Shown piece by piece: positions 1 through 64,000 of a DNA stretch of 64,000 nucleotides. Each line of letters opens with the position of its first letter. The first letter of the stretch is position 1. The stretch spans positions 868,001 to 932,000 of the forward strand of contig NZ_CP147919.1 of NCBI RefSeq assembly GCF_039645985.1, read 5' to 3'. Position numbers and translations under genes: made by a program. The notes below the pieces were generated by a model. That model saw only the letters and a program-made list of their open reading frames with translations. It ran no database searches and was not told the origin of the DNA. The DNA is from Sulfurimonas sp. HSL3-7. GTDB lineage: Bacteria > Campylobacterota > Campylobacteria > Campylobacterales > Sulfurimonadaceae.

Positions 1-1
1 G

Positions 2-289
2 GATGTGGACCTTTCGCTGCTGAACAAACACGAGGTCTTCGGTATTATGGTGCGCGATCGGTTTGAAGAGGAGCCGAAACTTTTCGGCGAGATGGACCTG
101 ATCGATCCGACCACGATGCACAACGAGGCATTCATGCTTTCACCGAAGATTATGCAGAGTTATCGCAAAGCGCTTGAAGCGCACGACGAAAAGCTCTTTG
201 AACACTTTGCCCAGCATCGCATCAAACATACGAAAATCTACACCGATGAAGAGCCGTTTATAAAACTCTCTTCACTCTTTAGGCATTGA
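2..289 (+). CDS. DUF58-type protein of the Bat operon, C-terminal end (partial)
   Basis: The reading frame is open to the left window edge, so only about the last 95 residues are present. The fragment has no membrane segment and ends in a mixed charged/hydrophobic tail. Placement directly before a small membrane protein and then BatA, BatB, BatC and BatD fits the usual order MoxR ATPase - DUF58 protein - DUF4381-like protein - BatA/B/C/D, where the DUF58 protein has a VWA-like fold. The stop codon overlaps the next start (TGATG), which suggests translational coupling. The assignment leans mainly on operon position; the fragment alone is not diagnostic. Confidence 0.6.
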   Translation, partial: DVDLSLLNKHEVFGIMVRDRFEEEPKLFGEMDLIDPTTMHNEAFMLSPKIMQSYRKALEAHDEKLFEHFAQHRIKHTKIYTDEEPFIKLSSLFRH

Positions 290-675
290 TGATGGAAGAA
301 CTGCGCGATATTAAAGGTCTTGTCGAAGTGACGGACTACTCTCTCTACTACTTTATCGGGGCCGTCACTATGACATTGATACTGCTTGCCGTTTTGGGCG
401 TTATACTCTACAAATATTTCACAAGAAAAGAGCCGTTGACGCAACAGAAAGTGGCGATAGCCCTGCTGGAGAAATTCGAGTTCGGCGATGCGAAACAGAG
501 CGCCTATGACTTTACGCATCTGGCAAACTACGCTGTCAATGAAGCCCAGCGTAAAGAGCTTGAACAGATTTTGGAAGCGCTGGAACCCTACAAGTTCAAA
601 AAAGAGGTCCCCGAACTCGATGCGGCGTTGAAGTCCAGGATGCAAGCTTTTATCAAGGAGCTGAGCCGTGGGTAA
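289..675 (+). CDS. Small single-pass membrane protein of the Bat operon
   Basis: The protein has about 128 residues. A short N-terminal stretch is followed by one strong transmembrane helix (about residues 19-41), then a charged cytoplasmic domain of about 85 residues rich in Lys, Glu and Gln. In Bat operons this slot usually holds a DUF4381-type protein; the size and topology agree, but I see no diagnostic motif. The ATG at 289 overlaps the upstream stop (TGATG), with further possible starts at 286 (TTG) and 292 (ATG). The 3' end overlaps batA by 8 nt. The role is presumed to be assembly of a membrane complex with the VWA proteins. Confidence 0.7.
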   Translation: MMEELRDIKGLVEVTDYSLYYFIGAVTMTLILLAVLGVILYKYFTRKEPLTQQKVAIALLEKFEFGDAKQSAYDFTHLANYAVNEAQRKELEQILEALEPYKFKKEVPELDAALKSRMQAFIKELSRG

Positions 676-1564
676 TATTGTTTTCGAATACCCGTATGTT
701 TTGCTTCTTGCGTTGCTCTTCGTTGTCTGCGAGCGCTTTTGCAAGGCAAAACGCCAGCAGCTGATCCTGCCGAACCTGCCGATGTTGAAAAAGGCGGCGC
801 AGCAACAGGGCCTTCTCGTCAACGCTCTGAAGTTCCTGATGCTTGCGCTTCTGGTCACGGCAATGGCAAGCCCCATCAAGGAGGATGAGATCGTCGTCCA
901 GAATGACAAAGGATATGAGATCTCGCTTCTGCTTGATGCCAGTGGTTCGATGGAGCAGTACAACAAATTCGGAATCGTCAAAGAGATCGTTCTGGACTTT
1001 CTGAAAAAGCGCGAGCACGACAAGCTGGGGCTGACGATCTTCGCGGATTTCGCCTATGTCGCCATCCCGCTGACCTACGATAAGAAGAGCATTAGCGAAC
1101 TGCTTGAAAAGATCCATGTGGGTGTTGCGGGTAGACAGCGTACCGCGCTTTATGAAGCGCTTTTTATGAGCTCTAAACTCTTTAAGGCGTCAACGGCCAA
1201 ACACAAGATCGCGATCCTTTTGACCGACGGTATCGACAATACGGGCACGATTCCGCTTGATGTGGCGGTTAAGACGGCGAAGAAGTACGGCATCAAAGTC
1301 TACGTCATCGGTGTCGGCGGGGCGGGTGATTATGATCCTGCCGTGTTGCAGCAGATAGCCCGGGAGACCGGAGGTACGTTTTATGAGGCGGGTTCCGGCG
1401 AGCGTATCAGGGCGATCTATGAGGAGATAGACAGGCTTGAAAAGAGCGAGATCAAGGCAAACAAGTATGTCAGAAAACACTACTTCTTTCAATACCCTCT
1501 GGGTGCCGCAGTCGGGGTGATGTTCCTCTATCTCTTTGCCAGAAGGAGACGTTATGCTCTTTAA
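668..1564 (+). CDS. batA: BatA-like VWA-domain membrane protein
   Basis: The 298-residue inner-membrane protein has N-terminal hydrophobic segments near residues 8-21 and 54-67, a von Willebrand factor A domain (about 84-255) and a C-terminal helix (about 273-291). The metal-ion-dependent adhesion site is complete: DASGSM at 90-95, a Thr in the RTALYEAL stretch near 158, and LLTDGIDN near 186. That makes metal-dependent protein binding likely. Bat proteins were first linked to aerotolerance in Bacteroides and more generally to envelope stress; the exact partners are unknown. Start is GTG at 668, overlapping the upstream gene; the 3' end overlaps batB by 11 nt. The tight overlaps imply one transcript. 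Confidence 0.88.
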   Translation: MGNIVFEYPYVLLLALLFVVCERFCKAKRQQLILPNLPMLKKAAQQQGLLVNALKFLMLALLVTAMASPIKEDEIVVQNDKGYEISLLLDASGSMEQYNKFGIVKEIVLDFLKKREHDKLGLTIFADFAYVAIPLTYDKKSISELLEKIHVGVAGRQRTALYEALFMSSKLFKASTAKHKIAILLTDGIDNTGTIPLDVAVKTAKKYGIKVYVIGVGGAGDYDPAVLQQIARETGGTFYEAGSGERIRAIYEEIDRLEKSEIKANKYVRKHYFFQYPLGAAVGVMFLYLFARRRRYAL

Positions 1565-2525
1565 ATCGCCTGAACTGCTGCTCCTTCTACTGTTGCTTAT
1601 TCCCTTTTCGGTGATGCTTTTTAGAAAGGGGGCGAGTCTGAGCCACTACTTTGATGCGGAGCTCCTCAAAAAGCTGCAGCTCTCAGAAAGCTTCCTGAAT
1701 CCTGCTCTCAGGAACGCGCTGTTTCTGATCGCATCGGCACTGATGATCGTTGCCCTGGCCCGTCCCTATATCGACAACGGCGAGATTAAGGTCAAGTCGA
1801 GCACTATCGACATCATGGCAGCCTTTGACATCTCGCGCTCCATGTTCGCAAACGATGTCTATCCGAACCGTCTGGAACTGGCGAAGAAGAAGTTTAAAGC
1901 GTTCAGCGGCGACTTTCAGGAGGCGAAGATCGGGGTGGTGGGCTTCAGCTCCCGTGCCTTTCTGGTCTCGCCGCTGACCGAGGATTTTGCGACTCTTGAT
2001 TATCTGGTCAAGAACATGAACCTCGACTCCGTTACGCTTCGGGGAACCTCGGTAATGAACGCCCTGGAGGTGACAAACGACCTTCTGAAAGAGAGTGAGA
2101 AAAAAGCGCTTGTGCTCTTTAGCGACGGGGGTGATTCTGCGGACTTTGCAAAAGAGATCGCCTATGCCAAAGAGCACAATATTGTCGTCTTCGTCTACAA
2201 TATCGGTACCAGAAAAGGGGGTGTCATCCCCGACGCGAAAGGTGCACTGACCGATAAAAACGGTGATATCGTCGTTGTTCGTCTCAACGAGAAGATCAAA
2301 GAGCTGGCGCTCCGAAGCGGCGGTGCCTATATGGAATATTCATTAAAGAGCAACGATATAAATGCCTTGGCTCAGGCGATCAAACAGCGTTTCAGTGATA
2401 AAAATGAAGCGAGTTCGACTATCAGAGATGAGAGGGAACTCTTTTACTATCCGCTTGCTCTGGCCCTTTTGCTGCTCTTAACCTCGCTCTATTCGATGCC
2501 TTCAACAAGGAGGAAACATGCGTAG
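1554..2525 (+). CDS. batB: BatB-like VWA-domain membrane protein
   Basis: The protein is 323 residues long from the ATG at 1554, chosen because AGGAGA lies just upstream; an in-frame start at 1536 lacks this. It has two N-terminal hydrophobic stretches (about 7-22 and 53-70), a VWA domain with the MIDAS motif DISRSM (92-97), a Thr in the RGTSVMNAL stretch and a later FSDGGDS, and a C-terminal transmembrane helix. It is a paralogue of BatA in the preceding gene. The two VWA proteins probably form a membrane complex whose periplasmic partners are BatC (TPR) and BatD. The 3' end overlaps batC by 8 nt. Confidence 0.88.
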   Translation: MLFKSPELLLLLLLLIPFSVMLFRKGASLSHYFDAELLKKLQLSESFLNPALRNALFLIASALMIVALARPYIDNGEIKVKSSTIDIMAAFDISRSMFANDVYPNRLELAKKKFKAFSGDFQEAKIGVVGFSSRAFLVSPLTEDFATLDYLVKNMNLDSVTLRGTSVMNALEVTNDLLKESEKKALVLFSDGGDSADFAKEIAYAKEHNIVVFVYNIGTRKGGVIPDAKGALTDKNGDIVVVRLNEKIKELALRSGGAYMEYSLKSNDINALAQAIKQRFSDKNEASSTIRDERELFYYPLALALLLLLTSLYSMPSTRRKHA

Positions 2526-3354
2526 GCTTATTGTTCTTTTACTTCTTGCCGGTTCGACGCTTTTCGGCGGTATTTTGGACTTCAGAACGCTCGATCAGGC
2601 CAAAGAGGCGTATGCTGCAGGCCGCTACGATGAAGCGGCGAAGCTCTATGAAACGATAGAAGAGAAAAACGACGACCTCCGTTTTAACCTGGGCGATGCC
2701 TATTATAAAGAGCAGAAATTTGACGAGGCACTGAAACAGTACGAGCAGGTGAAAAAGCCGGAGCTCCGTGCCAAGGCCCTGCACAATATGGGCAATGCCT
2801 ATGCAAAAACCCACAAGATCGACGAGGCCATCGCATCATACGAAGAGGCTTTGAAACAGAGTGATGATGAAGATACAAAATACAATCTGGAACTGTTGAA
2901 AAAGCAGAAAGAACAGCAACAAAAGCAAAACCAGGATCAGCAGCAGAACGATCAGGATCAGAAAAAGCAGGATGATCAGAAACAAGATCAAAAAGAACAA
3001 GAGCAGAAAAACGATCAGCAGGATCAAAAACAGGATCAGGGCTCTGATCAAAAGAGCAATCAGGATCAGCAAGAGAGACAAGATGACCGGCAAAAGGCGC
3101 AAAACGAAGAGCAGTCTGATGAACAAAACGCAGAAGACGAAAAAGAGAAGCATGCCAAAGAAGATGAAGCCTCCAAAGAGGATAAACCTGAAAAAGAGCA
3201 GAATGCTATGAGCCAAAACGAAGCTAAAGAGGAGCCGATCAGCGACATGCAGGAACGCAAATATGAGAACCAGTTAAACAAGCGCGGTATCCGTACCCTG
3301 ATGGTCCCGCTTAAAACACAAGGAGGTCAGGATAATGAAACTACCGATTGGTAA
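2518..3354 (+). CDS. batC: BatC-like TPR protein with a Gln/Asp/Lys-rich tail
   Basis: The 278-residue protein starts with a signal peptide (about 1-18). TPR-type helices follow (about 25-125: repeated A-x-x-x-Y-D-E-A patterns, then NLGDAYYKEQKF and NMGNAYAKTHKI). After that comes an extremely low-complexity charged region (about 130-235) dominated by Gln, Asp, Lys and Glu, and a short ordered end. BatC proteins are exported TPR proteins that work with the BatA/BatB membrane proteins. The DNA for the Q/D/K region is a purine-rich near-repeat of cag/gat/aaa codons, which creates long false open frames on the opposite strand. The 3' end overlaps batD by 20 nt. Confidence 0.85.
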   Translation: MRRLIVLLLLAGSTLFGGILDFRTLDQAKEAYAAGRYDEAAKLYETIEEKNDDLRFNLGDAYYKEQKFDEALKQYEQVKKPELRAKALHNMGNAYAKTHKIDEAIASYEEALKQSDDEDTKYNLELLKKQKEQQQKQNQDQQQNDQDQKKQDDQKQDQKEQEQKNDQQDQKQDQGSDQKSNQDQQERQDDRQKAQNEEQSDEQNAEDEKEKHAKEDEASKEDKPEKEQNAMSQNEAKEEPISDMQERKYENQLNKRGIRTLMVPLKTQGGQDNETTDW

Positions 3355-4867
3355 GATAGCCGCACTTTTGCTGCTGCCGCTTCTTCTTTTTGCCGAGGTG
3401 AAGGTGAGTGTCGATAACAATGTGTTGTACGCCGGTGACAACGTCACCTATACGATCACGGCGACGGGAAGTGATATCGAGTTCCCCGTTATCACCTCCA
3501 TCGACGGCAATCCGATCCTGGCGACAAACAGTTCGCAGAACATCAGCATCACCAACGGAAACTACACAAAAACACATTCCAAAAGTTATACCTTTACGCC
3601 GAAAGCGTCGTTGCAGATTCCAAGCTACAAAGTGCTTGTCGACGGCGGTGTCGAACGGACAAAACCTGTCGATGTCAAAATTGTCAAACCGTCACAGGAT
3701 AAGAGGGCACCGATTGTTTTGGACATGCACCTCTCAAAAGAGCAGGCGTATGTCGGCGAGGCGGTACGGTTTGATCTTGTCTTAAAGAAAAAGCCTGACA
3801 CTCGTGTTGACAAGTTGGAGATCGAAGAGCCGAAGTTTGAGGATTTCTGGGTCAAAAAGATAGACGGTGTCCGACAGGGTGTTGAGGGAGAATACAGCAC
3901 GGAGGCCTACAGCTATCTGCTTTTTCCGCAGAAAAGCGGCACCTTGAAGATTCCCGCGGTAGTGGCCAAAGTGGGCAAGTATGTCCAGTCGCGCCGAGGC
4001 CTTGACCCTTTCTTTGACAACGCTTTCGGGCGAAATCTGCGTGTTAGCAGCGTGATTTCCAATGAAGAGAGCCTTACCGTGGAGCCGCTGCCGGACGGGC
4101 TTGAACTCTACGGGGACTTCAATATCAACGTAAGCGTCGACAAGACGGCAGTTGTCGCAAACAAGCCGCTTAACCTGACCGTCTCGATTGACGGCGTTGG
4201 CAATATCGATGATATCAAAAAGTATTCGCTCGATATTGACGGGGCGGTGATCTATGCCAATGCCCCTGAGATCAAAGCACGTGTCGTCGGCGAAGATTAT
4301 CTGGGCAGTTTCGAGCAGAAGATTGTCATCATAGCTGATGGCAACTACACGATACCGCCGTTGATGCTGCGCTACTTTGACCGCGAGAGCCAGAAAGAGG
4401 TGGTCAAAAAGAGCGATCCGATTGCGGTCGAAGTGACGGGCGGTACCGTGAGGGCGGCTTCGCCGCAAAGCACGCTTGAAAGCAAGATCGAGGTGGCAGA
4501 TGCGATCAAAGAGAAATCTACCACGTTGAAAACGTCTGTTCAAGAGAGCAGCCGGATAGAGCTGCTCTATGCAGCATCGACGGGATTTGTGGTAGGTGGT
4601 CTATTCGCGTGGCTGCTTATGCGAAGCCGTTCTGAAGCACTGCCGAAAAAGAGGCGAGAAAGTACGATGGCTGAAAGCGTCAAAAAGGCAAAAAACGATA
4701 AAGCCCTCTTTGAACTGCTGCTGCCGTATAAAAAAGAGAGTGCCGTGATCGAAAGTGCCCTGGCCGAACTGGAAAAGAACCTTTATTACGGGGGTACGAA
4801 CACGGTTGACAAAAAGGCGTTGATCGATTTTTTTAATGGTCTGCCGAACGAACCCGAACTGCTCTAA
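3335..4867 (+). CDS. batD: BatD-like membrane protein
   Basis: The 510-residue protein has a signal peptide (about 1-20), a large periplasmic part built of beta-rich Ig-like repeats (about 22-400), one transmembrane helix near residues 410-430 and a short cytoplasmic helical tail of about 80 residues. This is the layout of BatD family proteins, which close Bat operons. The start overlaps batC by 20 nt and has the Shine-Dalgarno AGGAGG about 6 nt upstream inside batC. No gene follows on the transcript; the next gene has its own -10 box at 4891. The role is inferred from family and context: partner of BatA/B/C in envelope stress or oxygen tolerance. Confidence 0.85.
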   Translation: MKLPIGKIAALLLLPLLLFAEVKVSVDNNVLYAGDNVTYTITATGSDIEFPVITSIDGNPILATNSSQNISITNGNYTKTHSKSYTFTPKASLQIPSYKVLVDGGVERTKPVDVKIVKPSQDKRAPIVLDMHLSKEQAYVGEAVRFDLVLKKKPDTRVDKLEIEEPKFEDFWVKKIDGVRQGVEGEYSTEAYSYLLFPQKSGTLKIPAVVAKVGKYVQSRRGLDPFFDNAFGRNLRVSSVISNEESLTVEPLPDGLELYGDFNINVSVDKTAVVANKPLNLTVSIDGVGNIDDIKKYSLDIDGAVIYANAPEIKARVVGEDYLGSFEQKIVIIADGNYTIPPLMLRYFDRESQKEVVKKSDPIAVEVTGGTVRAASPQSTLESKIEVADAIKEKSTTLKTSVQESSRIELLYAASTGFVVGGLFAWLLMRSRSEALPKKRRESTMAESVKKAKNDKALFELLLPYKKESAVIESALAELEKNLYYGGTNTVDKKALIDFFNGLPNEPELL

Positions 4868-4890
4868 TGGCAGCTGCAACAAAAAAAGGG

Positions 4891-4896
4891 TATAAT
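4891..4896 (+). promoter_or_regulatory. -10 box (TATAAT) for the M23 peptidase/bactofilin pair
   Basis: A perfect TATAAT lies 72 nt before the M23 peptidase start in the 101-nt gap after batD. No good -35 is visible, which is usual for sigma70 promoters in Campylobacterota. Confidence 0.6.
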
Positions 4897-4968
4897 CTAG
4901 ACTTCTAATTATATTTTTAATTAATAATGCTGGTTTGTTGCAAGTACCGGCAGCGCTGAAAGTGACGG

Positions 4969-5910
4969 ATGGATAAACGTTTTACGGTAACGATACACGA
5001 TCTTAACGGTGTCAAACAGTACAACCTTCACCAGATCGTTAAAAAAGTGCTTCTCTATGCGGGAGCCGGGCTTGTGACGTTCATCGCTGCAGGGGTTGCT
5101 TTTATTTTTTTCCTGAACGCTTCCCTTGACACGATCGATGAAAAGAAACGCGCACTCGAAGAACACAATGCCGAGCTTCGCGAGTCGATCCTTTCCGCCG
5201 AAAACGATCTGCAGGCCAAACAGGAAGAGCTTTCCGTCGTCTCCGACAAACTCGGTAGCATCGAAACGCTCATTGGCCTGGCACCAGAGGCTGAGAATAC
5301 CCTGCTTGAACGGGTCGAAATCGCCAACCTGACATCGGCGCAGCGTGCCGTTTTGCTTCAGCATATCCCAAGCGGTTCGCCGGTAGAGTACAAGGGCATT
5401 ACCAGCAAGTTCGGCTATCGTATTCATCCGACGCTGCAGCGCAAAGAGTTACACCGCGGTACCGACCTGCGTGCCGCAATGAAGACGAAGCTTTACGCCA
5501 CGGCAGACGGGGTTATCGAGTATGCGGGCAATCACAAAGCGAGTGGTTACGGCCGTCTGATTATTCTAGATCACAACTACGGTTTCAAGACCTATTACGG
5601 CCATTTGAACAAGATACTGGTAAAAGCGGGCCAGTATGTTAAAAAAGGCGATCTCATCGGTCTGACAGGCAACAGCGGGATGAGTAACGGGCCGCATCTG
5701 CATTATGAAGTGCGATACATCCAACGGGTGCTGAACCCTTACTGGTTTGTCAAGTGGGATGTGGAAAATTACAACACAATATTCGAAAAGGAGACTAAGG
5801 TTCCATGGCAATTTTTGGTAGCAACGATAACACAGGATCACAATCTGCAAAACCCAGTACAAACAACACCACCATCATCACAGCTGGCGCTTCTCTCAAA
5901 GGTGAAATAG
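4969..5910 (+). CDS. M23 peptidoglycan endopeptidase, Csd1/Csd2-like
   Basis: The 313-residue membrane-anchored periplasmic protein has one N-terminal transmembrane helix (about 27-50), a coiled coil (about 55-100) and a LytM/M23 domain. Zinc ligands and catalytic residues are visible: H162 and D166 (HRGTD), H212 (GHL), and H243/H245 (HLH). It would cut peptide cross-links in peptidoglycan. It resembles the Helicobacter Csd1/Csd2 cell-shape enzymes, and the next gene encodes bactofilin CcmA, as in Helicobacter. Its last roughly 35 codons are read out of frame through the start of ccmA (106-nt overlap), so the tail after the PYWFVKWD stretch is low in complexity and probably not part of the fold. 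Confidence 0.88.
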   Translation: MDKRFTVTIHDLNGVKQYNLHQIVKKVLLYAGAGLVTFIAAGVAFIFFLNASLDTIDEKKRALEEHNAELRESILSAENDLQAKQEELSVVSDKLGSIETLIGLAPEAENTLLERVEIANLTSAQRAVLLQHIPSGSPVEYKGITSKFGYRIHPTLQRKELHRGTDLRAAMKTKLYATADGVIEYAGNHKASGYGRLIILDHNYGFKTYYGHLNKILVKAGQYVKKGDLIGLTGNSGMSNGPHLHYEVRYIQRVLNPYWFVKWDVENYNTIFEKETKVPWQFLVATITQDHNLQNPVQTTPPSSQLALLSKVK

Positions 5911-6212
5911 CACTCGACTGCGATTTCTACTTTGACGGGGAGATGGAGGGGACGATCCTCTCAAAAGGGATGATTACCGTCGGTAAAAACGGCAGGATCA
6001 AAGGCGAAGTCAGCGCGTCACACCTGATCGTTCAGGGGAAAGTCGAAGGCAGCGTTGACGTCGAACGCATCGAGATCAAGGAAAACGGCCATGTCAGAGG
6101 TGTCATTACTTCGAATGAGATGGTGATCGAAGCCAAAGGTATCTTCGAGGGTGAAAGCCATATTAAAAGTTCGGTGGTCAAAAAGCAGGCGGAAGTGCCT
6201 AAAAAAGCTTAA
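5805..6212 (+). CDS. ccmA: Bactofilin, CcmA-like
   Basis: The 135-residue cytoskeletal protein has a disordered N-terminus rich in Ser, Thr and Asn (about 1-20), then a right-handed beta-helix core of short repeats (about 22-118: GxIxGxV-type turns such as GKNGRIKGEV and ENGHVRGVI), and a Lys-rich tail. Bactofilins polymerise without nucleotide and scaffold peptidoglycan-modifying enzymes; in Helicobacter CcmA works with Csd1 and Csd2 to give helical shape. It overlaps the M23 gene by 106 nt in another frame, which argues for coupled expression. A Shine-Dalgarno-like GGAGAC lies about 10 nt upstream. Confidence 0.9.
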   Translation: MAIFGSNDNTGSQSAKPSTNNTTIITAGASLKGEIALDCDFYFDGEMEGTILSKGMITVGKNGRIKGEVSASHLIVQGKVEGSVDVERIEIKENGHVRGVITSNEMVIEAKGIFEGESHIKSSVVKKQAEVPKKA

Positions 6213-6288
6213 CCTCTTTTTCTCATTTCCACGGTTTTGGTGGGAGTGCATACAAAGCCATTTTTAAAATGTAATGCAAACGAGGACA

Positions 6289-6423
6289 TCAGTAGCCGAT
6301 TTCGGCTATGATGGTTTCGTATACATAATGGTCTTGTTCTGAGGGTGCAGGGGTATCTGTCTCGTTCGTTTCGGACTCTTTTGCATCTGCATCGGTTTCA
6401 TTGATGCGTTCTTCGCTACTCAA
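6289..6423 (-). CDS. Possible small acidic protein overlapping the end of glmS
   Basis: This is a 44-residue open frame that begins with TTG inside the last codons of glmS and overlaps its stop. The product is very rich in Glu, Asp, Thr and Ser for 30 residues, then ends in a hydrophobic/aromatic stretch (DHYVYETIIAEIGY). TTG is the only available start, because a TGA lies two codons upstream in frame; GAAGAG about 8 nt upstream is a weak ribosome site. The composition looks coding, and it sits in the gap between ccmA and glmS where no other feature was found. I do not recognise a family. It may be a translationally coupled small protein or an accidental frame. Confidence 0.35.
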   Translation of the reverse strand: MSSEERINETDADAKESETNETDTPAPSEQDHYVYETIIAEIGY

Positions 6424-8230
6424 CCGTCACACTCTTCGCCAGGTTTCTCGGCATATCGACATCGTTGCCCAGGCGGATAGAGATCTCCATTGCCAGCAGC
6501 TGTACGATTACCATCATCTCAAAGAACTCCAGCATATAGTGGTCACGATCCGCTGTTTTGATGAAGTCGTCAGCCTTGTCGAACTCGAGAGGGCTGATAG
6601 CACAGATGGTGCTGTCGCGCGCACTCAGTTCTTCGACATTGCTTTTGGCTTTCTCGTAGAGCATATTTTTCGGTAACAGTGCGATGGTAAAGAGATCGGG
6701 GTCGGCCATGGCGATAGGGCCGTGCTTCATCTCACCGCTCGGGTAGCCTTCGGCATGCAGGTAGGTGATCTCTTTGAGTTTGAGCGCGCCTTCCAGGGCA
6801 AGCGGGTAGAAGACATCGCGGCCTATAAAGAAGAAACCATGTCCGTGAAGGTAACGCTTGGAGAGGCGTCGGATCTTCTCGTGAAGTTCGTCGGTCACCT
6901 TGACACTGTTTGGCACGCCGCGGAGGGCCTGGATCTGCTGCTGGATCTCTTCGGTGCTCAGCGTTTCGCGCGCTTTTGCCAAAAAGAGTGAAAGCATCCA
7001 GAGGACGCTCATCTGTGTGGCAAAGGCCTTGGTCGAGGCGACCCCTTTTTCGATGCCGGCTCGGGTAAGGATGGTGGCATCGGCCAGGCGTACCATCGAG
7101 GAATTGTCAACGTTACAGATCACAAGGGTCTTCAAACCGGCTTTCTTGGCCATCTTGAGCGTCTCGAGGGTGTCTGCCGTCTCCCCGCTCTGCGAGATGA
7201 CGACGAAGAGGGTGTCTTTCGTTAGAAGCGGCTCTTTGTAGCGCAGTTCGCTCGCGATCTCGACGGAAGAGCGGATCTTGGCATAGCGCTCGAAAAGATA
7301 GGAGGAGGTCAAAGCCGCATGGTACGAGGTGCCGCAGGCACAGAGCTTGATCTCGTTGATGCCCTCAAACAGTGATGGGTCAAGCTCTTCAAAGGCGATC
7401 CCCTCATCCTGGATGCGGCCGAGGAAGGTGTCACTGATGACGCTACTCTGCTCGTAGATCTCTTTTTCCATAAAGAATCGGAATCCCTCTTTTTGTGCAG
7501 AAAGCTTTGAGGCCGGCAGGGTGGAGAACTGGAGTGGCACCTCTTTATTTTCATTGTCAAAGAGTCTCAGCTCGTCCGGTGAGACATAGCCGTATTCTCC
7601 GTCGTTGAGGTAGAGTACATGGTTTGCATTGCCGATAAGCGGTGCGTCTGACGAGGCAAAGATCTTTTCGTTCTCTTCGGTCACGCCGATAATCATCGGC
7701 GAACCGTTCTTGGCAAAAAAGATAGTGTCGGGCAGTGACTTTGTCGCCAGGAGAATGGCGTAGGCCCCTTTGAGTTGGGACAGCATTTTCTTAAAGGCAT
7801 CGAAGGGAGTCGCTTCATTCTTGAGATGCTTTTCAAAAAGGTGAACGATCACTTCGGTATCAGTCTGGCTCAAAAAGTGTTTGCCCTCTTTGACAAGAGC
7901 ATTCTTGATCTCCTGGTAGTTCTCGATAATGCCGTTGTGCACCACGAAAGAAGATTCGCCAAGGTGGGGGTGGGCATTGAGCTCGGTGGGTTTGCCGTGC
8001 GTTGCCCAGCGGGTATGACCGATACCGATGGCAAAACCTTCCGGGTTGAAGTCGGCGGTCTTTTCTATAAGATTTTCAAGTTTTCCGACCGCTTTATAAA
8101 AAGAGAAATCTTCCTTTTGCAAGACGGCGATGCCGGCAGAGTCATACCCGCGGTATTCAAGTTCTTGGAGCCCGTCTAGCAGTATATCCTTGACCTTGTG
8201 TTTTCCTACATATCCGACTATTCCACACAT
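6416..8230 (-). CDS. glmS: Glutamine-fructose-6-phosphate aminotransferase
   Basis: The 604-residue cytoplasmic enzyme makes glucosamine-6-phosphate from fructose-6-phosphate and glutamine, the first step toward UDP-GlcNAc for peptidoglycan and LPS. The glutaminase domain begins with the nucleophile Cys2 (MCGIVGY) and keeps GIGHTRWATHG; two SIS domains (about 285-600) bind the sugar phosphate, with SQSGETADT and the C-terminal LAKSVTVE end expected for GlmS. Length is standard. The start overlaps the glnD stop (TAATG), so the two are probably cotranscribed from the promoter upstream of glnD. Confidence 0.97.
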   Translation of the reverse strand: MCGIVGYVGKHKVKDILLDGLQELEYRGYDSAGIAVLQKEDFSFYKAVGKLENLIEKTADFNPEGFAIGIGHTRWATHGKPTELNAHPHLGESSFVVHNGIIENYQEIKNALVKEGKHFLSQTDTEVIVHLFEKHLKNEATPFDAFKKMLSQLKGAYAILLATKSLPDTIFFAKNGSPMIIGVTEENEKIFASSDAPLIGNANHVLYLNDGEYGYVSPDELRLFDNENKEVPLQFSTLPASKLSAQKEGFRFFMEKEIYEQSSVISDTFLGRIQDEGIAFEELDPSLFEGINEIKLCACGTSYHAALTSSYLFERYAKIRSSVEIASELRYKEPLLTKDTLFVVISQSGETADTLETLKMAKKAGLKTLVICNVDNSSMVRLADATILTRAGIEKGVASTKAFATQMSVLWMLSLFLAKARETLSTEEIQQQIQALRGVPNSVKVTDELHEKIRRLSKRYLHGHGFFFIGRDVFYPLALEGALKLKEITYLHAEGYPSGEMKHGPIAMADPDLFTIALLPKNMLYEKAKSNVEELSARDSTICAISPLEFDKADDFIKTADRDHYMLEFFEMMVIVQLLAMEISIRLGNDVDMPRNLAKSVTVE

Positions 8231-10746
8231 TAATTGTTGCCTTTGGTGAGTATAGAAATTAATTTCGGCACATTATCGCACATTTGGTTTTGTTTCTCGA
8301 TTAAAAAGTAGTCGCGCACGCGGGTTTTGGTACTGTGCACCTTTGCCGCCGTAATATTGATGTCTAACTCGTCAAAGGCGTGCATGATGTAGGCAAGAAG
8401 ACCGCGCTGGTTGGTGGTGTTGATATTCATCTGGGCATAAGCCTTGGAGTGCTCGCAATCGATCGTGATCTCTTCGGGCTTGATGCGGGGCTGCTCCAGC
8501 GTGAGCTTTTTGCTCATATCAAAGGCGTTATCGATGATCTCTTCGATATGCTGCAGACTGTCAGCGTCCGGAAGATGCAGGAAGTCGATCTTGAAGAACT
8601 TGAGATCGTCAAAGAGTGTGAAAACTTCCATAGAGGCCACATCGAGATAGGCGAATTTTCCAAGCAGATAGGTCAGGTTCAGCGGGACACGGCGGATAAT
8701 CTGGATTTTCAGTCCGTCGCCTTCGATGTTCAATAGATAGTGGTACCGTTTGACGTTCCTTGCTTCATTGGCAATGCGGATGATCTCATCCGGAGAGTGT
8801 TTGAAAAAGAAGAGGTTCGACTCGATGGAGAGTACTTTTTTCTGTACGGTACGCGGCAGCGCTTTAAAGCTTTCACGGTTTTTGATGCGTTTTTCAACGG
8901 CAAGACGTTTGGCGGCATCACTGATACGTTCGTTCTGCTGTGCAATCTCCATTGAGGCATCGTAAAGCTCTCGAAGAAGATTGGCTGAAAAACTGGTCCA
9001 GGTATCAGGGCCGACACCGTTGACATCCGCATAGGTCAGAACATAGAGCAGCCTGAGGTTTTTTTCTGTCTGTATCTTGGACATGAACTTGTAGAGTGTC
9101 TTCTCGCTGTTAAGGTTCTCTCTGTAAGCGACAGTGGTCATCAGAATATGGTGCTTTACCAGAAGAGAAGCCAAGGCCTGTTCTTCCTGTGAAAAGCCCA
9201 GCTTCTTGGTAAAAGAGACGACCAGTTTGGCACCGACGTCGCTGTGGTCCTGTTTTCTCCCTTTGCCGGTATCGTGAAGCAGCGTGATGACCTTGAGCAG
9301 TGTTCTCTCCTGCAGCGTCAGGCTCGTAAAGAGGTCGGCGATAAAGGGCTCCGCTATGTTTTCGAGCGCTTTGATGCACTCGATGGAGTGCAGGTCGACC
9401 GGGTAGTGGTGATAACCGTCGAATTGCGGAAGATGGAGCACTTTTCTAAAAGCAGGGATGAGCTGGTGCAATATTCCTGCCTCAAAAAAGAGTTGAAGGA
9501 AGGAGTAGCTGTGTTGGCGTTCAAAGAGTTTACGCAAAAGGGTAAGCCCTTTCTTGCCCAGAGGATAGGGGACAGTGGCATAGGTGAACCGTCCCAGCAG
9601 ACTCGGGTCAAACCGCCAGGGCTTGTCCTCAAGTTTGCTTAGGAACTCGAGAAGCGGGACGATGTTGTCGTTTTTGGCGGAGTAGACGCTGAAGAGGCGG
9701 TCATTGATCAGGTAGAGACCGCTGCCGATGCGCTGTTTGCGATAGGCAGCGATATCATGTTCGTTATAGAGGTAGGGCCGGATGATCTTTTTGATGAAGA
9801 TCTGCGAAAAATTGTCGATGCGCCACATTGCCTCCAAAAGGCGTGAGACCATTTTGCGTTCATCCTTAAACCCGAGCATCTTTGCAATGCGCGGCATATA
9901 CTGCATGACAAGCTGGTCCTGCTGCTTGTTGCTGACAAGGTGCAGCGCAGAACGGACACGGAAGAGAAGTTCGAGTGCGATGCGGTACTCTCTGTACTCC
10001 TCATCGGTAAAGACTGTGCCGATAAGCTCTTTTTGCGATGTGACGCCGTAGATCGTCGCGGCGATCCAGAAAAGAAGCTGCGAATCACGCAGTCCGCCGA
10101 CACTCTCTTTGATGTTGGGCTGCATGGAAGAGGGGTACTTTTTGCGCCGTTCGTGGGCCTCCTCGATCTTGGCCAGAATATACCCTTTTGGGTCGGTATG
10201 GCGGATGTTGGTAAAGGCATTTTGTGAAGCACTCCAGGTGAACGGCGAGCCGATGATAAGTCTCGCCTCCATAAAAGCGGTCCGGATCGTGATATCTTCC
10301 GCTGCCGCCTTTTCAATGTCTCTGATCTCATGCACGCGGTGCCCGAGTTTAAGCCCGGCATCCCAGGCCAGATAGAGGAGCTTCTCGATGATCGCATCGG
10401 TCTTGTAGCCGTCGCATGTCTCATAGACGATCATCAGATCGATATCGCTGTGGACGCAGAGCTGCTCGCGCCCGTAACTGCCGAGTGCGATAATGGCGAT
10501 CGGTATGGAGGAACGCATCGGCAGGTAGTTGCCGAACATGCGGCGCAGTACGGTCTTGTACATCAAGGTGATGATCTTGTCGAGTGTTTTGGTGTGTTTG
10601 ACCAGAAAGTCCTTGCCCTGTGAACTTTCGAACAGTTCGGGCAGAGAAGCCTTGTACTCGGAGATATAGTTTTTAAAAAGCTTTGAGATCTCAAAATCTT
10701 TTGCATTTTTATCAATAAGGTCTTCGATAGCGATTTGAATGTTCAT
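8230..10746 (-). CDS. glnD: PII uridylyltransferase / uridylyl-removing enzyme
   Basis: The 838-residue nitrogen-status sensor uridylylates the PII protein when glutamine is low and de-uridylylates it when glutamine is high. Domains in order: nucleotidyltransferase (GSYGRE followed by HSDIDL, about 88-105), a helical linker, an HD hydrolase domain (LLHDTGKG preceded by HHYPVDLHS, about 430-580), and two C-terminal ACT domains (about 690-838, including INTTNQRGLLAYIMHAFDEL) that sense glutamine. Length is typical of GlnD. It is first in a two-gene unit with glmS, linking nitrogen status to an amidotransferase that uses glutamine, although functional coupling is only an inference. Confidence 0.95.
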   Translation of the reverse strand: MNIQIAIEDLIDKNAKDFEISKLFKNYISEYKASLPELFESSQGKDFLVKHTKTLDKIITLMYKTVLRRMFGNYLPMRSSIPIAIIALGSYGREQLCVHSDIDLMIVYETCDGYKTDAIIEKLLYLAWDAGLKLGHRVHEIRDIEKAAAEDITIRTAFMEARLIIGSPFTWSASQNAFTNIRHTDPKGYILAKIEEAHERRKKYPSSMQPNIKESVGGLRDSQLLFWIAATIYGVTSQKELIGTVFTDEEYREYRIALELLFRVRSALHLVSNKQQDQLVMQYMPRIAKMLGFKDERKMVSRLLEAMWRIDNFSQIFIKKIIRPYLYNEHDIAAYRKQRIGSGLYLINDRLFSVYSAKNDNIVPLLEFLSKLEDKPWRFDPSLLGRFTYATVPYPLGKKGLTLLRKLFERQHSYSFLQLFFEAGILHQLIPAFRKVLHLPQFDGYHHYPVDLHSIECIKALENIAEPFIADLFTSLTLQERTLLKVITLLHDTGKGRKQDHSDVGAKLVVSFTKKLGFSQEEQALASLLVKHHILMTTVAYRENLNSEKTLYKFMSKIQTEKNLRLLYVLTYADVNGVGPDTWTSFSANLLRELYDASMEIAQQNERISDAAKRLAVEKRIKNRESFKALPRTVQKKVLSIESNLFFFKHSPDEIIRIANEARNVKRYHYLLNIEGDGLKIQIIRRVPLNLTYLLGKFAYLDVASMEVFTLFDDLKFFKIDFLHLPDADSLQHIEEIIDNAFDMSKKLTLEQPRIKPEEITIDCEHSKAYAQMNINTTNQRGLLAYIMHAFDELDINITAAKVHSTKTRVRDYFLIEKQNQMCDNVPKLISILTKGNN

Positions 10747-10778
10747 AAGGGAGACTGTCCTCGGTTCTTTATCTTTAT

Positions 10779-10784
10779 ATTATA
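10779..10784 (-). promoter_or_regulatory. -10 box for glnD-glmS (minus strand)
   Basis: TATAAT on the minus strand lies 33 nt upstream of the glnD start, in the 132-nt divergent gap shared with mqnE. Confidence 0.5.
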
Positions 10785-10832
10785 CTTTGAAAGTACTTCT
10801 TATTCTATCACAATGCACGCGTCAGCTTTTGC

Positions 10833-10838
10833 TATAAT
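10833..10838 (+). promoter_or_regulatory. -10 box for mqnE
   Basis: The sequence TTTGCTATAATGC contains an extended -10 (TGCTATAAT) 41 nt upstream of the mqnE ATG. It lies back to back with the glnD -10. Confidence 0.6.
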
Positions 10839-10878
10839 GCGCTCAATAATTAGACAATATTTTAGGAAACAGTGCAAT

Positions 10879-11940
10879 ATGAATACAGTAGAGAAGATAA
10901 AAGCCGGTCAACGTATCGATTTTGACGAGGCGCTTAGTCTCTATGAGATGGATCTTTTTGAACTTGGGGCCCTGGCGAACGAGAAACGTCAGCAGATGCA
11001 TGACAAAAAGACCTATTTCAATATCAACCGCCACATCAACCCGACGAACATCTGCAAGGATGTCTGTAAGTTCTGCGCCTATTCGGCGAGCCGGAAAAAT
11101 CCCAAGCCCTACACCCTGAAGCATGAAGAGATCATGGCGATTGTCGACGATATCGCGTCACGCGGCATCAAAGAGGTGCACATCGTCTCGGCACATAACC
11201 CGGACACCGGACTGGACTGGTACACGACCGTCTTCTCCAAGATCAAGGCCAAATACCCGAAGCTGCACATCAAAGCTCTGACGGCGGCAGAGATCCACTT
11301 TCTCTCTGAAGAGTACAACAAGAGCTACGACGAGATCATCGACATCATGATCGAAAACGGGGTCGATTCGCTTCCGGGCGGGGGTGCCGAGATCTTCGAC
11401 GAAGAGGTGCGCGACTACATCTGCAAGGGGAAGGTTAACTCCCGGCAGTGGCTCGAGATCCACGAGAAGTGGCACAGCCGGGGGCGCAAGTCGAACGTGA
11501 CGATGCTCTTCGGCCATGTCGAAGAACGCCGCCACCGCATCGACCATATGATGCGCATCCGTGACCTTCAGGACAGGACGGGCGGCTTCAACTGCTTCAT
11601 CCCGCTGGTCTACCAGAGCGAGAACAACTTTCTGAACATCAAAGAGTTCATGACGGCGCACGAGATCCTCAAGACGATGGCGATCAGCCGTCTGGTACTC
11701 GACAACGTGCCCAACCTTAAAGCTTACTGGGTCACCTCTACGGTCAATCTTGCGCTCCTTTCACAGGAGTTCGGTGCCAACGATCTCGACGGTACGATCG
11801 AAAAAGAGTCGATCAACTCGGCCGCAGGCGCCGCCAGTGCCAACGGGGTCGAGCTTCAGGAGTTCATTGACCAGATTAAAGACACCGGATTTATTCCCGT
11901 AGAGAGGGATAGCCTCTACAACGAATTGAAGGTGTGGTAA
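10879..11940 (+). CDS. mqnE: Aminofutalosine synthase MqnE (radical SAM)
   Basis: The 353-residue radical SAM enzyme of the futalosine route to menaquinone joins 3-(1-carboxyvinyloxy)benzoate to S-adenosylmethionine-derived adenosine to give aminofutalosine. The [4Fe-4S] cluster motif is C59-x3-C63-x2-C66 (CKDVCKFC). Other family features are EVHIVSAHNPD, the GGGAEIF motif and a C-terminal GANDLDGT stretch. The frame extends upstream to 10735, but the ATG at 10879 lies downstream of the promoter and begins at the usual family N-terminus. Menaquinone by this route is general in Campylobacterota, where it serves anaerobic and microaerobic respiration. Confidence 0.93.
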   Translation: MNTVEKIKAGQRIDFDEALSLYEMDLFELGALANEKRQQMHDKKTYFNINRHINPTNICKDVCKFCAYSASRKNPKPYTLKHEEIMAIVDDIASRGIKEVHIVSAHNPDTGLDWYTTVFSKIKAKYPKLHIKALTAAEIHFLSEEYNKSYDEIIDIMIENGVDSLPGGGAEIFDEEVRDYICKGKVNSRQWLEIHEKWHSRGRKSNVTMLFGHVEERRHRIDHMMRIRDLQDRTGGFNCFIPLVYQSENNFLNIKEFMTAHEILKTMAISRLVLDNVPNLKAYWVTSTVNLALLSQEFGANDLDGTIEKESINSAAGAASANGVELQEFIDQIKDTGFIPVERDSLYNELKVW

Positions 11941-12052
11941 CGGCGGCAGACGTTCTGTCCAAGCACTTGGCGTTTAAGAGCTGTTTTGTTAAGATAGCGC
12001 AACTCATACGAGCGTATGTGGTCATTCAATACCAAAACCGGAGATAAATATT

Positions 12053-12352
12053 ATGAGACTTGTAAACCTTCTTATAGCCGTTATGCTATGTGCATCTGCG
12101 GCATCGGCACTCGACCTGCGAAAAGCATTTATTGACCTTCACAAAAAGCCTATTGAGGCACTATTGGACCTGAATGAAAAAGTGCTGGACAGCCATCAGC
12201 GTCTTCTCTTGGACAAAGAGCTGAAGGTGAGAGAAAGCCGTATGACATATAAGCAGAAAGAGCGCTACTACCGTCACCCTTCCGAAAACCGTGCCCAGGG
12301 TAAGGGACACGGCAGAAAACATGCTCCGGGCCAGCAGAAAAAACACCGCTGA
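12053..12352 (+). CDS. Small secreted basic protein, unknown function
   Basis: This 99-residue protein has a clear signal peptide (about 1-19, ending ASA), a helical middle with many Leu and Lys, and a very basic C-terminus rich in Gly, His, Lys, Arg and Gln. After cleavage it would be a periplasmic protein of about 80 residues. No family is recognised. It is monocistronic, with a TAAGAT-type -10 about 60 nt upstream. The basic tail could bind nucleic acid, polyanionic polysaccharide or peptidoglycan, which cannot be decided from sequence. Confidence 0.65.
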   Translation: MRLVNLLIAVMLCASAASALDLRKAFIDLHKKPIEALLDLNEKVLDSHQRLLLDKELKVRESRMTYKQKERYYRHPSENRAQGKGHGRKHAPGQQKKHR

Positions 12353-12470
12353 TACGGCAAATCAAAGCCATTGAGCTAGATGATGCTGCCTTTATCTAAA
12401 ACCCGCCATCCATTACAGATGCCAGACCGCAAAAGCATTTAAATATTAAGCTGGCGAAGTCTACCTCCGA

Positions 12471-12476
12471 TATAAT
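12471..12476 (+). promoter_or_regulatory. -10 box upstream of the GT2 glycosyltransferase
   Basis: TATAAT occurs within the 290-nt gap between the small secreted protein and the glycosyltransferase. It is 167 nt from the glycosyltransferase start, leaving a long leader that contains a small open frame. Confidence 0.4.
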
Positions 12477-12525
12477 CATTATATTATTGAAATGGCAGCG
12501 ATATGGTTTGATTGATAATAATGAC

Positions 12526-12630
12526 ATGCAAATACACAATACCGTTCGCCGCTATCTTGAATCAGCTGATACTGATACCGGGATCGCGGAATGTCAGCAA
12601 CGTGTTACTGCGGTCAGAGTAAAAATATAA
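12526..12630 (+). CDS. Possible small leader ORF before the glycosyltransferase
   Basis: A 34-codon frame with ATG at 12526 ends 12 nt before the glycosyltransferase ATG. The same frame stays open well upstream (at least to about 12412), and its codons read like a helical, charged protein, so it could also be the tail of a decayed gene. No Shine-Dalgarno is visible. The remainder of the gap (12353-12525) shows nothing else I can support. Confidence 0.2.
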   Translation: MQIHNTVRRYLESADTDTGIAECQQRVTAVRVKI

Positions 12631-12642
12631 AGAAGGGTGCAG

Positions 12643-13452
12643 ATGAAGATCTCAGTCATTATTCCTGCCTATAACCGTGTCGCCACTCTGGCACGTGCCA
12701 TCGACTCCGTTTTGCAACAGTCCTACAGTGCTGACGAGATTATCGTCGTCGATGACGGTTCCAGCGATGCGACCAGTGAAGTGGCGAAGATGTATGATGA
12801 GGTGAGCCTTCTTCGTCAGAAAAACATGGGCGTCTCTTCGGCACGCAACAACGGTGTGATGATGGCTTCAAACGATTGGATCGCTTTTTTGGACTCCGAT
12901 GATACGTGGCATCCTGAAAAGCTTCGGCAACAGGTGGCATACCACCAAAAGAACAAGAACTGCAAAGTGAGTTATACCGATGAGGTGTGGATACGCGATG
13001 AGAAAGAGGTCGCCATCCCCAAAAAGTTCCAAAAGCCCGAGAAAGCAACTTTTGAAACGTGTCTCAGCTACTGCAATATTGCCCCTTCATCGGTATTGAT
13101 GCAAAAAAAACTCTTTGACTCTTTGGGCGGCTTCGACGAGTCGTTAGAAGTCTGTGAAGATTATGACCTTTGGCTGCGTATTCTGAAAGAGGAAGAGATC
13201 GCCCTGGTCGACCAAAAGCTTGTCAACAAATACGGCGGCGCCGATGATCAGCTTTCGATGAAACACTGGGGGATGGACCGTTTTCGCGTGAAAGCGCTTG
13301 AAAAACATCTTGATACGGCGTTCGATAGCCTGGTGAGAGAAGAGCTTCTTCATAAATATGCGCTTCTGGCAGAGGGAGCCAGAAAGTATCAAAAAGAGGA
13401 TGATGTTTTTCTTTATGAGGCCAGGATCGAACAGTTGAAGGCCGGGTTCTAA
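12643..13452 (+). CDS. Family 2 glycosyltransferase
   Basis: The 269-residue cytoplasmic or membrane-associated enzyme has a GT-A fold. The N-terminal IIPAYNR is followed by the nucleotide-sugar site DDGS (37-40), the metal-binding DSDD (84-87) and EDYDLWLR further on, which is the normal GT2 order. The acceptor and sugar are unknown; GT2 enzymes of this size usually act in LPS, capsule or glycoprotein assembly. ATG at 12643 is chosen because AGAAGGG lies 5 nt upstream; GTG at 12637 falls inside that site. It stands alone with no sugar operon around it. Confidence 0.85.
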   Translation: MKISVIIPAYNRVATLARAIDSVLQQSYSADEIIVVDDGSSDATSEVAKMYDEVSLLRQKNMGVSSARNNGVMMASNDWIAFLDSDDTWHPEKLRQQVAYHQKNKNCKVSYTDEVWIRDEKEVAIPKKFQKPEKATFETCLSYCNIAPSSVLMQKKLFDSLGGFDESLEVCEDYDLWLRILKEEEIALVDQKLVNKYGGADDQLSMKHWGMDRFRVKALEKHLDTAFDSLVREELLHKYALLAEGARKYQKEDDVFLYEARIEQLKAGF

Positions 13453-13739
13453 CGTCAACAAACTCCTCTTCCCAATCTGCTGCTTTTGGACCAAAGCCGG
13501 ATACATCGTATTTAAAACTTATCTTTTACGCGTCACCCTCTTTTCACTTGCCGATCTCCTCTTCTGTCAGCCCCTTTCAAGCCTCGCGTACTTCACAAAA
13601 TAATAAACGATAGCTGTCTCTTCTAACAAACGGTACCTTTGTGATGAAATGACACATTGATGGATTTAAAGTCAATATGGTATATCATGTATAGAATAGT
13701 CAGTTTTTTAATAGAAAAAAAGAGTCGAAAGTGGAAGTG

Positions 13740-14957
13740 ATGAAAATTAAAATGACCATGATATTTTTTGTTCTGGTATGGATAACATTAGTCTCTGCCT
13801 CTTTTCTATGGAACTACAGTAGTGCAAAACAGGAACAGGAAAGAATAGCGCTTGAGTCCGCGAGAAGTTTTTTTGATCAGATTGTCATAACCCGTATCTG
13901 GAACTCCCGCCACGGCGGTGTCTATGTCCCTGTAACCGAAAAAACACAGCCTAACCCATATCTTGAGAAAGCGATGCGGGAAATTGATGCCAATGAAACA
14001 TTGACACTGACTAAGGTGAACCCGGCTTTTATGACCCGCCAGCTTGCTGAAATTGCCCTGGAACAAAAAAGGGTGCAGTTTCACATCACCAGTCTAAAGC
14101 CTATCCGCCCCCAAAACAGGCCGTCTTCAAGAGAAGAAAAATTTTTAAAAGAATTTGAGACGGGTATAAAAGAGAAGGGGGAGTTTATAAAAGAGGGAGA
14201 AAAAAACTCCTATTTTTATATGGCACCTCTGCTGACGTACAAATCGTGTCTGCAGTGTCACGCTAATAAAGGCTATAAAGAAGGCGATATAAGGGGCGGT
14301 ATCAGTGTGACATTGCCGTTCGTCATGAAAATACCTTTTCTTTCTCTATTGGTGGGGCATGTTACGATAGGGCTGTTGGGGCTGTTGGGTATTGTTATTA
14401 CCGGCGGGAGATTAAAAAAAATCTATGAAATAATGAACAAGCAGGCTGTCTTGGATGCGTTGACAGGTGTCCCGAATCGCCGAAGTTTTACAGAAAGTCT
14501 GTTAAAAGAGTATAAGCGCTGCCAGAGAGAGCATCTACCTCTGTCGATCATCATGTGCGATGTCGACAAGTTTAAAGAATATAATGATACTTACGGGCAT
14601 ATGAGCGGGGATCTATGTCTGATAAAAGTTGCACAAATGGTACAGGCATCTCTTAACAGGCCAAGTGATTTTGTAGCACGGTATGGCGGTGAAGAGTTTG
14701 TTGTTCTTTTGCCGACCACATCGCTTGAAGGTGCAATGCACATTGCCGAAACGATACGCTCAAACATAGAAAAAATGGCAATACCGCATAAGAACTCATC
14801 CCCTTTAGAGGTTGTGACGTTGAGCCTCGGTGTCGCAACATCAGAGGGGACGTCCGATGTTTCCTATGAACAGTTGGTGACCTATGCCGATATGGCGTTG
14901 TACAAGGCAAAAGATGAGGGACGCAATCGCGTTATCTCTTTCCGCGAAGTTATATGA
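13740..14957 (+). CDS. Diguanylate cyclase with periplasmic DUF3365 haem-type sensor
   Basis: This protein of about 405 residues has an N-terminal transmembrane helix (about 5-25), a periplasmic DUF3365/Tll0287-like domain ending in a c-type haem motif CLQCH (170-174), a second transmembrane helix (about 203-223) and a cytoplasmic GGDEF domain. The active-site motif GGEEF (316-320) is intact and is preceded by a product-inhibition I-site RPSD (310-313) at the expected five-residue spacing. It should make cyclic di-GMP in response to a redox or gas signal sensed by haem. ATG at 13740 is preferred; GTG at 13731 is an in-frame alternative. The gene stands alone. Confidence 0.88.
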   Translation: MKIKMTMIFFVLVWITLVSASFLWNYSSAKQEQERIALESARSFFDQIVITRIWNSRHGGVYVPVTEKTQPNPYLEKAMREIDANETLTLTKVNPAFMTRQLAEIALEQKRVQFHITSLKPIRPQNRPSSREEKFLKEFETGIKEKGEFIKEGEKNSYFYMAPLLTYKSCLQCHANKGYKEGDIRGGISVTLPFVMKIPFLSLLVGHVTIGLLGLLGIVITGGRLKKIYEIMNKQAVLDALTGVPNRRSFTESLLKEYKRCQREHLPLSIIMCDVDKFKEYNDTYGHMSGDLCLIKVAQMVQASLNRPSDFVARYGGEEFVVLLPTTSLEGAMHIAETIRSNIEKMAIPHKNSSPLEVVTLSLGVATSEGTSDVSYEQLVTYADMALYKAKDEGRNRVISFREVI

Positions 14958-15086
14958 TCTTCTCAAAAATGTAATCAAGATCGTTTAGTCATTGTAAGCC
15001 GGGAATTTTACACTTTTATTTTGCATTGTCCACTTCAATGATCGATGTTTTTAGGAGTTCTTAGGAGGCTTTTAAAGACAGACATT

Positions 15087-16256
15087 TTACTCTGCCATCA
15101 GATATCCGTCAGGATCCAGGCTTGTAGCCAGCATGACACTGTTGATGTCGAGATGTTCGTTCCATGTGCTGCTTTTCTGATTTTCAGGTTTCATCCAGAA
15201 ATTTTCAATGATTTCACAGAGGGGAAGATATGCGTTTAATTCTTTAAGCTGTGATTGCAAAAGCAGACGGTCCGCAAAACAGTCTGCATGTTCGCTGAAG
15301 AGCTGCTCTGTCTTTTCGATCGCATGAAGACCGATGCTTAAACCAAGTTCACGAAATGCCAGCCGATAGTGTGGCGGGTATTTCAATGTGTCCGTACGCA
15401 TAAACAAATCTATGCCACTTTTGGCATGGGCCAGCAGTTTTGGGAACATATCACTGAGATGTTCCATACTGCCTGCGATGATAAGTTGTGTCAGCATGAA
15501 GGCATCACTGAGGAGTCCGCCGATTCCCAGCGGGTCATCTGTAGCCCAGTTGACAGCTTGGGAGATCTCCGCCATTTCGGCTATTTCACTCTCTAAATGA
15601 AGTTCATGCGATGTTTGAGGATCTTCGGAAGCTGTTTTGACAAGCTGAAGATAGGTAATGTACCCGTCCAGAGCATCATGCTGTCCCATGGAGGGTACGA
15701 GGGGATAGGAGAGGTCGATACTCATTTTCCAGTACATCCGTTTTTCGTTGCCGGGTATTGTATAGGTAAATCTGCCGTGTGCCGTTTTGGCAAGTTCCAG
15801 AGCCCAGCGGTTATATCTGAAATCACCCGTTACCTGCGTGACAAGGTTAAGTGCATGCATCCATTTTGTCAGGTAGTGAAAATACTGACCGTCCTGTTCC
15901 CACTCCAGACGTTCATTGTAGGGTGCATCGAATTTTCGTTCATTGCTCTTTTTCCCTATTCTCAGACCGCCGATCGTAGGATGCAATTCGCCCTCTTTAT
16001 TTTCAAGACCACTGATCCATCCGCTGCGGGAGTCATCGCTGCGATGCTGCCCCAGTACGTGATGCACCTGGTCGACAAGCAGCAAAGCCTCCTCCTTGTA
16101 TCTTTGCTCGCCTGTACGACGGAAAAGCTCCAGGAAGTTGCATACGGCAAAGGCATCGGTCCAGAGGTAGCGTACCGGAATACACCCGACCCCTGAAATA
16201 CAGCTTCGCTCGGAAAAACCGGTCATAATAGTCTGAATAATATCTGGCTTTTTCAT
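15087..16256 (-). CDS. Six-hairpin (alpha/alpha barrel) glycosidase-like protein, unknown substrate
   Basis: The 389-residue soluble protein has no signal peptide. Long amphipathic helices alternate with aromatic- and Gly-rich loops throughout (WTDAFAVCNFLELF, WALELAKTAHGRF, GIGGLLSDAFMLTQL), the pattern of alpha/alpha six-barrel proteins that include glycosidases and epimerases. I cannot name a family or assign catalytic residues with confidence; a Trp-rich EWEQDGQYFHYLTKWMHAL stretch may line the pocket. The start is supported by AAGGAG about 8 nt upstream. It is monocistronic and convergent with the diguanylate cyclase gene. A sugar-related role is a structural guess. Confidence 0.6.
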   Translation of the reverse strand: MKKPDIIQTIMTGFSERSCISGVGCIPVRYLWTDAFAVCNFLELFRRTGEQRYKEEALLLVDQVHHVLGQHRSDDSRSGWISGLENKEGELHPTIGGLRIGKKSNERKFDAPYNERLEWEQDGQYFHYLTKWMHALNLVTQVTGDFRYNRWALELAKTAHGRFTYTIPGNEKRMYWKMSIDLSYPLVPSMGQHDALDGYITYLQLVKTASEDPQTSHELHLESEIAEMAEISQAVNWATDDPLGIGGLLSDAFMLTQLIIAGSMEHLSDMFPKLLAHAKSGIDLFMRTDTLKYPPHYRLAFRELGLSIGLHAIEKTEQLFSEHADCFADRLLLQSQLKELNAYLPLCEIIENFWMKPENQKSSTWNEHLDINSVMLATSLDPDGYLMAE

Positions 16257-16436
16257 GAATGTCTCCTTTTTAATAATACATCTTTGTTGCTTTTTGTCCC
16301 CTCATTTCAGAGATGGCACGATAACCCGGTACAGAGAGCTTTGTTAATGTTACCATGTAGGTTATGGGCTCTTTGCATGAGAAACATTAAGATTGGATGC
16401 CTAAAAAATGCCCATGTTTTTTTAGCTACTCTGAGC

Positions 16437-16442
16437 TATAAT
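16437..16442 (+). promoter_or_regulatory. -10 box for the amidotransferase gene
   Basis: TATAAT (GAGCTATAATCC) lies 48 nt upstream of the chosen start. No clear -35 is seen. Confidence 0.5.
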
Positions 16443-16489
16443 CCGATATAAATTGACAAAAGATGCTTTTTGGCACAGAGGATAGATTT

Positions 16490-17059
16490 ATGGTCTTGAT
16501 GATCGACAATTATGACAGTTTTACCTACAACATTGTTCAGTACTGTCTGGAGTTGGGGGCTGATCTCAAAGTCATCCGTAATGATGAATTGACGGTTGAT
16601 GAGATCGCAGCATTGAAGCCTGATAAGATTATCATCTCTCCCGGCCCGGCAACGCCAAACGAAGCAGGGGTCAGTCTTGATGTCATTGAACGTTTTAAAG
16701 ATGAGATTCCTATCTTCGGTATCTGCCTGGGGCATCAAAGTATCGCTCAGGCATTCGGGGGAAAAGTCGTCAGGGCCAAGCAGATGATGCACGGCAAGAC
16801 GTCGATTGTCGAGACAAAGGGAAGCTGCCCGATCTTCGACAAGATGCCGGAGACCTTCAGAGCAACAAGGTACCACTCTTTGACCGTTGAGCAAGAAAAT
16901 CTTCCGGATGTGATCGAACCTACCGCTTATAGCACCGATGATCATGAGATCATGGCATTGCAGATCAAAAACCGACCTATTTTCGGGGTACAGTTCCACC
17001 CGGAATCGATCATGAGCGAATTCGGTCACGAAATGATAGGAAATTTCTTAAAAATATGA
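16490..17059 (+). CDS. pabA: Glutamine amidotransferase, PabA/TrpG type
   Basis: This 189-residue class I glutamine amidotransferase supplies ammonia to aminodeoxychorismate or anthranilate synthase. The catalytic triad is visible: Cys in GICLGHQ, then His and Glu in QFHPES. The N-terminal IDNYDSFTYN is diagnostic. ATG at 16490 is used because AGAGGA lies 7 nt upstream; the frame extends to 16463 without better evidence. No synthase large subunit or trp gene is adjacent, so it may serve both folate and tryptophan synthesis, and the choice of pabA over trpG is a guess. Its stop overlaps the next start (ATGA). Confidence 0.9.
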   Translation: MVLMIDNYDSFTYNIVQYCLELGADLKVIRNDELTVDEIAALKPDKIIISPGPATPNEAGVSLDVIERFKDEIPIFGICLGHQSIAQAFGGKVVRAKQMMHGKTSIVETKGSCPIFDKMPETFRATRYHSLTVEQENLPDVIEPTAYSTDDHEIMALQIKNRPIFGVQFHPESIMSEFGHEMIGNFLKI

Positions 17060-18243
17060 GAGAACGCATCATCCTCTTTCTACTTCTGGGATTCGATGCA
17101 CTGGTCCTCTTTTATGAGGCATCCACTCTCTCTATTACCTCGCATGAGGCATATATACTCTATGAGGCACGCTCTTTTATACACTACCTGACAGAAGCCT
17201 CTCTAGCTGTTTTTGGCCAAAATGATTACGGATTGCGTATGCCGATGATGATTCTTCATCTGCTCTCGGTTTTACTTCTGTACCGTGTATCCAAGCCCTA
17301 TGTTAAACGTAACAGTGACCGCTTATGGCTTGTCTTTGTCTTCATTCTGCTGCCGGGGGTCATCAGTTCGGCGCTTTTGGTCGATAATGCGGCTATCATG
17401 ATATTTTCACTTTTTTTACTGCTTTATCTTTATCAGATCAAGTCACCGCTAATCCCTTTTGTCCTTGTCGGACTTTTAGCGATTGACGGAGCATACGCGT
17501 TTTTGTATTTTGCACTTTTCGTTTATGCCCTGAATAAAAACAACCTGTTTTATATGGTGCTGAACACGCTCCTCTTCTTTGCTTCCTTTTATCTATACGG
17601 TTTTGACACAATGGGCAAACCTAGCGGACACTTTTTAGACACGCTCGGTCTTTACGCAACCATTTTTTCACCTGTAGTCTTCGTATTCTTGGTGTATGTC
17701 CTGTACCGAAAAATGATAAGCAAAGAATATGATATAACTCTATATGTCAGTGGTGTTGTCTTTGTTGTCTCCTTGCTGCTGTCGTTCAGGCAACAGATTC
17801 ATATCGAACATTTTGCACCCTATATGATGCTTCTGCTGCCTCTTGCCGCACAGACCTTTTTCAGCTCCTATCGCGTGCGACTGCGTATGTTCCGGGGACG
17901 GTACCGTGTGTTACTGACGGTCGGGTTCAGTATTTTGGCATTTCACTTTTTCTTGATTCTTTTAAATAAAGGCCTTTATCTCTTTTTAGATGATCCGGAA
18001 AACCATTTTGCCTATAAAACCCACATTATTAAAGAACTGTCCTCGGAACTGAAAGAAAAAGAGATCAATTGTGTTACTGCCACGGGTCGTCATATGCAAA
18101 ACCGTCTTAAGTTTTACGGTATAGAAGTTTGTTCGGCCAATCATTTAAAAGAAGCCCCTCTCGATGAAAAGGCAGATGTTACTGTAAGTTACATGGGACG
18201 AATTGTTGCAGCCTATAATGTTACAAAAGTTCCCATATTATAA
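17056..18243 (+). CDS. Polytopic membrane protein, GT39/ArnT-like glycosyltransferase candidate
   Basis: This 395-residue inner-membrane protein has about nine or ten hydrophobic helices and a small hydrophilic C-terminal domain (about 325-395). The early SHEAYILYEAR loop followed by the YGLRMPMM stretch resembles the first periplasmic loop of PMT/ArnT-type glycosyltransferases, where an acidic residue is catalytic. Those enzymes move sugars from polyprenyl-phosphate donors to lipid or protein on the periplasmic side. It is shorter than typical ArnT (about 550 residues). It is translationally coupled to the amidotransferase (ATGA overlap), although the two functions are not obviously related. 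Confidence 0.6.
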   Translation: MRERIILFLLLGFDALVLFYEASTLSITSHEAYILYEARSFIHYLTEASLAVFGQNDYGLRMPMMILHLLSVLLLYRVSKPYVKRNSDRLWLVFVFILLPGVISSALLVDNAAIMIFSLFLLLYLYQIKSPLIPFVLVGLLAIDGAYAFLYFALFVYALNKNNLFYMVLNTLLFFASFYLYGFDTMGKPSGHFLDTLGLYATIFSPVVFVFLVYVLYRKMISKEYDITLYVSGVVFVVSLLLSFRQQIHIEHFAPYMMLLLPLAAQTFFSSYRVRLRMFRGRYRVLLTVGFSILAFHFFLILLNKGLYLFLDDPENHFAYKTHIIKELSSELKEKEINCVTATGRHMQNRLKFYGIEVCSANHLKEAPLDEKADVTVSYMGRIVAAYNVTKVPIL

Positions 18244-18294
18244 ATTGAAAAGCTTGCCACTAACTTTATATAGAGAGCCATAGATATTGCATGC

Positions 18295-18300
18295 TATAAT
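18295..18300 (+). promoter_or_regulatory. Extended -10 box for aclBA
   Basis: TGCTATAAT lies 30 nt upstream of the aclB start, followed by GAAGGAG as the ribosome site. The operon ends at the terminator near 21500. Confidence 0.65.
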
Positions 18301-18329
18301 CTTCAGACTAAAAATTCGAAGGAGTTGCA

Positions 18330-19649
18330 ATGGCTCAAAGAGCGATTCGTGAATACGACGGTAAAGCTATTTTCTCAAAACATTGGGATAAATACTTCAG
18401 CGGTTTTCATTACGGATTTAAATCTGTATTGGTGACTAGCGGCAAAGAACTACTGGAAAAAGCTGAAGAGCATGGTTTCGAGTGGTTAAAGCAAGAGGCA
18501 TTGGTTGCTAAACCGGATATGCTTTTTGGTAAACGCGGTAAAAATGACCTGGTTCTTTTTAGAACGAATAAGCCGGGTGATGTGACATTGGCAGATGCTG
18601 CAAAGTGGATTGACGAGAAGATGGCGGTTACAACCACACTTCTTTCAGGTCAGCATGGCCAGTTGACACACTTTGTCGTAGAGCCATTCACGCCGCACTC
18701 TCAAGAACAAGAATATTATATTTCTGCAACTACTGTCGGCGAAGACGACGTTCTTTATATGTCTGCAGAAGGTGGCATGGAAGTTGAAGAGGGCTGGGAC
18801 GAGAAAGTTAACGAAGTCGCTATCCCGATCAACATGGATGACGCTGATATGGAACATGCTGTCAAAGCAAACATTCCTGCAGACATCCAGGCTAAAGACA
18901 GAGAAGCATTCGCATCATTCGCGATCCAGTTTTTTAAATTCTACCGCGATATGAACTTTGCCTACCTTGAGATCAACCCGATCGTTATGCTTGACAATAA
19001 TGAGATGGCGATCCTTGACCTTGTTGCACGTCTTGACGACACAGCGGGCTTCATGATGGCAGATGCATGGGGTGACATTGAATACCCGACAGCATTCGGT
19101 ATGGAAGATCAGTCTCCTGAAGAAAAAGCGGTGGCAGAAGCGGACTCTAAATCAGGTGCTTCACTTAAACTGACTATCCTTAATCCGATGGGCCGTATCT
19201 GGACAATGGTTGCCGGTGGTGGTGCATCTGTTGTTTACGCTGATACGATCGCTGACCTTTCCGGTGATGTCAAAGAGCTTGCCAACTACGGTGAGTACTC
19301 AGGTGGACCGACTACGGGTGAGACTAAGTTCTACGCAGATACATTGATCGACCTTATGACTCGCCATAAAGATGCTAAAGGCCGTGATAAGATCCTTATC
19401 ATCGGTGGTGCGATTGCGAACTTTACCGATGTTGCAAAAACATTTACAGGTATCATCCAGTCATTTGAAGAAAATGTAGCGAAGATGAAAGAGCATAACG
19501 TTAAGATTTATGTTCGTCGTGGTGGACCAAACTATGAAAAAGGTCTTAAAGATATTAAAGAGGCGGCAGACCGTCTTGGTCTTTATATTGAAGTATATGG
19601 TCCGGAAACACACGTAACTGATATCGTGCGTATGGCATTAGAGAAGTAG
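18330..19649 (+). CDS. aclB: ATP citrate lyase, beta (small) subunit
   Basis: The 439-residue subunit of ATP citrate lyase is related to succinyl-CoA synthetase beta: an ATP-grasp domain in the first half (conserved ITEINPIVML-like stretch reads YLEINPIVML, about 211-220) and a CoA-ligase-type flavodoxin-like domain after it (GGGASVVYADTIADL; GEYSGGPTTGE, about 291-335). With the alpha subunit it cleaves citrate to acetyl-CoA and oxaloacetate using ATP, the defining step of the reductive TCA cycle. Length agrees with bacterial AclB. The third codon position is less GC-rich than in neighbouring genes, as in highly expressed genes of such genomes. It is followed 9 nt later by aclA. Confidence 0.95.
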   Translation: MAQRAIREYDGKAIFSKHWDKYFSGFHYGFKSVLVTSGKELLEKAEEHGFEWLKQEALVAKPDMLFGKRGKNDLVLFRTNKPGDVTLADAAKWIDEKMAVTTTLLSGQHGQLTHFVVEPFTPHSQEQEYYISATTVGEDDVLYMSAEGGMEVEEGWDEKVNEVAIPINMDDADMEHAVKANIPADIQAKDREAFASFAIQFFKFYRDMNFAYLEINPIVMLDNNEMAILDLVARLDDTAGFMMADAWGDIEYPTAFGMEDQSPEEKAVAEADSKSGASLKLTILNPMGRIWTMVAGGGASVVYADTIADLSGDVKELANYGEYSGGPTTGETKFYADTLIDLMTRHKDAKGRDKILIIGGAIANFTDVAKTFTGIIQSFEENVAKMKEHNVKIYVRRGGPNYEKGLKDIKEAADRLGLYIEVYGPETHVTDIVRMALEK

Positions 19650-19658
19650 GGGAGAGAT

Positions 19659-21476
19659 ATGGCAGCATTATTTACTAAAGACACACAAGCGATTTTCTGG
19701 AATAACAACAAAAGTGCTATCCAGCGTATGCTTGATTACGACTATACAATTGATCGTAAGACGCCTTCTGTTGCGGCAATCGTTGCACCGACTTCAAGTA
19801 GCAAGTTTGAGAAATTCTTCTATGGTCCGGATGAGATCATGGTTCCGATGTTCAGAAGTACGACTGAAGCGGCAGCAGCATTCCCAAATGCTGATGTACT
19901 ATTGAACTTTGCATCTTTCCGTACAGCATATGATGTAACGATGGAAGCGATCGCGATTAAAGGTCAGTTCAAAACGATCATGGTAACCGCAGAAGGTATC
20001 CCTGAACGTCTTGCACGTGGTATGAACCAAGCGGCTCGTGATGCCGGTGTAACTGTCATCGGGCCTGCAACGGTCGGTGGTATTGCTCCAGGTGCTTTCA
20101 AGATCGCTAATGTTGGTGGTACAATCGAAAATATCGTTAACTCTAAACTGCACCGTGCAGGTTCTTGTGGACTTGTTACACGTTCAGGCGGTCTGTTTAA
20201 CGAACTCTCCAACATCATCGCCATCAATGCTGACGGTATCGCCGAGGGTGTTGCTATCGGTGGTGACCGTTTCGTAGGTTCTGTTTTCATTGACAACCTT
20301 CTACGTATGGAAAGCAATCCGGACGTTAAATACATGATCCTTCTTGGTGAAGTCGGTGGTACTGAAGAGTACAAAGTGATCGAGGCAGTTAAAAACGGTC
20401 AGATCAAAAAGCCGATCATCGCATGGTGTATCGGTACGATTGCTAAGCACTTCAGCTCAGGTGTACAGTTCGGTCACGCAGGTGCATCTGCTAATGCTGA
20501 CGCTGAGACGGCTGCAGCTAAAAATGCTGCAATGGCTGAAGCAGGTATTCACGTACCGGCATCATTCAATGACCTTCCTGCTAAGATCAATGAAGTGTAC
20601 AATGACCTTAAAGCCAAAGGTGTCATTACTGATATCGCTGAGCTGGAACTAAAAGTCGTTCCTAAAGTTCGTCGTGCTAAAGAGTTCATCTGTACGATCT
20701 CTGATGACACTGGCGAAGAAGCGACATATGCAGGTTATCCAATTTCTGCTGTTGCAACACCGGAAACCGGTTTCGGTATCGGTGATGTGATTTCACTTCT
20801 TTGGTTCAAAAAACGTTATCCGAAATGGGCAACAGATTACATCGAAACTGTTATCAAAACTGTTGCTGATCATGGTCCGGCCGTATCAGGTGCACATAAT
20901 GCAAAAGTAACAGCACGTGCAGGTAAAGATGTTATCTCTGCATTGGTAACCGGTCTATTGACTATCGGTCCGCGTTTCGGTGGTGCGATTGACGATGCGG
21001 CACGTTATTTTAAATATGCAAACGACAACGGTATGAGTCCGGCTGAATTCATCTCTTATATGAAAAAAGAGGGTAAGACGATCTCTGGTATCGGTCACCG
21101 TATCAAATCGGTACGTAACCCGGACCTTCGTGTTTCAGGTCTTAAGAAGTTTGCTGCGGAAAACTTCCCGGCAACACCGCTTCTTGACTATGCACTTGAA
21201 GTAGAAAAATTGACAACATCTAAGAAAGACAACCTTATCCTAAACGTTGACGGTACTATCGGTATCTTGATGGTTGATATGTGGCGTGCTCTTGGATACT
21301 CTGAAGAAGAGATTGACGGTTTCATCGACGCGGGTGCACTGAATGCATTCTTCGTTGTCGGCCGCTCGATCGGTTTCATCGGTCACATCCTTGACGAAAA
21401 ACGTCTCGGTATGCCAATGTACCGTCACCCGACATCTGACATTCTTTACAATGTCGAAAAAGCAGAAGAGCTCTAA
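19659..21476 (+). CDS. aclA: ATP citrate lyase, alpha (large) subunit
   Basis: The 605-residue subunit has an N-terminal succinyl-CoA synthetase alpha-like part with the phosphohistidine H273 in the motif FGHAGA, and a C-terminal citrate-synthase-like domain (about 345-605) with GIGHRIKSVRNPD and HNAKVTARAG motifs that carry out the citryl-CoA cleavage. Both halves are complete and of normal length. With AclB it shows that this organism fixes CO2 by the reductive TCA cycle. Ribosome site GGGGAG precedes the ATG. A strong Rho-independent terminator follows 16 nt after the stop. Confidence 0.96.
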   Translation: MAALFTKDTQAIFWNNNKSAIQRMLDYDYTIDRKTPSVAAIVAPTSSSKFEKFFYGPDEIMVPMFRSTTEAAAAFPNADVLLNFASFRTAYDVTMEAIAIKGQFKTIMVTAEGIPERLARGMNQAARDAGVTVIGPATVGGIAPGAFKIANVGGTIENIVNSKLHRAGSCGLVTRSGGLFNELSNIIAINADGIAEGVAIGGDRFVGSVFIDNLLRMESNPDVKYMILLGEVGGTEEYKVIEAVKNGQIKKPIIAWCIGTIAKHFSSGVQFGHAGASANADAETAAAKNAAMAEAGIHVPASFNDLPAKINEVYNDLKAKGVITDIAELELKVVPKVRRAKEFICTISDDTGEEATYAGYPISAVATPETGFGIGDVISLLWFKKRYPKWATDYIETVIKTVADHGPAVSGAHNAKVTARAGKDVISALVTGLLTIGPRFGGAIDDAARYFKYANDNGMSPAEFISYMKKEGKTISGIGHRIKSVRNPDLRVSGLKKFAAENFPATPLLDYALEVEKLTTSKKDNLILNVDGTIGILMVDMWRALGYSEEEIDGFIDAGALNAFFVVGRSIGFIGHILDEKRLGMPMYRHPTSDILYNVEKAEEL

Positions 21477-21491
21477 TCGACTTCTGTTTCT

Positions 21492-21521
21492 GAAGAGTCT
21501 TTGACTCTTCACCTCTTTTTT
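21492..21521 (+). terminator. Rho-independent terminator of aclBA
   Basis: A perfect 8-bp stem GAAGAGTC-TTT-GACTCTTC is followed by ACCTCTTTTTT. Confidence 0.85.
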
Positions 21522-21646
21522 ATCCGCAATTTAATTAGTTACTCCCTAATTCTATCTTTGAATATTTTAGCTATAATTGACTATTACATAACAACAGAGT
21601 ACATTGAACTGTACAGAATTTAGTTCATGTCCATTAAGGTGATATT

Positions 21647-22249
21647 TTGAAAAAATCTGCGTTTACTATGATCGAACTTATTATTGTGATTGTTGTGGCC
21701 GGTATACTGGCAGTCGCAATGATGCCAAAACTTGATGGCGATCCGCTTAGAGACGGAGCAAATCAAGTTGTGCGCCATATTCAATATGCACAGCACTTAG
21801 CGATGGTTAATGATGTGTATAATGCGGGCGTTGACTGGGAAAAAGCCTATTGGCATATCAGTTTTAGAACTGATGCTGAAAAATGCTATATCGTTGCAAG
21901 CGATAATGATCTAAGCGGTGGAATTTCGCAAACAGAGGCTGCTTATGACCCTTTATCAAAACAATATCTATACTCCAGTACTTCCTGTACAGAAAATGTG
22001 TTAAATAATAATGATCTATTTTTAAATACCAAATACGATATCAGCACAGTATCTTTATCTGAAAGTTGCCAAGGCGGTAATAATTACATAGCATTTGACA
22101 ATTTTGGACGTCCGTTGAAAACCAGAAATGCATCCGATTTTATTACTGCGCCGTGTACAATCACATTGTCTAACGGTGAACGATCTGCTGTCATAACTGT
22201 TGAACCTGAAACAGGATACACCCGAATAACAGCTATAGACGATCTATAA
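21647..22249 (+). CDS. Pseudopilin-like protein with type II secretion/type IV pilin N-terminus (copy 1)
   Basis: The 200-residue protein has a short basic leader (MKKSAF), the prepilin cleavage/methylation motif FTMIELIIVIVV with Glu at +5, and a roughly 20-residue hydrophobic helix, followed by a globular domain with several Cys. The leader before Phe is very short and the residue before it is Ala, not Gly, as is common in Campylobacterota pseudopilins. The start is TTG at 21647 with AAGGTG upstream. A clear paralogue lies at 22875. The globular part ends in the ENxETGYTRI-type stretch shared with that paralogue. It may be a minor pilin or transformation pseudopilin. Confidence 0.82.
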   Translation: MKKSAFTMIELIIVIVVAGILAVAMMPKLDGDPLRDGANQVVRHIQYAQHLAMVNDVYNAGVDWEKAYWHISFRTDAEKCYIVASDNDLSGGISQTEAAYDPLSKQYLYSSTSCTENVLNNNDLFLNTKYDISTVSLSESCQGGNNYIAFDNFGRPLKTRNASDFITAPCTITLSNGERSAVITVEPETGYTRITAIDDL

Positions 22250-22286
22250 GCTTGATCCCCATTCACTGCATATGCTATTAAACCTG

Positions 22287-22535
22287 CTAATGTTTTAACA
22301 AAAAAGAGTTGATATCGTGTTTTGAGCTCCGGAGGTTTTCTCTGGCATGATTGATCTTGGTTTGAACAATCTTGATCCGCTCTTTCGAGATCTTTTTGAA
22401 CCCTCTACCTATTAAATAGAAGAGGGCATAGGCAAGAACAAAACAAACGTCGGTCTTATACAGTCAGTAGGTAATCTTTTCGATATTAGACGTGGCTGCC
22501 TTTTGACGCAACTTCTCGTTTTTATAGTGGTAATC
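22287..22535 (-). pseudogene. Gene remnant with an in-frame stop between the two pseudopilin genes
   Basis: On the minus strand one frame runs from 22535 to a TAG at 22287, broken only by a TGA at 22464-22466. Before the stop it reads KNEKLRQKAATSNIEKITY and after it LYKTDVCFVLAYALFYLIGR, then a Lys/Arg-rich amphipathic tail ending in SFLLKH. The composition and helical periodicity look like a decayed gene, not random DNA. No start codon or intact upstream part was found, and the family is not recognised. The rest of the 625-nt gap holds only the promoter of the next gene. Confidence 0.4.
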
Positions 22536-22813
22536 TTATCTTTTTGTACTTCGGTTAACTGTGTGCAATCATTTATAGGTGCTTCTTTCATTTTGACAGA
22601 GAGAGATCAACGCTATACAGGATAATTTTAATAGCCCTTCAAACTTCTCTTTGCAGTTGTATCGGAGACAAAACTGTTTCTACTGTAATAAACTAATATA
22701 CCAGATTAATTACGGGTCTGCTTTCCGTTACGAAAATAGTAGATATATGCTCTCGGTCTATCGAGTATGATCCTGGTGCTGTATAACGGATATAAATTAA
22801 AGCAAAAAAAGCC

Positions 22814-22842
22814 TTGACAGAATATGGAAAACATAATAGAAT
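22814..22842 (+). promoter_or_regulatory. Sigma70 promoter of pseudopilin copy 2
   Basis: TTGACA (22814-22819) is followed after 17 nt by TAGAAT (22837-22842), 32 nt upstream of the ATG. Full -35/-10 promoters are rare in this window. Confidence 0.65.
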
Positions 22843-22874
22843 AAAATTTAACAAAAATAATTCAAAGATGTTTT

Positions 22875-23468
22875 ATGTACAAAAGTTCATTTACTATGAT
22901 AGAGTTAATTATTGTGATAATAACGACTGGTATTCTTGCTATAACGATAATTCCGCGTCTGGAAAGAGCCCCTTTAGTAGAAGCGACAGAACAAGTGTTA
23001 AGACATATCCGCTATACTCAACAATTGGCACTGGTCAATGATATATACAACACGACAGAGGCTAAGTGGTATAAAGCGATGTGGCGTATAAGTTTTAGAA
23101 GTAATAACTGTTATGTTGTCTCCAGCAATACTGACCTAGATATGAATTACGATAGAGATGAATCTACTACAGATCCTTTAACAAAAACATTGCTTTACTC
23201 AAATACCGACTGCATACTGGAACCAGGCGATGACAGTAAAATGCTATTATTTGAGAAATACGGGATTGACAGAATTGAATTTAGCAGAACATGCGGTAAT
23301 AACAGATTTATAGCATTTGACTATATGGGGCGACCACACAAGACTTTGACCAGTGCGAACGACTTTATCATATCGGAATGTCTCATTACATTACATGCCG
23401 GCTTGAGAAAGGCGGTCATATCTATCTTACCGGAAACAGGTTACGTTAAAGTACTATCCTTTGAATGA
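22875..23468 (+). CDS. Pseudopilin-like protein (copy 2, paralogue)
   Basis: The 197-residue protein shares with the 21647 gene the N-terminus (FTMIELIIVII), the LRHIRYTQQLALVNDIYNT region against RHIQYAQHLAMVNDVYNA, the ISFR and TDPLTK blocks, the IAFDxxGRPxKT block and the PETGY end. The globular domains differ more, and this gene is noticeably richer in A+T. It is probably an old tandem duplicate with separate promoters. The role is as for copy 1: minor pilin or pseudopilin. The exact start is ATG at 22875; TTTTAT precedes it and no good ribosome site is visible. Confidence 0.82.
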   Translation: MYKSSFTMIELIIVIITTGILAITIIPRLERAPLVEATEQVLRHIRYTQQLALVNDIYNTTEAKWYKAMWRISFRSNNCYVVSSNTDLDMNYDRDESTTDPLTKTLLYSNTDCILEPGDDSKMLLFEKYGIDRIEFSRTCGNNRFIAFDYMGRPHKTLTSANDFIISECLITLHAGLRKAVISILPETGYVKVLSFE

Positions 23469-23554
23469 GATGCATACAAAGTAGTCAATATATTGATTGT
23501 TTTTTACAAAAAAATACAAATTTCAAGAAATTTGACAATTCGCGCGAAAAGCTC

Positions 23555-23583
23555 TTGACATAGGGTTTTGATTTGTCTATAAT
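23555..23583 (+). promoter_or_regulatory. rRNA operon promoter
   Basis: A perfect TTGACA (23555-23560), a 17-nt spacer and TATAAT (23578-23583) lie about 275 nt upstream of 16S. The A+T-rich stretch before it (23490-23535) could act as an UP element. This is the only perfect consensus promoter seen in the window. Confidence 0.9.
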
Positions 23584-23656
23584 TCCCGTCCACAAACGAT
23601 GAGTCGCTTGAAAGAGAGACGAGAAAGACTTCGAGTTGAAGCTTTTTAAAAGTTTG

Positions 23657-23686
23657 AGATCATTGAAAACTAAGTAAGTTTGACAC
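23657..23686 (+). other. 5' arm of the 16S precursor processing stem
   Basis: The leader stretch AGATCATTGAAAACTAAGTA and following bases are complementary to 25433-25461 downstream of 16S. A second complementary pair is gttaactttataagacac (around 23706-23724) with the cttagaagagttaacg region near 25418-25433. Together they enclose 16S in a long stem, the usual RNase III substrate. No other feature was seen in the leader between the promoter and 16S. Confidence 0.75.
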
Positions 23687-23855
23687 TGACCTTTCGGGGT
23701 TGGAAGTTAACTTTATAAGACACAAAAACACAACCGTCTATTTCAGTTGAAGTTTAAATACTTAGATTGAAATTGACACTATTTTTTATAGCCAATGATT
23801 TTAAAATCTTGGGCATAAGATCAGTAATCTGCTTAGGCAGTCTTTACATAATTAA

Positions 23856-25366
<1,511 letters not shown>

Positions 25367-25432
25367 TAGAGTAACGAGTTCGCATTCGATTGACGAACTC
25401 AAGAGAAAATCTCACGTCTTAGAAGAGTTAAC

Positions 25433-25461
25433 GTGTCTACTTACTTAGTTTTCAGTGATCT
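25433..25461 (+). other. 3' arm of the 16S precursor processing stem
   Basis: This stretch (GTGTCTACTTACTTAGTTTT and following bases) is the near-perfect reverse complement of the leader arm at 23657-23686. Confidence 0.75.
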
Positions 25462-25484
25462 ATGTTATTTGAACATATTAATTA

Positions 25485-25561
25485 GGGCCTATAGCTCAGC
25501 TGGTTAGAGTGCACCCCTGATAAGGGTGAGGTCGGAGGTTCAAGTCCTCCTAGGCCCACCA
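25485..25561 (+). tRNA. tRNA-Ile (GAT anticodon)
   Basis: The gene is 77 nt long including an encoded CCA. The acceptor stem is GGGCCTA/TAGGCCC, the anticodon loop CTGATAA within stem CCC/GGG, and the T arm GGAGGTTCAAGTCCTCC. It is in the usual 16S-23S spacer position. Confidence 0.97.
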
Positions 25562-25584
25562 TGTAAAGATCACGAAGACCGGAT

Positions 25585-25660
25585 GGGGAATTAGCTCAGC
25601 TGGGAGAGCGCCTGCCTTGCACGCAGGAGGTCAGCGGTTCGATCCCGCTATTCTCCACCA
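25585..25660 (+). tRNA. tRNA-Ala (TGC anticodon)
   Basis: The gene is 76 nt long with encoded CCA. The acceptor is GGGGAAT/ATTCTCC, the anticodon loop CTTGCAC, and the T arm GCGGTTCGATCCCGC. It lies 23 nt after tRNA-Ile. Confidence 0.97.
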
Positions 25661-25734
25661 TTAGAGGTTAGAAGTTTAATTCAAGTACTAAACGAAGTAT
25701 TTGAATTAGACTTTTAGAAGTCTAGATGTTATTT

Positions 25735-25834
25735 AACTTATTATTGTCAAAGTCAACAAAATTGTAACTACAATTAATTCATTGACTGCTTTATTTGATG
25801 TATATTGAATAAGGTAGTGAATACGCAAATTAGA
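25735..25834 (+). other. 5' arm of the 23S precursor processing stem
   Basis: About 100 nt before 23S pair with about 90 nt after it (28744-28840). Examples are TTGAATAAGGTAGTGA against TCACTGCCTTATTCAG, and GTCAACAAAATTGTAACTA against TAGTTACAAAACCTGTTGAC. This long imperfect helix should be the RNase III substrate that frees 23S. Confidence 0.75.
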
Positions 25835-28743
<2,909 letters not shown>

Positions 28744-28840
28744 TTTCATAATTGCGTAATCACTGCCTTATTCAGTATATATCGAATGAGCAGCATGAAT
28801 CGATTATAGTTACAAAACCTGTTGACTGACAATAATTAAC
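28744..28840 (+). other. 3' arm of the 23S processing stem
   Basis: Complementary to 25735-25834 (see that entry). A separate local hairpin, GGAAGTAA/TTACTTCC at 28864-28895, sits just before 5S. Confidence 0.7.
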
Positions 28841-28899
28841 TACTCCAATATATCCAAGCAGTTGGAAGTAAGATCATCTCGATGCTTTTACTTCCGATT

Positions 28900-29016
28900 G
28901 TCTAGGTGGCTATAGAGAGAGGGAAACGCCTGGCTCCATTCCGAACCCAGAAGCTAAGCCTCCCTTCGCTGATGATACTGCACCTTTCAGGTGTGGAAAC
29001 GTAGGTCGCCGCCTAG
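28900..29016 (+). rRNA. 5S ribosomal RNA
   Basis: The gene is about 117 nt. The terminal stem is TCTAGGTGGC/GCCGCCTAG, with the conserved CCATTCCGAACCCAGAAGCTAAG stretch read in parts (CCGAACCCAGAAG) and a GTAGGTCGCCGCC end. Position after 23S is standard. Confidence 0.95.
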
Positions 29017-29154
29017 TTCTCGGATTTACTTCAACTTTTAAACTTCAATCATTTACAATTATTATAAACTTTTTCACATCCATATCGGCGGCTATTGTCT
29101 GCGTATTCACTTCGTTCATTTGCTCCATCTTATGCGACTTTACTCAGATAAAAC

Positions 29155-29176
29155 CTGACATTTAGTCAGCTTTTCT
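29155..29176 (+). terminator. rRNA operon terminator 1 (repeat copy 1)
   Basis: Hairpin CTGAC-ATTTA-GTCAG is followed by CTTTTCT. Confidence 0.55.
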
Positions 29177-29328
29177 ATGAGATATCCTAGTTCTCGGATT
29201 TACAATCACTTCAAACATTACTTACACAATCATTACTCATAAACTTTTATCACATACAAATCGGCGGCTTTCGGCGGCTTATTGTATCGCTTCGCTCTTT
29301 ATCTATTATCATTTTATCCAGACAAAAC

Positions 29329-29350
29329 GAGACGTCGGTCTCCTTTTCTC
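29329..29350 (+). terminator. rRNA operon terminator 2 (repeat copy 2)
   Basis: Hairpin GAGAC-GTCG-GTCTC is followed by CTTTTCTC, in the same place in the repeat unit as terminator 1 although the stem sequence differs. Confidence 0.6.
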
Positions 29351-29523
29351 TGGCATATCCTTGTTCTCGGATTTATCTCACATCCCTATAATCATTTAAT
29401 TACAAACTATCTGTGCGCTATATCTTTATCCACACATAAAACATGCCTCTGCACATCTTTTCTGTGCATGTATCAGGTCTATTTTATGCCGCGATGTTGA
29501 CGTTGATGTTGATCACAGTATAC

Positions 29524-29560
29524 GAGAGCCTACTTCTCTGTCGGTTCTCTTTTTATTTTA
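29524..29560 (+). terminator. rRNA operon terminator 3
   Basis: Stem GAGAGCC/GGTTCTC (one G-U pair) is followed by a T-rich run TTTTTATTTT. Confidence 0.65.
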
Positions 29561-29615
29561 AATTCAAATTAGCTATTTCCCTACAAGTTTCTTTTATCTA
29601 TCATCTTCATTCTGT

Positions 29616-29621
29616 TATAAT
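29616..29621 (+). promoter_or_regulatory. -10 box of the DUF3373/GGDEF-EAL/ung unit
   Basis: TATAAT (CTGTTATAATCGG) lies 25 nt upstream of the first gene of the unit. Confidence 0.55.
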
Positions 29622-29646
29622 CGGGATTTCTTAAAAAGGTTTTTGT

Positions 29647-29907
29647 GTGAAAAAGATTTTCATACTTTTTTTTCTGTTTGTATCTACTTCCTATGCAAAT
29701 AATAATGCTATAGCAGGTATATGTAAAGAGTTAAAACTTGTACCGGCTTCAAAAGCTATTGTTCAGTGGGAAAGAGTTTTTAGCAGTGAAAAACGCAAAC
29801 GTAAATACGGTATTGATCAGTTGTCTCCTGAAACGCAAGTATTATTAAAAACGTATTTGATCAAGCATGCTGCAGATTCATCTCAGCCAATGGTTCCAGG
29901 TTTATAA
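29647..29907 (+). CDS. Small exported protein, dihaem-cytochrome-like without haem motifs
   Basis: The 86-residue protein has a signal peptide (about 1-17, ending SYA). The mature part has the stretches KELKLVPASKAIVQW and a C-terminal LKTYLIKHAADSSQPM, which resemble the end of small dihaem cytochrome c proteins (DHC family), but no CxxCH is present, only a single Cys. It may be a degenerate cytochrome or a haem-free relative; this likeness is from memory and uncertain. The start is GTG with AAAAAGG 6 nt upstream. It is first in a four-gene unit on the plus strand. Confidence 0.65.
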   Translation: MKKIFILFFLFVSTSYANNNAIAGICKELKLVPASKAIVQWERVFSSEKRKRKYGIDQLSPETQVLLKTYLIKHAADSSQPMVPGL

Positions 29908-29916
29908 AGGATATAG

Positions 29917-31326
29917 ATGCGTTTATTATTACTTTTTTTTCCACTTATACTTATCGCTGATGCAGCTGATGAACGTATTAAAAGTTTAGAAGACCGAATA
30001 TTGCACTTGGAAGGTCAACATAACACGACTGCTTCCAATATAGATGATATGCAATCTGTCGTAGATAGTGTTGAGAGAAAATCTTTTACTGACGTTATTG
30101 ACTTTACGCCAGAAGTAAGACTGCGTTTTGACAAGATGCACTATAAAGTCGGAGAATTTGAACCTGTTCCAACTCCGAGTTCAGATGGTTCTATCGACCG
30201 TAATCGGGATGATTTTGACAAAGACTTTGGGATTGCTTCTTCGGTCCGCTTCCGACTGAACATGCGGGCAAAACTCCTTGAAGATATTTCTTTTCACGGT
30301 CGTCTGGTATTTCAGCATTCGACGCAATCCGACCAGCGCCTTTGTATACTTTCAAATGATATCAAAACTTCCGGTTCGATCAGCGGTATCGATTTTGACA
30401 GGGCCTATTTTGATTACCGTTTTTCTCACCATTCCGACTACCCATTTATTTTCAGTTTTGGCGTACTGCCCACTTCCGGAGGTACACCGATGCAATATGC
30501 AGAAGTCCGTGCCCGTCAATCAGTCTTTCCTGCACTTGTCTTTGATATGGACAGCTACGGCGTAATTCTGACGTCAGAATTGACTCATCTTTTCGGCGGT
30601 AAAAGTTTTTTGCGTGCGATCGCAGCGCAGGCTTATACATTAGACCCGAATATATATCCCTATCAGTGTAACCGAGAGACGATAGACAATGCCGATATCT
30701 ATGGACTCTACTTTGATACCCGTTTGACCCCATATACACTTTTCAGTGCGGGGGTCAATATTCTGCATGCTCTTAAAGCCCATCCCTATTTAGGGCCTGA
30801 TGTGACAGCGGATAATGCAGATAATCTTGGAACTATGGTTACATTTGGTCTGGGAGTAGATGCGGAAAAGATAGCCGACAGCGGTATGACACTTTTTGTT
30901 CATACGGCAATGTCTCATCCTCGTGCTAACGGAAACGTAGACGATTATGGACCAGGGAGCAGTGTCAACTTTAGTAATTCGGATTATGCGACAGGTGAGA
31001 TGCTCTCGACTGACGGGTATTCCGTTTATACGGGGATACTGTATGACCTTGGCCACACATGGATATTGGGAGGCGAATACAATTACGGAAGCAAATATTG
31101 GTTTGCTGCGACACAGGGAGCGGAAGATATGTATAATAAACTCGCGACTCGCGGTCATGTCGGCGAAGGATACCTGATTTGGAAGTTTGACCGCTATATG
31201 TTCACCAAGGTCGGCTATATGTACACTAAAGAGGCCTATACCGGTTCGGGATGGCATTTTGGTACGCCGATTGAAAAAAACGGTCTTCAACAGGTAGGAT
31301 ATTTGCAATTGAATGCGAGTTTTTAG
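29917..31326 (+). CDS. DUF3373-type outer-membrane beta-barrel protein
   Basis: The 469-residue protein has a signal peptide (about 1-16), a short coiled coil (about 18-52), then a long series of alternating amphipathic beta strands with aromatic girdles ending in a C-terminal Phe (QLNASF), typical of an outer-membrane barrel. The layout matches the DUF3373 family, found widely in Campylobacterota and of unknown function, possibly a porin. It follows the small exported protein by 9 nt and directly abuts the GGDEF-EAL gene, so expression is probably joint. Confidence 0.78.
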   Translation: MRLLLLFFPLILIADAADERIKSLEDRILHLEGQHNTTASNIDDMQSVVDSVERKSFTDVIDFTPEVRLRFDKMHYKVGEFEPVPTPSSDGSIDRNRDDFDKDFGIASSVRFRLNMRAKLLEDISFHGRLVFQHSTQSDQRLCILSNDIKTSGSISGIDFDRAYFDYRFSHHSDYPFIFSFGVLPTSGGTPMQYAEVRARQSVFPALVFDMDSYGVILTSELTHLFGGKSFLRAIAAQAYTLDPNIYPYQCNRETIDNADIYGLYFDTRLTPYTLFSAGVNILHALKAHPYLGPDVTADNADNLGTMVTFGLGVDAEKIADSGMTLFVHTAMSHPRANGNVDDYGPGSSVNFSNSDYATGEMLSTDGYSVYTGILYDLGHTWILGGEYNYGSKYWFAATQGAEDMYNKLATRGHVGEGYLIWKFDRYMFTKVGYMYTKEAYTGSGWHFGTPIEKNGLQQVGYLQLNASF

Positions 31327-33294
31327 ATGAGTCTGAGAGTTCGCAGTTATATACTGATTGTCTTTTCCATCTTCCTTTTTATTATACCTCTTTATGTAGG
31401 TAACAGCGCCATTTCAAATGCTAAAACCATTATACAGAATATTCAAGACGAACTCTTGAATCTGGTGGAATTGACCTACGCGGTCAAGCACAATGTACAA
31501 GAGCACCGAACCCTAATCTTGGAAAAAATGATCAGAAAAGAGGAGATCGATCTTAGTGAAGAAGGCTTTGCGCTTGAAGATAACATCAAGTTGCTTGATC
31601 TTATGGTAGAAAGAACGGATAATACTGAACTAAAAGGCCATCTTGCGCGACTTCATAAACGCATTATTGCATTCAAGTTGGTCGAAGAATCAATGGTTGG
31701 CGCGTGGAAAAACGGTGAAAAGATCGATTTTACAGATGCTTTGGCAGGCTACGACAGTGTCACTGAAAAAGTGACAAGCGATGTCACTGAACTTCAGGAT
31801 CTCAGCGGTATCTTTTTAAGTCAGGCGATATCACAGATACAAGAGCGCAGCGACAAGGCTAAAAAGCTTGTGATCTACTCTATTTTTGGAGGGATCATTC
31901 TACTGCTTTTTGCCTTTTACTCTATGCATCGGTTAAATGAAAAATACAAGACGCAGACCGAACGGGCATTGGAGGCAGAAGCGGAGCAACGAAAACTGCA
32001 AAAACGTCTGGAAAACTATTCCCATGATCTCGAATGTGATGTGGCGAAAAAAACAGAAGAGTTGGAGTACCGTTATTATCATCACCCTTTGACACAGCTA
32101 CCGAATCGCAATCGTTTGATCGAGGATATTAGAAATATGGGGAGTGTCAATATTGCACTTTTCAATCTTGACAAGTTTCAGGAATTCAATGACTACTTCG
32201 GCGAAGAACTCGGTAATATAGCCATTAAAGAGATGGCCGGATTTTTAAAAGAGAGTACACCCGATTCTTGCGGTCTTTATCATGTAAACGGCGATGAGTT
32301 TGCACTTCTGAGCAATAAGGTCCGAGTAAAAGAGGAGTTCGCTGAGAGTATAAGAGAACTGCAGCAGCGTCTTAACTCAAAACAGTTTGTCTATGGCGAA
32401 GATGTCTATTTCCTAACGGCCAGTGTGGGTGTCGCTTCGAGCAGCTTCAATCAGCTGGCCTGCGCAGATATCGCTTTGAAAGAGGCAAAAAAACATCATA
32501 CCGGGCTCTCTGTCTATACATCGACGATGGAGATGGAGAAGGTATATGAATCGAATCTTCGCTGCTCCAAAAAACTGGTGCATGCCATTAACAGCGGTAA
32601 TGTCGTACCTTACTATCAACCTATCGTCTCACTTAAAGAGAGTGCTGCGCCTGCTCGTTACGAAGGTCTTGCCCGTATGATAGAAGAAGATGGCACGGTG
32701 ACACCTCCGTTCCAGTTTCTTGACATTGCCAAGCGTCTGCGCCTCTACCCTGAAATCACACGTGCAATGTTTTATAAAGTATTGGAGACGATACAGAATG
32801 AAATGATAGCTGTTTCGATCAATCTATCGGTCGATGATATTAATAACAGCGTAATCGTAGAAATGATCACTAATGCACTTGACTCTTTTGAGTATAACCA
32901 TTTTATAACGTTTGAGATCTTGGAAACAGAGGCAATGGATAATTATGCCGATGTGCAGCTTTTTATAGACTCAGTGCGTTCTTTCGGGGCGAAAGTGGCC
33001 ATCGACGATTTTGGTTCGGGCTATTCCAATTTTTCCCATATTTTAAATATAGAGGTGGACTATATTAAGATCGACTCCTCACTGATCTCAAACATAGATA
33101 CAGACAAGAACTCAAAAATAATGGTGGAGACCATTGTCAAACTTGCGCAGAAGCTTGGGATTGAAACCGTTGCCGAATTTGTCAGTTCGGAAGCGATATA
33201 TAATACCGTTAAAGACCTTGGCGTGGATTGGGCACAGGGGTATTGGCTGGGTAAACCGGTACCATTCAAAGAGATCAAAAAGAGCCTTTCATGA
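31327..33294 (+). CDS. Membrane GGDEF-EAL cyclic di-GMP protein
   Basis: The 655-residue protein has a transmembrane helix at about 6-25, a periplasmic helical sensor (about 30-180), a second transmembrane helix (about 183-202), a short coiled coil, then GGDEF and EAL domains. The GGDEF motif is degenerate (NGDEF), so cyclase activity is doubtful. The EAL motif reads EGL, but the downstream [12 protein letters not shown] and KIDSS motifs are kept, so phosphodiesterase activity is plausible though not certain. It abuts the DUF3373 gene with no gap, and its stop overlaps ung (ATGA). It may lower cyclic di-GMP, opposing the cyclase at 13740. Confidence 0.88.
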
Positions 33295-33965
33295 TGCAGG
33301 GAGAGCAGACAAGCTGGCGGGAAAAGCTAGCCGGTGAGTTTGAAAAAACGTACTATAAAGAGCTGATACTTTTTTTGCGCCAAGAGGATGAGATAGCGAC
33401 GGTATACCCTCCGAAAGAAGACCGTTTTAACGCCTACAATATGACACCCTATGAAAATGTGAAGGTGGTCATTTTGGGTCAGGACCCTTATCACGGCGCC
33501 GACCAGGCGCATGGCCTCTCTTTTTCGGTCAAGCGCACGCATATATTGCCGCCTTCGCTTAAGAATATTTATAAGGAACTGGTCGATGATATCGGCTGTT
33601 CTATGCCCAAAGAGGGGGATTTGACTTTCTGGGCCGAACAAGGGGTTTTTTTGCTCAACACGGTACTCAGTGTGCGTGCATCGGAAGCGGGCTCGCATCA
33701 GCAAAAAGGATGGGAGAGGTTTACCGATGCAACGATAAAGTTGTTGAACGACGAGAAGGAGCATCTGGTCTTTATATTATGGGGCAAGCCGGCACAACGT
33801 AAGGAGAAGCTGATCGACGCGGATAAGCATCTGATCTTAAAAGCGCCACACCCTTCACCGTTATCAGTCTATAGAGGTTTTTTCGGCTCAAAACCTTTTT
33901 CTAAGACCAATGCCTATCTTCGTGCGAATGGAATAGGACCGATAGACTGGTGCCTGGATTCATAA
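33291..33965 (+). CDS. ung: Uracil-DNA glycosylase
   Basis: The 224-residue family 1 uracil-DNA glycosylase removes uracil from DNA to start base-excision repair. The water-activating motif GQDPYHG (D65) and the DNA-intercalation motif HPSPLS near the C-terminus are both intact, and the length is normal. It overlaps the GGDEF-EAL gene (ATGA) and is last in this unit; the next gene lies tail to tail 3 nt away. Confidence 0.97.
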
Positions 33966-33968
33966 CGC

Positions 33969-34970
33969 TTAATAGCTGAATTCAGCGTATATAGGCAAAT
34001 GGTCGGAGTAGCCTCTCCCGGTGTGGTGCTTAGGGTATTTTCGGCTGCGTTCCCATCGATTGATGGCGTCTTTCTTAAAGAGATAAGGGGCATCAAATTT
34101 TTGAAAGCTTCCTCTGACATACTCTAGCCCTTTACCATCCGCAAGTTTTGGTGCGATGATGATGCTGTCAAGCCCTTCGCCCCGACCGCGGTATTTGTGG
34201 CTCCAGCGCTGTTTTTTCGGGAGTTCATACCAGAGGTTGAAGGCGCAATTCGTACATCCCTTTAGATCATCATAGGTAACCGCTTCATTATGCGCTGTCG
34301 TTTTCAGGATATGGTTGATACCGGTGATGCCGTCTGTGTTATTGAGTTTTCGTTTTTTGCTAAATGTTACGTTTTCTATGTAGTCCGAATTGAAGTCACC
34401 TAAAAGGACGTAGTTAACATCACCAAGGGTGTTAAGCCGTTGTTTCAGCGCTTTTGCAGACGTGATGCGCATGCTCTCCGGACCTGACTTGGACTTCCAG
34501 TGGTTGACAAAGATATAGAGCTTTTCACTGCCGAGCTGTACTTTGGCTTCGATGATGTTGCGGTACTGGTAAGAGGCGGTGACACGTAGCTCCTGTGTCT
34601 GGAGAGGGTGCTTTGAAAGCAGTGCTACTTTAACGGTGGTCTCTTTTGCGGTGGCGATGGCATAGTAAGGAAAATAGTGTCCCTCTCTTTGGATCTGCGC
34701 TTTCAGATCTTTGAGCGCCTGCAGGGACTCAATCTCCTGAAGCGCAATGATATCGGGCTTTATATCAGCAATGACCCGGGCGATATTTTTGAGTTTTTTG
34801 CGGTAGGTGTCGCTGTTCCACTGCCAGGAACTGTTGGGGATGTACTCCTCATATTCGTGCCCGCTGTAGGTGAGGTCAAAGAGGTTTTCGACATTATAGG
34901 TCGCTATTTTCACTTCTGCTCCTGTGAGTAGTGTTGCCAAAAAGAGTGCAAGGAGCAGGGCCCTTTTCAT
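33969..34970 (-). CDS. Exported endonuclease/exonuclease/phosphatase-family protein
   Basis: The 333-residue protein has a signal peptide (about 1-18), then an EEP fold: TYNVENLF, a metal-binding Glu in ALQEIES, the NHWKSK stretch, LLGDFNSD, and a final GYSDHLPI. These are the catalytic Asn, Glu, Asp and His blocks of the DNase I/exonuclease III superfamily. The substrate could be extracellular or periplasmic DNA, or a phosphoester lipid; it cannot be decided. A CTNC pair may form a disulphide. Its start overlaps the stop of the M3 oligopeptidase by 4 nt. Confidence 0.85.
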   Translation of the reverse strand: MKRALLLALFLATLLTGAEVKIATYNVENLFDLTYSGHEYEEYIPNSSWQWNSDTYRKKLKNIARVIADIKPDIIALQEIESLQALKDLKAQIQREGHYFPYYAIATAKETTVKVALLSKHPLQTQELRVTASYQYRNIIEAKVQLGSEKLYIFVNHWKSKSGPESMRITSAKALKQRLNTLGDVNYVLLGDFNSDYIENVTFSKKRKLNNTDGITGINHILKTTAHNEAVTYDDLKGCTNCAFNLWYELPKKQRWSHKYRGRGEGLDSIIIAPKLADGKGLEYVRGSFQKFDAPYLFKKDAINRWERSRKYPKHHTGRGYSDHLPIYAEFSY

Positions 34971-36922
34971 TTGATGCCGTTAAGACGCAGCAGGCTCTGT
35001 GTTTCAGGTTCCCGTCCGAGCAGTTCAAGAAAGAGCTCCTGCATGCTCTGTGATCCGCCTTTTGCCAGGATGATGTTGAGATAGTCCCTGCCCAGTTTCG
35101 TATCGAAAATACCCTGATCGACAATAGCGAAAAAGGCGTCGGCACTCAGGACCTCTGCCCATTTGTAGGAGTAGTACCCCGCCGCATAGCCGCCGGCAAA
35201 GATATGCGAAAACCCGTTTTGGAACTTGTTGTAGCTCGGCGGCGTGATCAGTGCTGTTTTCTCGCGAACACGGTTCAGCAGCTGCTGTACCTCCTCTTTC
35301 TGATAAAGGCTGAGGTGCAGTTTGAAATCAAACAGAGAGAACTCGAGCTGGCGGAGCATCCCCATCGCAGACTGGAAGTTCTTGGCCCGCACGAGTTTCT
35401 CTATCATCACATCGCTTAGGATCTCACCGCTTTCATAATGTTTTGCAAAGAGTTTGAGGACTTCAGGCTCGTAGGCGAAGTTCTCCAGAAATTGTGACGG
35501 AAACTCCACCGCGTCCCACTCGACGCCGTTGACCCCGCTCACCCCGTTTTCATCTACCGTTGATAGCAGGTGATGGAGCGCGTGACCCATCTCATGAAAG
35601 AGGGTGACGACGTCATCGTGGCGCAGGAGAGAAGGGTTCTCGGCACTGGACGGCGGGAAGTTGCAGACGACAAAAGCCGAGGCGAGCTGCTCATGGTTGT
35701 TCTCGTCTTTGCAGTGGCTCTGCCAGTTGTGCATCCATGCGCCGCCGCGTTTGCTCTCTCTGGCTTCAAGGTCGAGGTAGAGGCGGGCGCGAAGCGTCTC
35801 ATCGACATAGAGATCATAGGCGCCCGCTTTGTCATCCCACAGCTTCACATCCGTCTCCCTGAAGCTGACACCGAAGAGGCGGTGCAGAAAGACGAACATC
35901 CCTTCTACGACGGAGTTCTGTTCAAAATAGGGACGATAGGTCTCCGCATCGATATCGTACTGCTCTTTTTTGAGGATCTCACTGTAGTAGGCGGTGTCGA
36001 AACTCTCCAGCGGCTCTTCGCTCATCCCTCTGAGTACTTTTAGCTCTTCCTGCCCCTGTTGGTGGGCATTGGCCGCAAGCTCTTCCAAAAAGTCTATGAC
36101 ACTCTGTGTCGTCGGTGCCATCTTCGTTGCGAGAGAGTACTCGGCGAAACTTTTAAAGCCCAGCAGCTGTGCCCTCTCCATCTTCAGCGCAAGCAGCTCA
36201 TCGATAATGGCACTGTTCTGCGGGGCTCTAGTGGTATAGGCCCGGTAGAGCTCTTCACGGTACTCTCTGTTGGGGCCATAGGTCATATAGGCGATGTACG
36301 ACGGCATCTGCAGAGTAAAACGGTAGAACGTCTTACCTTCCTTTTCGACTTTGGCGGCCTCGATATCGCTTTGCGGCAGACCTTCGACATCTTTTTCGTC
36401 AGGGATAAGAAGTTCATAGGCATTGGTCGCATCAAGCAGGTTTTGGGAAAAATCGTTCGTCAGTTCGCTTTTGCGAAGGTTGATCGCTTTCAGACGCTCT
36501 TTCGGGCCGTGGTCAAGGTGGGCACCGGAGAGCTCAAATCCCTGGATGTTCAGGTCGATGACCCGGCGCTGTTCTTTGTTTAGAGCAGGGTACTCGCGTT
36601 CCTTGATGATTTTAAAAGCCTCATAGATGGCAAGGTTCTGTCCGATCTCCGTCGAATATTCAGTCAGAAGCGGCAGGGCGTCGGCATAGACCTTCTGTGT
36701 CGTCTCGGAGTTGTTGACGGCATTGAGATGGGAGAGGGGGGTGAAGAAGTGATCGAGCCTTTCGTCCATCATCTCAAAGGGTTTGACGAAGTTCTGGTAG
36801 GTTTTTTCCTTGATGTCGAGAAGCTGGATAAGTGTTTTACGGTTGGTGTCAAGCCGTTCGCTCAGTTCGCTGATAAAGCTGTCAAGATTGGTTTCAAAAG
36901 GGATAAAAGGTGATTTGCTCAT
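34967..36922 (-). CDS. M3-family oligopeptidase (oligopeptidase A-like)
   Basis: The 651-residue cytoplasmic zinc metallopeptidase breaks down short peptides, including cleaved signal peptides in the enterobacterial homologue. The active site HEMGH (zinc ligands and catalytic Glu) lies in the TLFHEMGHALHHL stretch, followed by the third ligand region in ENFAYEPEVL. No signal peptide. The length is close to that of oligopeptidase A (about 680). It is the first gene of a two-gene unit with the exported nuclease-like protein. Confidence 0.93.
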   Translation of the reverse strand: MSKSPFIPFETNLDSFISELSERLDTNRKTLIQLLDIKEKTYQNFVKPFEMMDERLDHFFTPLSHLNAVNNSETTQKVYADALPLLTEYSTEIGQNLAIYEAFKIIKEREYPALNKEQRRVIDLNIQGFELSGAHLDHGPKERLKAINLRKSELTNDFSQNLLDATNAYELLIPDEKDVEGLPQSDIEAAKVEKEGKTFYRFTLQMPSYIAYMTYGPNREYREELYRAYTTRAPQNSAIIDELLALKMERAQLLGFKSFAEYSLATKMAPTTQSVIDFLEELAANAHQQGQEELKVLRGMSEEPLESFDTAYYSEILKKEQYDIDAETYRPYFEQNSVVEGMFVFLHRLFGVSFRETDVKLWDDKAGAYDLYVDETLRARLYLDLEARESKRGGAWMHNWQSHCKDENNHEQLASAFVVCNFPPSSAENPSLLRHDDVVTLFHEMGHALHHLLSTVDENGVSGVNGVEWDAVEFPSQFLENFAYEPEVLKLFAKHYESGEILSDVMIEKLVRAKNFQSAMGMLRQLEFSLFDFKLHLSLYQKEEVQQLLNRVREKTALITPPSYNKFQNGFSHIFAGGYAAGYYSYKWAEVLSADAFFAIVDQGIFDTKLGRDYLNIILAKGGSQSMQELFLELLGREPETQSLLRLNGIK

Positions 36923-37033
36923 AAGGATCCTGCTGTTATTGTGTTGAGTTCTTTGAATAAAAACCAGATATGCAATATCTATTCAATGATCTCTAATTAT
37001 TAATGAATATTAGTCTATTAAAGTTAATCTGCT

Positions 37034-37039
37034 TATAAT
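37034..37039 (+). promoter_or_regulatory. -10 box of the YceI-like gene
   Basis: TATAAT (GCTTATAATTA) lies 25 nt upstream of the ATG. Confidence 0.5.
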
Positions 37040-37064
37040 TATTGCACAAAAATTAGGACAAAAT

Positions 37065-37634
37065 ATGAATAGACTGTTTATGATACTATTGGCAACGGCG
37101 GGGATTCTGCAGGCGGAGTGCCGACTTGAGATGACCACACCGGTCAAGGTTGAGTGGACAGCCTATAAAACGCCTAAAAAAATAGGTGTCGACGGCGGCT
37201 TTCTGGCAACGGTATATCATGGCAACAAAGAGGCGGAAGATCTAAAACGTCTACTGACTAAAAGCCGTGTTCAGCTAGAGGTCAACAATGTCGACACCAA
37301 CGATCCTTTCAGAGATGCGAAGTTGGTTCAGTTCTTTTTTAATATGATGCAGGGTGCCGTGATCGATGCCGAAATAATATCGGTAGAGGGCGATGAGGCG
37401 TCAGGCCGTTTAGTGGTGAATATTGGGATGAACAACAGAGCCATCGATATCCCTTTGCGCTATACCGTCAAAGACGGGAAATTCCGTGCCAAGGGTGTCC
37501 TTGACCTTTTCGACTTTAATGCGCAAGAACCACTGAAGATGTTGACCTTAAACTGTTATGCACCCCACGAAGGGAAGACGTGGAAAGATGTCGCAGTCGG
37601 TTTCTCTTTTGATCTTGCAAAGCACTGTGATTAG
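37065..37634 (+). CDS. YceI-like periplasmic protein
   Basis: The 189-residue protein has a signal peptide (about 1-17) followed by a beta-rich domain with the lipocalin-like layout of YceI proteins (VEWTAYKTPKK, then SRVQLEVNNVDTNDPFRDAKL, and a late FDLAKHCD). YceI proteins bind polyisoprenoid-type lipids in the periplasm. Two Cys (one near the mature N-terminus and one near the end) could pair. The gene stands alone and faces the protease gene tail to tail. Confidence 0.8.
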   Translation: MNRLFMILLATAGILQAECRLEMTTPVKVEWTAYKTPKKIGVDGGFLATVYHGNKEAEDLKRLLTKSRVQLEVNNVDTNDPFRDAKLVQFFFNMMQGAVIDAEIISVEGDEASGRLVVNIGMNNRAIDIPLRYTVKDGKFRAKGVLDLFDFNAQEPLKMLTLNCYAPHEGKTWKDVAVGFSFDLAKHCD

Positions 37635-37641
37635 GAAAACC

Positions 37642-38730
37642 CTAAAATTCGTCTTCGCGTTTCGGCCGGGTCGCTCCGAACTGATTGATCAGGATGTCGT
37701 CGTACCGGTTGGCGGCCAGTTTGAGGCGTTCGAGCCCCCTTTTTCCCTCTTCGAAAGTGAGTGAAGAGTCGATGATGAGGTAGGAGAGGATGATACTGTT
37801 CTCGTTGATCGCAAACTGCAGGTAGTTGAAGCTGTCATTTTTTTCGAGGAGATAGTCATACATCTCTTCGATATTCTCTTTCGGCATATTGCAGAGAAGG
37901 GCGTCGGCGACGATGACGCCGCTTTCAAAGTAGTTGACATTGATGTGGGCACTGCCCTGCGTGAATTTCCAGCTGCGCTGGCTTTCGCGTGCCAGGGTCA
38001 CGTCGATGTGAAGTGCGGAGAGAATCTTTTCGATCAGGGCAACGGTCCCTGAAGGCCGATACCCCAGACGCCGTTCTTTCGCGACATTCAACTTGACCCC
38101 GCAGCGGGGGCAGCAGTCATTTTCTATTGTCTCTTCTTCGATGAGGTTTTTACACGAAAAACAGCGGATGATATTTGTCTTGTTCAAGGCCTTGAAGGCA
38201 TCGAGTGCTTCACGGACATAATAGTAGGGAAGGGCAAACCCGAGGTTCTGTGCATTGAGCAGGATAAAGGTGTTTACTCCGACCACCTCGCCCTTTTTAT
38301 TCAGCAGCGGTCCCCCGCTGTTGCCGGGATTGATGGCGGCATCGATCTGCAGGTATTCAAGTTCGCCTTCCAGCCGGTCTGCTTTGGAGACGATCCCTTC
38401 TGTTGCCGAGTAGTTGAGGCCGTACGGGTGACCGACGGCAACAACAAGATCACCGTCGCGGACCTCTTTTGAACTTAGATGAAGGGGGTTTTCAATATTT
38501 AGTGGCGGCAATGCGATGAAGGCGAGATCCAGAACCTGATCGTCGTAGATCACGGCTGCTTTTTGGCGTTTGAGCGTTTTGGCCGAGATGACGACCTCTT
38601 TCAGGCCGCTGACGACATGGGCGTTGGTGACGATGACACCGTCGACCACAAAACCGCTCCCGCTGCTGTAGGGGGTGTTGACCTGGATGATGTTGTTGAT
38701 GTAGGTCTGCAGTATCGTCTGTGTGTTCAT
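37642..38730 (-). CDS. Cytoplasmic trypsin-like serine protease with zinc ribbon and YbjN-like domain
   Basis: The 362-residue protein has an S1-type protease domain (about 10-180) with the complete triad H38 (TNAHVV), D68 (VLDLA) and S138 (GNSGGP), then a four-Cys zinc ribbon (C190, C193, C206/C207, C210), then an alpha/beta C-terminal domain (about 220-340) that resembles YbjN/type III chaperone-like folds. There is no signal peptide or membrane anchor and no PDZ domain, unlike DegP-type proteases, so a cytoplasmic location is expected. The start overlaps the stop of the upstream gene (38727) by 4 nt, so the two probably act together. Confidence 0.85.
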   Translation of the reverse strand: MNTQTILQTYINNIIQVNTPYSSGSGFVVDGVIVTNAHVVSGLKEVVISAKTLKRQKAAVIYDDQVLDLAFIALPPLNIENPLHLSSKEVRDGDLVVAVGHPYGLNYSATEGIVSKADRLEGELEYLQIDAAINPGNSGGPLLNKKGEVVGVNTFILLNAQNLGFALPYYYVREALDAFKALNKTNIIRCFSCKNLIEEETIENDCCPRCGVKLNVAKERRLGYRPSGTVALIEKILSALHIDVTLARESQRSWKFTQGSAHINVNYFESGVIVADALLCNMPKENIEEMYDYLLEKNDSFNYLQFAINENSIILSYLIIDSSLTFEEGKRGLERLKLAANRYDDILINQFGATRPKREDEF

Positions 38731-40055
38731 AGTTCGGTATAGTTCAGGTTTTTAAGATGCAGGTAAAAACTGTGACTGAACTCCTCCAACGTTGTATAGT
38801 TCAGCTCTTTTCCAAAGGGTACGAGGTTGCTGAACTCTTTCTGATAGGGCTCTATAGCATCATTGACCGCTCTGATGATCGCCTCTTTTTCAAAATGCTT
38901 GCTCTGCGTATGATAGAGCGGTCTGTACCCCAGTGCAACAAAGAAGTCACTGTTATTGACCTCGACGAGCAGATGCAGCAACGCCTGATAAGAGGGGTGA
39001 AGACCGTAGTTGTAGAGCATGTAGAATGCCATATAGTGATAGATGGTCGAGACGACATGCGGATAACGATGGTGTCTGAACCAGCGTGACTTTTCCAGCG
39101 AGGCTTCTATAAACTGGATCAGCTCTTCTATCGTGGCACGCTCCATCGGCGAAAAGGTGTAACAGGCCTTGTAAAAATAGGGTGCAAAGGTTTCGAAATC
39201 GAGTTTCTGGAGTTTCAGGATGAAGTTGAGAAGTTCATCATTCTTCTGTTCGACCAGACGTTCGTCCTCCATAAAGTAGCTGCTGATCTTTTCAATGATC
39301 TCCTGCGCAATGTCATTTTGCGGGACGATCAGATAGTCTATCTGAAGCAGCAGACTCAAGAGCGTAAAAGAGACAGTGCTGTTATTGTCGTTAGCCGGGA
39401 GCTGTTTGAGCGCTAGCTGGCAATCCTCTATCCATTGCTGCATGGCACCGTATTTGATGCGAAGCTCATCTTCATCAATACTCTGGAGATGTTCCACCTC
39501 GGTCAGCTTCTTCTGTTTGAAGTGGTAGTGGATGTACTCTTTCTCATAATCGGCATTGAGGGCGAGTTCACGAAGCGGGTAGAAGATCTTCTGGGGCGTC
39601 ATGGTCGTGTTGTCCAGATAGAGCTTGAGCTGCAAAAATTCGCCATGGGTGTAATAACGCACATAGGTCAGCTGGTCATTGCGTTCGAGAAGATGGCGTT
39701 TGATGGCGATATTCATCAGTGCCTTCGCGGTGATGACCGCATGGGCTTCAAAATATTTATCGCTTACGCTGCCGCGGATAACGGCGGTGCCTTGATAGAG
39801 TTCAAAGTGGAGGGTGTCATCCGCATAATGGAGCAGAATATTCTCGTTGGACTCTGCGGCGTTGAAGTTTTCAAGTGAACGCAGATAGTGTTCGTAGGCC
39901 TGTACCGTCCTGCCTTCGCTAAAGGCCTCCATCGCCTGGTTGAAAAGCTCGTTCTCCTGGGGATGGCGTTGTGCATTGATGCTGCGGCCGAAATAGTGTC
40001 GTATCGGGTGAGCAGCTTTTGAATGGTGAAAAAGACGGTATAACCATTCACTCAT
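38727..40055 (-). CDS. Conserved-type cytoplasmic protein paired with the trypsin-like protease, unknown function
   Basis: The 442-residue soluble protein begins with a short TPR-like helical region (about 30-70). A mixed alpha/beta segment (about 72-185) follows, with hydrophobic strands and an LTP/MTPQKIFYPLRELALNADYE ending that resembles the YbjN-like domain at the end of the downstream protease. The remainder is almost all helical. No catalytic motif is seen. It is coupled to the protease by a 4-nt overlap and could be its substrate-delivery or regulatory partner; that is inference from context only. Confidence 0.65.
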   Translation of the reverse strand: MSEWLYRLFHHSKAAHPIRHYFGRSINAQRHPQENELFNQAMEAFSEGRTVQAYEHYLRSLENFNAAESNENILLHYADDTLHFELYQGTAVIRGSVSDKYFEAHAVITAKALMNIAIKRHLLERNDQLTYVRYYTHGEFLQLKLYLDNTTMTPQKIFYPLRELALNADYEKEYIHYHFKQKKLTEVEHLQSIDEDELRIKYGAMQQWIEDCQLALKQLPANDNNSTVSFTLLSLLLQIDYLIVPQNDIAQEIIEKISSYFMEDERLVEQKNDELLNFILKLQKLDFETFAPYFYKACYTFSPMERATIEELIQFIEASLEKSRWFRHHRYPHVVSTIYHYMAFYMLYNYGLHPSYQALLHLLVEVNNSDFFVALGYRPLYHTQSKHFEKEAIIRAVNDAIEPYQKEFSNLVPFGKELNYTTLEEFSHSFYLHLKNLNYTEL

Positions 40056-40127
40056 CGTACACTCCTGCTTTTTACGAATATAAAACGAGTATAGAGTGCG
40101 TCGCCTGAAAAGCGTATGAAGCCGCTT

Positions 40128-40658
40128 TTATTTGGGAAAGCTTTTGAGCAGCTCTTTGACGACCTTGTTGATGTAGGCCGTTTTCTTCTGCGGTGTTTTC
40201 ATCTCTTTGAGATAATCCACCGCGGTCCCGCGCCAGATGATCTTGTTCTTTTTGGGAACGACTGCGTCGACGATCAGTTTGGCTTCTTCATAGCTGTAGG
40301 TCCGCGTCTGCGGCACAGCGATGGTATGGTAGCCGTAACCGTAGGTGTAGGGGTACATATTGACATATTGGTAGTCGGTGTCGATACGGGTCTTTGAGGT
40401 GACCCCGGTATGAAAAAGCAGATAGAAGTCGGCCTCTTCCTGCGGCGATTCGACATAACCCTTTCGCGTCAGTTCACTTTTGAGGGCGGCAATGATGCGG
40501 TCGGAGGTCAGGGTGTCTTCACCTTCAAATGTTTTGTGGACAACAGCAAAATTTTTGGGTGCACGTATATCGGTGTCGGGGTCATAATCGGTTTGGACCT
40601 TCAGCGACGAACATCCGCTGACTAAGATCAGAAAAAGAGCTAGCAGATAAATACGCAT
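40128..40658 (-). CDS. DUF4136-type lipoprotein
   Basis: The 176-residue lipoprotein has its signal peptide ending in the lipobox LVSGC, so the mature protein begins at Cys17. The mature domain has the DUF4136 pattern: an early DYDPDTDIRAPKNFAVV, a central RIIAALKSELTRKGYVE, and a Tyr/Gly-rich YTYGYGYHT region before a final EAKLIVDAV stretch. ATG at 40658 follows AAGGAG; an earlier in-frame start lacks this. Function unknown; the family is found in the outer membrane or periplasm of many Gram-negatives. Confidence 0.82.
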   Translation of the reverse strand: MRIYLLALFLILVSGCSSLKVQTDYDPDTDIRAPKNFAVVHKTFEGEDTLTSDRIIAALKSELTRKGYVESPQEEADFYLLFHTGVTSKTRIDTDYQYVNMYPYTYGYGYHTIAVPQTRTYSYEEAKLIVDAVVPKKNKIIWRGTAVDYLKEMKTPQKKTAYINKVVKELLKSFPK

Positions 40659-40837
40659 GGGAACTCCTTGGATCGTAAAATATAATATTGTAGCTATTTC
40701 TATCGCGATCAAGCTGAAAAATGTGCTCTTGTAGATGACTAGCGGCTCTATTCCGGAGAATATACGGTATTGATTCGATCTGTAGCTTAGTATTTTGTTT
40801 GGAAATATTTTTAGGTGATAGCCGATGAAGGGTATAC

Positions 40838-40905
40838 CCTTTTCGGCATGCTTAGAATTGTTTATTCCCCAAACATGCCGAAAAAGGTACGAAGGAAATC
40901 GTACC
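40838..40905. repeat. Inverted repeats in the 482-nt gap between the lipoprotein and the HTH protein
   Basis: CCTTTTCGGCATG (40838-40850) pairs with CATGCCGAAAAAGG (40874-40887; one extra A). A second hairpin GGTACGA/TCGTACC (40886-40892 and 40899-40905) follows directly. GGGTATACCC precedes the first arm as a short palindrome. The rest of the gap (40906-41097) is G+C-rich with short palindromes (CCGGCCGG at about 40990) and no convincing ORF. It could be transcript structure or the relic of a small mobile element. Confidence 0.5.
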
Positions 40906-41097
40906 CTAAAGAACTTTAATCCTAAATAGAAGTGAAAAGAGCATGGTTTTTAGTGCTACTATCGGTAACATTCTGTCCGAACCCATCTGCCGGCCGGAAG
41001 GTACCCGGTCGTTCTCCCGAGTGTCTTGAGAAGTGAATCCGGCCGATGCCGAGTCGCTTGAGGCGTGCAGCGATAATGGGCCTCCCCTTTCTTCACT

Positions 41098-41120
41098 GAG
41101 AAAATCAGGGATGACCCCTG
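41098..41120 (-). terminator. Terminator of the HTH/histone-tail gene (minus strand)
   Basis: Read on the minus strand, CAGGG-GTCAT-CCCTG is followed by ATTTTCTC, 21 nt past the gene's stop. Confidence 0.5.
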
Positions 41121-41140
41121 GCAGAGATACTGCCTGCAGC

Positions 41141-41542
41141 CTATTTTCCCTTTTTCTGCACAGTTTTCTTGGCAGCAGCTTTATTAACCGTTTTTTTCAC
41201 GGGCTTTGCAGCAGTTTTCGTGCTCTTAGTAATCATTTTTTTCTTAGGAACGCTTTTTTTAGCGACAGGCTGGGCTGTTTTAATAAGGTTTTTGGCCGGT
41301 TTCACGATCTTTTCGGATGCCTGTTCAATGTTAAGCAGGATGGCTTTTGCCTCCTCGAGTGCCTGCTGCGCCCTGTCGATTACATTTAACAGATTTTTGT
41401 CGACGTTGATACGGAGTTTGCCCTTCTCTTTAACGGCGACAATGCTCGATTTTTTGATCATGCGGTAGACCGTTTTCTCGTTTTTGCCGATCAGCTTGGC
41501 GTACTCCTGGACACTCATCTGTTTCATCTGTTTTCCTGTCAT
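41141..41542 (-). CDS. Helix-turn-helix protein with a histone H1-like Lys/Ala tail
   Basis: The 133-residue protein has an N-terminal MerR/excisionase-like helix-turn-helix (about 8-45: MSVQEYAKLIGKNEKTVYRMIK, read in parts), a middle helix (about 50-75) that may dimerise, and a C-terminal tail (about 80-133) made mostly of Lys, Ala, Thr, Val and Pro like histone H1 and the AlgP/HctA-type tails. It probably binds DNA with sequence-specific and nonspecific parts. The starts at residues 1, 6 and 9 are all possible; the ATG at residue 6 has AGGA about 8 nt upstream. A terminator follows. Confidence 0.75.
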   Translation of the reverse strand: MTGKQMKQMSVQEYAKLIGKNEKTVYRMIKKSSIVAVKEKGKLRINVDKNLLNVIDRAQQALEEAKAILLNIEQASEKIVKPAKNLIKTAQPVAKKSVPKKKMITKSTKTAAKPVKKTVNKAAAKKTVQKKGK

Positions 41543-41554
41543 AGTAGATTACGA

Positions 41555-41779
41555 TTACGCACTGCGCAAAAGGTTGACATACCAGTCATCACGATGGTAG
41601 CTACGTTGTCGTTTGAGGGTCAAGCGAAATGCGTTGTCTAAATATTCGACATCATCGATATGCTCTTCAGGGACTTCCAGCTCTTCAAGGCAGTACAGTT
41701 CTACATCGTTTTCGCTGTAAATATCCGGCCAATCCCAACCGCTGTCCAAAGAACGGATCAAAAAAACATTATCTTTCAT
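41555..41779 (-). CDS. Small acidic protein, copy A of a duplicated 74-residue family
   Basis: This 74-residue soluble protein has many Asp, Glu and Trp residues in the first half and a basic LKRQRSYHRDDWYVNLLRSA end. It is about 80 percent identical by eye to the protein at 43762 (MKDNVF, SGWDWPDI against NGWDWPDI, ELYCLEELEVPEE, DDWYVNLLRSA). No domain is recognised. Conservation between the two copies shows that both are real genes. It lies 12 nt downstream of the HTH/histone-tail gene's start, transcribed in the same direction ahead of it. Confidence 0.75.
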   Translation of the reverse strand: MKDNVFLIRSLDSGWDWPDIYSENDVELYCLEELEVPEEHIDDVEYLDNAFRLTLKRQRSYHRDDWYVNLLRSA

Positions 41780-41884
41780 TATAGCCCCGTTATAAACAAG
41801 ATGAGGAGATTGTAATTGCTAAGGATATCGATAGGATTACAGGAATGTCTCAATATGGAAACATTTAGAAAGCGGACGGTTTTG

Positions 41885-42478
41885 TTACCTAATGGGCGTT
41901 TTTTTGCCCCAAAGGCTATGCAGGATCAGTGCCAAAACCGAACCGATAACAGCGAAGAGCATGTCTTTTTGCGCATCCCAGATGTCGCCCTGTGTGAGTT
42001 GTTCTAAACAGATCTCCTGAGGTTTCGGGCAGAACAGTTCCATGCTCAGCCACTCCAGGATCTCATACCCGGCACCGATACTGGTGATGAACAAAAACGC
42101 GATCAGGTAGCTGAGCCGCCTGGAGATGCCCTGATGGTAAAAGACCTCAAAAAACGGCACGAAGACCATGAGGCCGAAAAGAAAATGGATGAACTGGTCG
42201 TAATAGTTCCGCTCCCATCCGAACCAGTCCGAATACCAGATGAAATAGGTCATGTTGTTGTAGGTCATGTGCGCGCCGAAGAGATGCAAGATGACAAAGG
42301 CTGTCAGACTGAGGTAGGTGAGGTTGTTAAAGCGGTAACGTTTGTCGAGCCAGAGCACGACGGGAAACACCGTGACGACCAGAATGTTTTCGAGTGCCCA
42401 GATGCCGACATCGACCGGGTTGATCGCAAGTACGATCCACAATGCAACAAAGATGACGATCAAGCTTTTTTTGAACAT
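41885..42478 (-). CDS. DUF2238 (YjdF-like) inner-membrane protein
   Basis: The 197-residue protein has about six transmembrane helices and conserved polar residues inside membranes (HLFGAH, YDQFIHFLFG, GAGYEILEW, GDIWDAQKDM), the pattern of the DUF2238/YjdF family. No enzymatic function is established. It is normal in length. No clear operon partner; it lies among small uncharacterised genes in the 41-44 kb patch. Confidence 0.82.
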   Translation of the reverse strand: MFKKSLIVIFVALWIVLAINPVDVGIWALENILVVTVFPVVLWLDKRYRFNNLTYLSLTAFVILHLFGAHMTYNNMTYFIWYSDWFGWERNYYDQFIHFLFGLMVFVPFFEVFYHQGISRRLSYLIAFLFITSIGAGYEILEWLSMELFCPKPQEICLEQLTQGDIWDAQKDMLFAVIGSVLALILHSLWGKKTPIR

Positions 42479-42608
42479 AACAGTTGATTACTTTCCTTAT
42501 TGAGGGCTATAGCTTTTACAATGATTTTAACATAGCTGCGTAGATTTTTCTCCTTCTTGTTCCATCTCAAGAGAGATAGAACGAGAAAAGAATCTAACAT
42601 CGTCAAGT

Positions 42609-43106
42609 TTATTGCTGCGACAGCATCGCCATCATAGTCGAGAATGCAAAGAAGACCCAGATCCAAATTAACGTGTGAAACGCGACGGCCAGCAAAATAG
42701 CCCAGTTGTTGTAACCGCCGACGGCGCGCATGGTCTGGATGCGCTTTTGTTCGTCTGCGATGTTTGTTTCGATCTCCGCTTTTTTACTCTGGTAGGTCTT
42801 ATAGACGAAGTAGGGGGCGAGTCCTCCGGTGAGGATCCAGACGATCAACCCGCCGAAAGGAATAGCGAAACTGACGATTGAGAGGGCCAAAAGGCCAAGG
42901 GCAGCCATGTAGGCTTTGCGGTAGAGCAGGTAGAAGATGCCGCCGAAAAAAGCCCACCAGCTCCAGACCCATGACATCTTGTCAATGCCGTTGACGCTGT
43001 ATTGTTTAAAAGCATATCTGTACCAGGCGGTAGACTCAGGCTTGTTGACAAAGGCTTCGACCATTTTGTCGTCGTAATCATTCATTGTGTCGGCTGTCGA
43101 TACCAT
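42609..43106 (-). CDS. DUF2628-type membrane protein
   Basis: This protein of about 165 residues has a hydrophilic N-terminus (about 1-38), two or three closely spaced helices (about 42-100, including WWAFFGGIFYLLYRKAY), a cytoplasmic coiled segment and a final C-terminal helix. The aromatic WxWWAFFGGxxYLLYRKxY block is typical of DUF2628. Function is unknown. The start is placed at 43106, where AAAGG is 7 nt upstream; 43112 is the earlier alternative. Confidence 0.75.
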   Translation of the reverse strand: MVSTADTMNDYDDKMVEAFVNKPESTAWYRYAFKQYSVNGIDKMSWVWSWWAFFGGIFYLLYRKAYMAALGLLALSIVSFAIPFGGLIVWILTGGLAPYFVYKTYQSKKAEIETNIADEQKRIQTMRAVGGYNNWAILLAVAFHTLIWIWVFFAFSTMMAMLSQQ

Positions 43107-43214
43107 TTCCATACCTTTGTTAGTAAATATGAAAAACTATATCGCATAAACGATTAAAGGGGGAACGTACAACGTTTTCCTGACGGCTTTGCAGTCGTGT
43201 TGACATGCTGCGTA

Positions 43215-43580
43215 TCAGCTTGCCAACCAGGCTTCGGCTTCGGCTTTTTGATCTCTTTTGAACGCCTTGATCTCCAGCTCCGGAATGACAGCTCCCTCAA
43301 ACTCACTGGCCATTTTCAACCACAATTTATCGGTCAAAACGGCGGCTTTGTCGAATTGCGTTATAAACCCTATCATCGAAGGAAAGCGTGAAAATTCGAG
43401 GATGATCGCGTCAAAAGAGGGGAGGTGATAATCCACAATGTCGTAGAGCATTTGTCCATGTTCAATGCCTTCGGACTTCTCAACCAGCTCGTTCAACGCC
43501 TTTTGCATCTGCCCCGCATCCAGTTTCCCGCTCATCTCGATCTCTAACCGGTTCGCACCGACGCGCGTGACTGTAAACAT
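43215..43580 (-). CDS. SpoIIAA-like (STAS/SEC14-type) protein
   Basis: This 121-residue soluble protein reads as the SpoIIAA-like domain: a short beta hairpin with RLEIEMSGKLD, then a long helix ending in VEKSEGIEHGQMLYDIVDY, and KAAVLTDKLWLKMASEFEGAVIPELEIKAFKRDQKAEAEAWL read in parts. Such proteins bind hydrophobic ligands or act in regulation, with no fixed role. The ATG at 43580 follows AAGGAG by 6 nt; the longer frame to 43625 is not supported. Confidence 0.82.
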   Translation of the reverse strand: MFTVTRVGANRLEIEMSGKLDAGQMQKALNELVEKSEGIEHGQMLYDIVDYHLPSFDAIILEFSRFPSMIGFITQFDKAAVLTDKLWLKMASEFEGAVIPELEIKAFKRDQKAEAEAWLAS

Positions 43581-43761
43581 TGAGGCTCCTTGATGTGTGA
43601 CGTTGCGCGTTGTGTGCTCCGTCATACTATCTTATACGGATTCGCCTGAAAGAGTGACTATGCCGACATCAGGGTTGGCCGGGTCAGGTTCTCCGAGGTT
43701 GTTGAGGGCCTTGTCTTTGCGGGGAGCCGGAAAACGTAACCTTCCGGTTTTGTATCCGTTC

Positions 43762-43986
43762 TTATGCGCTGCGCAGCAGGTTGACGTACCAGTCGTCGCG
43801 GCGGTAGCTTCGTTTGCGTTTGAGAGTGAGCTGAAAGGCATGGTCAAAACAGGCGACGTCGTCGATCAGCTCTTCAGGGACCTCCAGCTCTTCGAGGCAG
43901 TAAAGCTCGATGTCATTTTCATTGTCAATATCGGGCCAGTCCCAACCGTTGTCCAACGAGCGAATCACAAAAACATTATCTTTCAT
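43762..43986 (-). CDS. Small acidic protein, copy B of the duplicated 74-residue family
   Basis: This is the paralogue of the 41555 protein, equal in length with no gaps. Differences cluster in the middle (HIDDVEYLDNAF against LIDDVACFDHAF). The upstream and downstream sequence is not obviously shared beyond the coding part, so the duplication is old or the flanks have decayed. It is monocistronic and divergent from the nitrilase gene. Confidence 0.75.
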   Translation of the reverse strand: MKDNVFVIRSLDNGWDWPDIDNENDIELYCLEELEVPEELIDDVACFDHAFQLTLKRKRSYRRDDWYVNLLRSA

Positions 43987-44265
43987 AAACAGGCATCCTT
44001 TTTTCTACACGGGGTAGATCGCTTATTTGAAAATATATATTTGAAAAATAATATCAAAAATAGAGCACTAAAGATGCAAAAAAATGTCTATTAAATAGGC
44101 AGTGCGGTTTCTCTTTTCCTCTGTCAGAAAAAGGTTTGCATACCGGGGAACGCTGGGTGCGACTGTTTTAAACTTTTTTTGGAATATGCGATTAGCTCTG
44201 TTGCAGAAGCTTATATCATACTCGGGCGAGCGATAATGAATGATAAAGCGTAAAAGGAGGTTGTT

Positions 44266-45231
44266 ATGCAGCATTCACCTTTTAAAATGGCCGTGGTTCA
44301 GGCTACCCCTGTTTTTATGGACCGTGACGCCAGCGTTGAAAAGGCCTGTGGACTCATAGCGGAAGCGGGGAAGGCGGGGGCGAAACTTGTCGTCTTTCCC
44401 GAAGCTTTTATCCCCGGCTATCCGGACTGGATATGGCAGGTCCCGCCCGGACAAATGCGTCTGAACCAGTCGCTGTACGCCAAACTTCTCGAAGCTTCTG
44501 TTTCCGTGCCTTCGGATGCGACCGAACGGCTGGGGGAGGCGGCAAAAGAGGCCGGTGTCTACCTGAGCATCGGCATCAATGAGCGCAGTTCAAGCGGCGG
44601 TTCTGTCTACAACTCTCTGCTCTACCTCGGACCTGACGGCGGAATTCTCGGTTGTCATCAGAAACTGGTGCCGACCATCGCCGAACGCACGGTCTGGGGG
44701 TATGGCGACCCGGCGACATTGGAGGTCTACGAGACGGAGATCGGCAGGCTAGGCGGCCTTATATGCTGGGAGAACTACATGCCGCTGGTGCGCCAAAGTC
44801 TTTATGAAAAAGGGATCGGCCTCTATGTCGCACCCACCTATGACGAAGGGGAGGCGTGGCAGGCGAGCATGCGCCATATCGGTAAAGAGGGGCGCGTCTA
44901 TATCGCCGGATGCTGCATGGTCCTGCGCAAAGAGGATGTGCTGAAGGCGCTGCCCGAACTGGAACCCTTCTACGAGCACGTGGGCGAGTGGATCAACAAA
45001 GGCAACAGCATGATCGCCGATCCGAACGGCAATGTGTTGGCAGAACCGCTTAGTAAAGAGGAGGGGACCCTATATGCGGAGGTCGACCCGCAAAAGCTGT
45101 TGGGGAGTAAGTGGAACCTCGATGTCGCCGGACACTATGCCCGTCCCGATGCCTTCAGCCTTTGGACGCGGACCTTTGAGCAGAACAGAGACGAGTCGCA
45201 AAAGGGAGAAAGTGAAACCGAGGAGGCGTAA
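44266..45231 (+). CDS. Nitrilase-family carbon-nitrogen hydrolase
   Basis: The 321-residue cytoplasmic enzyme has the Glu-Lys-Cys triad E46 (FPEAF), K133 (HQKL) and C167 (CWENYMPL). The CWENxMPL signature and the length are those of true nitrilases (branch 1), which turn nitriles into carboxylic acids and ammonia; cyanide hydratase or dihydratase is also possible. The start has a strong Shine-Dalgarno (AAAGGAGG). The gene stands alone, with a 277-nt upstream gap in which I see only AT-rich promoter-like sequence. The substrate cannot be told from sequence. Confidence 0.9.
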   Translation: MQHSPFKMAVVQATPVFMDRDASVEKACGLIAEAGKAGAKLVVFPEAFIPGYPDWIWQVPPGQMRLNQSLYAKLLEASVSVPSDATERLGEAAKEAGVYLSIGINERSSSGGSVYNSLLYLGPDGGILGCHQKLVPTIAERTVWGYGDPATLEVYETEIGRLGGLICWENYMPLVRQSLYEKGIGLYVAPTYDEGEAWQASMRHIGKEGRVYIAGCCMVLRKEDVLKALPELEPFYEHVGEWINKGNSMIADPNGNVLAEPLSKEEGTLYAEVDPQKLLGSKWNLDVAGHYARPDAFSLWTRTFEQNRDESQKGESETEEA

Positions 45232-45273
45232 TGCCCGACACGGAATGTTTTTTTTGAGAGTCGGTGAGCCTAT

Positions 45274-45897
45274 TCAGCGTATGCTCTGAAGTGCTTCTCT
45301 GGCCAGGGCGGTGATCTGTTTGAAATCGCCTTGCATGATCGCCCCTTTCGGGACGATCCAGCTGCCGCCGACGCATAAAACGTTGTCGAGTTTCAAAAAG
45401 TCGTTCATGTTGGCAAGGGTGATACCGCCTGTGGGGCAGAAGCGCATAGAGGCAAAAGGGCCGCCAAAGGCTTTGAGTGCCGATGTCCCGCCGACGACCG
45501 TTGCAGGAAAGAGTTTGACGTGCAGCAGGCCGCTGTTTTGTGCGAGCATGACCTCGGAGGCACTGCCGACACCCGGGATAAAAGGGATCTTGTTCGCTTC
45601 GGCACTGGCGATGAGCCCCGGCGTGATACCGGGGCTGAAGACAAAACCGGACCCGTGTTCGAGTGCACTTTTCAGGTCGGACGGATTACAGACGGTACCC
45701 GCACCGACATGCATCTCGGGCATCGTTTTGGCGATCGTTTCAATGGACGTCAACCCGGCCGGAGTGCGGAGGGTGATCTCCATGATCCTGATACCGCCTT
45801 CCAAAAGCGCTTCAGCCAAAGGGAGGGCGTCTCTTTCATTGTCCAGGGCGATAACGGGGACGATCGGCGAGATACTCATGACATCATAGGCGTTCAT
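45274..45897 (-). CDS. eda: KDPG aldolase
   Basis: The 207-residue class I aldolase splits 2-keto-3-deoxy-6-phosphogluconate into pyruvate and glyceraldehyde-3-phosphate, the last Entner-Doudoroff step. The Schiff-base Lys is in the VKLFPATVVGG motif, the general-base Glu in MEITLRT, and the phosphate site in GSWIVPK. Length is standard. It is the last gene of a nine-gene unit, and its ATG overlaps the edd stop by 4 nt. Confidence 0.96.
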   Translation of the reverse strand: MNAYDVMSISPIVPVIALDNERDALPLAEALLEGGIRIMEITLRTPAGLTSIETIAKTMPEMHVGAGTVCNPSDLKSALEHGSGFVFSPGITPGLIASAEANKIPFIPGVGSASEVMLAQNSGLLHVKLFPATVVGGTSALKAFGGPFASMRFCPTGGITLANMNDFLKLDNVLCVGGSWIVPKGAIMQGDFKQITALAREALQSIR

Positions 45898-47723
45898 GCG
45901 CGCTCCTCTCCGGGAAGGTCAAAGATGGTCGCACCCTCTTCGGCACTGTTGACCTCTTGGCGTACCGCTGCAAAAAGTTCCCGGCCGAAACCGTGGTGAC
46001 GCGGTGTGAGCTCGCAGCTTCCAAGCGGACGGGTATCAAATCTATCTTCATCAATCAGCAGGGTGATCTCGCCGTTTTCGATGTCCATACGGATCATGTC
46101 GCCGGTGACGACCTTGGCGATTGCCCCGCCATCCTTGGCTTCCGGGGAGAGGTGGATGGCCGAAGGCACTTTGCCCGAAGCACCGGACATGCGCCCGTCG
46201 GTGATGATGGCCACGTTGAAGCCTTTGTCCTGCAAGACACCCAGCGGCGGCATCAGCCCGTGAAGTTCCGGCATCCCGTTGGCTTTGGGCCCCTGGTAGC
46301 GGACGACGGCGATGAAGTCCCGTTCGAGTTCTCCCGCCTTAAAGGCACGTTGAAGCGCTTCCTGGGATTCGAAGACGATCGCGGGTGCTTCGATGAAGAG
46401 CTGTCCGGGTTTAAGGGCCGAGGTTTTGATAACGCTCCGGCCAAGGTTCCCGGTAAGCAGTTTCAAACCGCCCTCATGGCTGAACGGTGTGTCGGCGGAG
46501 CCGATGACACCGGTGTCCCTGGAGGTTTTCGCCCCTTCTGAAAAGGCGACCTTTCCTCTGTCAAGCTGCGGTTCGACGACGTAGTTTCGCAAGCCTCTGC
46601 CGACGATGGTCTCGACATCGTCATGTACCAGGCCGGCATCCAAAAGCTGGTGGATCACGACGCTCATACCGCCTGCTTCTCGGAAATGGTTGACATCGGC
46701 TTGTCCGTTAGGATACATCTTGCAGAGCAGAGGCGTTACCTTGGAGACGGCATCAAAATCATCCCAGTTGAGGATGATCCCGGCCGCTTTGGCCATAGCA
46801 ATGAGGTGGATGGTGTGGTTGGTTGAACCGCCTGTCGCCATCAGCCCGACGATGGCGTTGACAAAACTTTTTTCATCAATGATGCGGCCTATCGGTTTGT
46901 AGTTCCCTGAACTCTCCGTCATACCGACGATACGCTGTGCGGCGTCCCGGGTGAGGGCATCGCGCAGAGGCGTATCGGTGTTGACAAAAGAGCTGTTGGG
47001 CAGCTGCAGCCCCATCATCTCCAGCAGCATCTGGTTGGAGTTTGCCGTACCGTAGAAGGTACAGGTGCCGCTGCTGTGATAGGAGGCGGATTCGGCTTTG
47101 AGCAGGGCACCTTCGCTCACCTTGCCCTGGGCAAACTCCTGACGTATCAGCGATTTCTCGCTGTTGGAGATACCTGAAGGCATGGGCCCTGCCGGGATGA
47201 AAATGGCGGGAAGATGGCCGAAAGAGAGGGCGCCGATGAGCAGACCCGGCACGATCTTGTCGCAGACGCCGAGGTAGAGTGCGCCGTCATAGACGTTGTG
47301 CGAGAGGGCGATAGCGGTGCCCATGGCGATATTGTCACGGCTGAAAAGGCTCAGCTCCATGCCCGGCTGGGATTGGGTCACCCCGTCGCACATGGCAGGA
47401 ACACCGCCGGCGACCTGGGCCGTCGCACCGACATCCATTAAGGCCCGTTTGATCAGGGGCGGGTAGAGTTTAAAGGGTTCATGGGCGGAGAGCATGTCGT
47501 TGTACGCGGTAACAATGGCGATGTTGGCGGCCGTATCATGTGAGAGGGCCGCTTTCTCTTCTGTGCTCATCGGTGCCATCGCATGAGCGAGGTTGCTGCA
47601 GCCGAGGGTTGTCCGGTTGACGCCGTGCCCCTGCGCCGCGTCAATGCGCGCTTTGTATAGAACACGGCTCTTTTGCGAGCGTTTGATGATCGCATCGGTG
47701 ACGCTCTGGATAATTTCATTCAT
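45894..47723 (-). CDS. edd: Phosphogluconate dehydratase
   Basis: The 609-residue IlvD/Edd-family enzyme turns 6-phosphogluconate into KDPG with an iron-sulphur cluster. Cluster ligands are seen in LGVCDKIVPG and SGTCTFYGTANSNQM, and another in AMCDGVTQSQPGM. Length (about 600) and the MSAHEPF region favour Edd over dihydroxyacid dehydratase, as does its place between pgl and eda. It overlaps both neighbours by 4 nt, so the four ED genes are translationally coupled. Confidence 0.95.
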   Translation of the reverse strand: MNEIIQSVTDAIIKRSQKSRVLYKARIDAAQGHGVNRTTLGCSNLAHAMAPMSTEEKAALSHDTAANIAIVTAYNDMLSAHEPFKLYPPLIKRALMDVGATAQVAGGVPAMCDGVTQSQPGMELSLFSRDNIAMGTAIALSHNVYDGALYLGVCDKIVPGLLIGALSFGHLPAIFIPAGPMPSGISNSEKSLIRQEFAQGKVSEGALLKAESASYHSSGTCTFYGTANSNQMLLEMMGLQLPNSSFVNTDTPLRDALTRDAAQRIVGMTESSGNYKPIGRIIDEKSFVNAIVGLMATGGSTNHTIHLIAMAKAAGIILNWDDFDAVSKVTPLLCKMYPNGQADVNHFREAGGMSVVIHQLLDAGLVHDDVETIVGRGLRNYVVEPQLDRGKVAFSEGAKTSRDTGVIGSADTPFSHEGGLKLLTGNLGRSVIKTSALKPGQLFIEAPAIVFESQEALQRAFKAGELERDFIAVVRYQGPKANGMPELHGLMPPLGVLQDKGFNVAIITDGRMSGASGKVPSAIHLSPEAKDGGAIAKVVTGDMIRMDIENGEITLLIDEDRFDTRPLGSCELTPRHHGFGRELFAAVRQEVNSAEEGATIFDLPGEERA

Positions 47724-48415
47724 CGGAAATAGACCTTTATGTCGGTGAGGTCCTGCTGCAGGACAGAGCGCACAGGCAGCGTATGCATATCCTCGCCCTT
47801 GATCACCTCCTGATAGACGGCAAGCTTCTCTTTGCCCTCGAAGTGAAGGTAGAGATGCCGGGCACTCAGGATCGCAGTACGTGTCAGACTCATACGGCTG
47901 TGCGGTGCTGTCTCCGGTTCGACAGCGATGCAGAATTTTTTGTTTGTGAGGTCCAAGGCGTGGTCGAGTTGCCTGCTTTCAGGGAAAAGCGAGGCGATGT
48001 GGCCGTCTTTTCCCATTCCTAGCAGTGTGACGTCAAAAGGGTAAAGCTCTTTTCGATAGGTTTGTGAACAGTGTTCTTGCGCCTCCTTCAAAGAGAGCCC
48101 CTCCGTGTACATCCCGACAAAACGCGCCTTGCCGGCACGCTCTTGCAGAAGGTGTTTTTTGACAAAGCCTTCATTGCTGTCGTTGTGGGTGGGCGGTACC
48201 CACCGTTCATCGCAGAGTCCTATGCTGACCTTTTCCCACGGCAGGTCAATACGGCGCAGCACTTCAAAAAGCGGTTTCGGGGTACTTCCGCCCGAGACAA
48301 GCATGGTCGCTCTGGCATAATGGCGGATCGCCGTTTTCAGATCGTAGGCTATCTGTTGACTTAAGTCCTCAAGCAACTTGGATTGTGTTGTAAATGCATG
48401 TACAAATTTACTCAT
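47720..48415 (-). CDS. pgl: 6-phosphogluconolactonase
   Basis: This 231-residue NagB-like enzyme hydrolyses 6-phosphogluconolactone, linking Zwf to Edd. Visible motifs are VSGGSTPKPLFEVL, LCDERWVPP and GMGKDGHIASLFP, all diagnostic. ATG at 48415 is chosen because the longer frame to 48481 runs into zwf; this ATG overlaps the zwf stop by 8 nt. Confidence 0.95.
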   Translation of the reverse strand: MSKFVHAFTTQSKLLEDLSQQIAYDLKTAIRHYARATMLVSGGSTPKPLFEVLRRIDLPWEKVSIGLCDERWVPPTHNDSNEGFVKKHLLQERAGKARFVGMYTEGLSLKEAQEHCSQTYRKELYPFDVTLLGMGKDGHIASLFPESRQLDHALDLTNKKFCIAVEPETAPHSRMSLTRTAILSARHLYLHFEGKEKLAVYQEVIKGEDMHTLPVRSVLQQDLTDIKVYFR

Positions 48416-49871
48416 CGTGCCAGCTCCTTCCGTCACGTGCAATGAGATGGATCGCCGCACTCGGCCCGTCGGTGCCGGCATTATACTTTTTCATCGGTGT
48501 CATATTGGCCGCCCAGCCTTTGATGATGGCGTCGGTCCACTTCCATGCGGCTTCGACTTCGTCCAGGCGCATAAAGAGCGTCGGGTTGGCCCGGATGACA
48601 TCCAGCAGCAGCCGTTCATAGGCTTCCGGTTTGCGCTGGTTGTTCATCGGGGCGTTAAGTTCGAGTTCGACCTGCTGCAGGTGCATGTTCTCGCTCAGAC
48701 CCGGAATCTTGTTCATCAGTTTGAGACGGATACTCTCTTTGGGCTGCAGGGAGATGACCAGCTGGTTCTCGGAGATGCAGGCGCCGTTGTTGGCAAAGAT
48801 GGAGTGGGGTACGGTTTTGAACTGGATCACGATCTCGGAGTAGCGCTGGCGCATTCGTTTGCCGCTGCGGATATAAAACGGTACCCCGTTCCAGCGCCAG
48901 TTGTCGATATCGACGCGCAGGGCGGTAAAGGTTTCGGTCGTACTGTTCTCGACCCCTTCGCCTTCCTGGTAGCCGGGGACGGCCTCCCCGCCGTTTGAAC
49001 CGCTGGTGTACTGGGCGCGGACGCTTTTCTGCTCGATGTCGGTCGGTGTCATAGGGCGGAGCGAACGGAGGACTTTGACCTTTTCGTCACGGGTACTGTC
49101 GGCCTCTAGCGAACACGGCGGCTCCATCGCGACAAGGCAGAGCAGCTGCATCAGGTGGTTCTGGATCATGTCGCGCATGGCGCCGTATTCGTCATAATAG
49201 CCCCAGCGTCCTTCGACACCGACGCTTTCGGCGACGGTGATCTGGACGTGGTCGATGTTGTCGGAGGACCACAGCGGCATGAAAAATCGGTTGGAAAAAC
49301 GCAGCGCCATAATGTTCTGTACCGTGTCTTTGCCGAGATAGTGGTCGATGCGGTAGATCTGGTTCTCGTCGAAATATTTAAGGACCTCTTTATTGATCAC
49401 CTGTGACGACTGGAGGTCGCGGCCGATCGGTTTTTCGAGAACGACCCGGCTTTTCTCGGTAATAAGCTCCCATTGGCTGAGTGACTGGCAGATACTGCCG
49501 AAAAAGCTTGGCGAAGTTGACAGGTAATTGACGCGTTCGCGTTCGGGATGCTCGTTCAACAGTTCCTTGAGCCCTTTATAGCTTTGGCTGTCGGTAAAGT
49601 CAACGGTTACGAGACGGAGCTGCTTTTTGAAGCGTTCAAATTTTTCGGGTTCGAACGCCCCTTCAGGCAGAAATTCCTGAAGTTTTGTTTCGACCAGTGC
49701 GATATGCTCGCTGCAGTCCATATGGTCACGGCTCAGGGTGATGATACGGGCGTTTGCCGTGAGGTAACCGTCGCTGTAGAGGAAATAGAGTGCCGGCATC
49801 AGCTTGCGAAATGCCAGATCACCGTGTCCTCCGAAGATCATGATGTCACAAAGATTTTCCAGTTCACTCAT
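48408..49871 (-). CDS. zwf: Glucose-6-phosphate 1-dehydrogenase
   Basis: The 487-residue enzyme oxidises glucose-6-phosphate to the lactone and yields NADPH or NADH. The N-terminal nucleotide-binding motif reads GGHGDLA in place of the usual GASGDLA. The catalytic motif RIDHYLGK is intact, as is EKPIGRDL. ATG at 49871 follows GAGGAAAA; the frame runs 60 codons further without a ribosome site. It lies 28 nt after galU and overlaps pgl. The changed nucleotide motif may affect cofactor preference, which cannot be read from sequence. Confidence 0.95.
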   Translation of the reverse strand: MSELENLCDIMIFGGHGDLAFRKLMPALYFLYSDGYLTANARIITLSRDHMDCSEHIALVETKLQEFLPEGAFEPEKFERFKKQLRLVTVDFTDSQSYKGLKELLNEHPERERVNYLSTSPSFFGSICQSLSQWELITEKSRVVLEKPIGRDLQSSQVINKEVLKYFDENQIYRIDHYLGKDTVQNIMALRFSNRFFMPLWSSDNIDHVQITVAESVGVEGRWGYYDEYGAMRDMIQNHLMQLLCLVAMEPPCSLEADSTRDEKVKVLRSLRPMTPTDIEQKSVRAQYTSGSNGGEAVPGYQEGEGVENSTTETFTALRVDIDNWRWNGVPFYIRSGKRMRQRYSEIVIQFKTVPHSIFANNGACISENQLVISLQPKESIRLKLMNKIPGLSENMHLQQVELELNAPMNNQRKPEAYERLLLDVIRANPTLFMRLDEVEAAWKWTDAIIKGWAANMTPMKKYNAGTDGPSAAIHLIARDGRSWHDE

Positions 49872-49899
49872 TTTTTCCTCTTTTACGCGATGCGTTGGG

Positions 49900-50730
49900 C
49901 TATTGTTCTTTTTCCAGATCGTAGAAGTAGTTGGTCGCTTCCACAAAACCGTCGACACTCCCGCAGTCAAAGCGCTTGCCTTTGAATTTATAGGCGATGA
50001 CCATCCCTTTTTTGGCCTGTGTACAGAGGGCATCGGTGATCTGAAGTTCACCGTTCTTGCCCGGTTTTGTCTTCTCGATGACTTTGAAGATATCCGGGGT
50101 CAGGATATAGCGGCCGATAACGGCGAGGTTGGTCGGTGCCTTGTCGTTGTCGGGTTTTTCGACCATGTTGGAGACCATATAGACGTCGTCTTCGATCATG
50201 TTCCCTTCGATGACACCGTATTTGTGGACCTCTTCGAGCGGGACTTCCATGGTTGCGACGATGCAGCACTTATACTTGTTGTAAAGCTCGACCATCTGTT
50301 TGAGAATGCCGTCACCTTCGGGGTTGACGCAGAGGTCGTCCGCGAGTATCACGGCGAAAGGGTCCTGCTCGCCGACGAGAACCTTGCCTTTATAGATGGC
50401 ATCACCGAGGCCTTTCATCTCGTTTTGGCGGGTATAGGTAAAGGTGCACTTGTCGATGATGTTACGGATGCCGCCGAGCAGGGCCTCTTTGGAAGAGCCT
50501 TCGATCTGGTGTTCAAGTTCGTATGAGATGTCAAAGTGGTCCGTAATAGCGCGTTTACCGCGACCGGTAATGACACTCATGACGTTGCATCCGGCCTCCA
50601 TCGCCTCTTCGACACCGTACTGGATAAGCGGTTTGGTCAGTACCGGCAGCATCTCTTTAGGCATCGCTTTGGTAGCAGGCAGAAATCGTGTTCCGTAACC
50701 TGCGGCAGGGAATAGACATTTTGTAATCAT
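49900..50730 (-). CDS. galU: UTP-glucose-1-phosphate uridylyltransferase
   Basis: The 276-residue nucleotidyltransferase makes UDP-glucose from glucose-1-phosphate and UTP. The N-terminal motif AAGYGTRFLPATKAMPKEMLP is read in parts, and ILADDLC and VEKP are in place. In this operon it links glucose-1-phosphate released by the phosphorylase to the UDP-glucose needed by the glucosyl-3-phosphoglycerate synthase, and it will also serve LPS synthesis. It lies 31 nt after the phosphorylase gene. Confidence 0.95.
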   Translation of the reverse strand: MITKCLFPAAGYGTRFLPATKAMPKEMLPVLTKPLIQYGVEEAMEAGCNVMSVITGRGKRAITDHFDISYELEHQIEGSSKEALLGGIRNIIDKCTFTYTRQNEMKGLGDAIYKGKVLVGEQDPFAVILADDLCVNPEGDGILKQMVELYNKYKCCIVATMEVPLEEVHKYGVIEGNMIEDDVYMVSNMVEKPDNDKAPTNLAVIGRYILTPDIFKVIEKTKPGKNGELQITDALCTQAKKGMVIAYKFKGKRFDCGSVDGFVEATNYFYDLEKEQ

Positions 50731-50761
50731 TGGTAATCCTTTTGTAGTGTTTGTTTCATCA

Positions 50762-52480
50762 TTAGTGTTCGCCTCTCAGCCACATTATCTGATACGGTTC
50801 AAGGGTGACCTCTTTGGCCGTGTCAACCTCATACGTTGAGAGCAGGTCTTTTAACGGCAAGTTGAATTCGTCCGGGAGCTTCACCGTGACACTTTCATCG
50901 GAGAAGTTATGCAGGGCCAAAACATACTCTGTCTCTTCACAGCAGCTTTGATCGACAACAAAGAGACGTTTGTCAAGATCATAAAAGCGAAAACGGCCAA
51001 AAGGGTTGAAGGCTTTTTCACTGATACGGATTGAGATCAGACGTTTGTAACTGTCGAGCATGGTCTTGGCAAGCGTGCCCTGTGTCGAGAGTTCGTTCTC
51101 CAGCCAGTCGATGTGGTATTTTTCACGGTTGATAGCACGGTTGATACCGGTGTGTTTGACCCCGTCGTGATAGTTTCTCGAACCGACAAGCGAGTGAAAG
51201 TAGATGCCCGGAACACCCGGCATAACCAAGACTGTCGCCTGTGACAACAGCATTCGCTTGAATCGTATCACGTCACTTTCGTCAGGATGCGTCAATGCGT
51301 CGATATAACTGCAGTTGATCTCATATGGACTCTGTGAACCGTCTTCTTCGGCCCGGTATGAGACCAGACCGCCATGCTCTTGAATGGCGGTGACCATATA
51401 GTCAATATCTTCTTCAGTGAGTATCCCTTTGACAGGACGCAGACCGATACCGTCGTGGCTGGCCGTAAAGTTGAAAAAGCAGACCTTATTGCTTGGCAGG
51501 GTCAGGGTCTGTGCCCAGGAAGTGAGGGTGGTCGTATCGCCGTGCATGATTGCGTGCAGCAGCAGCGGCGGCAGGGCAAAATTGTAGACCATCTGCGCTT
51601 CATCGTCACCGCTTCCGAAATAGGAGACATTCTCATGGTGGGGGACATTGGTCTCGGTGATGATGATCACCTCGGGTGCCACTTCGTGCAAGACCTCACG
51701 CATCAACTGGATAAGTTCATGGGTCTGGGGAAGGTGGACGCATTCGGTACCGATCTCTTTCCAGATGAACGCAATGGCATCAAGCCGTATCAGTGTCGCC
51801 CCTTTTTCGATGTAGTAGAAAAGTGCATCCAGTACATTGCGCAGGACACGGTGGTTTTTGTAGTTGAGATCGACCTGGTCTCTGCTGAAGGTGGTCCAGA
51901 TGTTATGGATCTTGCCCTCGTTGTCTACGAACTCGCTCAGAACCGGCGTCGCACGCGGGCGGACCACTTTACTCAAGTCGACAGCCGGGTCGACCTCCGT
52001 AAAAAAATCCTTGAAGTAGGTGTCGCCGGCGAGGAAGGCTTTGAACCAGTCGGAATACTGGGAGACGTGGTTGATGACACCATCGACCATTAGACGGTAG
52101 TGGGCGCTGATGGTTTCGATCTCGCGCCATGAACCCATATGCGGATCGACCGCAGAGTAGTTTACAACCGAAAATCCGCTGTCCGATGATGAGGGATAAA
52201 AAGGGAGAATGTGGACAGAGTTCACGATGCCATGCAGGTGATTCTCCAAAAAACTGTAAAGCGTCTGCAGCGAGGCTTCGTGGTTACGGTTGACCTGGTC
52301 GCCGTAGGTGATAAGGATGATATCCTTTTCACTCAGATGGTACTCTTTTGAGGTGATACGCTGTTTGTATTTAAAGACAAGGTCGATGATATCATTGACG
52401 GCACGTTCTGCTATTTCGGGAGAGTAGAGTTTGTGCAAGCGTCTGTTGATAGTGTGGTCGGGATCGGAGATGTGCTTCAT
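50762..52480 (-). CDS. GH13 sucrose phosphorylase-family enzyme, probable glucosylglycerate phosphorylase
   Basis: The 572-residue cytoplasmic alpha-amylase-family enzyme of the sucrose phosphorylase subgroup (GH13_18) has all three catalytic acids: nucleophile D234 (IRLDA), acid/base E276 (TETN) and transition-state stabiliser D343 (SHDG). The N-terminal ITYGDQVNRN and YPSSSDSGFSV stretches fit this subgroup. Members act on sucrose, sucrose-6-phosphate or glucosylglycerate; the neighbouring glucosylglycerate genes make glucosylglycerate plus phosphate to glucose-1-phosphate plus D-glycerate the likely reaction. No sucrose synthesis genes are near. It overlaps the synthase stop by 4 nt. Confidence 0.85.
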   Translation of the reverse strand: MKHISDPDHTINRRLHKLYSPEIAERAVNDIIDLVFKYKQRITSKEYHLSEKDIILITYGDQVNRNHEASLQTLYSFLENHLHGIVNSVHILPFYPSSSDSGFSVVNYSAVDPHMGSWREIETISAHYRLMVDGVINHVSQYSDWFKAFLAGDTYFKDFFTEVDPAVDLSKVVRPRATPVLSEFVDNEGKIHNIWTTFSRDQVDLNYKNHRVLRNVLDALFYYIEKGATLIRLDAIAFIWKEIGTECVHLPQTHELIQLMREVLHEVAPEVIIITETNVPHHENVSYFGSGDDEAQMVYNFALPPLLLHAIMHGDTTTLTSWAQTLTLPSNKVCFFNFTASHDGIGLRPVKGILTEEDIDYMVTAIQEHGGLVSYRAEEDGSQSPYEINCSYIDALTHPDESDVIRFKRMLLSQATVLVMPGVPGIYFHSLVGSRNYHDGVKHTGINRAINREKYHIDWLENELSTQGTLAKTMLDSYKRLISIRISEKAFNPFGRFRFYDLDKRLFVVDQSCCEETEYVLALHNFSDESVTVKLPDEFNLPLKDLLSTYEVDTAKEVTLEPYQIMWLRGEH

Positions 52481-53688
52481 GCATTATCCTTTTCGACATA
52501 CGCTGCAAATTTTTCTGAAAATCCAGGCAGGACCGATCGGACGGTGATCCACGGGGAGAGGGAGGGGACACCCATCGGGTCTTTGTAGAACTCTTCCGCG
52601 GCTGCTTTGATGGCACCCTCAAAGGCCTCAACGGCATTGATCTCTTTTTCACGGTTGTATTTGAGATCGTTGAGCTTGCTTAATGCGTTGAATTTTGAGA
52701 TCTCAAAGCGGGACTCTTGAAAGTAGGTCGCCAGAAGCGTCTTAAACGAAGCCCGGGAGAAAACAACCCCCTCTTGGGCCAGGACTCTGAAAAGTGTTTT
52801 TGCAATGTCGTTGGACATCTTATAGATGCCGCCGCCGGAGTCTTGGCTTCCGAGCTCCTGGTGTTTATGTTCGTAGCTCTCCATGATCTCTGTCTGACAG
52901 ATACGGCGGTTGGAGGTGTTTTTATAGACCTCGCTCAGTGTCGAGACCTCAAGCCCCCACGTCGGTGAGATACTGATCCCCCGGCCCAGCGAACGGATAA
53001 AGGCGAACTCGCCGGAGAGTGAGTAGCGGAAACTCTCCATGTAATCAAGGTAGCGGTTGTTTCCGAAGACCTTGACCAGCGAGTGGACCAGCGGTGAGTA
53101 GAAGAGACGTGTCACACGGCCGTGAAGCTTGTCCGTGACGCGCGAGTAGAAGCCTTTGTTAAACTCAAAATCCAGTGCCGGGTGGACAATGGGGAAAAAG
53201 AGACGTGCCGGAACCTCACGCGTGTAGTTTACGATATCACAATCGTGCAGTGCAAAAGCGTAGGCGTCCTGATCGGTCAGGCCATAACCTATCATGGTCC
53301 AGACATTACGCCCTTTGCCGGGTGTATCCAGACCGGGGAACCCCTCGGCTGTCAGTTCTGCATAAAGCTCTTTGATTCGCGGACCGTCGTTCCAGAGAAC
53401 GTCGACCTGGCACGGCAGAACGGACATAAGTGCCTTGACCTCTTCAAACTGTTCTTCGGTGGCCTGGTCAAGCCCGAGAATGATCTTGTAAAGGTAGTTG
53501 ACACCTTTGAGCTCTTCAATGATCTTGTGCATAGCCGGCGTTTCAAACTCCGAGTAGAGTGCCGGCAGCAGAAGGACCATACGATGTCGTTTACCATATT
53601 CGACTAACTCGGATTCCATATCTTCCAGGGAACGGTCCCCAAGTTTTTGTAGGGTGGTGATGACGCCGTTTTGAAAAAAATCAGCCAT
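52477..53688 (-). CDS. gpgS: Glucosyl-3-phosphoglycerate synthase
   Basis: The 403-residue glycosyltransferase with a GT-A fold has a nucleotide-sugar site in GKGRNVW (124-130), a metal-binding DCD (149-151, ALHDCDIV), FNKGFYSRV and GRVTRL stretches, and a helical C-terminal third. This matches the GT81-like glucosyl-3-phosphoglycerate synthases, which join glucose from an NDP-glucose to 3-phosphoglycerate. A phosphatase gene of the matching kind is two genes upstream, which supports the call over a mannosyl enzyme. Its start overlaps the kinase stop by 8 nt. Confidence 0.85.
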   Translation of the reverse strand: MADFFQNGVITTLQKLGDRSLEDMESELVEYGKRHRMVLLLPALYSEFETPAMHKIIEELKGVNYLYKIILGLDQATEEQFEEVKALMSVLPCQVDVLWNDGPRIKELYAELTAEGFPGLDTPGKGRNVWTMIGYGLTDQDAYAFALHDCDIVNYTREVPARLFFPIVHPALDFEFNKGFYSRVTDKLHGRVTRLFYSPLVHSLVKVFGNNRYLDYMESFRYSLSGEFAFIRSLGRGISISPTWGLEVSTLSEVYKNTSNRRICQTEIMESYEHKHQELGSQDSGGGIYKMSNDIAKTLFRVLAQEGVVFSRASFKTLLATYFQESRFEISKFNALSKLNDLKYNREKEINAVEAFEGAIKAAAEEFYKDPMGVPSLSPWITVRSVLPGFSEKFAAYVEKDNA

Positions 53689-55000
53689 TGTTCTCTCCTT
53701 TTTGAGGTGTAGGTTCGATCAACATCATGACGATATCGAGCAGGTTGTTGTGTGTAGGCCCCGTGATAAGAAGTTCGCCTGTCTTTGAAAAAAAGGTGTT
53801 GGAGTCATAGGTCTCAAGGTAGTGCTGCGGATCGATCTCATGTGCGAGGGCATAGACCCGGCTGTGCATGTCGACAAGTGCCCCGGCTGCATCTGAATTC
53901 CCGTCGACACCGTCGGTGGCCGCACTTAAAAAAGTGACGTCGCATTCACCGTCAAGAAGCAGTAAAACAGAAAGTGCCAGATGCTGGTTGCGTCCGCCGC
54001 TGCCTTCGCCCCGGACAGTGACAGTGGCTTCACCGCCAAAGATGAAGCAGTGTCGTTCACCTTGATAGTTTCGTGCAAACGTCACCAGTTCACGCGCCAG
54101 TTCAGTGGCGTCCCCTTCTAACGGTTTCTTCGAAAGTGTTGCGGGAATACCGGCTTTATCCATAAGGGCCTTTGCCTTGTTCAGTACGATGGTATTGGAA
54201 CCGAGGATAATATGGTGAATGTTGGTGTTCTCCGACTTCGGTGTCTCCGGATGTTTTGCTTCTGCGCCCTCTTTTAAGAAGGTTTGCACCCCCTCTGGCA
54301 AGTGATCAAACAGGGCATGCTTCTCAAGCGATACTATGGCATCGTTAAAGGTGGTCGTGTCAAAATAGAGCGGTGCCGAACCGATGGCATGGAGGTCATC
54401 ATCCAGTACATCCGAAAGGACAAGGACCAGCCCTTTGGCCTGGGTGCATTCTGCCAGTTTACCGCCTTTGACTTGCGAGAGATGTTTGCGGACACTGTTG
54501 ATCTCTTCGATGGGCATACCGCCTTTTAACATCAGCGCCGTTGTTTTTTGAAAGTCTTCAAGGCTTATCGATGCTTCGGGAAGTTCGACCATAGCCGAAT
54601 TTCCGCCGGAGAGGAGGTAGATGAAAAAGTCATCTTCCTGCAGGATTTCAAGCTGTTTTCGAAGCGCTTTAGCCGCGTCGATACTTTGTTGCGAGGGGAG
54701 AGGATGGGTACTTTTTATGTAACGGGTATTGTCAAGTTCTATATCGTTCTCATAGGCGCCAACGATCAGGGTCTGTGCAATCCTGTCACCCATGATGGAT
54801 TGTAAGGCTTTTGCCATCGGTACAACCGCTTTTCCGGAGCCCAGCAGGTGTATGTTTTTGTACGTTTGAAGCGGATAATCACGACCGTGCACGCTAAAGA
54901 CATCATTTTCATAACGGCATTGCTGTGCGATCAGGTTGTCCGGTCTGATCTCTTCGATCAGGGCGTTAAAGGTGCGGTGCAACAGCTTTTTATTGGACAT
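53681..55000 (-). CDS. Glycerate 2-kinase of the MOFRL family
   Basis: The 439-residue two-domain kinase has an N-terminal GK-II domain (LLGSGKAVVPMAKAL near 50-64, LLSGGNSAM near 158, and VRKHLSQVKGG) and a C-terminal MOFRL domain (about 300-425: FGGEATV, GRNQHLAL, FLSAATDGVDGNSDAAGA). These kinases convert D-glycerate to 2-phosphoglycerate. Here it would rescue the glycerate set free by the phosphorylase and return it to lower glycolysis. It overlaps both neighbours (11 and 8 nt). Confidence 0.9.
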   Translation of the reverse strand: MSNKKLLHRTFNALIEEIRPDNLIAQQCRYENDVFSVHGRDYPLQTYKNIHLLGSGKAVVPMAKALQSIMGDRIAQTLIVGAYENDIELDNTRYIKSTHPLPSQQSIDAAKALRKQLEILQEDDFFIYLLSGGNSAMVELPEASISLEDFQKTTALMLKGGMPIEEINSVRKHLSQVKGGKLAECTQAKGLVLVLSDVLDDDLHAIGSAPLYFDTTTFNDAIVSLEKHALFDHLPEGVQTFLKEGAEAKHPETPKSENTNIHHIILGSNTIVLNKAKALMDKAGIPATLSKKPLEGDATELARELVTFARNYQGERHCFIFGGEATVTVRGEGSGGRNQHLALSVLLLLDGECDVTFLSAATDGVDGNSDAAGALVDMHSRVYALAHEIDPQHYLETYDSNTFFSKTGELLITGPTHNNLLDIVMMLIEPTPQKGENNG

Positions 55001-55778
55001 GTAGGTAGCCTTTTAGTGCCGAATTCCACCCTTCTGGGCCGGGAAAAGGCGCTTTGATAAGGTGCGGAATATCGCAGGGGATATAGCTGCCGTCAGGATG
55101 CGGTATCAAGATAGGAACATCGACACTCTGCAGCATCGTCAGGTCATTTTCACTGTCGCCTAGAGCGATACTCGTAACGCTTGTGCCGTAGAGATTTTCG
55201 TAATGTTGGATCACTTTGCGGATAGCAGCGGCTTTGTCCTGACCTTTGGTGATAAGGTGATAGAAGCGGCCGCCTTTGACGACGTCAAAGCCGTCTTTTT
55301 CAGCCATCTTTCTGAGTTTTTGAAGATCCTCATCCTTATCAAGGACAAAGGGTTCGCTGAAGTCGCGGCGACTGGCAAGATAGGCTCTATCCGGGGAGAG
55401 TGACGTGCGTTCAGCGATTTCGTCGATCTGCATGTCTGAAAAACCGTACATGGGGATTTCTTCGGCATACTTGACAAAGGCGCGGCGTGTCTGGTCATAG
55501 CGCTTGCCGAGAGGGATTATAAGATGCCCTTCCTCTTTAGGAAGATAGATACCGGCACCGTTTTCGATAATAAAAGGGGCGGTAATGCCGAGCGCTTCTT
55601 GCAGCTGCAGAACCTCACTTTTTGTTTTACTGGTCACGATAATAAGCGGGATATTGTTGTGTTTGAGAAAATCAAGCATGTGGGAAGCCGGTTTAAAACT
55701 GTAGCTGTCATGATCGAGCAGTGTTCCATCAAGGTCGGTAAATACCAGGATATTCTTCGTCGGCTTTTTATTTAACAT
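54990..55778 (-). CDS. Glucosyl-3-phosphoglycerate phosphatase (HAD-IIB, mannosyl-3-phosphoglycerate phosphatase family)
   Basis: The 262-residue HAD phosphatase has motif I DLDGT (D15 and D17), a later TSKTKSEV (motif II Thr/Ser region), a Lys in the C1B cap, and motif III/IV GDSENDLTML. It belongs to the family that dephosphorylates mannosyl- or glucosyl-3-phosphoglycerate; the linked synthase points to the glucosyl form, giving glucosylglycerate. It is the first gene of the nine-gene unit. The ATG has no Shine-Dalgarno and is preceded 6 nt upstream by TATAAT, so the message is probably leaderless. Confidence 0.87.
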   Translation of the reverse strand: MLNKKPTKNILVFTDLDGTLLDHDSYSFKPASHMLDFLKHNNIPLIIVTSKTKSEVLQLQEALGITAPFIIENGAGIYLPKEEGHLIIPLGKRYDQTRRAFVKYAEEIPMYGFSDMQIDEIAERTSLSPDRAYLASRRDFSEPFVLDKDEDLQKLRKMAEKDGFDVVKGGRFYHLITKGQDKAAAIRKVIQHYENLYGTSVTSIALGDSENDLTMLQSVDVPILIPHPDGSYIPCDIPHLIKAPFPGPEGWNSALKGYLHVQ

Positions 55779-55784
55779 GCAAAA

Positions 55785-55790
55785 ATTATA
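55785..55790 (-). promoter_or_regulatory. -10 box of the glucosylglycerate/Entner-Doudoroff unit (leaderless)
   Basis: On the minus strand the sequence is GGCTATAATTTTTGCATG: the -10 ends 6 nt before the ATG. A start of transcription 7 nt after the -10 falls on the A of the start codon. Confidence 0.6.
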
Positions 55791-55989
55791 GCCTTTATTG
55801 ATCGTTTATCAAACTAATTATTGTATATATTTTAAACATACTCTATTAATTATAGTATGGATGGTCTTCATTAAGGCGTGTAAGCGACACAAGTATGGTC
55901 AAGATGCGAATAGTGAGTGATGTCTGGGGGGCAGCCGGTCAGCTGTCAAGAAAGATCACATGCTCTATCGGGGCGCCGGCAGCAATCTG

Positions 55990-57666
55990 TTATGGTAATG
56001 CAGGACTATTGTCGTCTGCAGCCTGTCGGGTGTTTTGCAGGCGCAGTATTTTGCGCAGTGCTTTGGTGAAGTTCTTACTGAGATGCAGATCGTTGACGGC
56101 GATGGTCGTCATCTCTGAAGCGATGGCGCGGTTGGCGGCGATATCGTTGATGAGCGTCATATTGTTCTTGTGTGAATCAGCGATCTGTCTGTAGACGGCC
56201 TCCATCTCCTCCATGGCATGGTTTTCGTTTTTCCTCGCCTTTTCGAAGGCCTTTACACTGCTGAGGACCTGGTAGCGCAGGTTGCGTAAAAAACTCTGTT
56301 CCTGAGTGCTCTGAGCATTGTAGAGCCTGTCGATGTCGTAGAGCATGTCTTTGATCGCCTTGGCGGCAGAGGCTAGATGCGTCGTATGCTCGGCAAGCGA
56401 TGCGATCTGCTCCTGAAAACCTGCGGCAGCGTTTTTGAGCGAAAGCTGTGTGATGTAACGAAAGATCTCGCCTTCCAGACGGCGGATATTGTCATAAAGC
56501 TTGCCGTATGTAAGACCGAGATTTTCCTGGTAGAGGTCCAGAAGTTTTTTCCGTGAAACATTCTCTTCCAGGACTTTCGGCGGTGGGATGTTGATCGCCA
56601 GAAGTGCGAACTCTTCGACTTTTTTTTCAAGGCGCATCACTTCTGTACGCAAGGCGTCAAGTGCGACATCGGGGATGTCAAGCGGCACATTGTGAATGTA
56701 TCTGGTGACGTAGTGCGGCTCTTTTATGAAAAAACGGTGCAGCCAAAGCGAAAGCGGTGCAATAAAGGGAAACCAGAGTGTGACACCGAGAATATTGAAG
56801 ATGGTATGGAACAGTGCGATCTGGATCACAGAATCAGCGGCCGGAATGATATGCAGGGTCAGCCAGACCAGCGGCGTCAGTGCGGCCAGTGCGACAATCC
56901 CTGTCGAGAAGTTGAAAAAGAGATGGGCCAGTGCCGTCCGTTTTTTATCGGATGTCCCCCCGAATGATCCCAGTATTACGGTCGCGGTGGTCCCTATATT
57001 GGCGCCGATCACAAAGGCTGCCGCCGCTTCGAACCCGATCAGCTGTGCGAATAGGGCACTCTGAATGATCGCAATGGAAGCTGAGCTGGACTGGATGACC
57101 GCCGTGATAGTGAAACCGATCAAGGTATACCAGTAGACATTGTCAAGACGGTAGGCACTGATGTCAAAGTTTTCTGCGAAGGTGGAAAAACTCTCTTTCA
57201 TCCCTTCCAGTCCGAGAAAGATGAGCCCGAAGCCGACCATCCCGCCGAAATGGCTTTTCCAGGGGCTCTCGCTGTCGGCCATGACACCGCCGAGACCGCC
57301 GATACCGATCATGACGTAGGCAATGATCTTGATGTCCATCTTAAAGCCGACAAGACCGACGATCCAGGCTGTCACGGTCGTACCGATGTTGGAGCCGAAG
57401 ATCATTGCTATGGCACTCTCGAGGTTGATCAGTTGCGCACCGACAAGGGAGAGCGCCATCAGAGAGACAATTGAAGAGCTCTGAAACAGAGCCGTCGCAG
57501 AGAGACCGGTCAGCAGGCTTTTGAAGGTGGTGCTCGTCGTCTTGTGAACCCAATGTTTGAAGGCCCGTCCGGCGGAGGCTTTGATCTGTGATTCAAGATA
57601 GAGCATACCGAACAGAAAAAGACCGAGCCCGGCAAAAGCTTCGATCCAAAGCGAGAGATACTGCAT
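55990..57666 (-). CDS. Na/Pi cotransporter-family protein with PhoU-like domain
   Basis: The 558-residue inner-membrane protein has two inverted transport repeats, each with the hallmark QSSS motif (FQSSSIVSL near 60 and IQSSSASIAI near 190), and eight or nine helices up to about residue 330, followed by a long helical C-terminal region (about 345-550) of PhoU-like type. This is the NptA/YjbB layout. It may export or import phosphate with sodium. ATG at 57666 is preferred, with AGGA 8 nt upstream. The gene stands alone; about 200 nt after its stop lies the glucosylglycerate unit's promoter. Confidence 0.9.
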   Translation of the reverse strand: MQYLSLWIEAFAGLGLFLFGMLYLESQIKASAGRAFKHWVHKTTSTTFKSLLTGLSATALFQSSSIVSLMALSLVGAQLINLESAIAMIFGSNIGTTVTAWIVGLVGFKMDIKIIAYVMIGIGGLGGVMADSESPWKSHFGGMVGFGLIFLGLEGMKESFSTFAENFDISAYRLDNVYWYTLIGFTITAVIQSSSASIAIIQSALFAQLIGFEAAAAFVIGANIGTTATVILGSFGGTSDKKRTALAHLFFNFSTGIVALAALTPLVWLTLHIIPAADSVIQIALFHTIFNILGVTLWFPFIAPLSLWLHRFFIKEPHYVTRYIHNVPLDIPDVALDALRTEVMRLEKKVEEFALLAINIPPPKVLEENVSRKKLLDLYQENLGLTYGKLYDNIRRLEGEIFRYITQLSLKNAAAGFQEQIASLAEHTTHLASAAKAIKDMLYDIDRLYNAQSTQEQSFLRNLRYQVLSSVKAFEKARKNENHAMEEMEAVYRQIADSHKNNMTLINDIAANRAIASEMTTIAVNDLHLSKNFTKALRKILRLQNTRQAADDNSPALP

Positions 57667-57833
57667 CTCATGGTTCCTTTTACGCAAAAACATGCCGGGA
57701 GAGCATGGTGCGAAAATAGTTTATCATTGTAATCTTCTTGCTTATTGTAGCGCAAATAGAAAGGCGCGATCTGCCTGACTGATTTTGATAGACAAACGTT
57801 GCAAGAGGGGGATGTTTTTTTGGTGTTCTATTG

Positions 57834-57958
57834 TTAAAATGGCACATAAAGAATGCTGAAGGCTAACTTCCCAGCGTACAGGAAACCGGACAATCGTAAG
57901 ACCCCGATCGTCGGCGGAGGAACGGCCGACGAAAAGATGCGGGCGTAGCTTTACCCTT
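57834..57958 (+). other. Structured intergenic stretch, possible small RNA
   Basis: The gap between the TolA-like gene and the Na/Pi transporter gene (57667-57959) holds a TTAAAAT -10-like box (57834-57840) on the plus strand. Downstream is a G+C-rich stretch with a perfect hairpin CGTCGGC-(GGAGGAACG)-GCCGACG at 57909-57931 whose loop contains two GGA triplets. It ends near GGGCGTAGCTTTACCC. I could not match it to 4.5S, 6S, tmRNA, RNase P or riboswitch consensus. It could also be the trailer of the TolA-like gene on the minus strand. Confidence 0.3.
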
Positions 57959-57959
57959 A

Positions 57960-59015
57960 TTAACGTTTTAGATCGTAGGCGATACGGTTGCGCTGATCAC
58001 GGAGAACAAGACGATGGTTACTGAGGATTTCTATTTTATAGATTCGGTGGATATCGGTCTTGCGCGAGTGCGCATTGCGTTGTACTTTTTTAATACTCAG
58101 CATAAAGATATTCTTATTACTTTTCCATGTTCCTAAAAGAGTTAACGTGCCGTCATCTTCTACCTCTTCAAGGTTAAAACTTGCGTCTTGATTGATTGCA
58201 AACGTAGTGACCTTCGTACTGTTTAACTGTTTCCATGTACCGATAAGTTTTTTGTCAGAAATAATAGCCGGTTCTTCTGTCATCTTTTCCGCAGATGGTG
58301 CAGCGGCAGCAGCAGCCGGTGCTGCAACAACGGTTGGAACAACAACTTTGGGTGCTGTTTTTACGGACGGCTTAGGTGCCGGCTTGGCAGCTGCCGTTTT
58401 CTGGGCAGCTGCTTTTTTTTCAGCGGCGGCTTGTTTACGCTTTTGCTCCGCTGCGGCCTTTCTCTCTTTCTCTTTTTGGGCAGCCAAGGCCTTTTTTCTC
58501 TTTTCCTCTTCCGCTGCCTTTTTAGCGGCTAGAGCATCTGCCCGAGCTTTTTTCTCAGCTGCTTTTTTCTCAGCTGCTTTTTGCTTGGCCAGCGCATCGG
58601 CTTTCGCCTTCTCCTCAGCTGCTTTTTGTGCCGCGACAGCGTCAGCTTTAGCTTTTTGCTGGGCCCTCTGTTTTGCCAGGGTATCGGATTTCGCCTTCTC
58701 CTCAGCCGCTTTCTGTGCAGCGGCAGCATCAGCTTTGGCTTTTTTCTGGGCTGCAATAACGTCGGCTTTCGCCTTCTCTTTGGCCAATCGGATACGCTCA
58801 TCTTCCGCTTCAAGATAGATATATATCTTCTCTTGCAGCACATCATCTCTGTCGATACTTTCATGCCCGCCGTCGGCAATGGCTTTTACCGCTGCCGTGT
58901 CATGATTTTTAATCGCTTTTAATAGGGCACTCTTGAGTTTGACATCATCAACAGCAAAGGCCATTTGGTTAAAGAACAGGGCATTTAAAAATAGCAATAG
59001 AAAGGAAATACGCAA
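57960..59015 (-). CDS. TolA-like exported protein with Ala/Lys coiled coil and C-terminal beta domain
   Basis: The 351-residue protein has a signal peptide (about 1-21, ending AFA), a short helical domain (about 22-70), a very long Ala/Lys/Glu-rich helix (about 75-215) made of near-repeats of AAEEKAKADALAKQKA type, a Pro/Val/Ala hinge (about 215-245) and a C-terminal beta-rich domain (about 250-351: IGTWKQLNSTK, LLGTWKSNKNIFML) that looks like a small lipocalin-type barrel. The design is a periplasm-spanning spacer like TolA, but no tol genes are near. The coding bias makes a long false frame on the other strand. Confidence 0.8.
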   Translation of the reverse strand: MRISFLLLFLNALFFNQMAFAVDDVKLKSALLKAIKNHDTAAVKAIADGGHESIDRDDVLQEKIYIYLEAEDERIRLAKEKAKADVIAAQKKAKADAAAAQKAAEEKAKSDTLAKQRAQQKAKADAVAAQKAAEEKAKADALAKQKAAEKKAAEKKARADALAAKKAAEEEKRKKALAAQKEKERKAAAEQKRKQAAAEKKAAAQKTAAAKPAPKPSVKTAPKVVVPTVVAAPAAAAAAPSAEKMTEEPAIISDKKLIGTWKQLNSTKVTTFAINQDASFNLEEVEDDGTLTLLGTWKSNKNIFMLSIKKVQRNAHSRKTDIHRIYKIEILSNHRLVLRDQRNRIAYDLKR

Positions 59016-59117
59016 AACAGACTCTCTTTAAACTTATATCGAAGAACGATAATCAGGAATTTTTGAAAATTGTACCTCACTTTTTACTCTTTTCAAAATG
59101 AAGCACGTTCTAAAGGC

Positions 59118-59383
59118 CTATTCTAACATAATAGTTTCGATAAGAGACTGTCGATTATTAGATAATCCTATAAAAGAGAGGGGCCTTATGCGGTGCGGTC
59201 TGTCATGGATGATCAATTCATAGGCAACAAGTTGATTTCGTCCTACTGCATCAGGATCAGTAAAAAGTTCCGTCGCGATGCTTTGCAGCGCGCAGAGGTG
59301 CTTTCAGAATTGCTATCTACATTATAACGTTCAGCGTCTGCCGTTGCAGTGTCAAGTACCGCAGTGCTTTCGCTCTCTTTCAT
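59118..59383 (-). pseudogene. Frameshifted small gene upstream of pyrH
   Basis: On the minus strand, ATG at 59383 opens a Glu/Asp/Thr/Ser-rich frame (MKESESTAVLDTATADAERY and on). About 27 codons in, a second frame takes over, open from 59303 to TAG at 59118, with convincing protein-like sequence (LQSIATELFTDPDAVGRNQL, then VAYELIIHDRPHRIRPLSFI, ending SLIETIMLE). A one-base deletion near 59305 would join them into about 88 residues. The second frame has no own start in its first half. No family is recognised. It may be a true pseudogene, a sequencing error or a frameshift-controlled gene. The rest of the 59016-59469 gap holds only the pyrH promoter. Confidence 0.45.
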
Positions 59384-59427
59384 CGGTTTTAGTACAGAAT
59401 CAAAGCGATCTTAAAGCAACATTTAAG

Positions 59428-59433
59428 TATAAT
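59428..59433 (+). promoter_or_regulatory. -10 box of pyrH-rpoZ
   Basis: TATAAT (AAGTATAATCC) lies 36 nt upstream of the pyrH ATG. Confidence 0.55.
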
Positions 59434-59448
59434 CCACTGATTTTTTAA

Positions 59449-60180
<732 letters not shown>

Positions 60181-60189
60181 GGAAATATA

Positions 60190-60405
60190 ATGAGAACAGA
60201 AGAATTGACAGCAAAAGCACTTCAAACGGCTAATATCGACCCATACCAACTTGCAATCGCGGTTGCAAAACGTTCAGAACAACTGCTAAACGGTGCGAAA
60301 AGCAAACTTAATGTAGACCTTAAAACAATGAAGGCAGCTGACCTTGCTCTTATGGAGATCTCCGAAGGTGTTGTCTCTATCAAAGGTTTTGTCGACAACG
60401 ACTGA
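60190..60405 (+). CDS. rpoZ: RNA polymerase omega subunit
   Basis: The 71-residue protein has the omega-type helix (ANIDPYQLAIAVAKRSEQL) and the later LTALMEISEG-like stretch reading LALMEISEGVV. It lies 9 nt after pyrH and directly before spoT, the classical companion of rpoZ. A hairpin after the stop would separate this transcript from spoT, which has its own -10. Confidence 0.92.
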   Translation: MRTEELTAKALQTANIDPYQLAIAVAKRSEQLLNGAKSKLNVDLKTMKAADLALMEISEGVVSIKGFVDND

Positions 60406-60409
60406 CCTG

Positions 60410-60443
60410 ATGAGGTTTCGCACCTCATTGTAAGACTTTTTTA
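60410..60443 (+). terminator. Rho-independent terminator of pyrH-rpoZ
   Basis: Stem ATGAGGT-TTCGC-ACCTCAT (60410-60428) is followed after 8 nt by CTTTTTT. Confidence 0.6.
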
Positions 60444-60517
60444 CGCTTTCCCGCTACTTTTCAAATGTAACATTCAATTGTCATCTTCTGCAAAAAAATT
60501 ATTTAATGTACCCCTGC

Positions 60518-60523
60518 TATAAT
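60518..60523 (+). promoter_or_regulatory. Extended -10 box of spoT-tyrS
   Basis: TGCTATAAT lies 28 nt upstream of the spoT ATG. Confidence 0.6.
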
Positions 60524-60550
60524 TCAAATGATTAACACATAAGGATTCGA

Positions 60551-62704
60551 ATGGATCAAGTCGATATTGCCGCCATTCAAGGTGTCTCTACGGTAGATGG
60601 TGCTTACGCGTTACTGTCAGAAGCGATTACAATTAACTCGAATATCAGTGACGCCCTGGCCTTTGCAACAAGTGCCCATGTTGAACAGTTTAGAAAAAGC
60701 GGTGAACCCTACATCATCCATCCGATGTTGGTTGCGTCTATTGTCGCCAAGATAACGGAAGATGAGGCGATGGTCATGGCGGCGCTTTTGCATGATGTGG
60801 TTGAAGATACATCGGTATCCATTGAAGAGGTCAAAGTGCGTTATGGTGATGATGTGGCGCATCTGGTCGGCGGGTTGACGAAGATCGATTCAATCCGCGA
60901 CGCCAATCTTGTCAGCTCGTCATCCGACGAACGACTGATCGTCTCGGCACTCTCTTTCCGCAAGATGTTGTTGGCTTCTATCGAAGATGTCCGTGTTCTG
61001 GTGGTAAAACTTTGTGACCGCCTGCACAATATGTTGACGCTTGATGCACTGCCTGTCCATAAACAGGAACGCATTGCCGAAGAGACCCTGGTTGTTTACG
61101 CTCCGGTCGCGCATCGTCTTGGTATCTCTTTCGTAAAAAACCTTTTAGAAGATCTGAGCTTCAAATATGTCTTTCCTCACGAAGAACAGAGAATTGCCGA
61201 CTACCTGGATGAGAACTATCATGCGATTGAGCTGAAACTCAATGCCTTTCAGCAGGCCATAACAAAGCTTATTTTGCAAAACGGTTTTATGCACGAAGAT
61301 TTTGAGATCACGAGCAGGGTGAAACACCACTATTCGATCTACCTGAAGATGCAGCGAAAGGGGATCGGAATCGATGAGATACTGGACCTTTTGGCGGTAC
61401 GGATCCTGGTGAAAAGACCGGTCGATTGTTATAAGATACTGGGCCTCGTCCATCTGAATTTTCAGCCGCTCTCATCACGCTTTAAAGATTATATTGCGAT
61501 AGCCAAAGAGAACGGCTACCAGACCATTCATACCAGTATATTTCATGAAAGCTCGATATTGGAAGTGCAGATCAGGACCTTCGAGATGCACCATACCGCC
61601 GAGCTTGGCGTTGCGGCGCACTGGAAATATAAAAGCGGGGGCAACTCTATCAACCTGGATTGGCTTAACAATCTGCAGTATCAAAACGAGTCGGTCGAAG
61701 ATTTTTACGAATTGATAAAAAACGACCTTTACAGTGAAGACCTTACCGTCTTTTCGCCAAAAGGAAAACCCTACACACTGCCTCGCGGTGCGGTCGCACT
61801 GGATTTCGCTTATGCGGTGCATTCGGAGATCGGCGACAGTGCGGAGTACTGTCTGATCAACAAAGAGCGAGCTTCACTGCTCAGCGAACTGCATAACGGC
61901 GATATCGTAGGTATTCAGACAGCGCAGGAGAAGATCACGCGATGTTCCTGGCTTGATGCGGTCAAGACATCCCGGGCAAAGAGCAATATCCGTGCCAACT
62001 GCAACCAGCGCATCCGCAGCATCGACAACAGAAGCGGTTTGTTGATACTGGTCGGGATATTGGGATTGAAGGTATCGCGTATAGAAGAGTGGTGCCACGA
62101 GAACAACACGATCGACAACCGCGTCCGGCTGGCACATGATATCGATTATCTTAAAGAGGTCGTTAACAGTTATGTACATGATATTCGTGCGGCAGGACGT
62201 TTTACCCGTTTTCTGGCTTCACACCGCTTTAAACTTAAAAAGTACAACTTCGGCTCACTCGAGATATTCTCAAACCAGAGTGTCTCGGATGTTGTCTTTG
62301 ACTACTGCTGTCATCCGAAAACAGGTGATGAGATCGTTGCCTTCAATCAAGACGGCAAGGCCCATGTTCACCACAAGATGTGCAAACATGCCGCGAAGAT
62401 GATGGAGGACGAGGTGCCGATGTTGTTTGTCCGTTGGCGGAAAGAACGTATCTTTAAATACAACATGATCGTCAGCATGCAGAATGCCAAAGGTGCATTG
62501 GCCGGTTTCTTGACCTATCTTGTCAAATTGAACATAGATATCAACAGTATTGAACTGGGAAAAGAGAAAGGGGAACATATCCAGTACTGTGAACTGGAAT
62601 TTCAGTCTCCAGAAGGCGATCTTAACCGTCTGCGCGGTAAAATAGAGCAAAAAATTAAAGTCATACAGTTTTTTCGCACCGACGATGCGTATCGAAGTAA
62701 ATAG
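60551..62704 (+). CDS. spoT: RelA/SpoT homologue, bifunctional (p)ppGpp synthetase/hydrolase
   Basis: The 717-residue stringent-response enzyme keeps both activities by sequence: the HD hydrolase ([11 protein letters not shown] near 80, and [10 protein letters not shown]), then the synthetase domain ([28 protein letters not shown]), TGS domain ([22 protein letters not shown]), a helical and zinc-finger-like part (KCKHAAKMM-type stretch reads MCKHAAKMM) and a C-terminal ACT domain. Campylobacterota usually carry this single long RSH enzyme. It is followed 11 nt later by tyrS. Confidence 0.95.
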
Positions 62705-62715
62705 ATAGGATAGAA

Positions 62716-63915
62716 ATGATTCAAGAAGCACTCCAGGAGATCCAAAGAGGCACGGCTGAGATAATAGACAATGAGCGTATTGAAAAGCTCTTGAAAGGCT
62801 ATTTAGAAGAGGGCAAAACATACACCGTAAAAGCCGGTTTTGATCCTACCGCGCCCGATCTTCACCTTGGCCACACCGTACTGCTGCACAAGCTGGCTAC
62901 ATTTCAAAAGTTTGGTGCGAAAGTTCAGTTTCTGATCGGCGATTTTACGGCACAGATCGGTGACCCTACCGGTAAAAGCGAGACGCGTAAAAAACTGTTG
63001 CCGGCGGATATCGCAAAGAATGCCGAATCGTATAAAGAGCAGGTCTTCAAGATACTTGATCCGGAAAAGACGGAAGTGGTATTCAACTCCGAGTGGATCA
63101 ACCCTTTAGGTGCGAGCGGTATGTTGGAACTGACGACCACGTTCAATGTTGCCCGTATGCTCGAACGTGATGATTTTGAAAAGCGCTATAAAGGCGGTGT
63201 CTCTATCTCGATCAGTGAATTCATCTATCCGCTTTTGCAAGGGTATGACAGCGTGCATCTGAAAAGCGATATCGAGATCGGGGGTACCGACCAGAAGTTC
63301 AATCTTTTGATGGGCCGCCATCTGCAGCGAAGCTATGAGATCGGAAAAGAGCAGGCCGTTTTGATGATGCCGATTCTTGAAGGTCTCGACGGTGTTCAAA
63401 AGATGAGCAAGAGCCTCGGCAACTATATCGGTGTCGAAGATGAGCCTAACGATATGTTCGGCAAGATACTGAGTATCTCCGATGCGCTTATGTGGCGCTA
63501 CTATGAGCTCTTGAGCGACAAAACACTCAAAGAGATCGAAGCGATCAAAGCGGGTGTTGAAGACGGCTCCCTGCATCCTAAAAAGGTCAAAGAGGACCTT
63601 GCCCAGGAGATCACCGCACGTTTTCACTCTGATGAGGCGGCGCAAGCTGCCAAAGCCGAGTTTGACAAGGTACATGCAAAAAGCCAGATCCCGACCGATC
63701 TCGAAGAGTTTGCGTTCGAAGGACCGATCTGGATCGCCAAGGTTTTGCACGAGTGTAAAATGGAGCCGTCAACGTCGCAAGCACGACGTGACATTAAGCA
63801 AGGTGCTGTTAAAATAGACCAACAAAAAGTATCGGATGAGCAGTTACAACTTGAGAGTGGCGAGTATGTCCTGCAAGTAGGGAAACGCAAGTTTGCACGA
63901 GTAAAGGTGAGATGA
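62716..63915 (+). CDS. tyrS: Tyrosyl-tRNA synthetase
   Basis: The 399-residue class I synthetase has the HIGH-type motif HLGH (50-53), the tyrosine-binding GGTDQKFN, the KMSKS motif in full ([10 protein letters not shown]) and a C-terminal S4 RNA-binding domain (about 340-399). This is the bacterial TyrS form with HLGH and long linker. The stop overlaps the next start (ATGATG). Confidence 0.96.
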
Positions 63916-64000
63916 TGGCATTAGCACCATTGAAAATTGGAAAGTATATTATTGAGAAACCTATTGTACAAGGCGGTATGGGTGTCGGTATCAGTTGGGA
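63912..64000 (+). CDS. Nitronate monooxygenase-like flavoprotein, N-terminal end (partial)
   Basis: The frame runs off the right window edge; about 29 residues are visible. [20 protein letters not shown] followed by GMGVGIS matches the N-terminus of nitronate monooxygenase/FabK-like TIM-barrel flavoproteins, where PIVQGGMG begins the first strand and loop. The ATG at 63912 overlaps the tyrS stop; ATG at 63915 is an equal alternative. Confidence 0.7.

Follow-up and report, generated by a model that had tools for sequence, protein, structure and literature searches.

A minus-strand gene run in Sulfurimonas sp. HSL3-7 that places predicted glucosylglycerate turnover beside the Entner-Doudoroff pathway

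Why should genes for making and breaking down a compatible solute run directly into those of the Entner-Doudoroff (ED) pathway? The question is raised by nine minus-strand open reading frames (ORFs) at positions 45274-55778 of a 64-kb stretch of the Sulfurimonas sp. HSL3-7 genome (the window, meaning the whole of the DNA analyzed), which in transcription order encode a GpgP-like phosphatase, a MOFRL glycerate kinase, GpgS, a GH13_18 phosphorylase, GalU, Zwf, Pgl, Edd, and Eda (Table 1). After start correction, the successive junctions measure -11, -8, -4, +31, +28, -8, -4, and -4 nt, which confirms an earlier description, made from the letters of the DNA, of 4- to 11-nt overlaps and gaps of no more than 31 nt; the gaps on either side of galU are the sole ones in the run, all other junctions being overlaps. 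The mechanical ORF list was over-long for zwf and pgl, whose likely starts are 49871 (with AAAGAGGAAAAA immediately upstream of the ATG) and 48415. Because the same order is found again in other records, the nine-gene order is beyond chance. Our preferred answer, to which we assign a probability of roughly 0.6, is that the nine genes form one transcription unit for glucosylglycerate turnover with a carbon outlet.

Table 1. Predicted features of the nine-gene run, in window coordinates, with family scores in bits and model cut-offs in parentheses
Feature	Coordinates	Strand	Evidence
Predicted promoter TTGATA-16-TATAAT	55785..55812	-	11/12 matches; ends 6 nt before gpgP ATG
gpgP-like HAD-IIB phosphatase (MPGP family), 262 aa	54990..55778	-	TIGR01486 (MPGP subfamily), 225 (165); PDB 3ztw MpgP, E 1.3e-32
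Glycerate 2-kinase type, DUF4147 + MOFRL, 439 aa	53681..55000	-	Pfam, both over cut-off; PDB 1x3l, 2b8n
gpgS, glucosyl-3-phosphoglycerate synthase type, 403 aa	52477..53688	-	Profile and fold
GH13_18-type phosphorylase, predicted glucosylglycerate phosphorylase, 572 aa	50762..52480	-	Conserved residues; PDB 7qqj sucrose phosphorylase, E 3.9e-62
galU, UTP-glucose-1-phosphate uridylyltransferase, 276 aa	49900..50730	-	TIGR01099, 388 (327)
zwf, glucose-6-phosphate dehydrogenase, 487 aa	48408..49871	-	TIGR00871, 584 (401); start corrected from 50051
pgl, 6-phosphogluconolactonase, 231 aa	47720..48415	-	TIGR01198, 183 (124); start corrected from 48481
edd, 6-phosphogluconate dehydratase, 609 aa	45894..47723	-	TIGR01196, 966 (708)
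eda, KDPG aldolase, 207 aa	45274..45897	-	TIGR01182, 248 (156)

The gene identities proposed in the sequence-only reading are supported by NCBIfam/TIGR and Pfam family matches. All four members of the ED set score over their curated cut-offs, the zwf and pgl searches having been run with the long ORFs before start correction. The phosphatase falls below the cut-off in every narrower MPGP equivalog model, and the kinase does so for the glycerate 2-kinase model NF041176 (234 versus 550 bits). The same reading had credited each protein with complete catalytic motifs; this holds residue by residue for the GH13 protein, while for the other eight it rests on family matches.

For GpgS, which we take to belong to GT81, the NCBIfam equivalog GpgS_Meth (NF040724) gives 307 bits, under the cut-off of 700, as is also the case for GpgS from a Persephonella metagenome-assembled genome (MAG; 345 bits). 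No Pfam family matched at an E value of 0.001, and a single-sequence search against the PDB returned no match. A 28-row profile found GpgS in the PDB (E 1.8e-6), and the best Foldseek match of the structure model (pLDDT 91.3) is GpgS as well (E 2.7e-11; TM 0.51 by query and 0.66 by target), with only about 20 percent identity to the solved GpgS. The profile search and the predicted fold support GpgS as the probable identity. One might ask whether the glycoside turned over by the run is mannosylglycerate, or something else again, rather than glucosylglycerate, since the phosphatase family is named after mannosyl-3-phosphoglycerate and the MpgS of Rubrobacter is also among the Foldseek matches of the GpgS model. 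We judge this highly improbable, however, given that GpgS entries rank first in both the profile and the fold searches, that galU lies within the run, and that the GH13 enzyme carries GGaP marks.

The published marks of glucosylglycerate phosphorylases (GGaP, EC 2.4.1.352) are a (T/S)ETN motif and a Glu in loop A, at a position that is Gln in most of the other GH13_18 enzymes (PMC7178133). The window protein has ITETN at residues 274-278 and E387 in loop A. In an alignment of 45 of the 49 members (the 4 shorter ones being omitted), TETN and the loop A Glu occur in 45 of 45 rows, the window's included, and D234, E276-T277-N278, D343, and E387 are each invariant. The window residues are probably the counterparts of Asn275 and Glu383 in the M. 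silvanus protein (PMC7178133), which lies outside our alignment. Under the sucrose phosphorylase model TIGR03852, the protein scores below the cut-off (232 versus 334 bits). With both marks present in all rows, the earlier proposal that this is an enzyme of the glucosylglycerate phosphorylase type stands as a prediction from sequence.

In the preferred turnover reading, GalU would supply UDP-glucose, GpgS would couple it to 3-phosphoglycerate, and the HAD phosphatase would release glucosylglycerate, to be retained as a compatible solute. Its unmaking would start with the GH13 enzyme, which would use phosphate to yield glucose-1-phosphate and glycerate, the latter being converted by the MOFRL kinase to 2-phosphoglycerate. 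Phosphoglucomutase would then lead to glucose-6-phosphate, from which Zwf, Pgl, Edd, and Eda would give pyruvate and glyceraldehyde-3-phosphate, the Zwf step forming one NAD(P)H. The phosphoglucomutase gene is at 66.7 kb of the genome, outside the nine-gene run, just as had been anticipated. The scheme draws on the genes, their order, the family matches, the specificity marks, and the recurrence described below; the activities, the osmolyte role, and the direction of flux we infer from these. Genes for synthesis and for breakdown in one unit would amount to a futile cycle unless regulated, and the scheme presupposes that such cycling is avoided. The genome also holds alternative ED feeds in the form of glucokinase and glycogen genes, and its phosphofructokinase (PFK) allows the Embden-Meyerhof-Parnas (EMP) route.

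Co-transcription, too, is a prediction, drawn solely from spacing, strand, and synteny. A promoter search returned 8 promoter-like sites against 7.1 expected by chance; the site before gpgP scores best, and its spacing is kept in relatives. Placed so close to the ATG, it makes the gpgP start look leaderless. Sites at 51927-51900 and 51609-51581 fall within the GH13 gene and belong to a total that is at chance level. The run could alternatively consist of two units, gpgP-glxK-gpgS-GH13 for the osmolyte and galU-zwf-pgl-edd-eda for hexose phosphate, set head to tail by chance or transfer. Consistent with this, the run's only gaps flank galU (31 nt from GH13, 28 nt to zwf), the four-gene core occurs with no adjoining galU in 7 Flavobacteriaceae loci having 10 kb of downstream sequence (in an eighth, L037, the flank is too short to score galU), and the window's nearest rows in the Edd and GpgS trees disagree, except for L031. 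Neither gap contains a promoter-like site, however, and galU directly follows GH13 in 21 of the 25 Campylobacterota loci with room for it; we consider a two-unit origin quite unlikely.

The single-unit reading gains from the behavior of the linkage elsewhere. When the neighborhoods of gpgS homologues were searched for linked ED genes, the linkage recurred: 11 of 80 loci have edd no more than 10 kb from gpgS, and they show two arrangements. One, in L035, reads gpgP-glxK-gpgS-GH13-galU-zwf-pgl-edd-eda-pgm-pgi on one strand (the phosphatase frame is two ORFs in that record, and pgi runs past the locus end); the other, in L062, reads glk-zwf-pgl-edd-eda-pgi-gpgP-glxK-gpgS-GH13-galU. Among the Campylobacterota loci, 25 extend 8 kb or more beyond gpgS on both sides; in these we found the phosphatase in 24, the kinase in 24, GH13 in 23, galU in 21, phosphoglucose isomerase in 13, and edd in 9. 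Across 397 genomes of the phylum, gpgS is present in 26, true edd in 69, and both in 15. Six of these 15 are linked, one more is probably linked at contig breaks, and eight are unlinked, with the genes of G249 and G327 on different contigs; chance placement of edd (20 kb out of 2.5 Mb) predicts linkage at about 0.8 percent per genome. The gpgS of G327 is split into two frames, with neither GH13 nor the kinase seen beside it, and in G304 the kinase gene is absent between gpgP and gpgS.

On the Edd tree, the downstream linkage cannot be traced to one origin: an AU test rejects a single clade for the 13 Edd rows linked in this way (p 0.0055, on a quick tree with the group defined by the trait and G292 scored as linked), and the linkage therefore seems to have been gained or lost more than once. 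Rough counts give 7 changes on the Edd tree and, on the GpgS tree, 9 over the 57 scored rows (the other 32 of 89 being left unscored owing to short flanks) or 11 over all 89.

Adjacency does not by itself say what feeds the ED enzymes. They may serve mainly to gain NADPH and pyruvate by oxidizing glucose-6-phosphate that comes from glycogen or glucose, and the gene order would then reflect common regulation or a common pool of hexose phosphates instead of glucosylglycerate flux. The 66.7-86.4 kb region of this genome brings together two glgA genes, glgB, an alpha-glucan phosphorylase gene, pgm, and pgi, and glucokinase is encoded at 1.327 Mb. Moreover, gpgS is missing from 54 of the 69 edd genomes, among them G359, which has zwf-pgl-edd-eda and in which PF02685 glucokinase, ROK kinase, and glgA are all missing. 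Against this stands the recurrence of the linkage in several lineages and in two arrangements, including genomes without PF02685, ROK, and glgA: in G122, G304, G324, and G342, zwf-pgl-edd-eda, gpgS, and GH13 are all present and none of those three feeds scores over its cut-off. On balance, we find a glycogen or glucose feed somewhat unlikely as the explanation. We rejected the rule that the cassette is invariably present wherever ED genes occur in the absence of glucokinase: the present genome has a glucokinase, and G359 has neither gpgS nor any of the tested feeds. Phylum-wide Fisher tests give p 0.005 and 0.0068, both ignoring kinship, and a 2x2 test of the 8 genomes within f7, the family code of G359, gives p 1.0.

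The sequence-only reading had made glucosylglycerate a carbon and reductant store; present evidence does not justify calling it the carbon store of the organism, glycogen genes, PFK, pyruvate kinase, and glucokinase being present as well, and the glycogen genes rule it out as the sole store in this genome. A search for gnd (PF00393) came back empty for this genome and for the 30 genomes tested, so there is no visible oxidative pentose outlet for 6-phosphogluconate; counter to that argument, Arcobacter anaerophilus IR-1 is credited with a complete pentose phosphate pathway (PMC4584990). ATP citrate lyase is present, as had been noted, at 18330-21476 on the plus strand. To call a complete ED pathway beside it unusual was an overstatement, with true edd in 69 of the 397 genomes, and both ED and the reductive tricarboxylic acid cycle described for IR-1 (PMC4584990). 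The ED pathway is also reported for a Sulfurospirillum isolate (PMC11406935).

How much of this arrangement is new? The cassette for synthesis, phosphorolysis, and glycerate phosphorylation is already known: GGaP genes often occur with glycerate kinase, GpgS, or GpgP genes (Franceus et al. 2017, via PMC7178133), and the window has the same four. Unlike those neighborhoods, it adds galU-zwf-pgl-edd-eda, ED genes being unmentioned in the accessible part of that account (PMC7178133). In searches of the open-licence literature, we found neither the cassette joined to Zwf-Pgl-Edd-Eda nor any paper on glucosylglycerate in connection with Sulfurovum. Persephonella marina uses a GpgS/GpgP route to glucosylglycerate (PMC2874817). 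Persephonella MAG loci resemble the window in carrying GpgS on the same strand as the phosphatase and the MOFRL kinase, the GpgS being 63 percent identical to ours. They differ, together with other Aquificota and further lineages, in that 20 of the 80 loci have an additional glycosyltransferase (Pfam Glycos_transf_2 and MGS_GT), usually just before gpgS, and no GH13; the two occur together in none of the 80. We presume this glycosyltransferase to be the one-step synthase Ggs. Entner-Doudoroff gene clusters also occur in Campylobacter, and by coordinates, edd is grouped with other ED genes in further Campylobacterota as it is here. In many genomes without gpgS (e.g., G042), glk lies a few kilobases from edd, whereas the window joins osmolyte genes to the ED set, with glk and pgi lying elsewhere in the genome.

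Two puzzles meet at this locus. The metabolic function of glucosylglycerate phosphorylase had no experimental confirmation as of a 2020 review of GH13_18 (PMC7178133), and Arcobacter anaerophilus IR-1 has a complete ED pathway with the hexokinase gene absent and glucose not used (PMC4584990). The gene content suggests that a salt-stress protectant, glucosylglycerate, may double as internal fuel. More tentatively, it is possible that in these Campylobacterota glucosylglycerate is both a salt protectant and a reserve of carbon and NADPH, and the main internal ED feed in Arcobacter-like genomes that have ED and the cassette and are without the two glucokinase families and glycogen synthase. The run of phosphorylase and ED genes thus offers one testable answer to both puzzles, namely that the phosphorylase would move the osmolyte into the ED pathway when salt drops or energy runs short. 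If true, such use of the compound as an ED feed would account for the retention of the Entner-Doudoroff pathway in bacteria for which glucose is not a growth substrate.

The nine minus-strand genes of the sequence-only reading (gpgP, glycerate kinase, gpgS, GH13, galU, zwf, pgl, edd and eda) were borne out by the ORF list, the family matches and the junctions, which in transcription order measure -11, -8, -4, +31, +28, -8, -4 and -4 nt; the starts of zwf and pgl shifted later. They lie in a single-contig genome of 2.87 Mb, where the window spans bases 868001-932000, and the closest relatives of the window genes come from Campylobacterota. Our best explanation, with a probability of about 0.6, is that the run forms one unit coupling glucosylglycerate turnover to an Entner-Doudoroff (ED) carbon outlet, a predicted functional coupling that is plausible and testable. 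Upstream of the run lies a Na/Pi cotransporter gene, which also adjoins the run in L031, another gpgS neighborhood.

Sites and loci discussed in the text (window coordinates unless marked otherwise)
Feature	Location	Details
Nine-gene run	45274-55778	minus strand
pgl start	48415	revised, later
zwf start	49871	revised, later
Promoter-like site	55785-55812	minus strand; TTGATA-16-TATAAT
Na/Pi cotransporter gene	55990-57693	minus strand
Compact gene run (L116, L117)	G000:C1:66744-86401 (window's genome)	pgm-gap-pgi-alpha-glucan phosphorylase-pgk-nucleotidyltransferase/mutase fusion-GH57-galT-glgA-glgA-glgB; identities of gap, pgk, fusion, GH57 and galT judged by eye
Glucokinase and neighbor	L118:9431-13635 = G000:C1:1327431-1331635	adjoins gene for 1060-aa protein
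edd downstream of galU	L031, L032, L035, L036, L044, L077	gpgS loci
edd upstream of phosphatase	L047, L048, L049, L060, L062	gpgS loci
Further glycosyltransferase	L078-L083, L085-L092, L095, L097-L100, L103	gpgS loci

The GH13 protein did not reach the sucrose phosphorylase family-profile cut-off, and it carries both marks of glucosylglycerate phosphorylases given in PMC7178133, (T/S)ETN and a Glu replacing Gln in loop A. Residues D234, E276, T277, N278, D343 and E387 are identical in all 45 alignment rows, the window's own counted. GpgS misses the NCBIfam cut-off, as does a Persephonella MAG protein, and a single-sequence search of the PDB with the window's GpgS returned no match. A 28-sequence profile found GpgS structures there (E 1.8e-6), and solved GpgS structures, at ~20 percent identity, are the best match of its AlphaFold2 model (pLDDT 91.3, pTM 0.90). 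The presence of galU within the run favors UDP-glucose as donor sugar.

The glucosylglycerate part of the run is of an already known kind. Scanning genome contigs for GpgS confirmed 136 relatives; among the best 80, used as loci, a phosphatase lies near gpgS in 65, a MOFRL kinase in 59, GH13 in 49 and a further, MGS_GT-like glycosyltransferase in 20, counts that short contigs lower. GH13 and the further glycosyltransferase occur together in none of these 80. Within 1.5 kb flanks of gpgS, a phosphatase adjoins the gene in all 26 phylum genomes that carry it; the kinase adjoins in 24 (exceptions G304 and G327) and GH13 in 23 (exceptions G057, G258 and G327). In G304 (L009) the stretch from gpgP to gpgS lacks a glycerate kinase gene; in G327 (L029, L030), gpgS is broken over two frames, with neither GH13 nor kinase found adjoining.

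The Edd tree pairs Candidatus Sulfurimonas ponti with G327, which shares family f1 with the window's genome, and judged from such tree neighbors f1 probably goes with Sulfurimonas-like bacteria. Family f7, called Arcobacter-like here, clusters, in the Edd tree and the GpgS tree alike, with records whose titles name Arcobacter, Halarcobacter and Arcobacteraceae. Eight Flavobacteriaceae loci (L037-L041, L043, L046, L101) hold the four-gene core, and four Psychrobacter loci (L050-L053) hold phosphatase and GpgS only. Because a quick GpgS tree places the former among Arcobacter-like rows and the latter next to L048, inside the Sulfurimonas-like part, it suggests transfer out of Campylobacterota, with marine Flavobacteriaceae receiving the core and Psychrobacter just gpgP-gpgS.

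As a variant, the ED junction is recurrent; we found no description of it in the literature searched. Within 10 kb of gpgS, edd was found in 11 of the best 80 loci, on one side or the other. In L047-L049 an opposite-strand phosphoglucomutase gene separates the edd side from the phosphatase, so these count as neighborhoods rather than a single operon. In L035 the complete loop shares a single strand, phosphoglucomutase and phosphoglucose isomerase included, and the phosphatase reads as two ORFs in the same frame. Among 397 genomes drawn evenly from the phylum, gpgS occurs in 26, edd over cut-off in 69 (708 bits; weaker matches in most other genomes reach at most ~295 bits among the matches listed) and both in 15, a co-occurrence above chance (Fisher p 1.6e-6, kinship ignored). 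The proposed search for linked ED genes in Campylobacterota found linkage by coordinates in 6 of these 15 (the window's genome G000, G122, G304, G324, G377 and G396); in G292 each of the two genes lies close to a different contig end, and in G061, G191, G249, G288, G305, G327, G342 and G360 they are unlinked, on different contigs in G249 and G327. A single clade of the 13 downstream-linked Edd rows was ruled out (AU p 0.0055).

The run opens with gpgP, whose start appears to be leaderless and conserved. The region's best promoter-like site ends 6 nt 5' of the gpgP ATG; across the region, 8 such sites were observed versus 7.1 expected. Motif-based gpgP starts (ATG at most 16 residues from DLDGT, with 60 nt of upstream sequence; loci L031-L104) numbered 47, of which 40 were used and 7 from other phyla excluded. 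A -10 hexamer (at least 5/6 matches) precedes the ATG by exactly 6 nt in 15 of the 40, with a lesser peak at 19 nt (n = 7), versus 5 of 306 operon-start-like control genes of the same loci; Shine-Dalgarno-like words precede 3 of 40 versus 148 of 306, control starts being mechanical first ATGs, some wrong, rows being related and p values a guide only. A looser test of 61 starts gave 22 versus a shuffle mean of 7.5 (maximum 14). Since the box lies 6 nt before the ATG, the predicted transcript start is its A, where the gpgP transcript should begin.

As the sequence-only reading had required, phosphoglucomutase is encoded elsewhere (TIGR01132, 879 bits, over cut-off), with phosphoglucose isomerase (540 bits, over cut-off), at 66.7-70.7 kb of the genome beside alpha-glucan phosphorylase, two glgA and glgB. 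A glucokinase gene lies at 1.327 Mb; by eye, its 1060-aa neighbor looks like a glucoamylase or phosphorylase-kinase type. Because phosphoglucomutase, glycogen genes and glucokinase are present, the predicted ED pathway can take glycogen, glucose or glucosylglycerate. PFK and pyruvate kinase were both found; gnd was found neither here nor in any of 30 genomes tested further, the 26 with gpgS plus the 4 edd-only genomes that lack the PF02685 glucokinase (50 of the 54 have it). Three of these four (G199, G284 and G195) have ROK and glgA; G359 is without PF02685, ROK and glgA and has zwf, pgl, edd and eda. Four Arcobacter-like genomes (G122, G304, G324 and G342) likewise have zwf-pgl-edd-eda, with no PF02685, ROK or glgA match over cut-off. 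That G359 holds all four ED genes, and that gpgS is broken in G327, slightly lowers our confidence in both the coupling and a dual use of the solute. We tentatively propose that glucosylglycerate may serve as salt protectant and internal reserve, and might be the main internal ED feed in those Arcobacter-like genomes that carry the cassette and the ED genes without PF02685, ROK or glgA.
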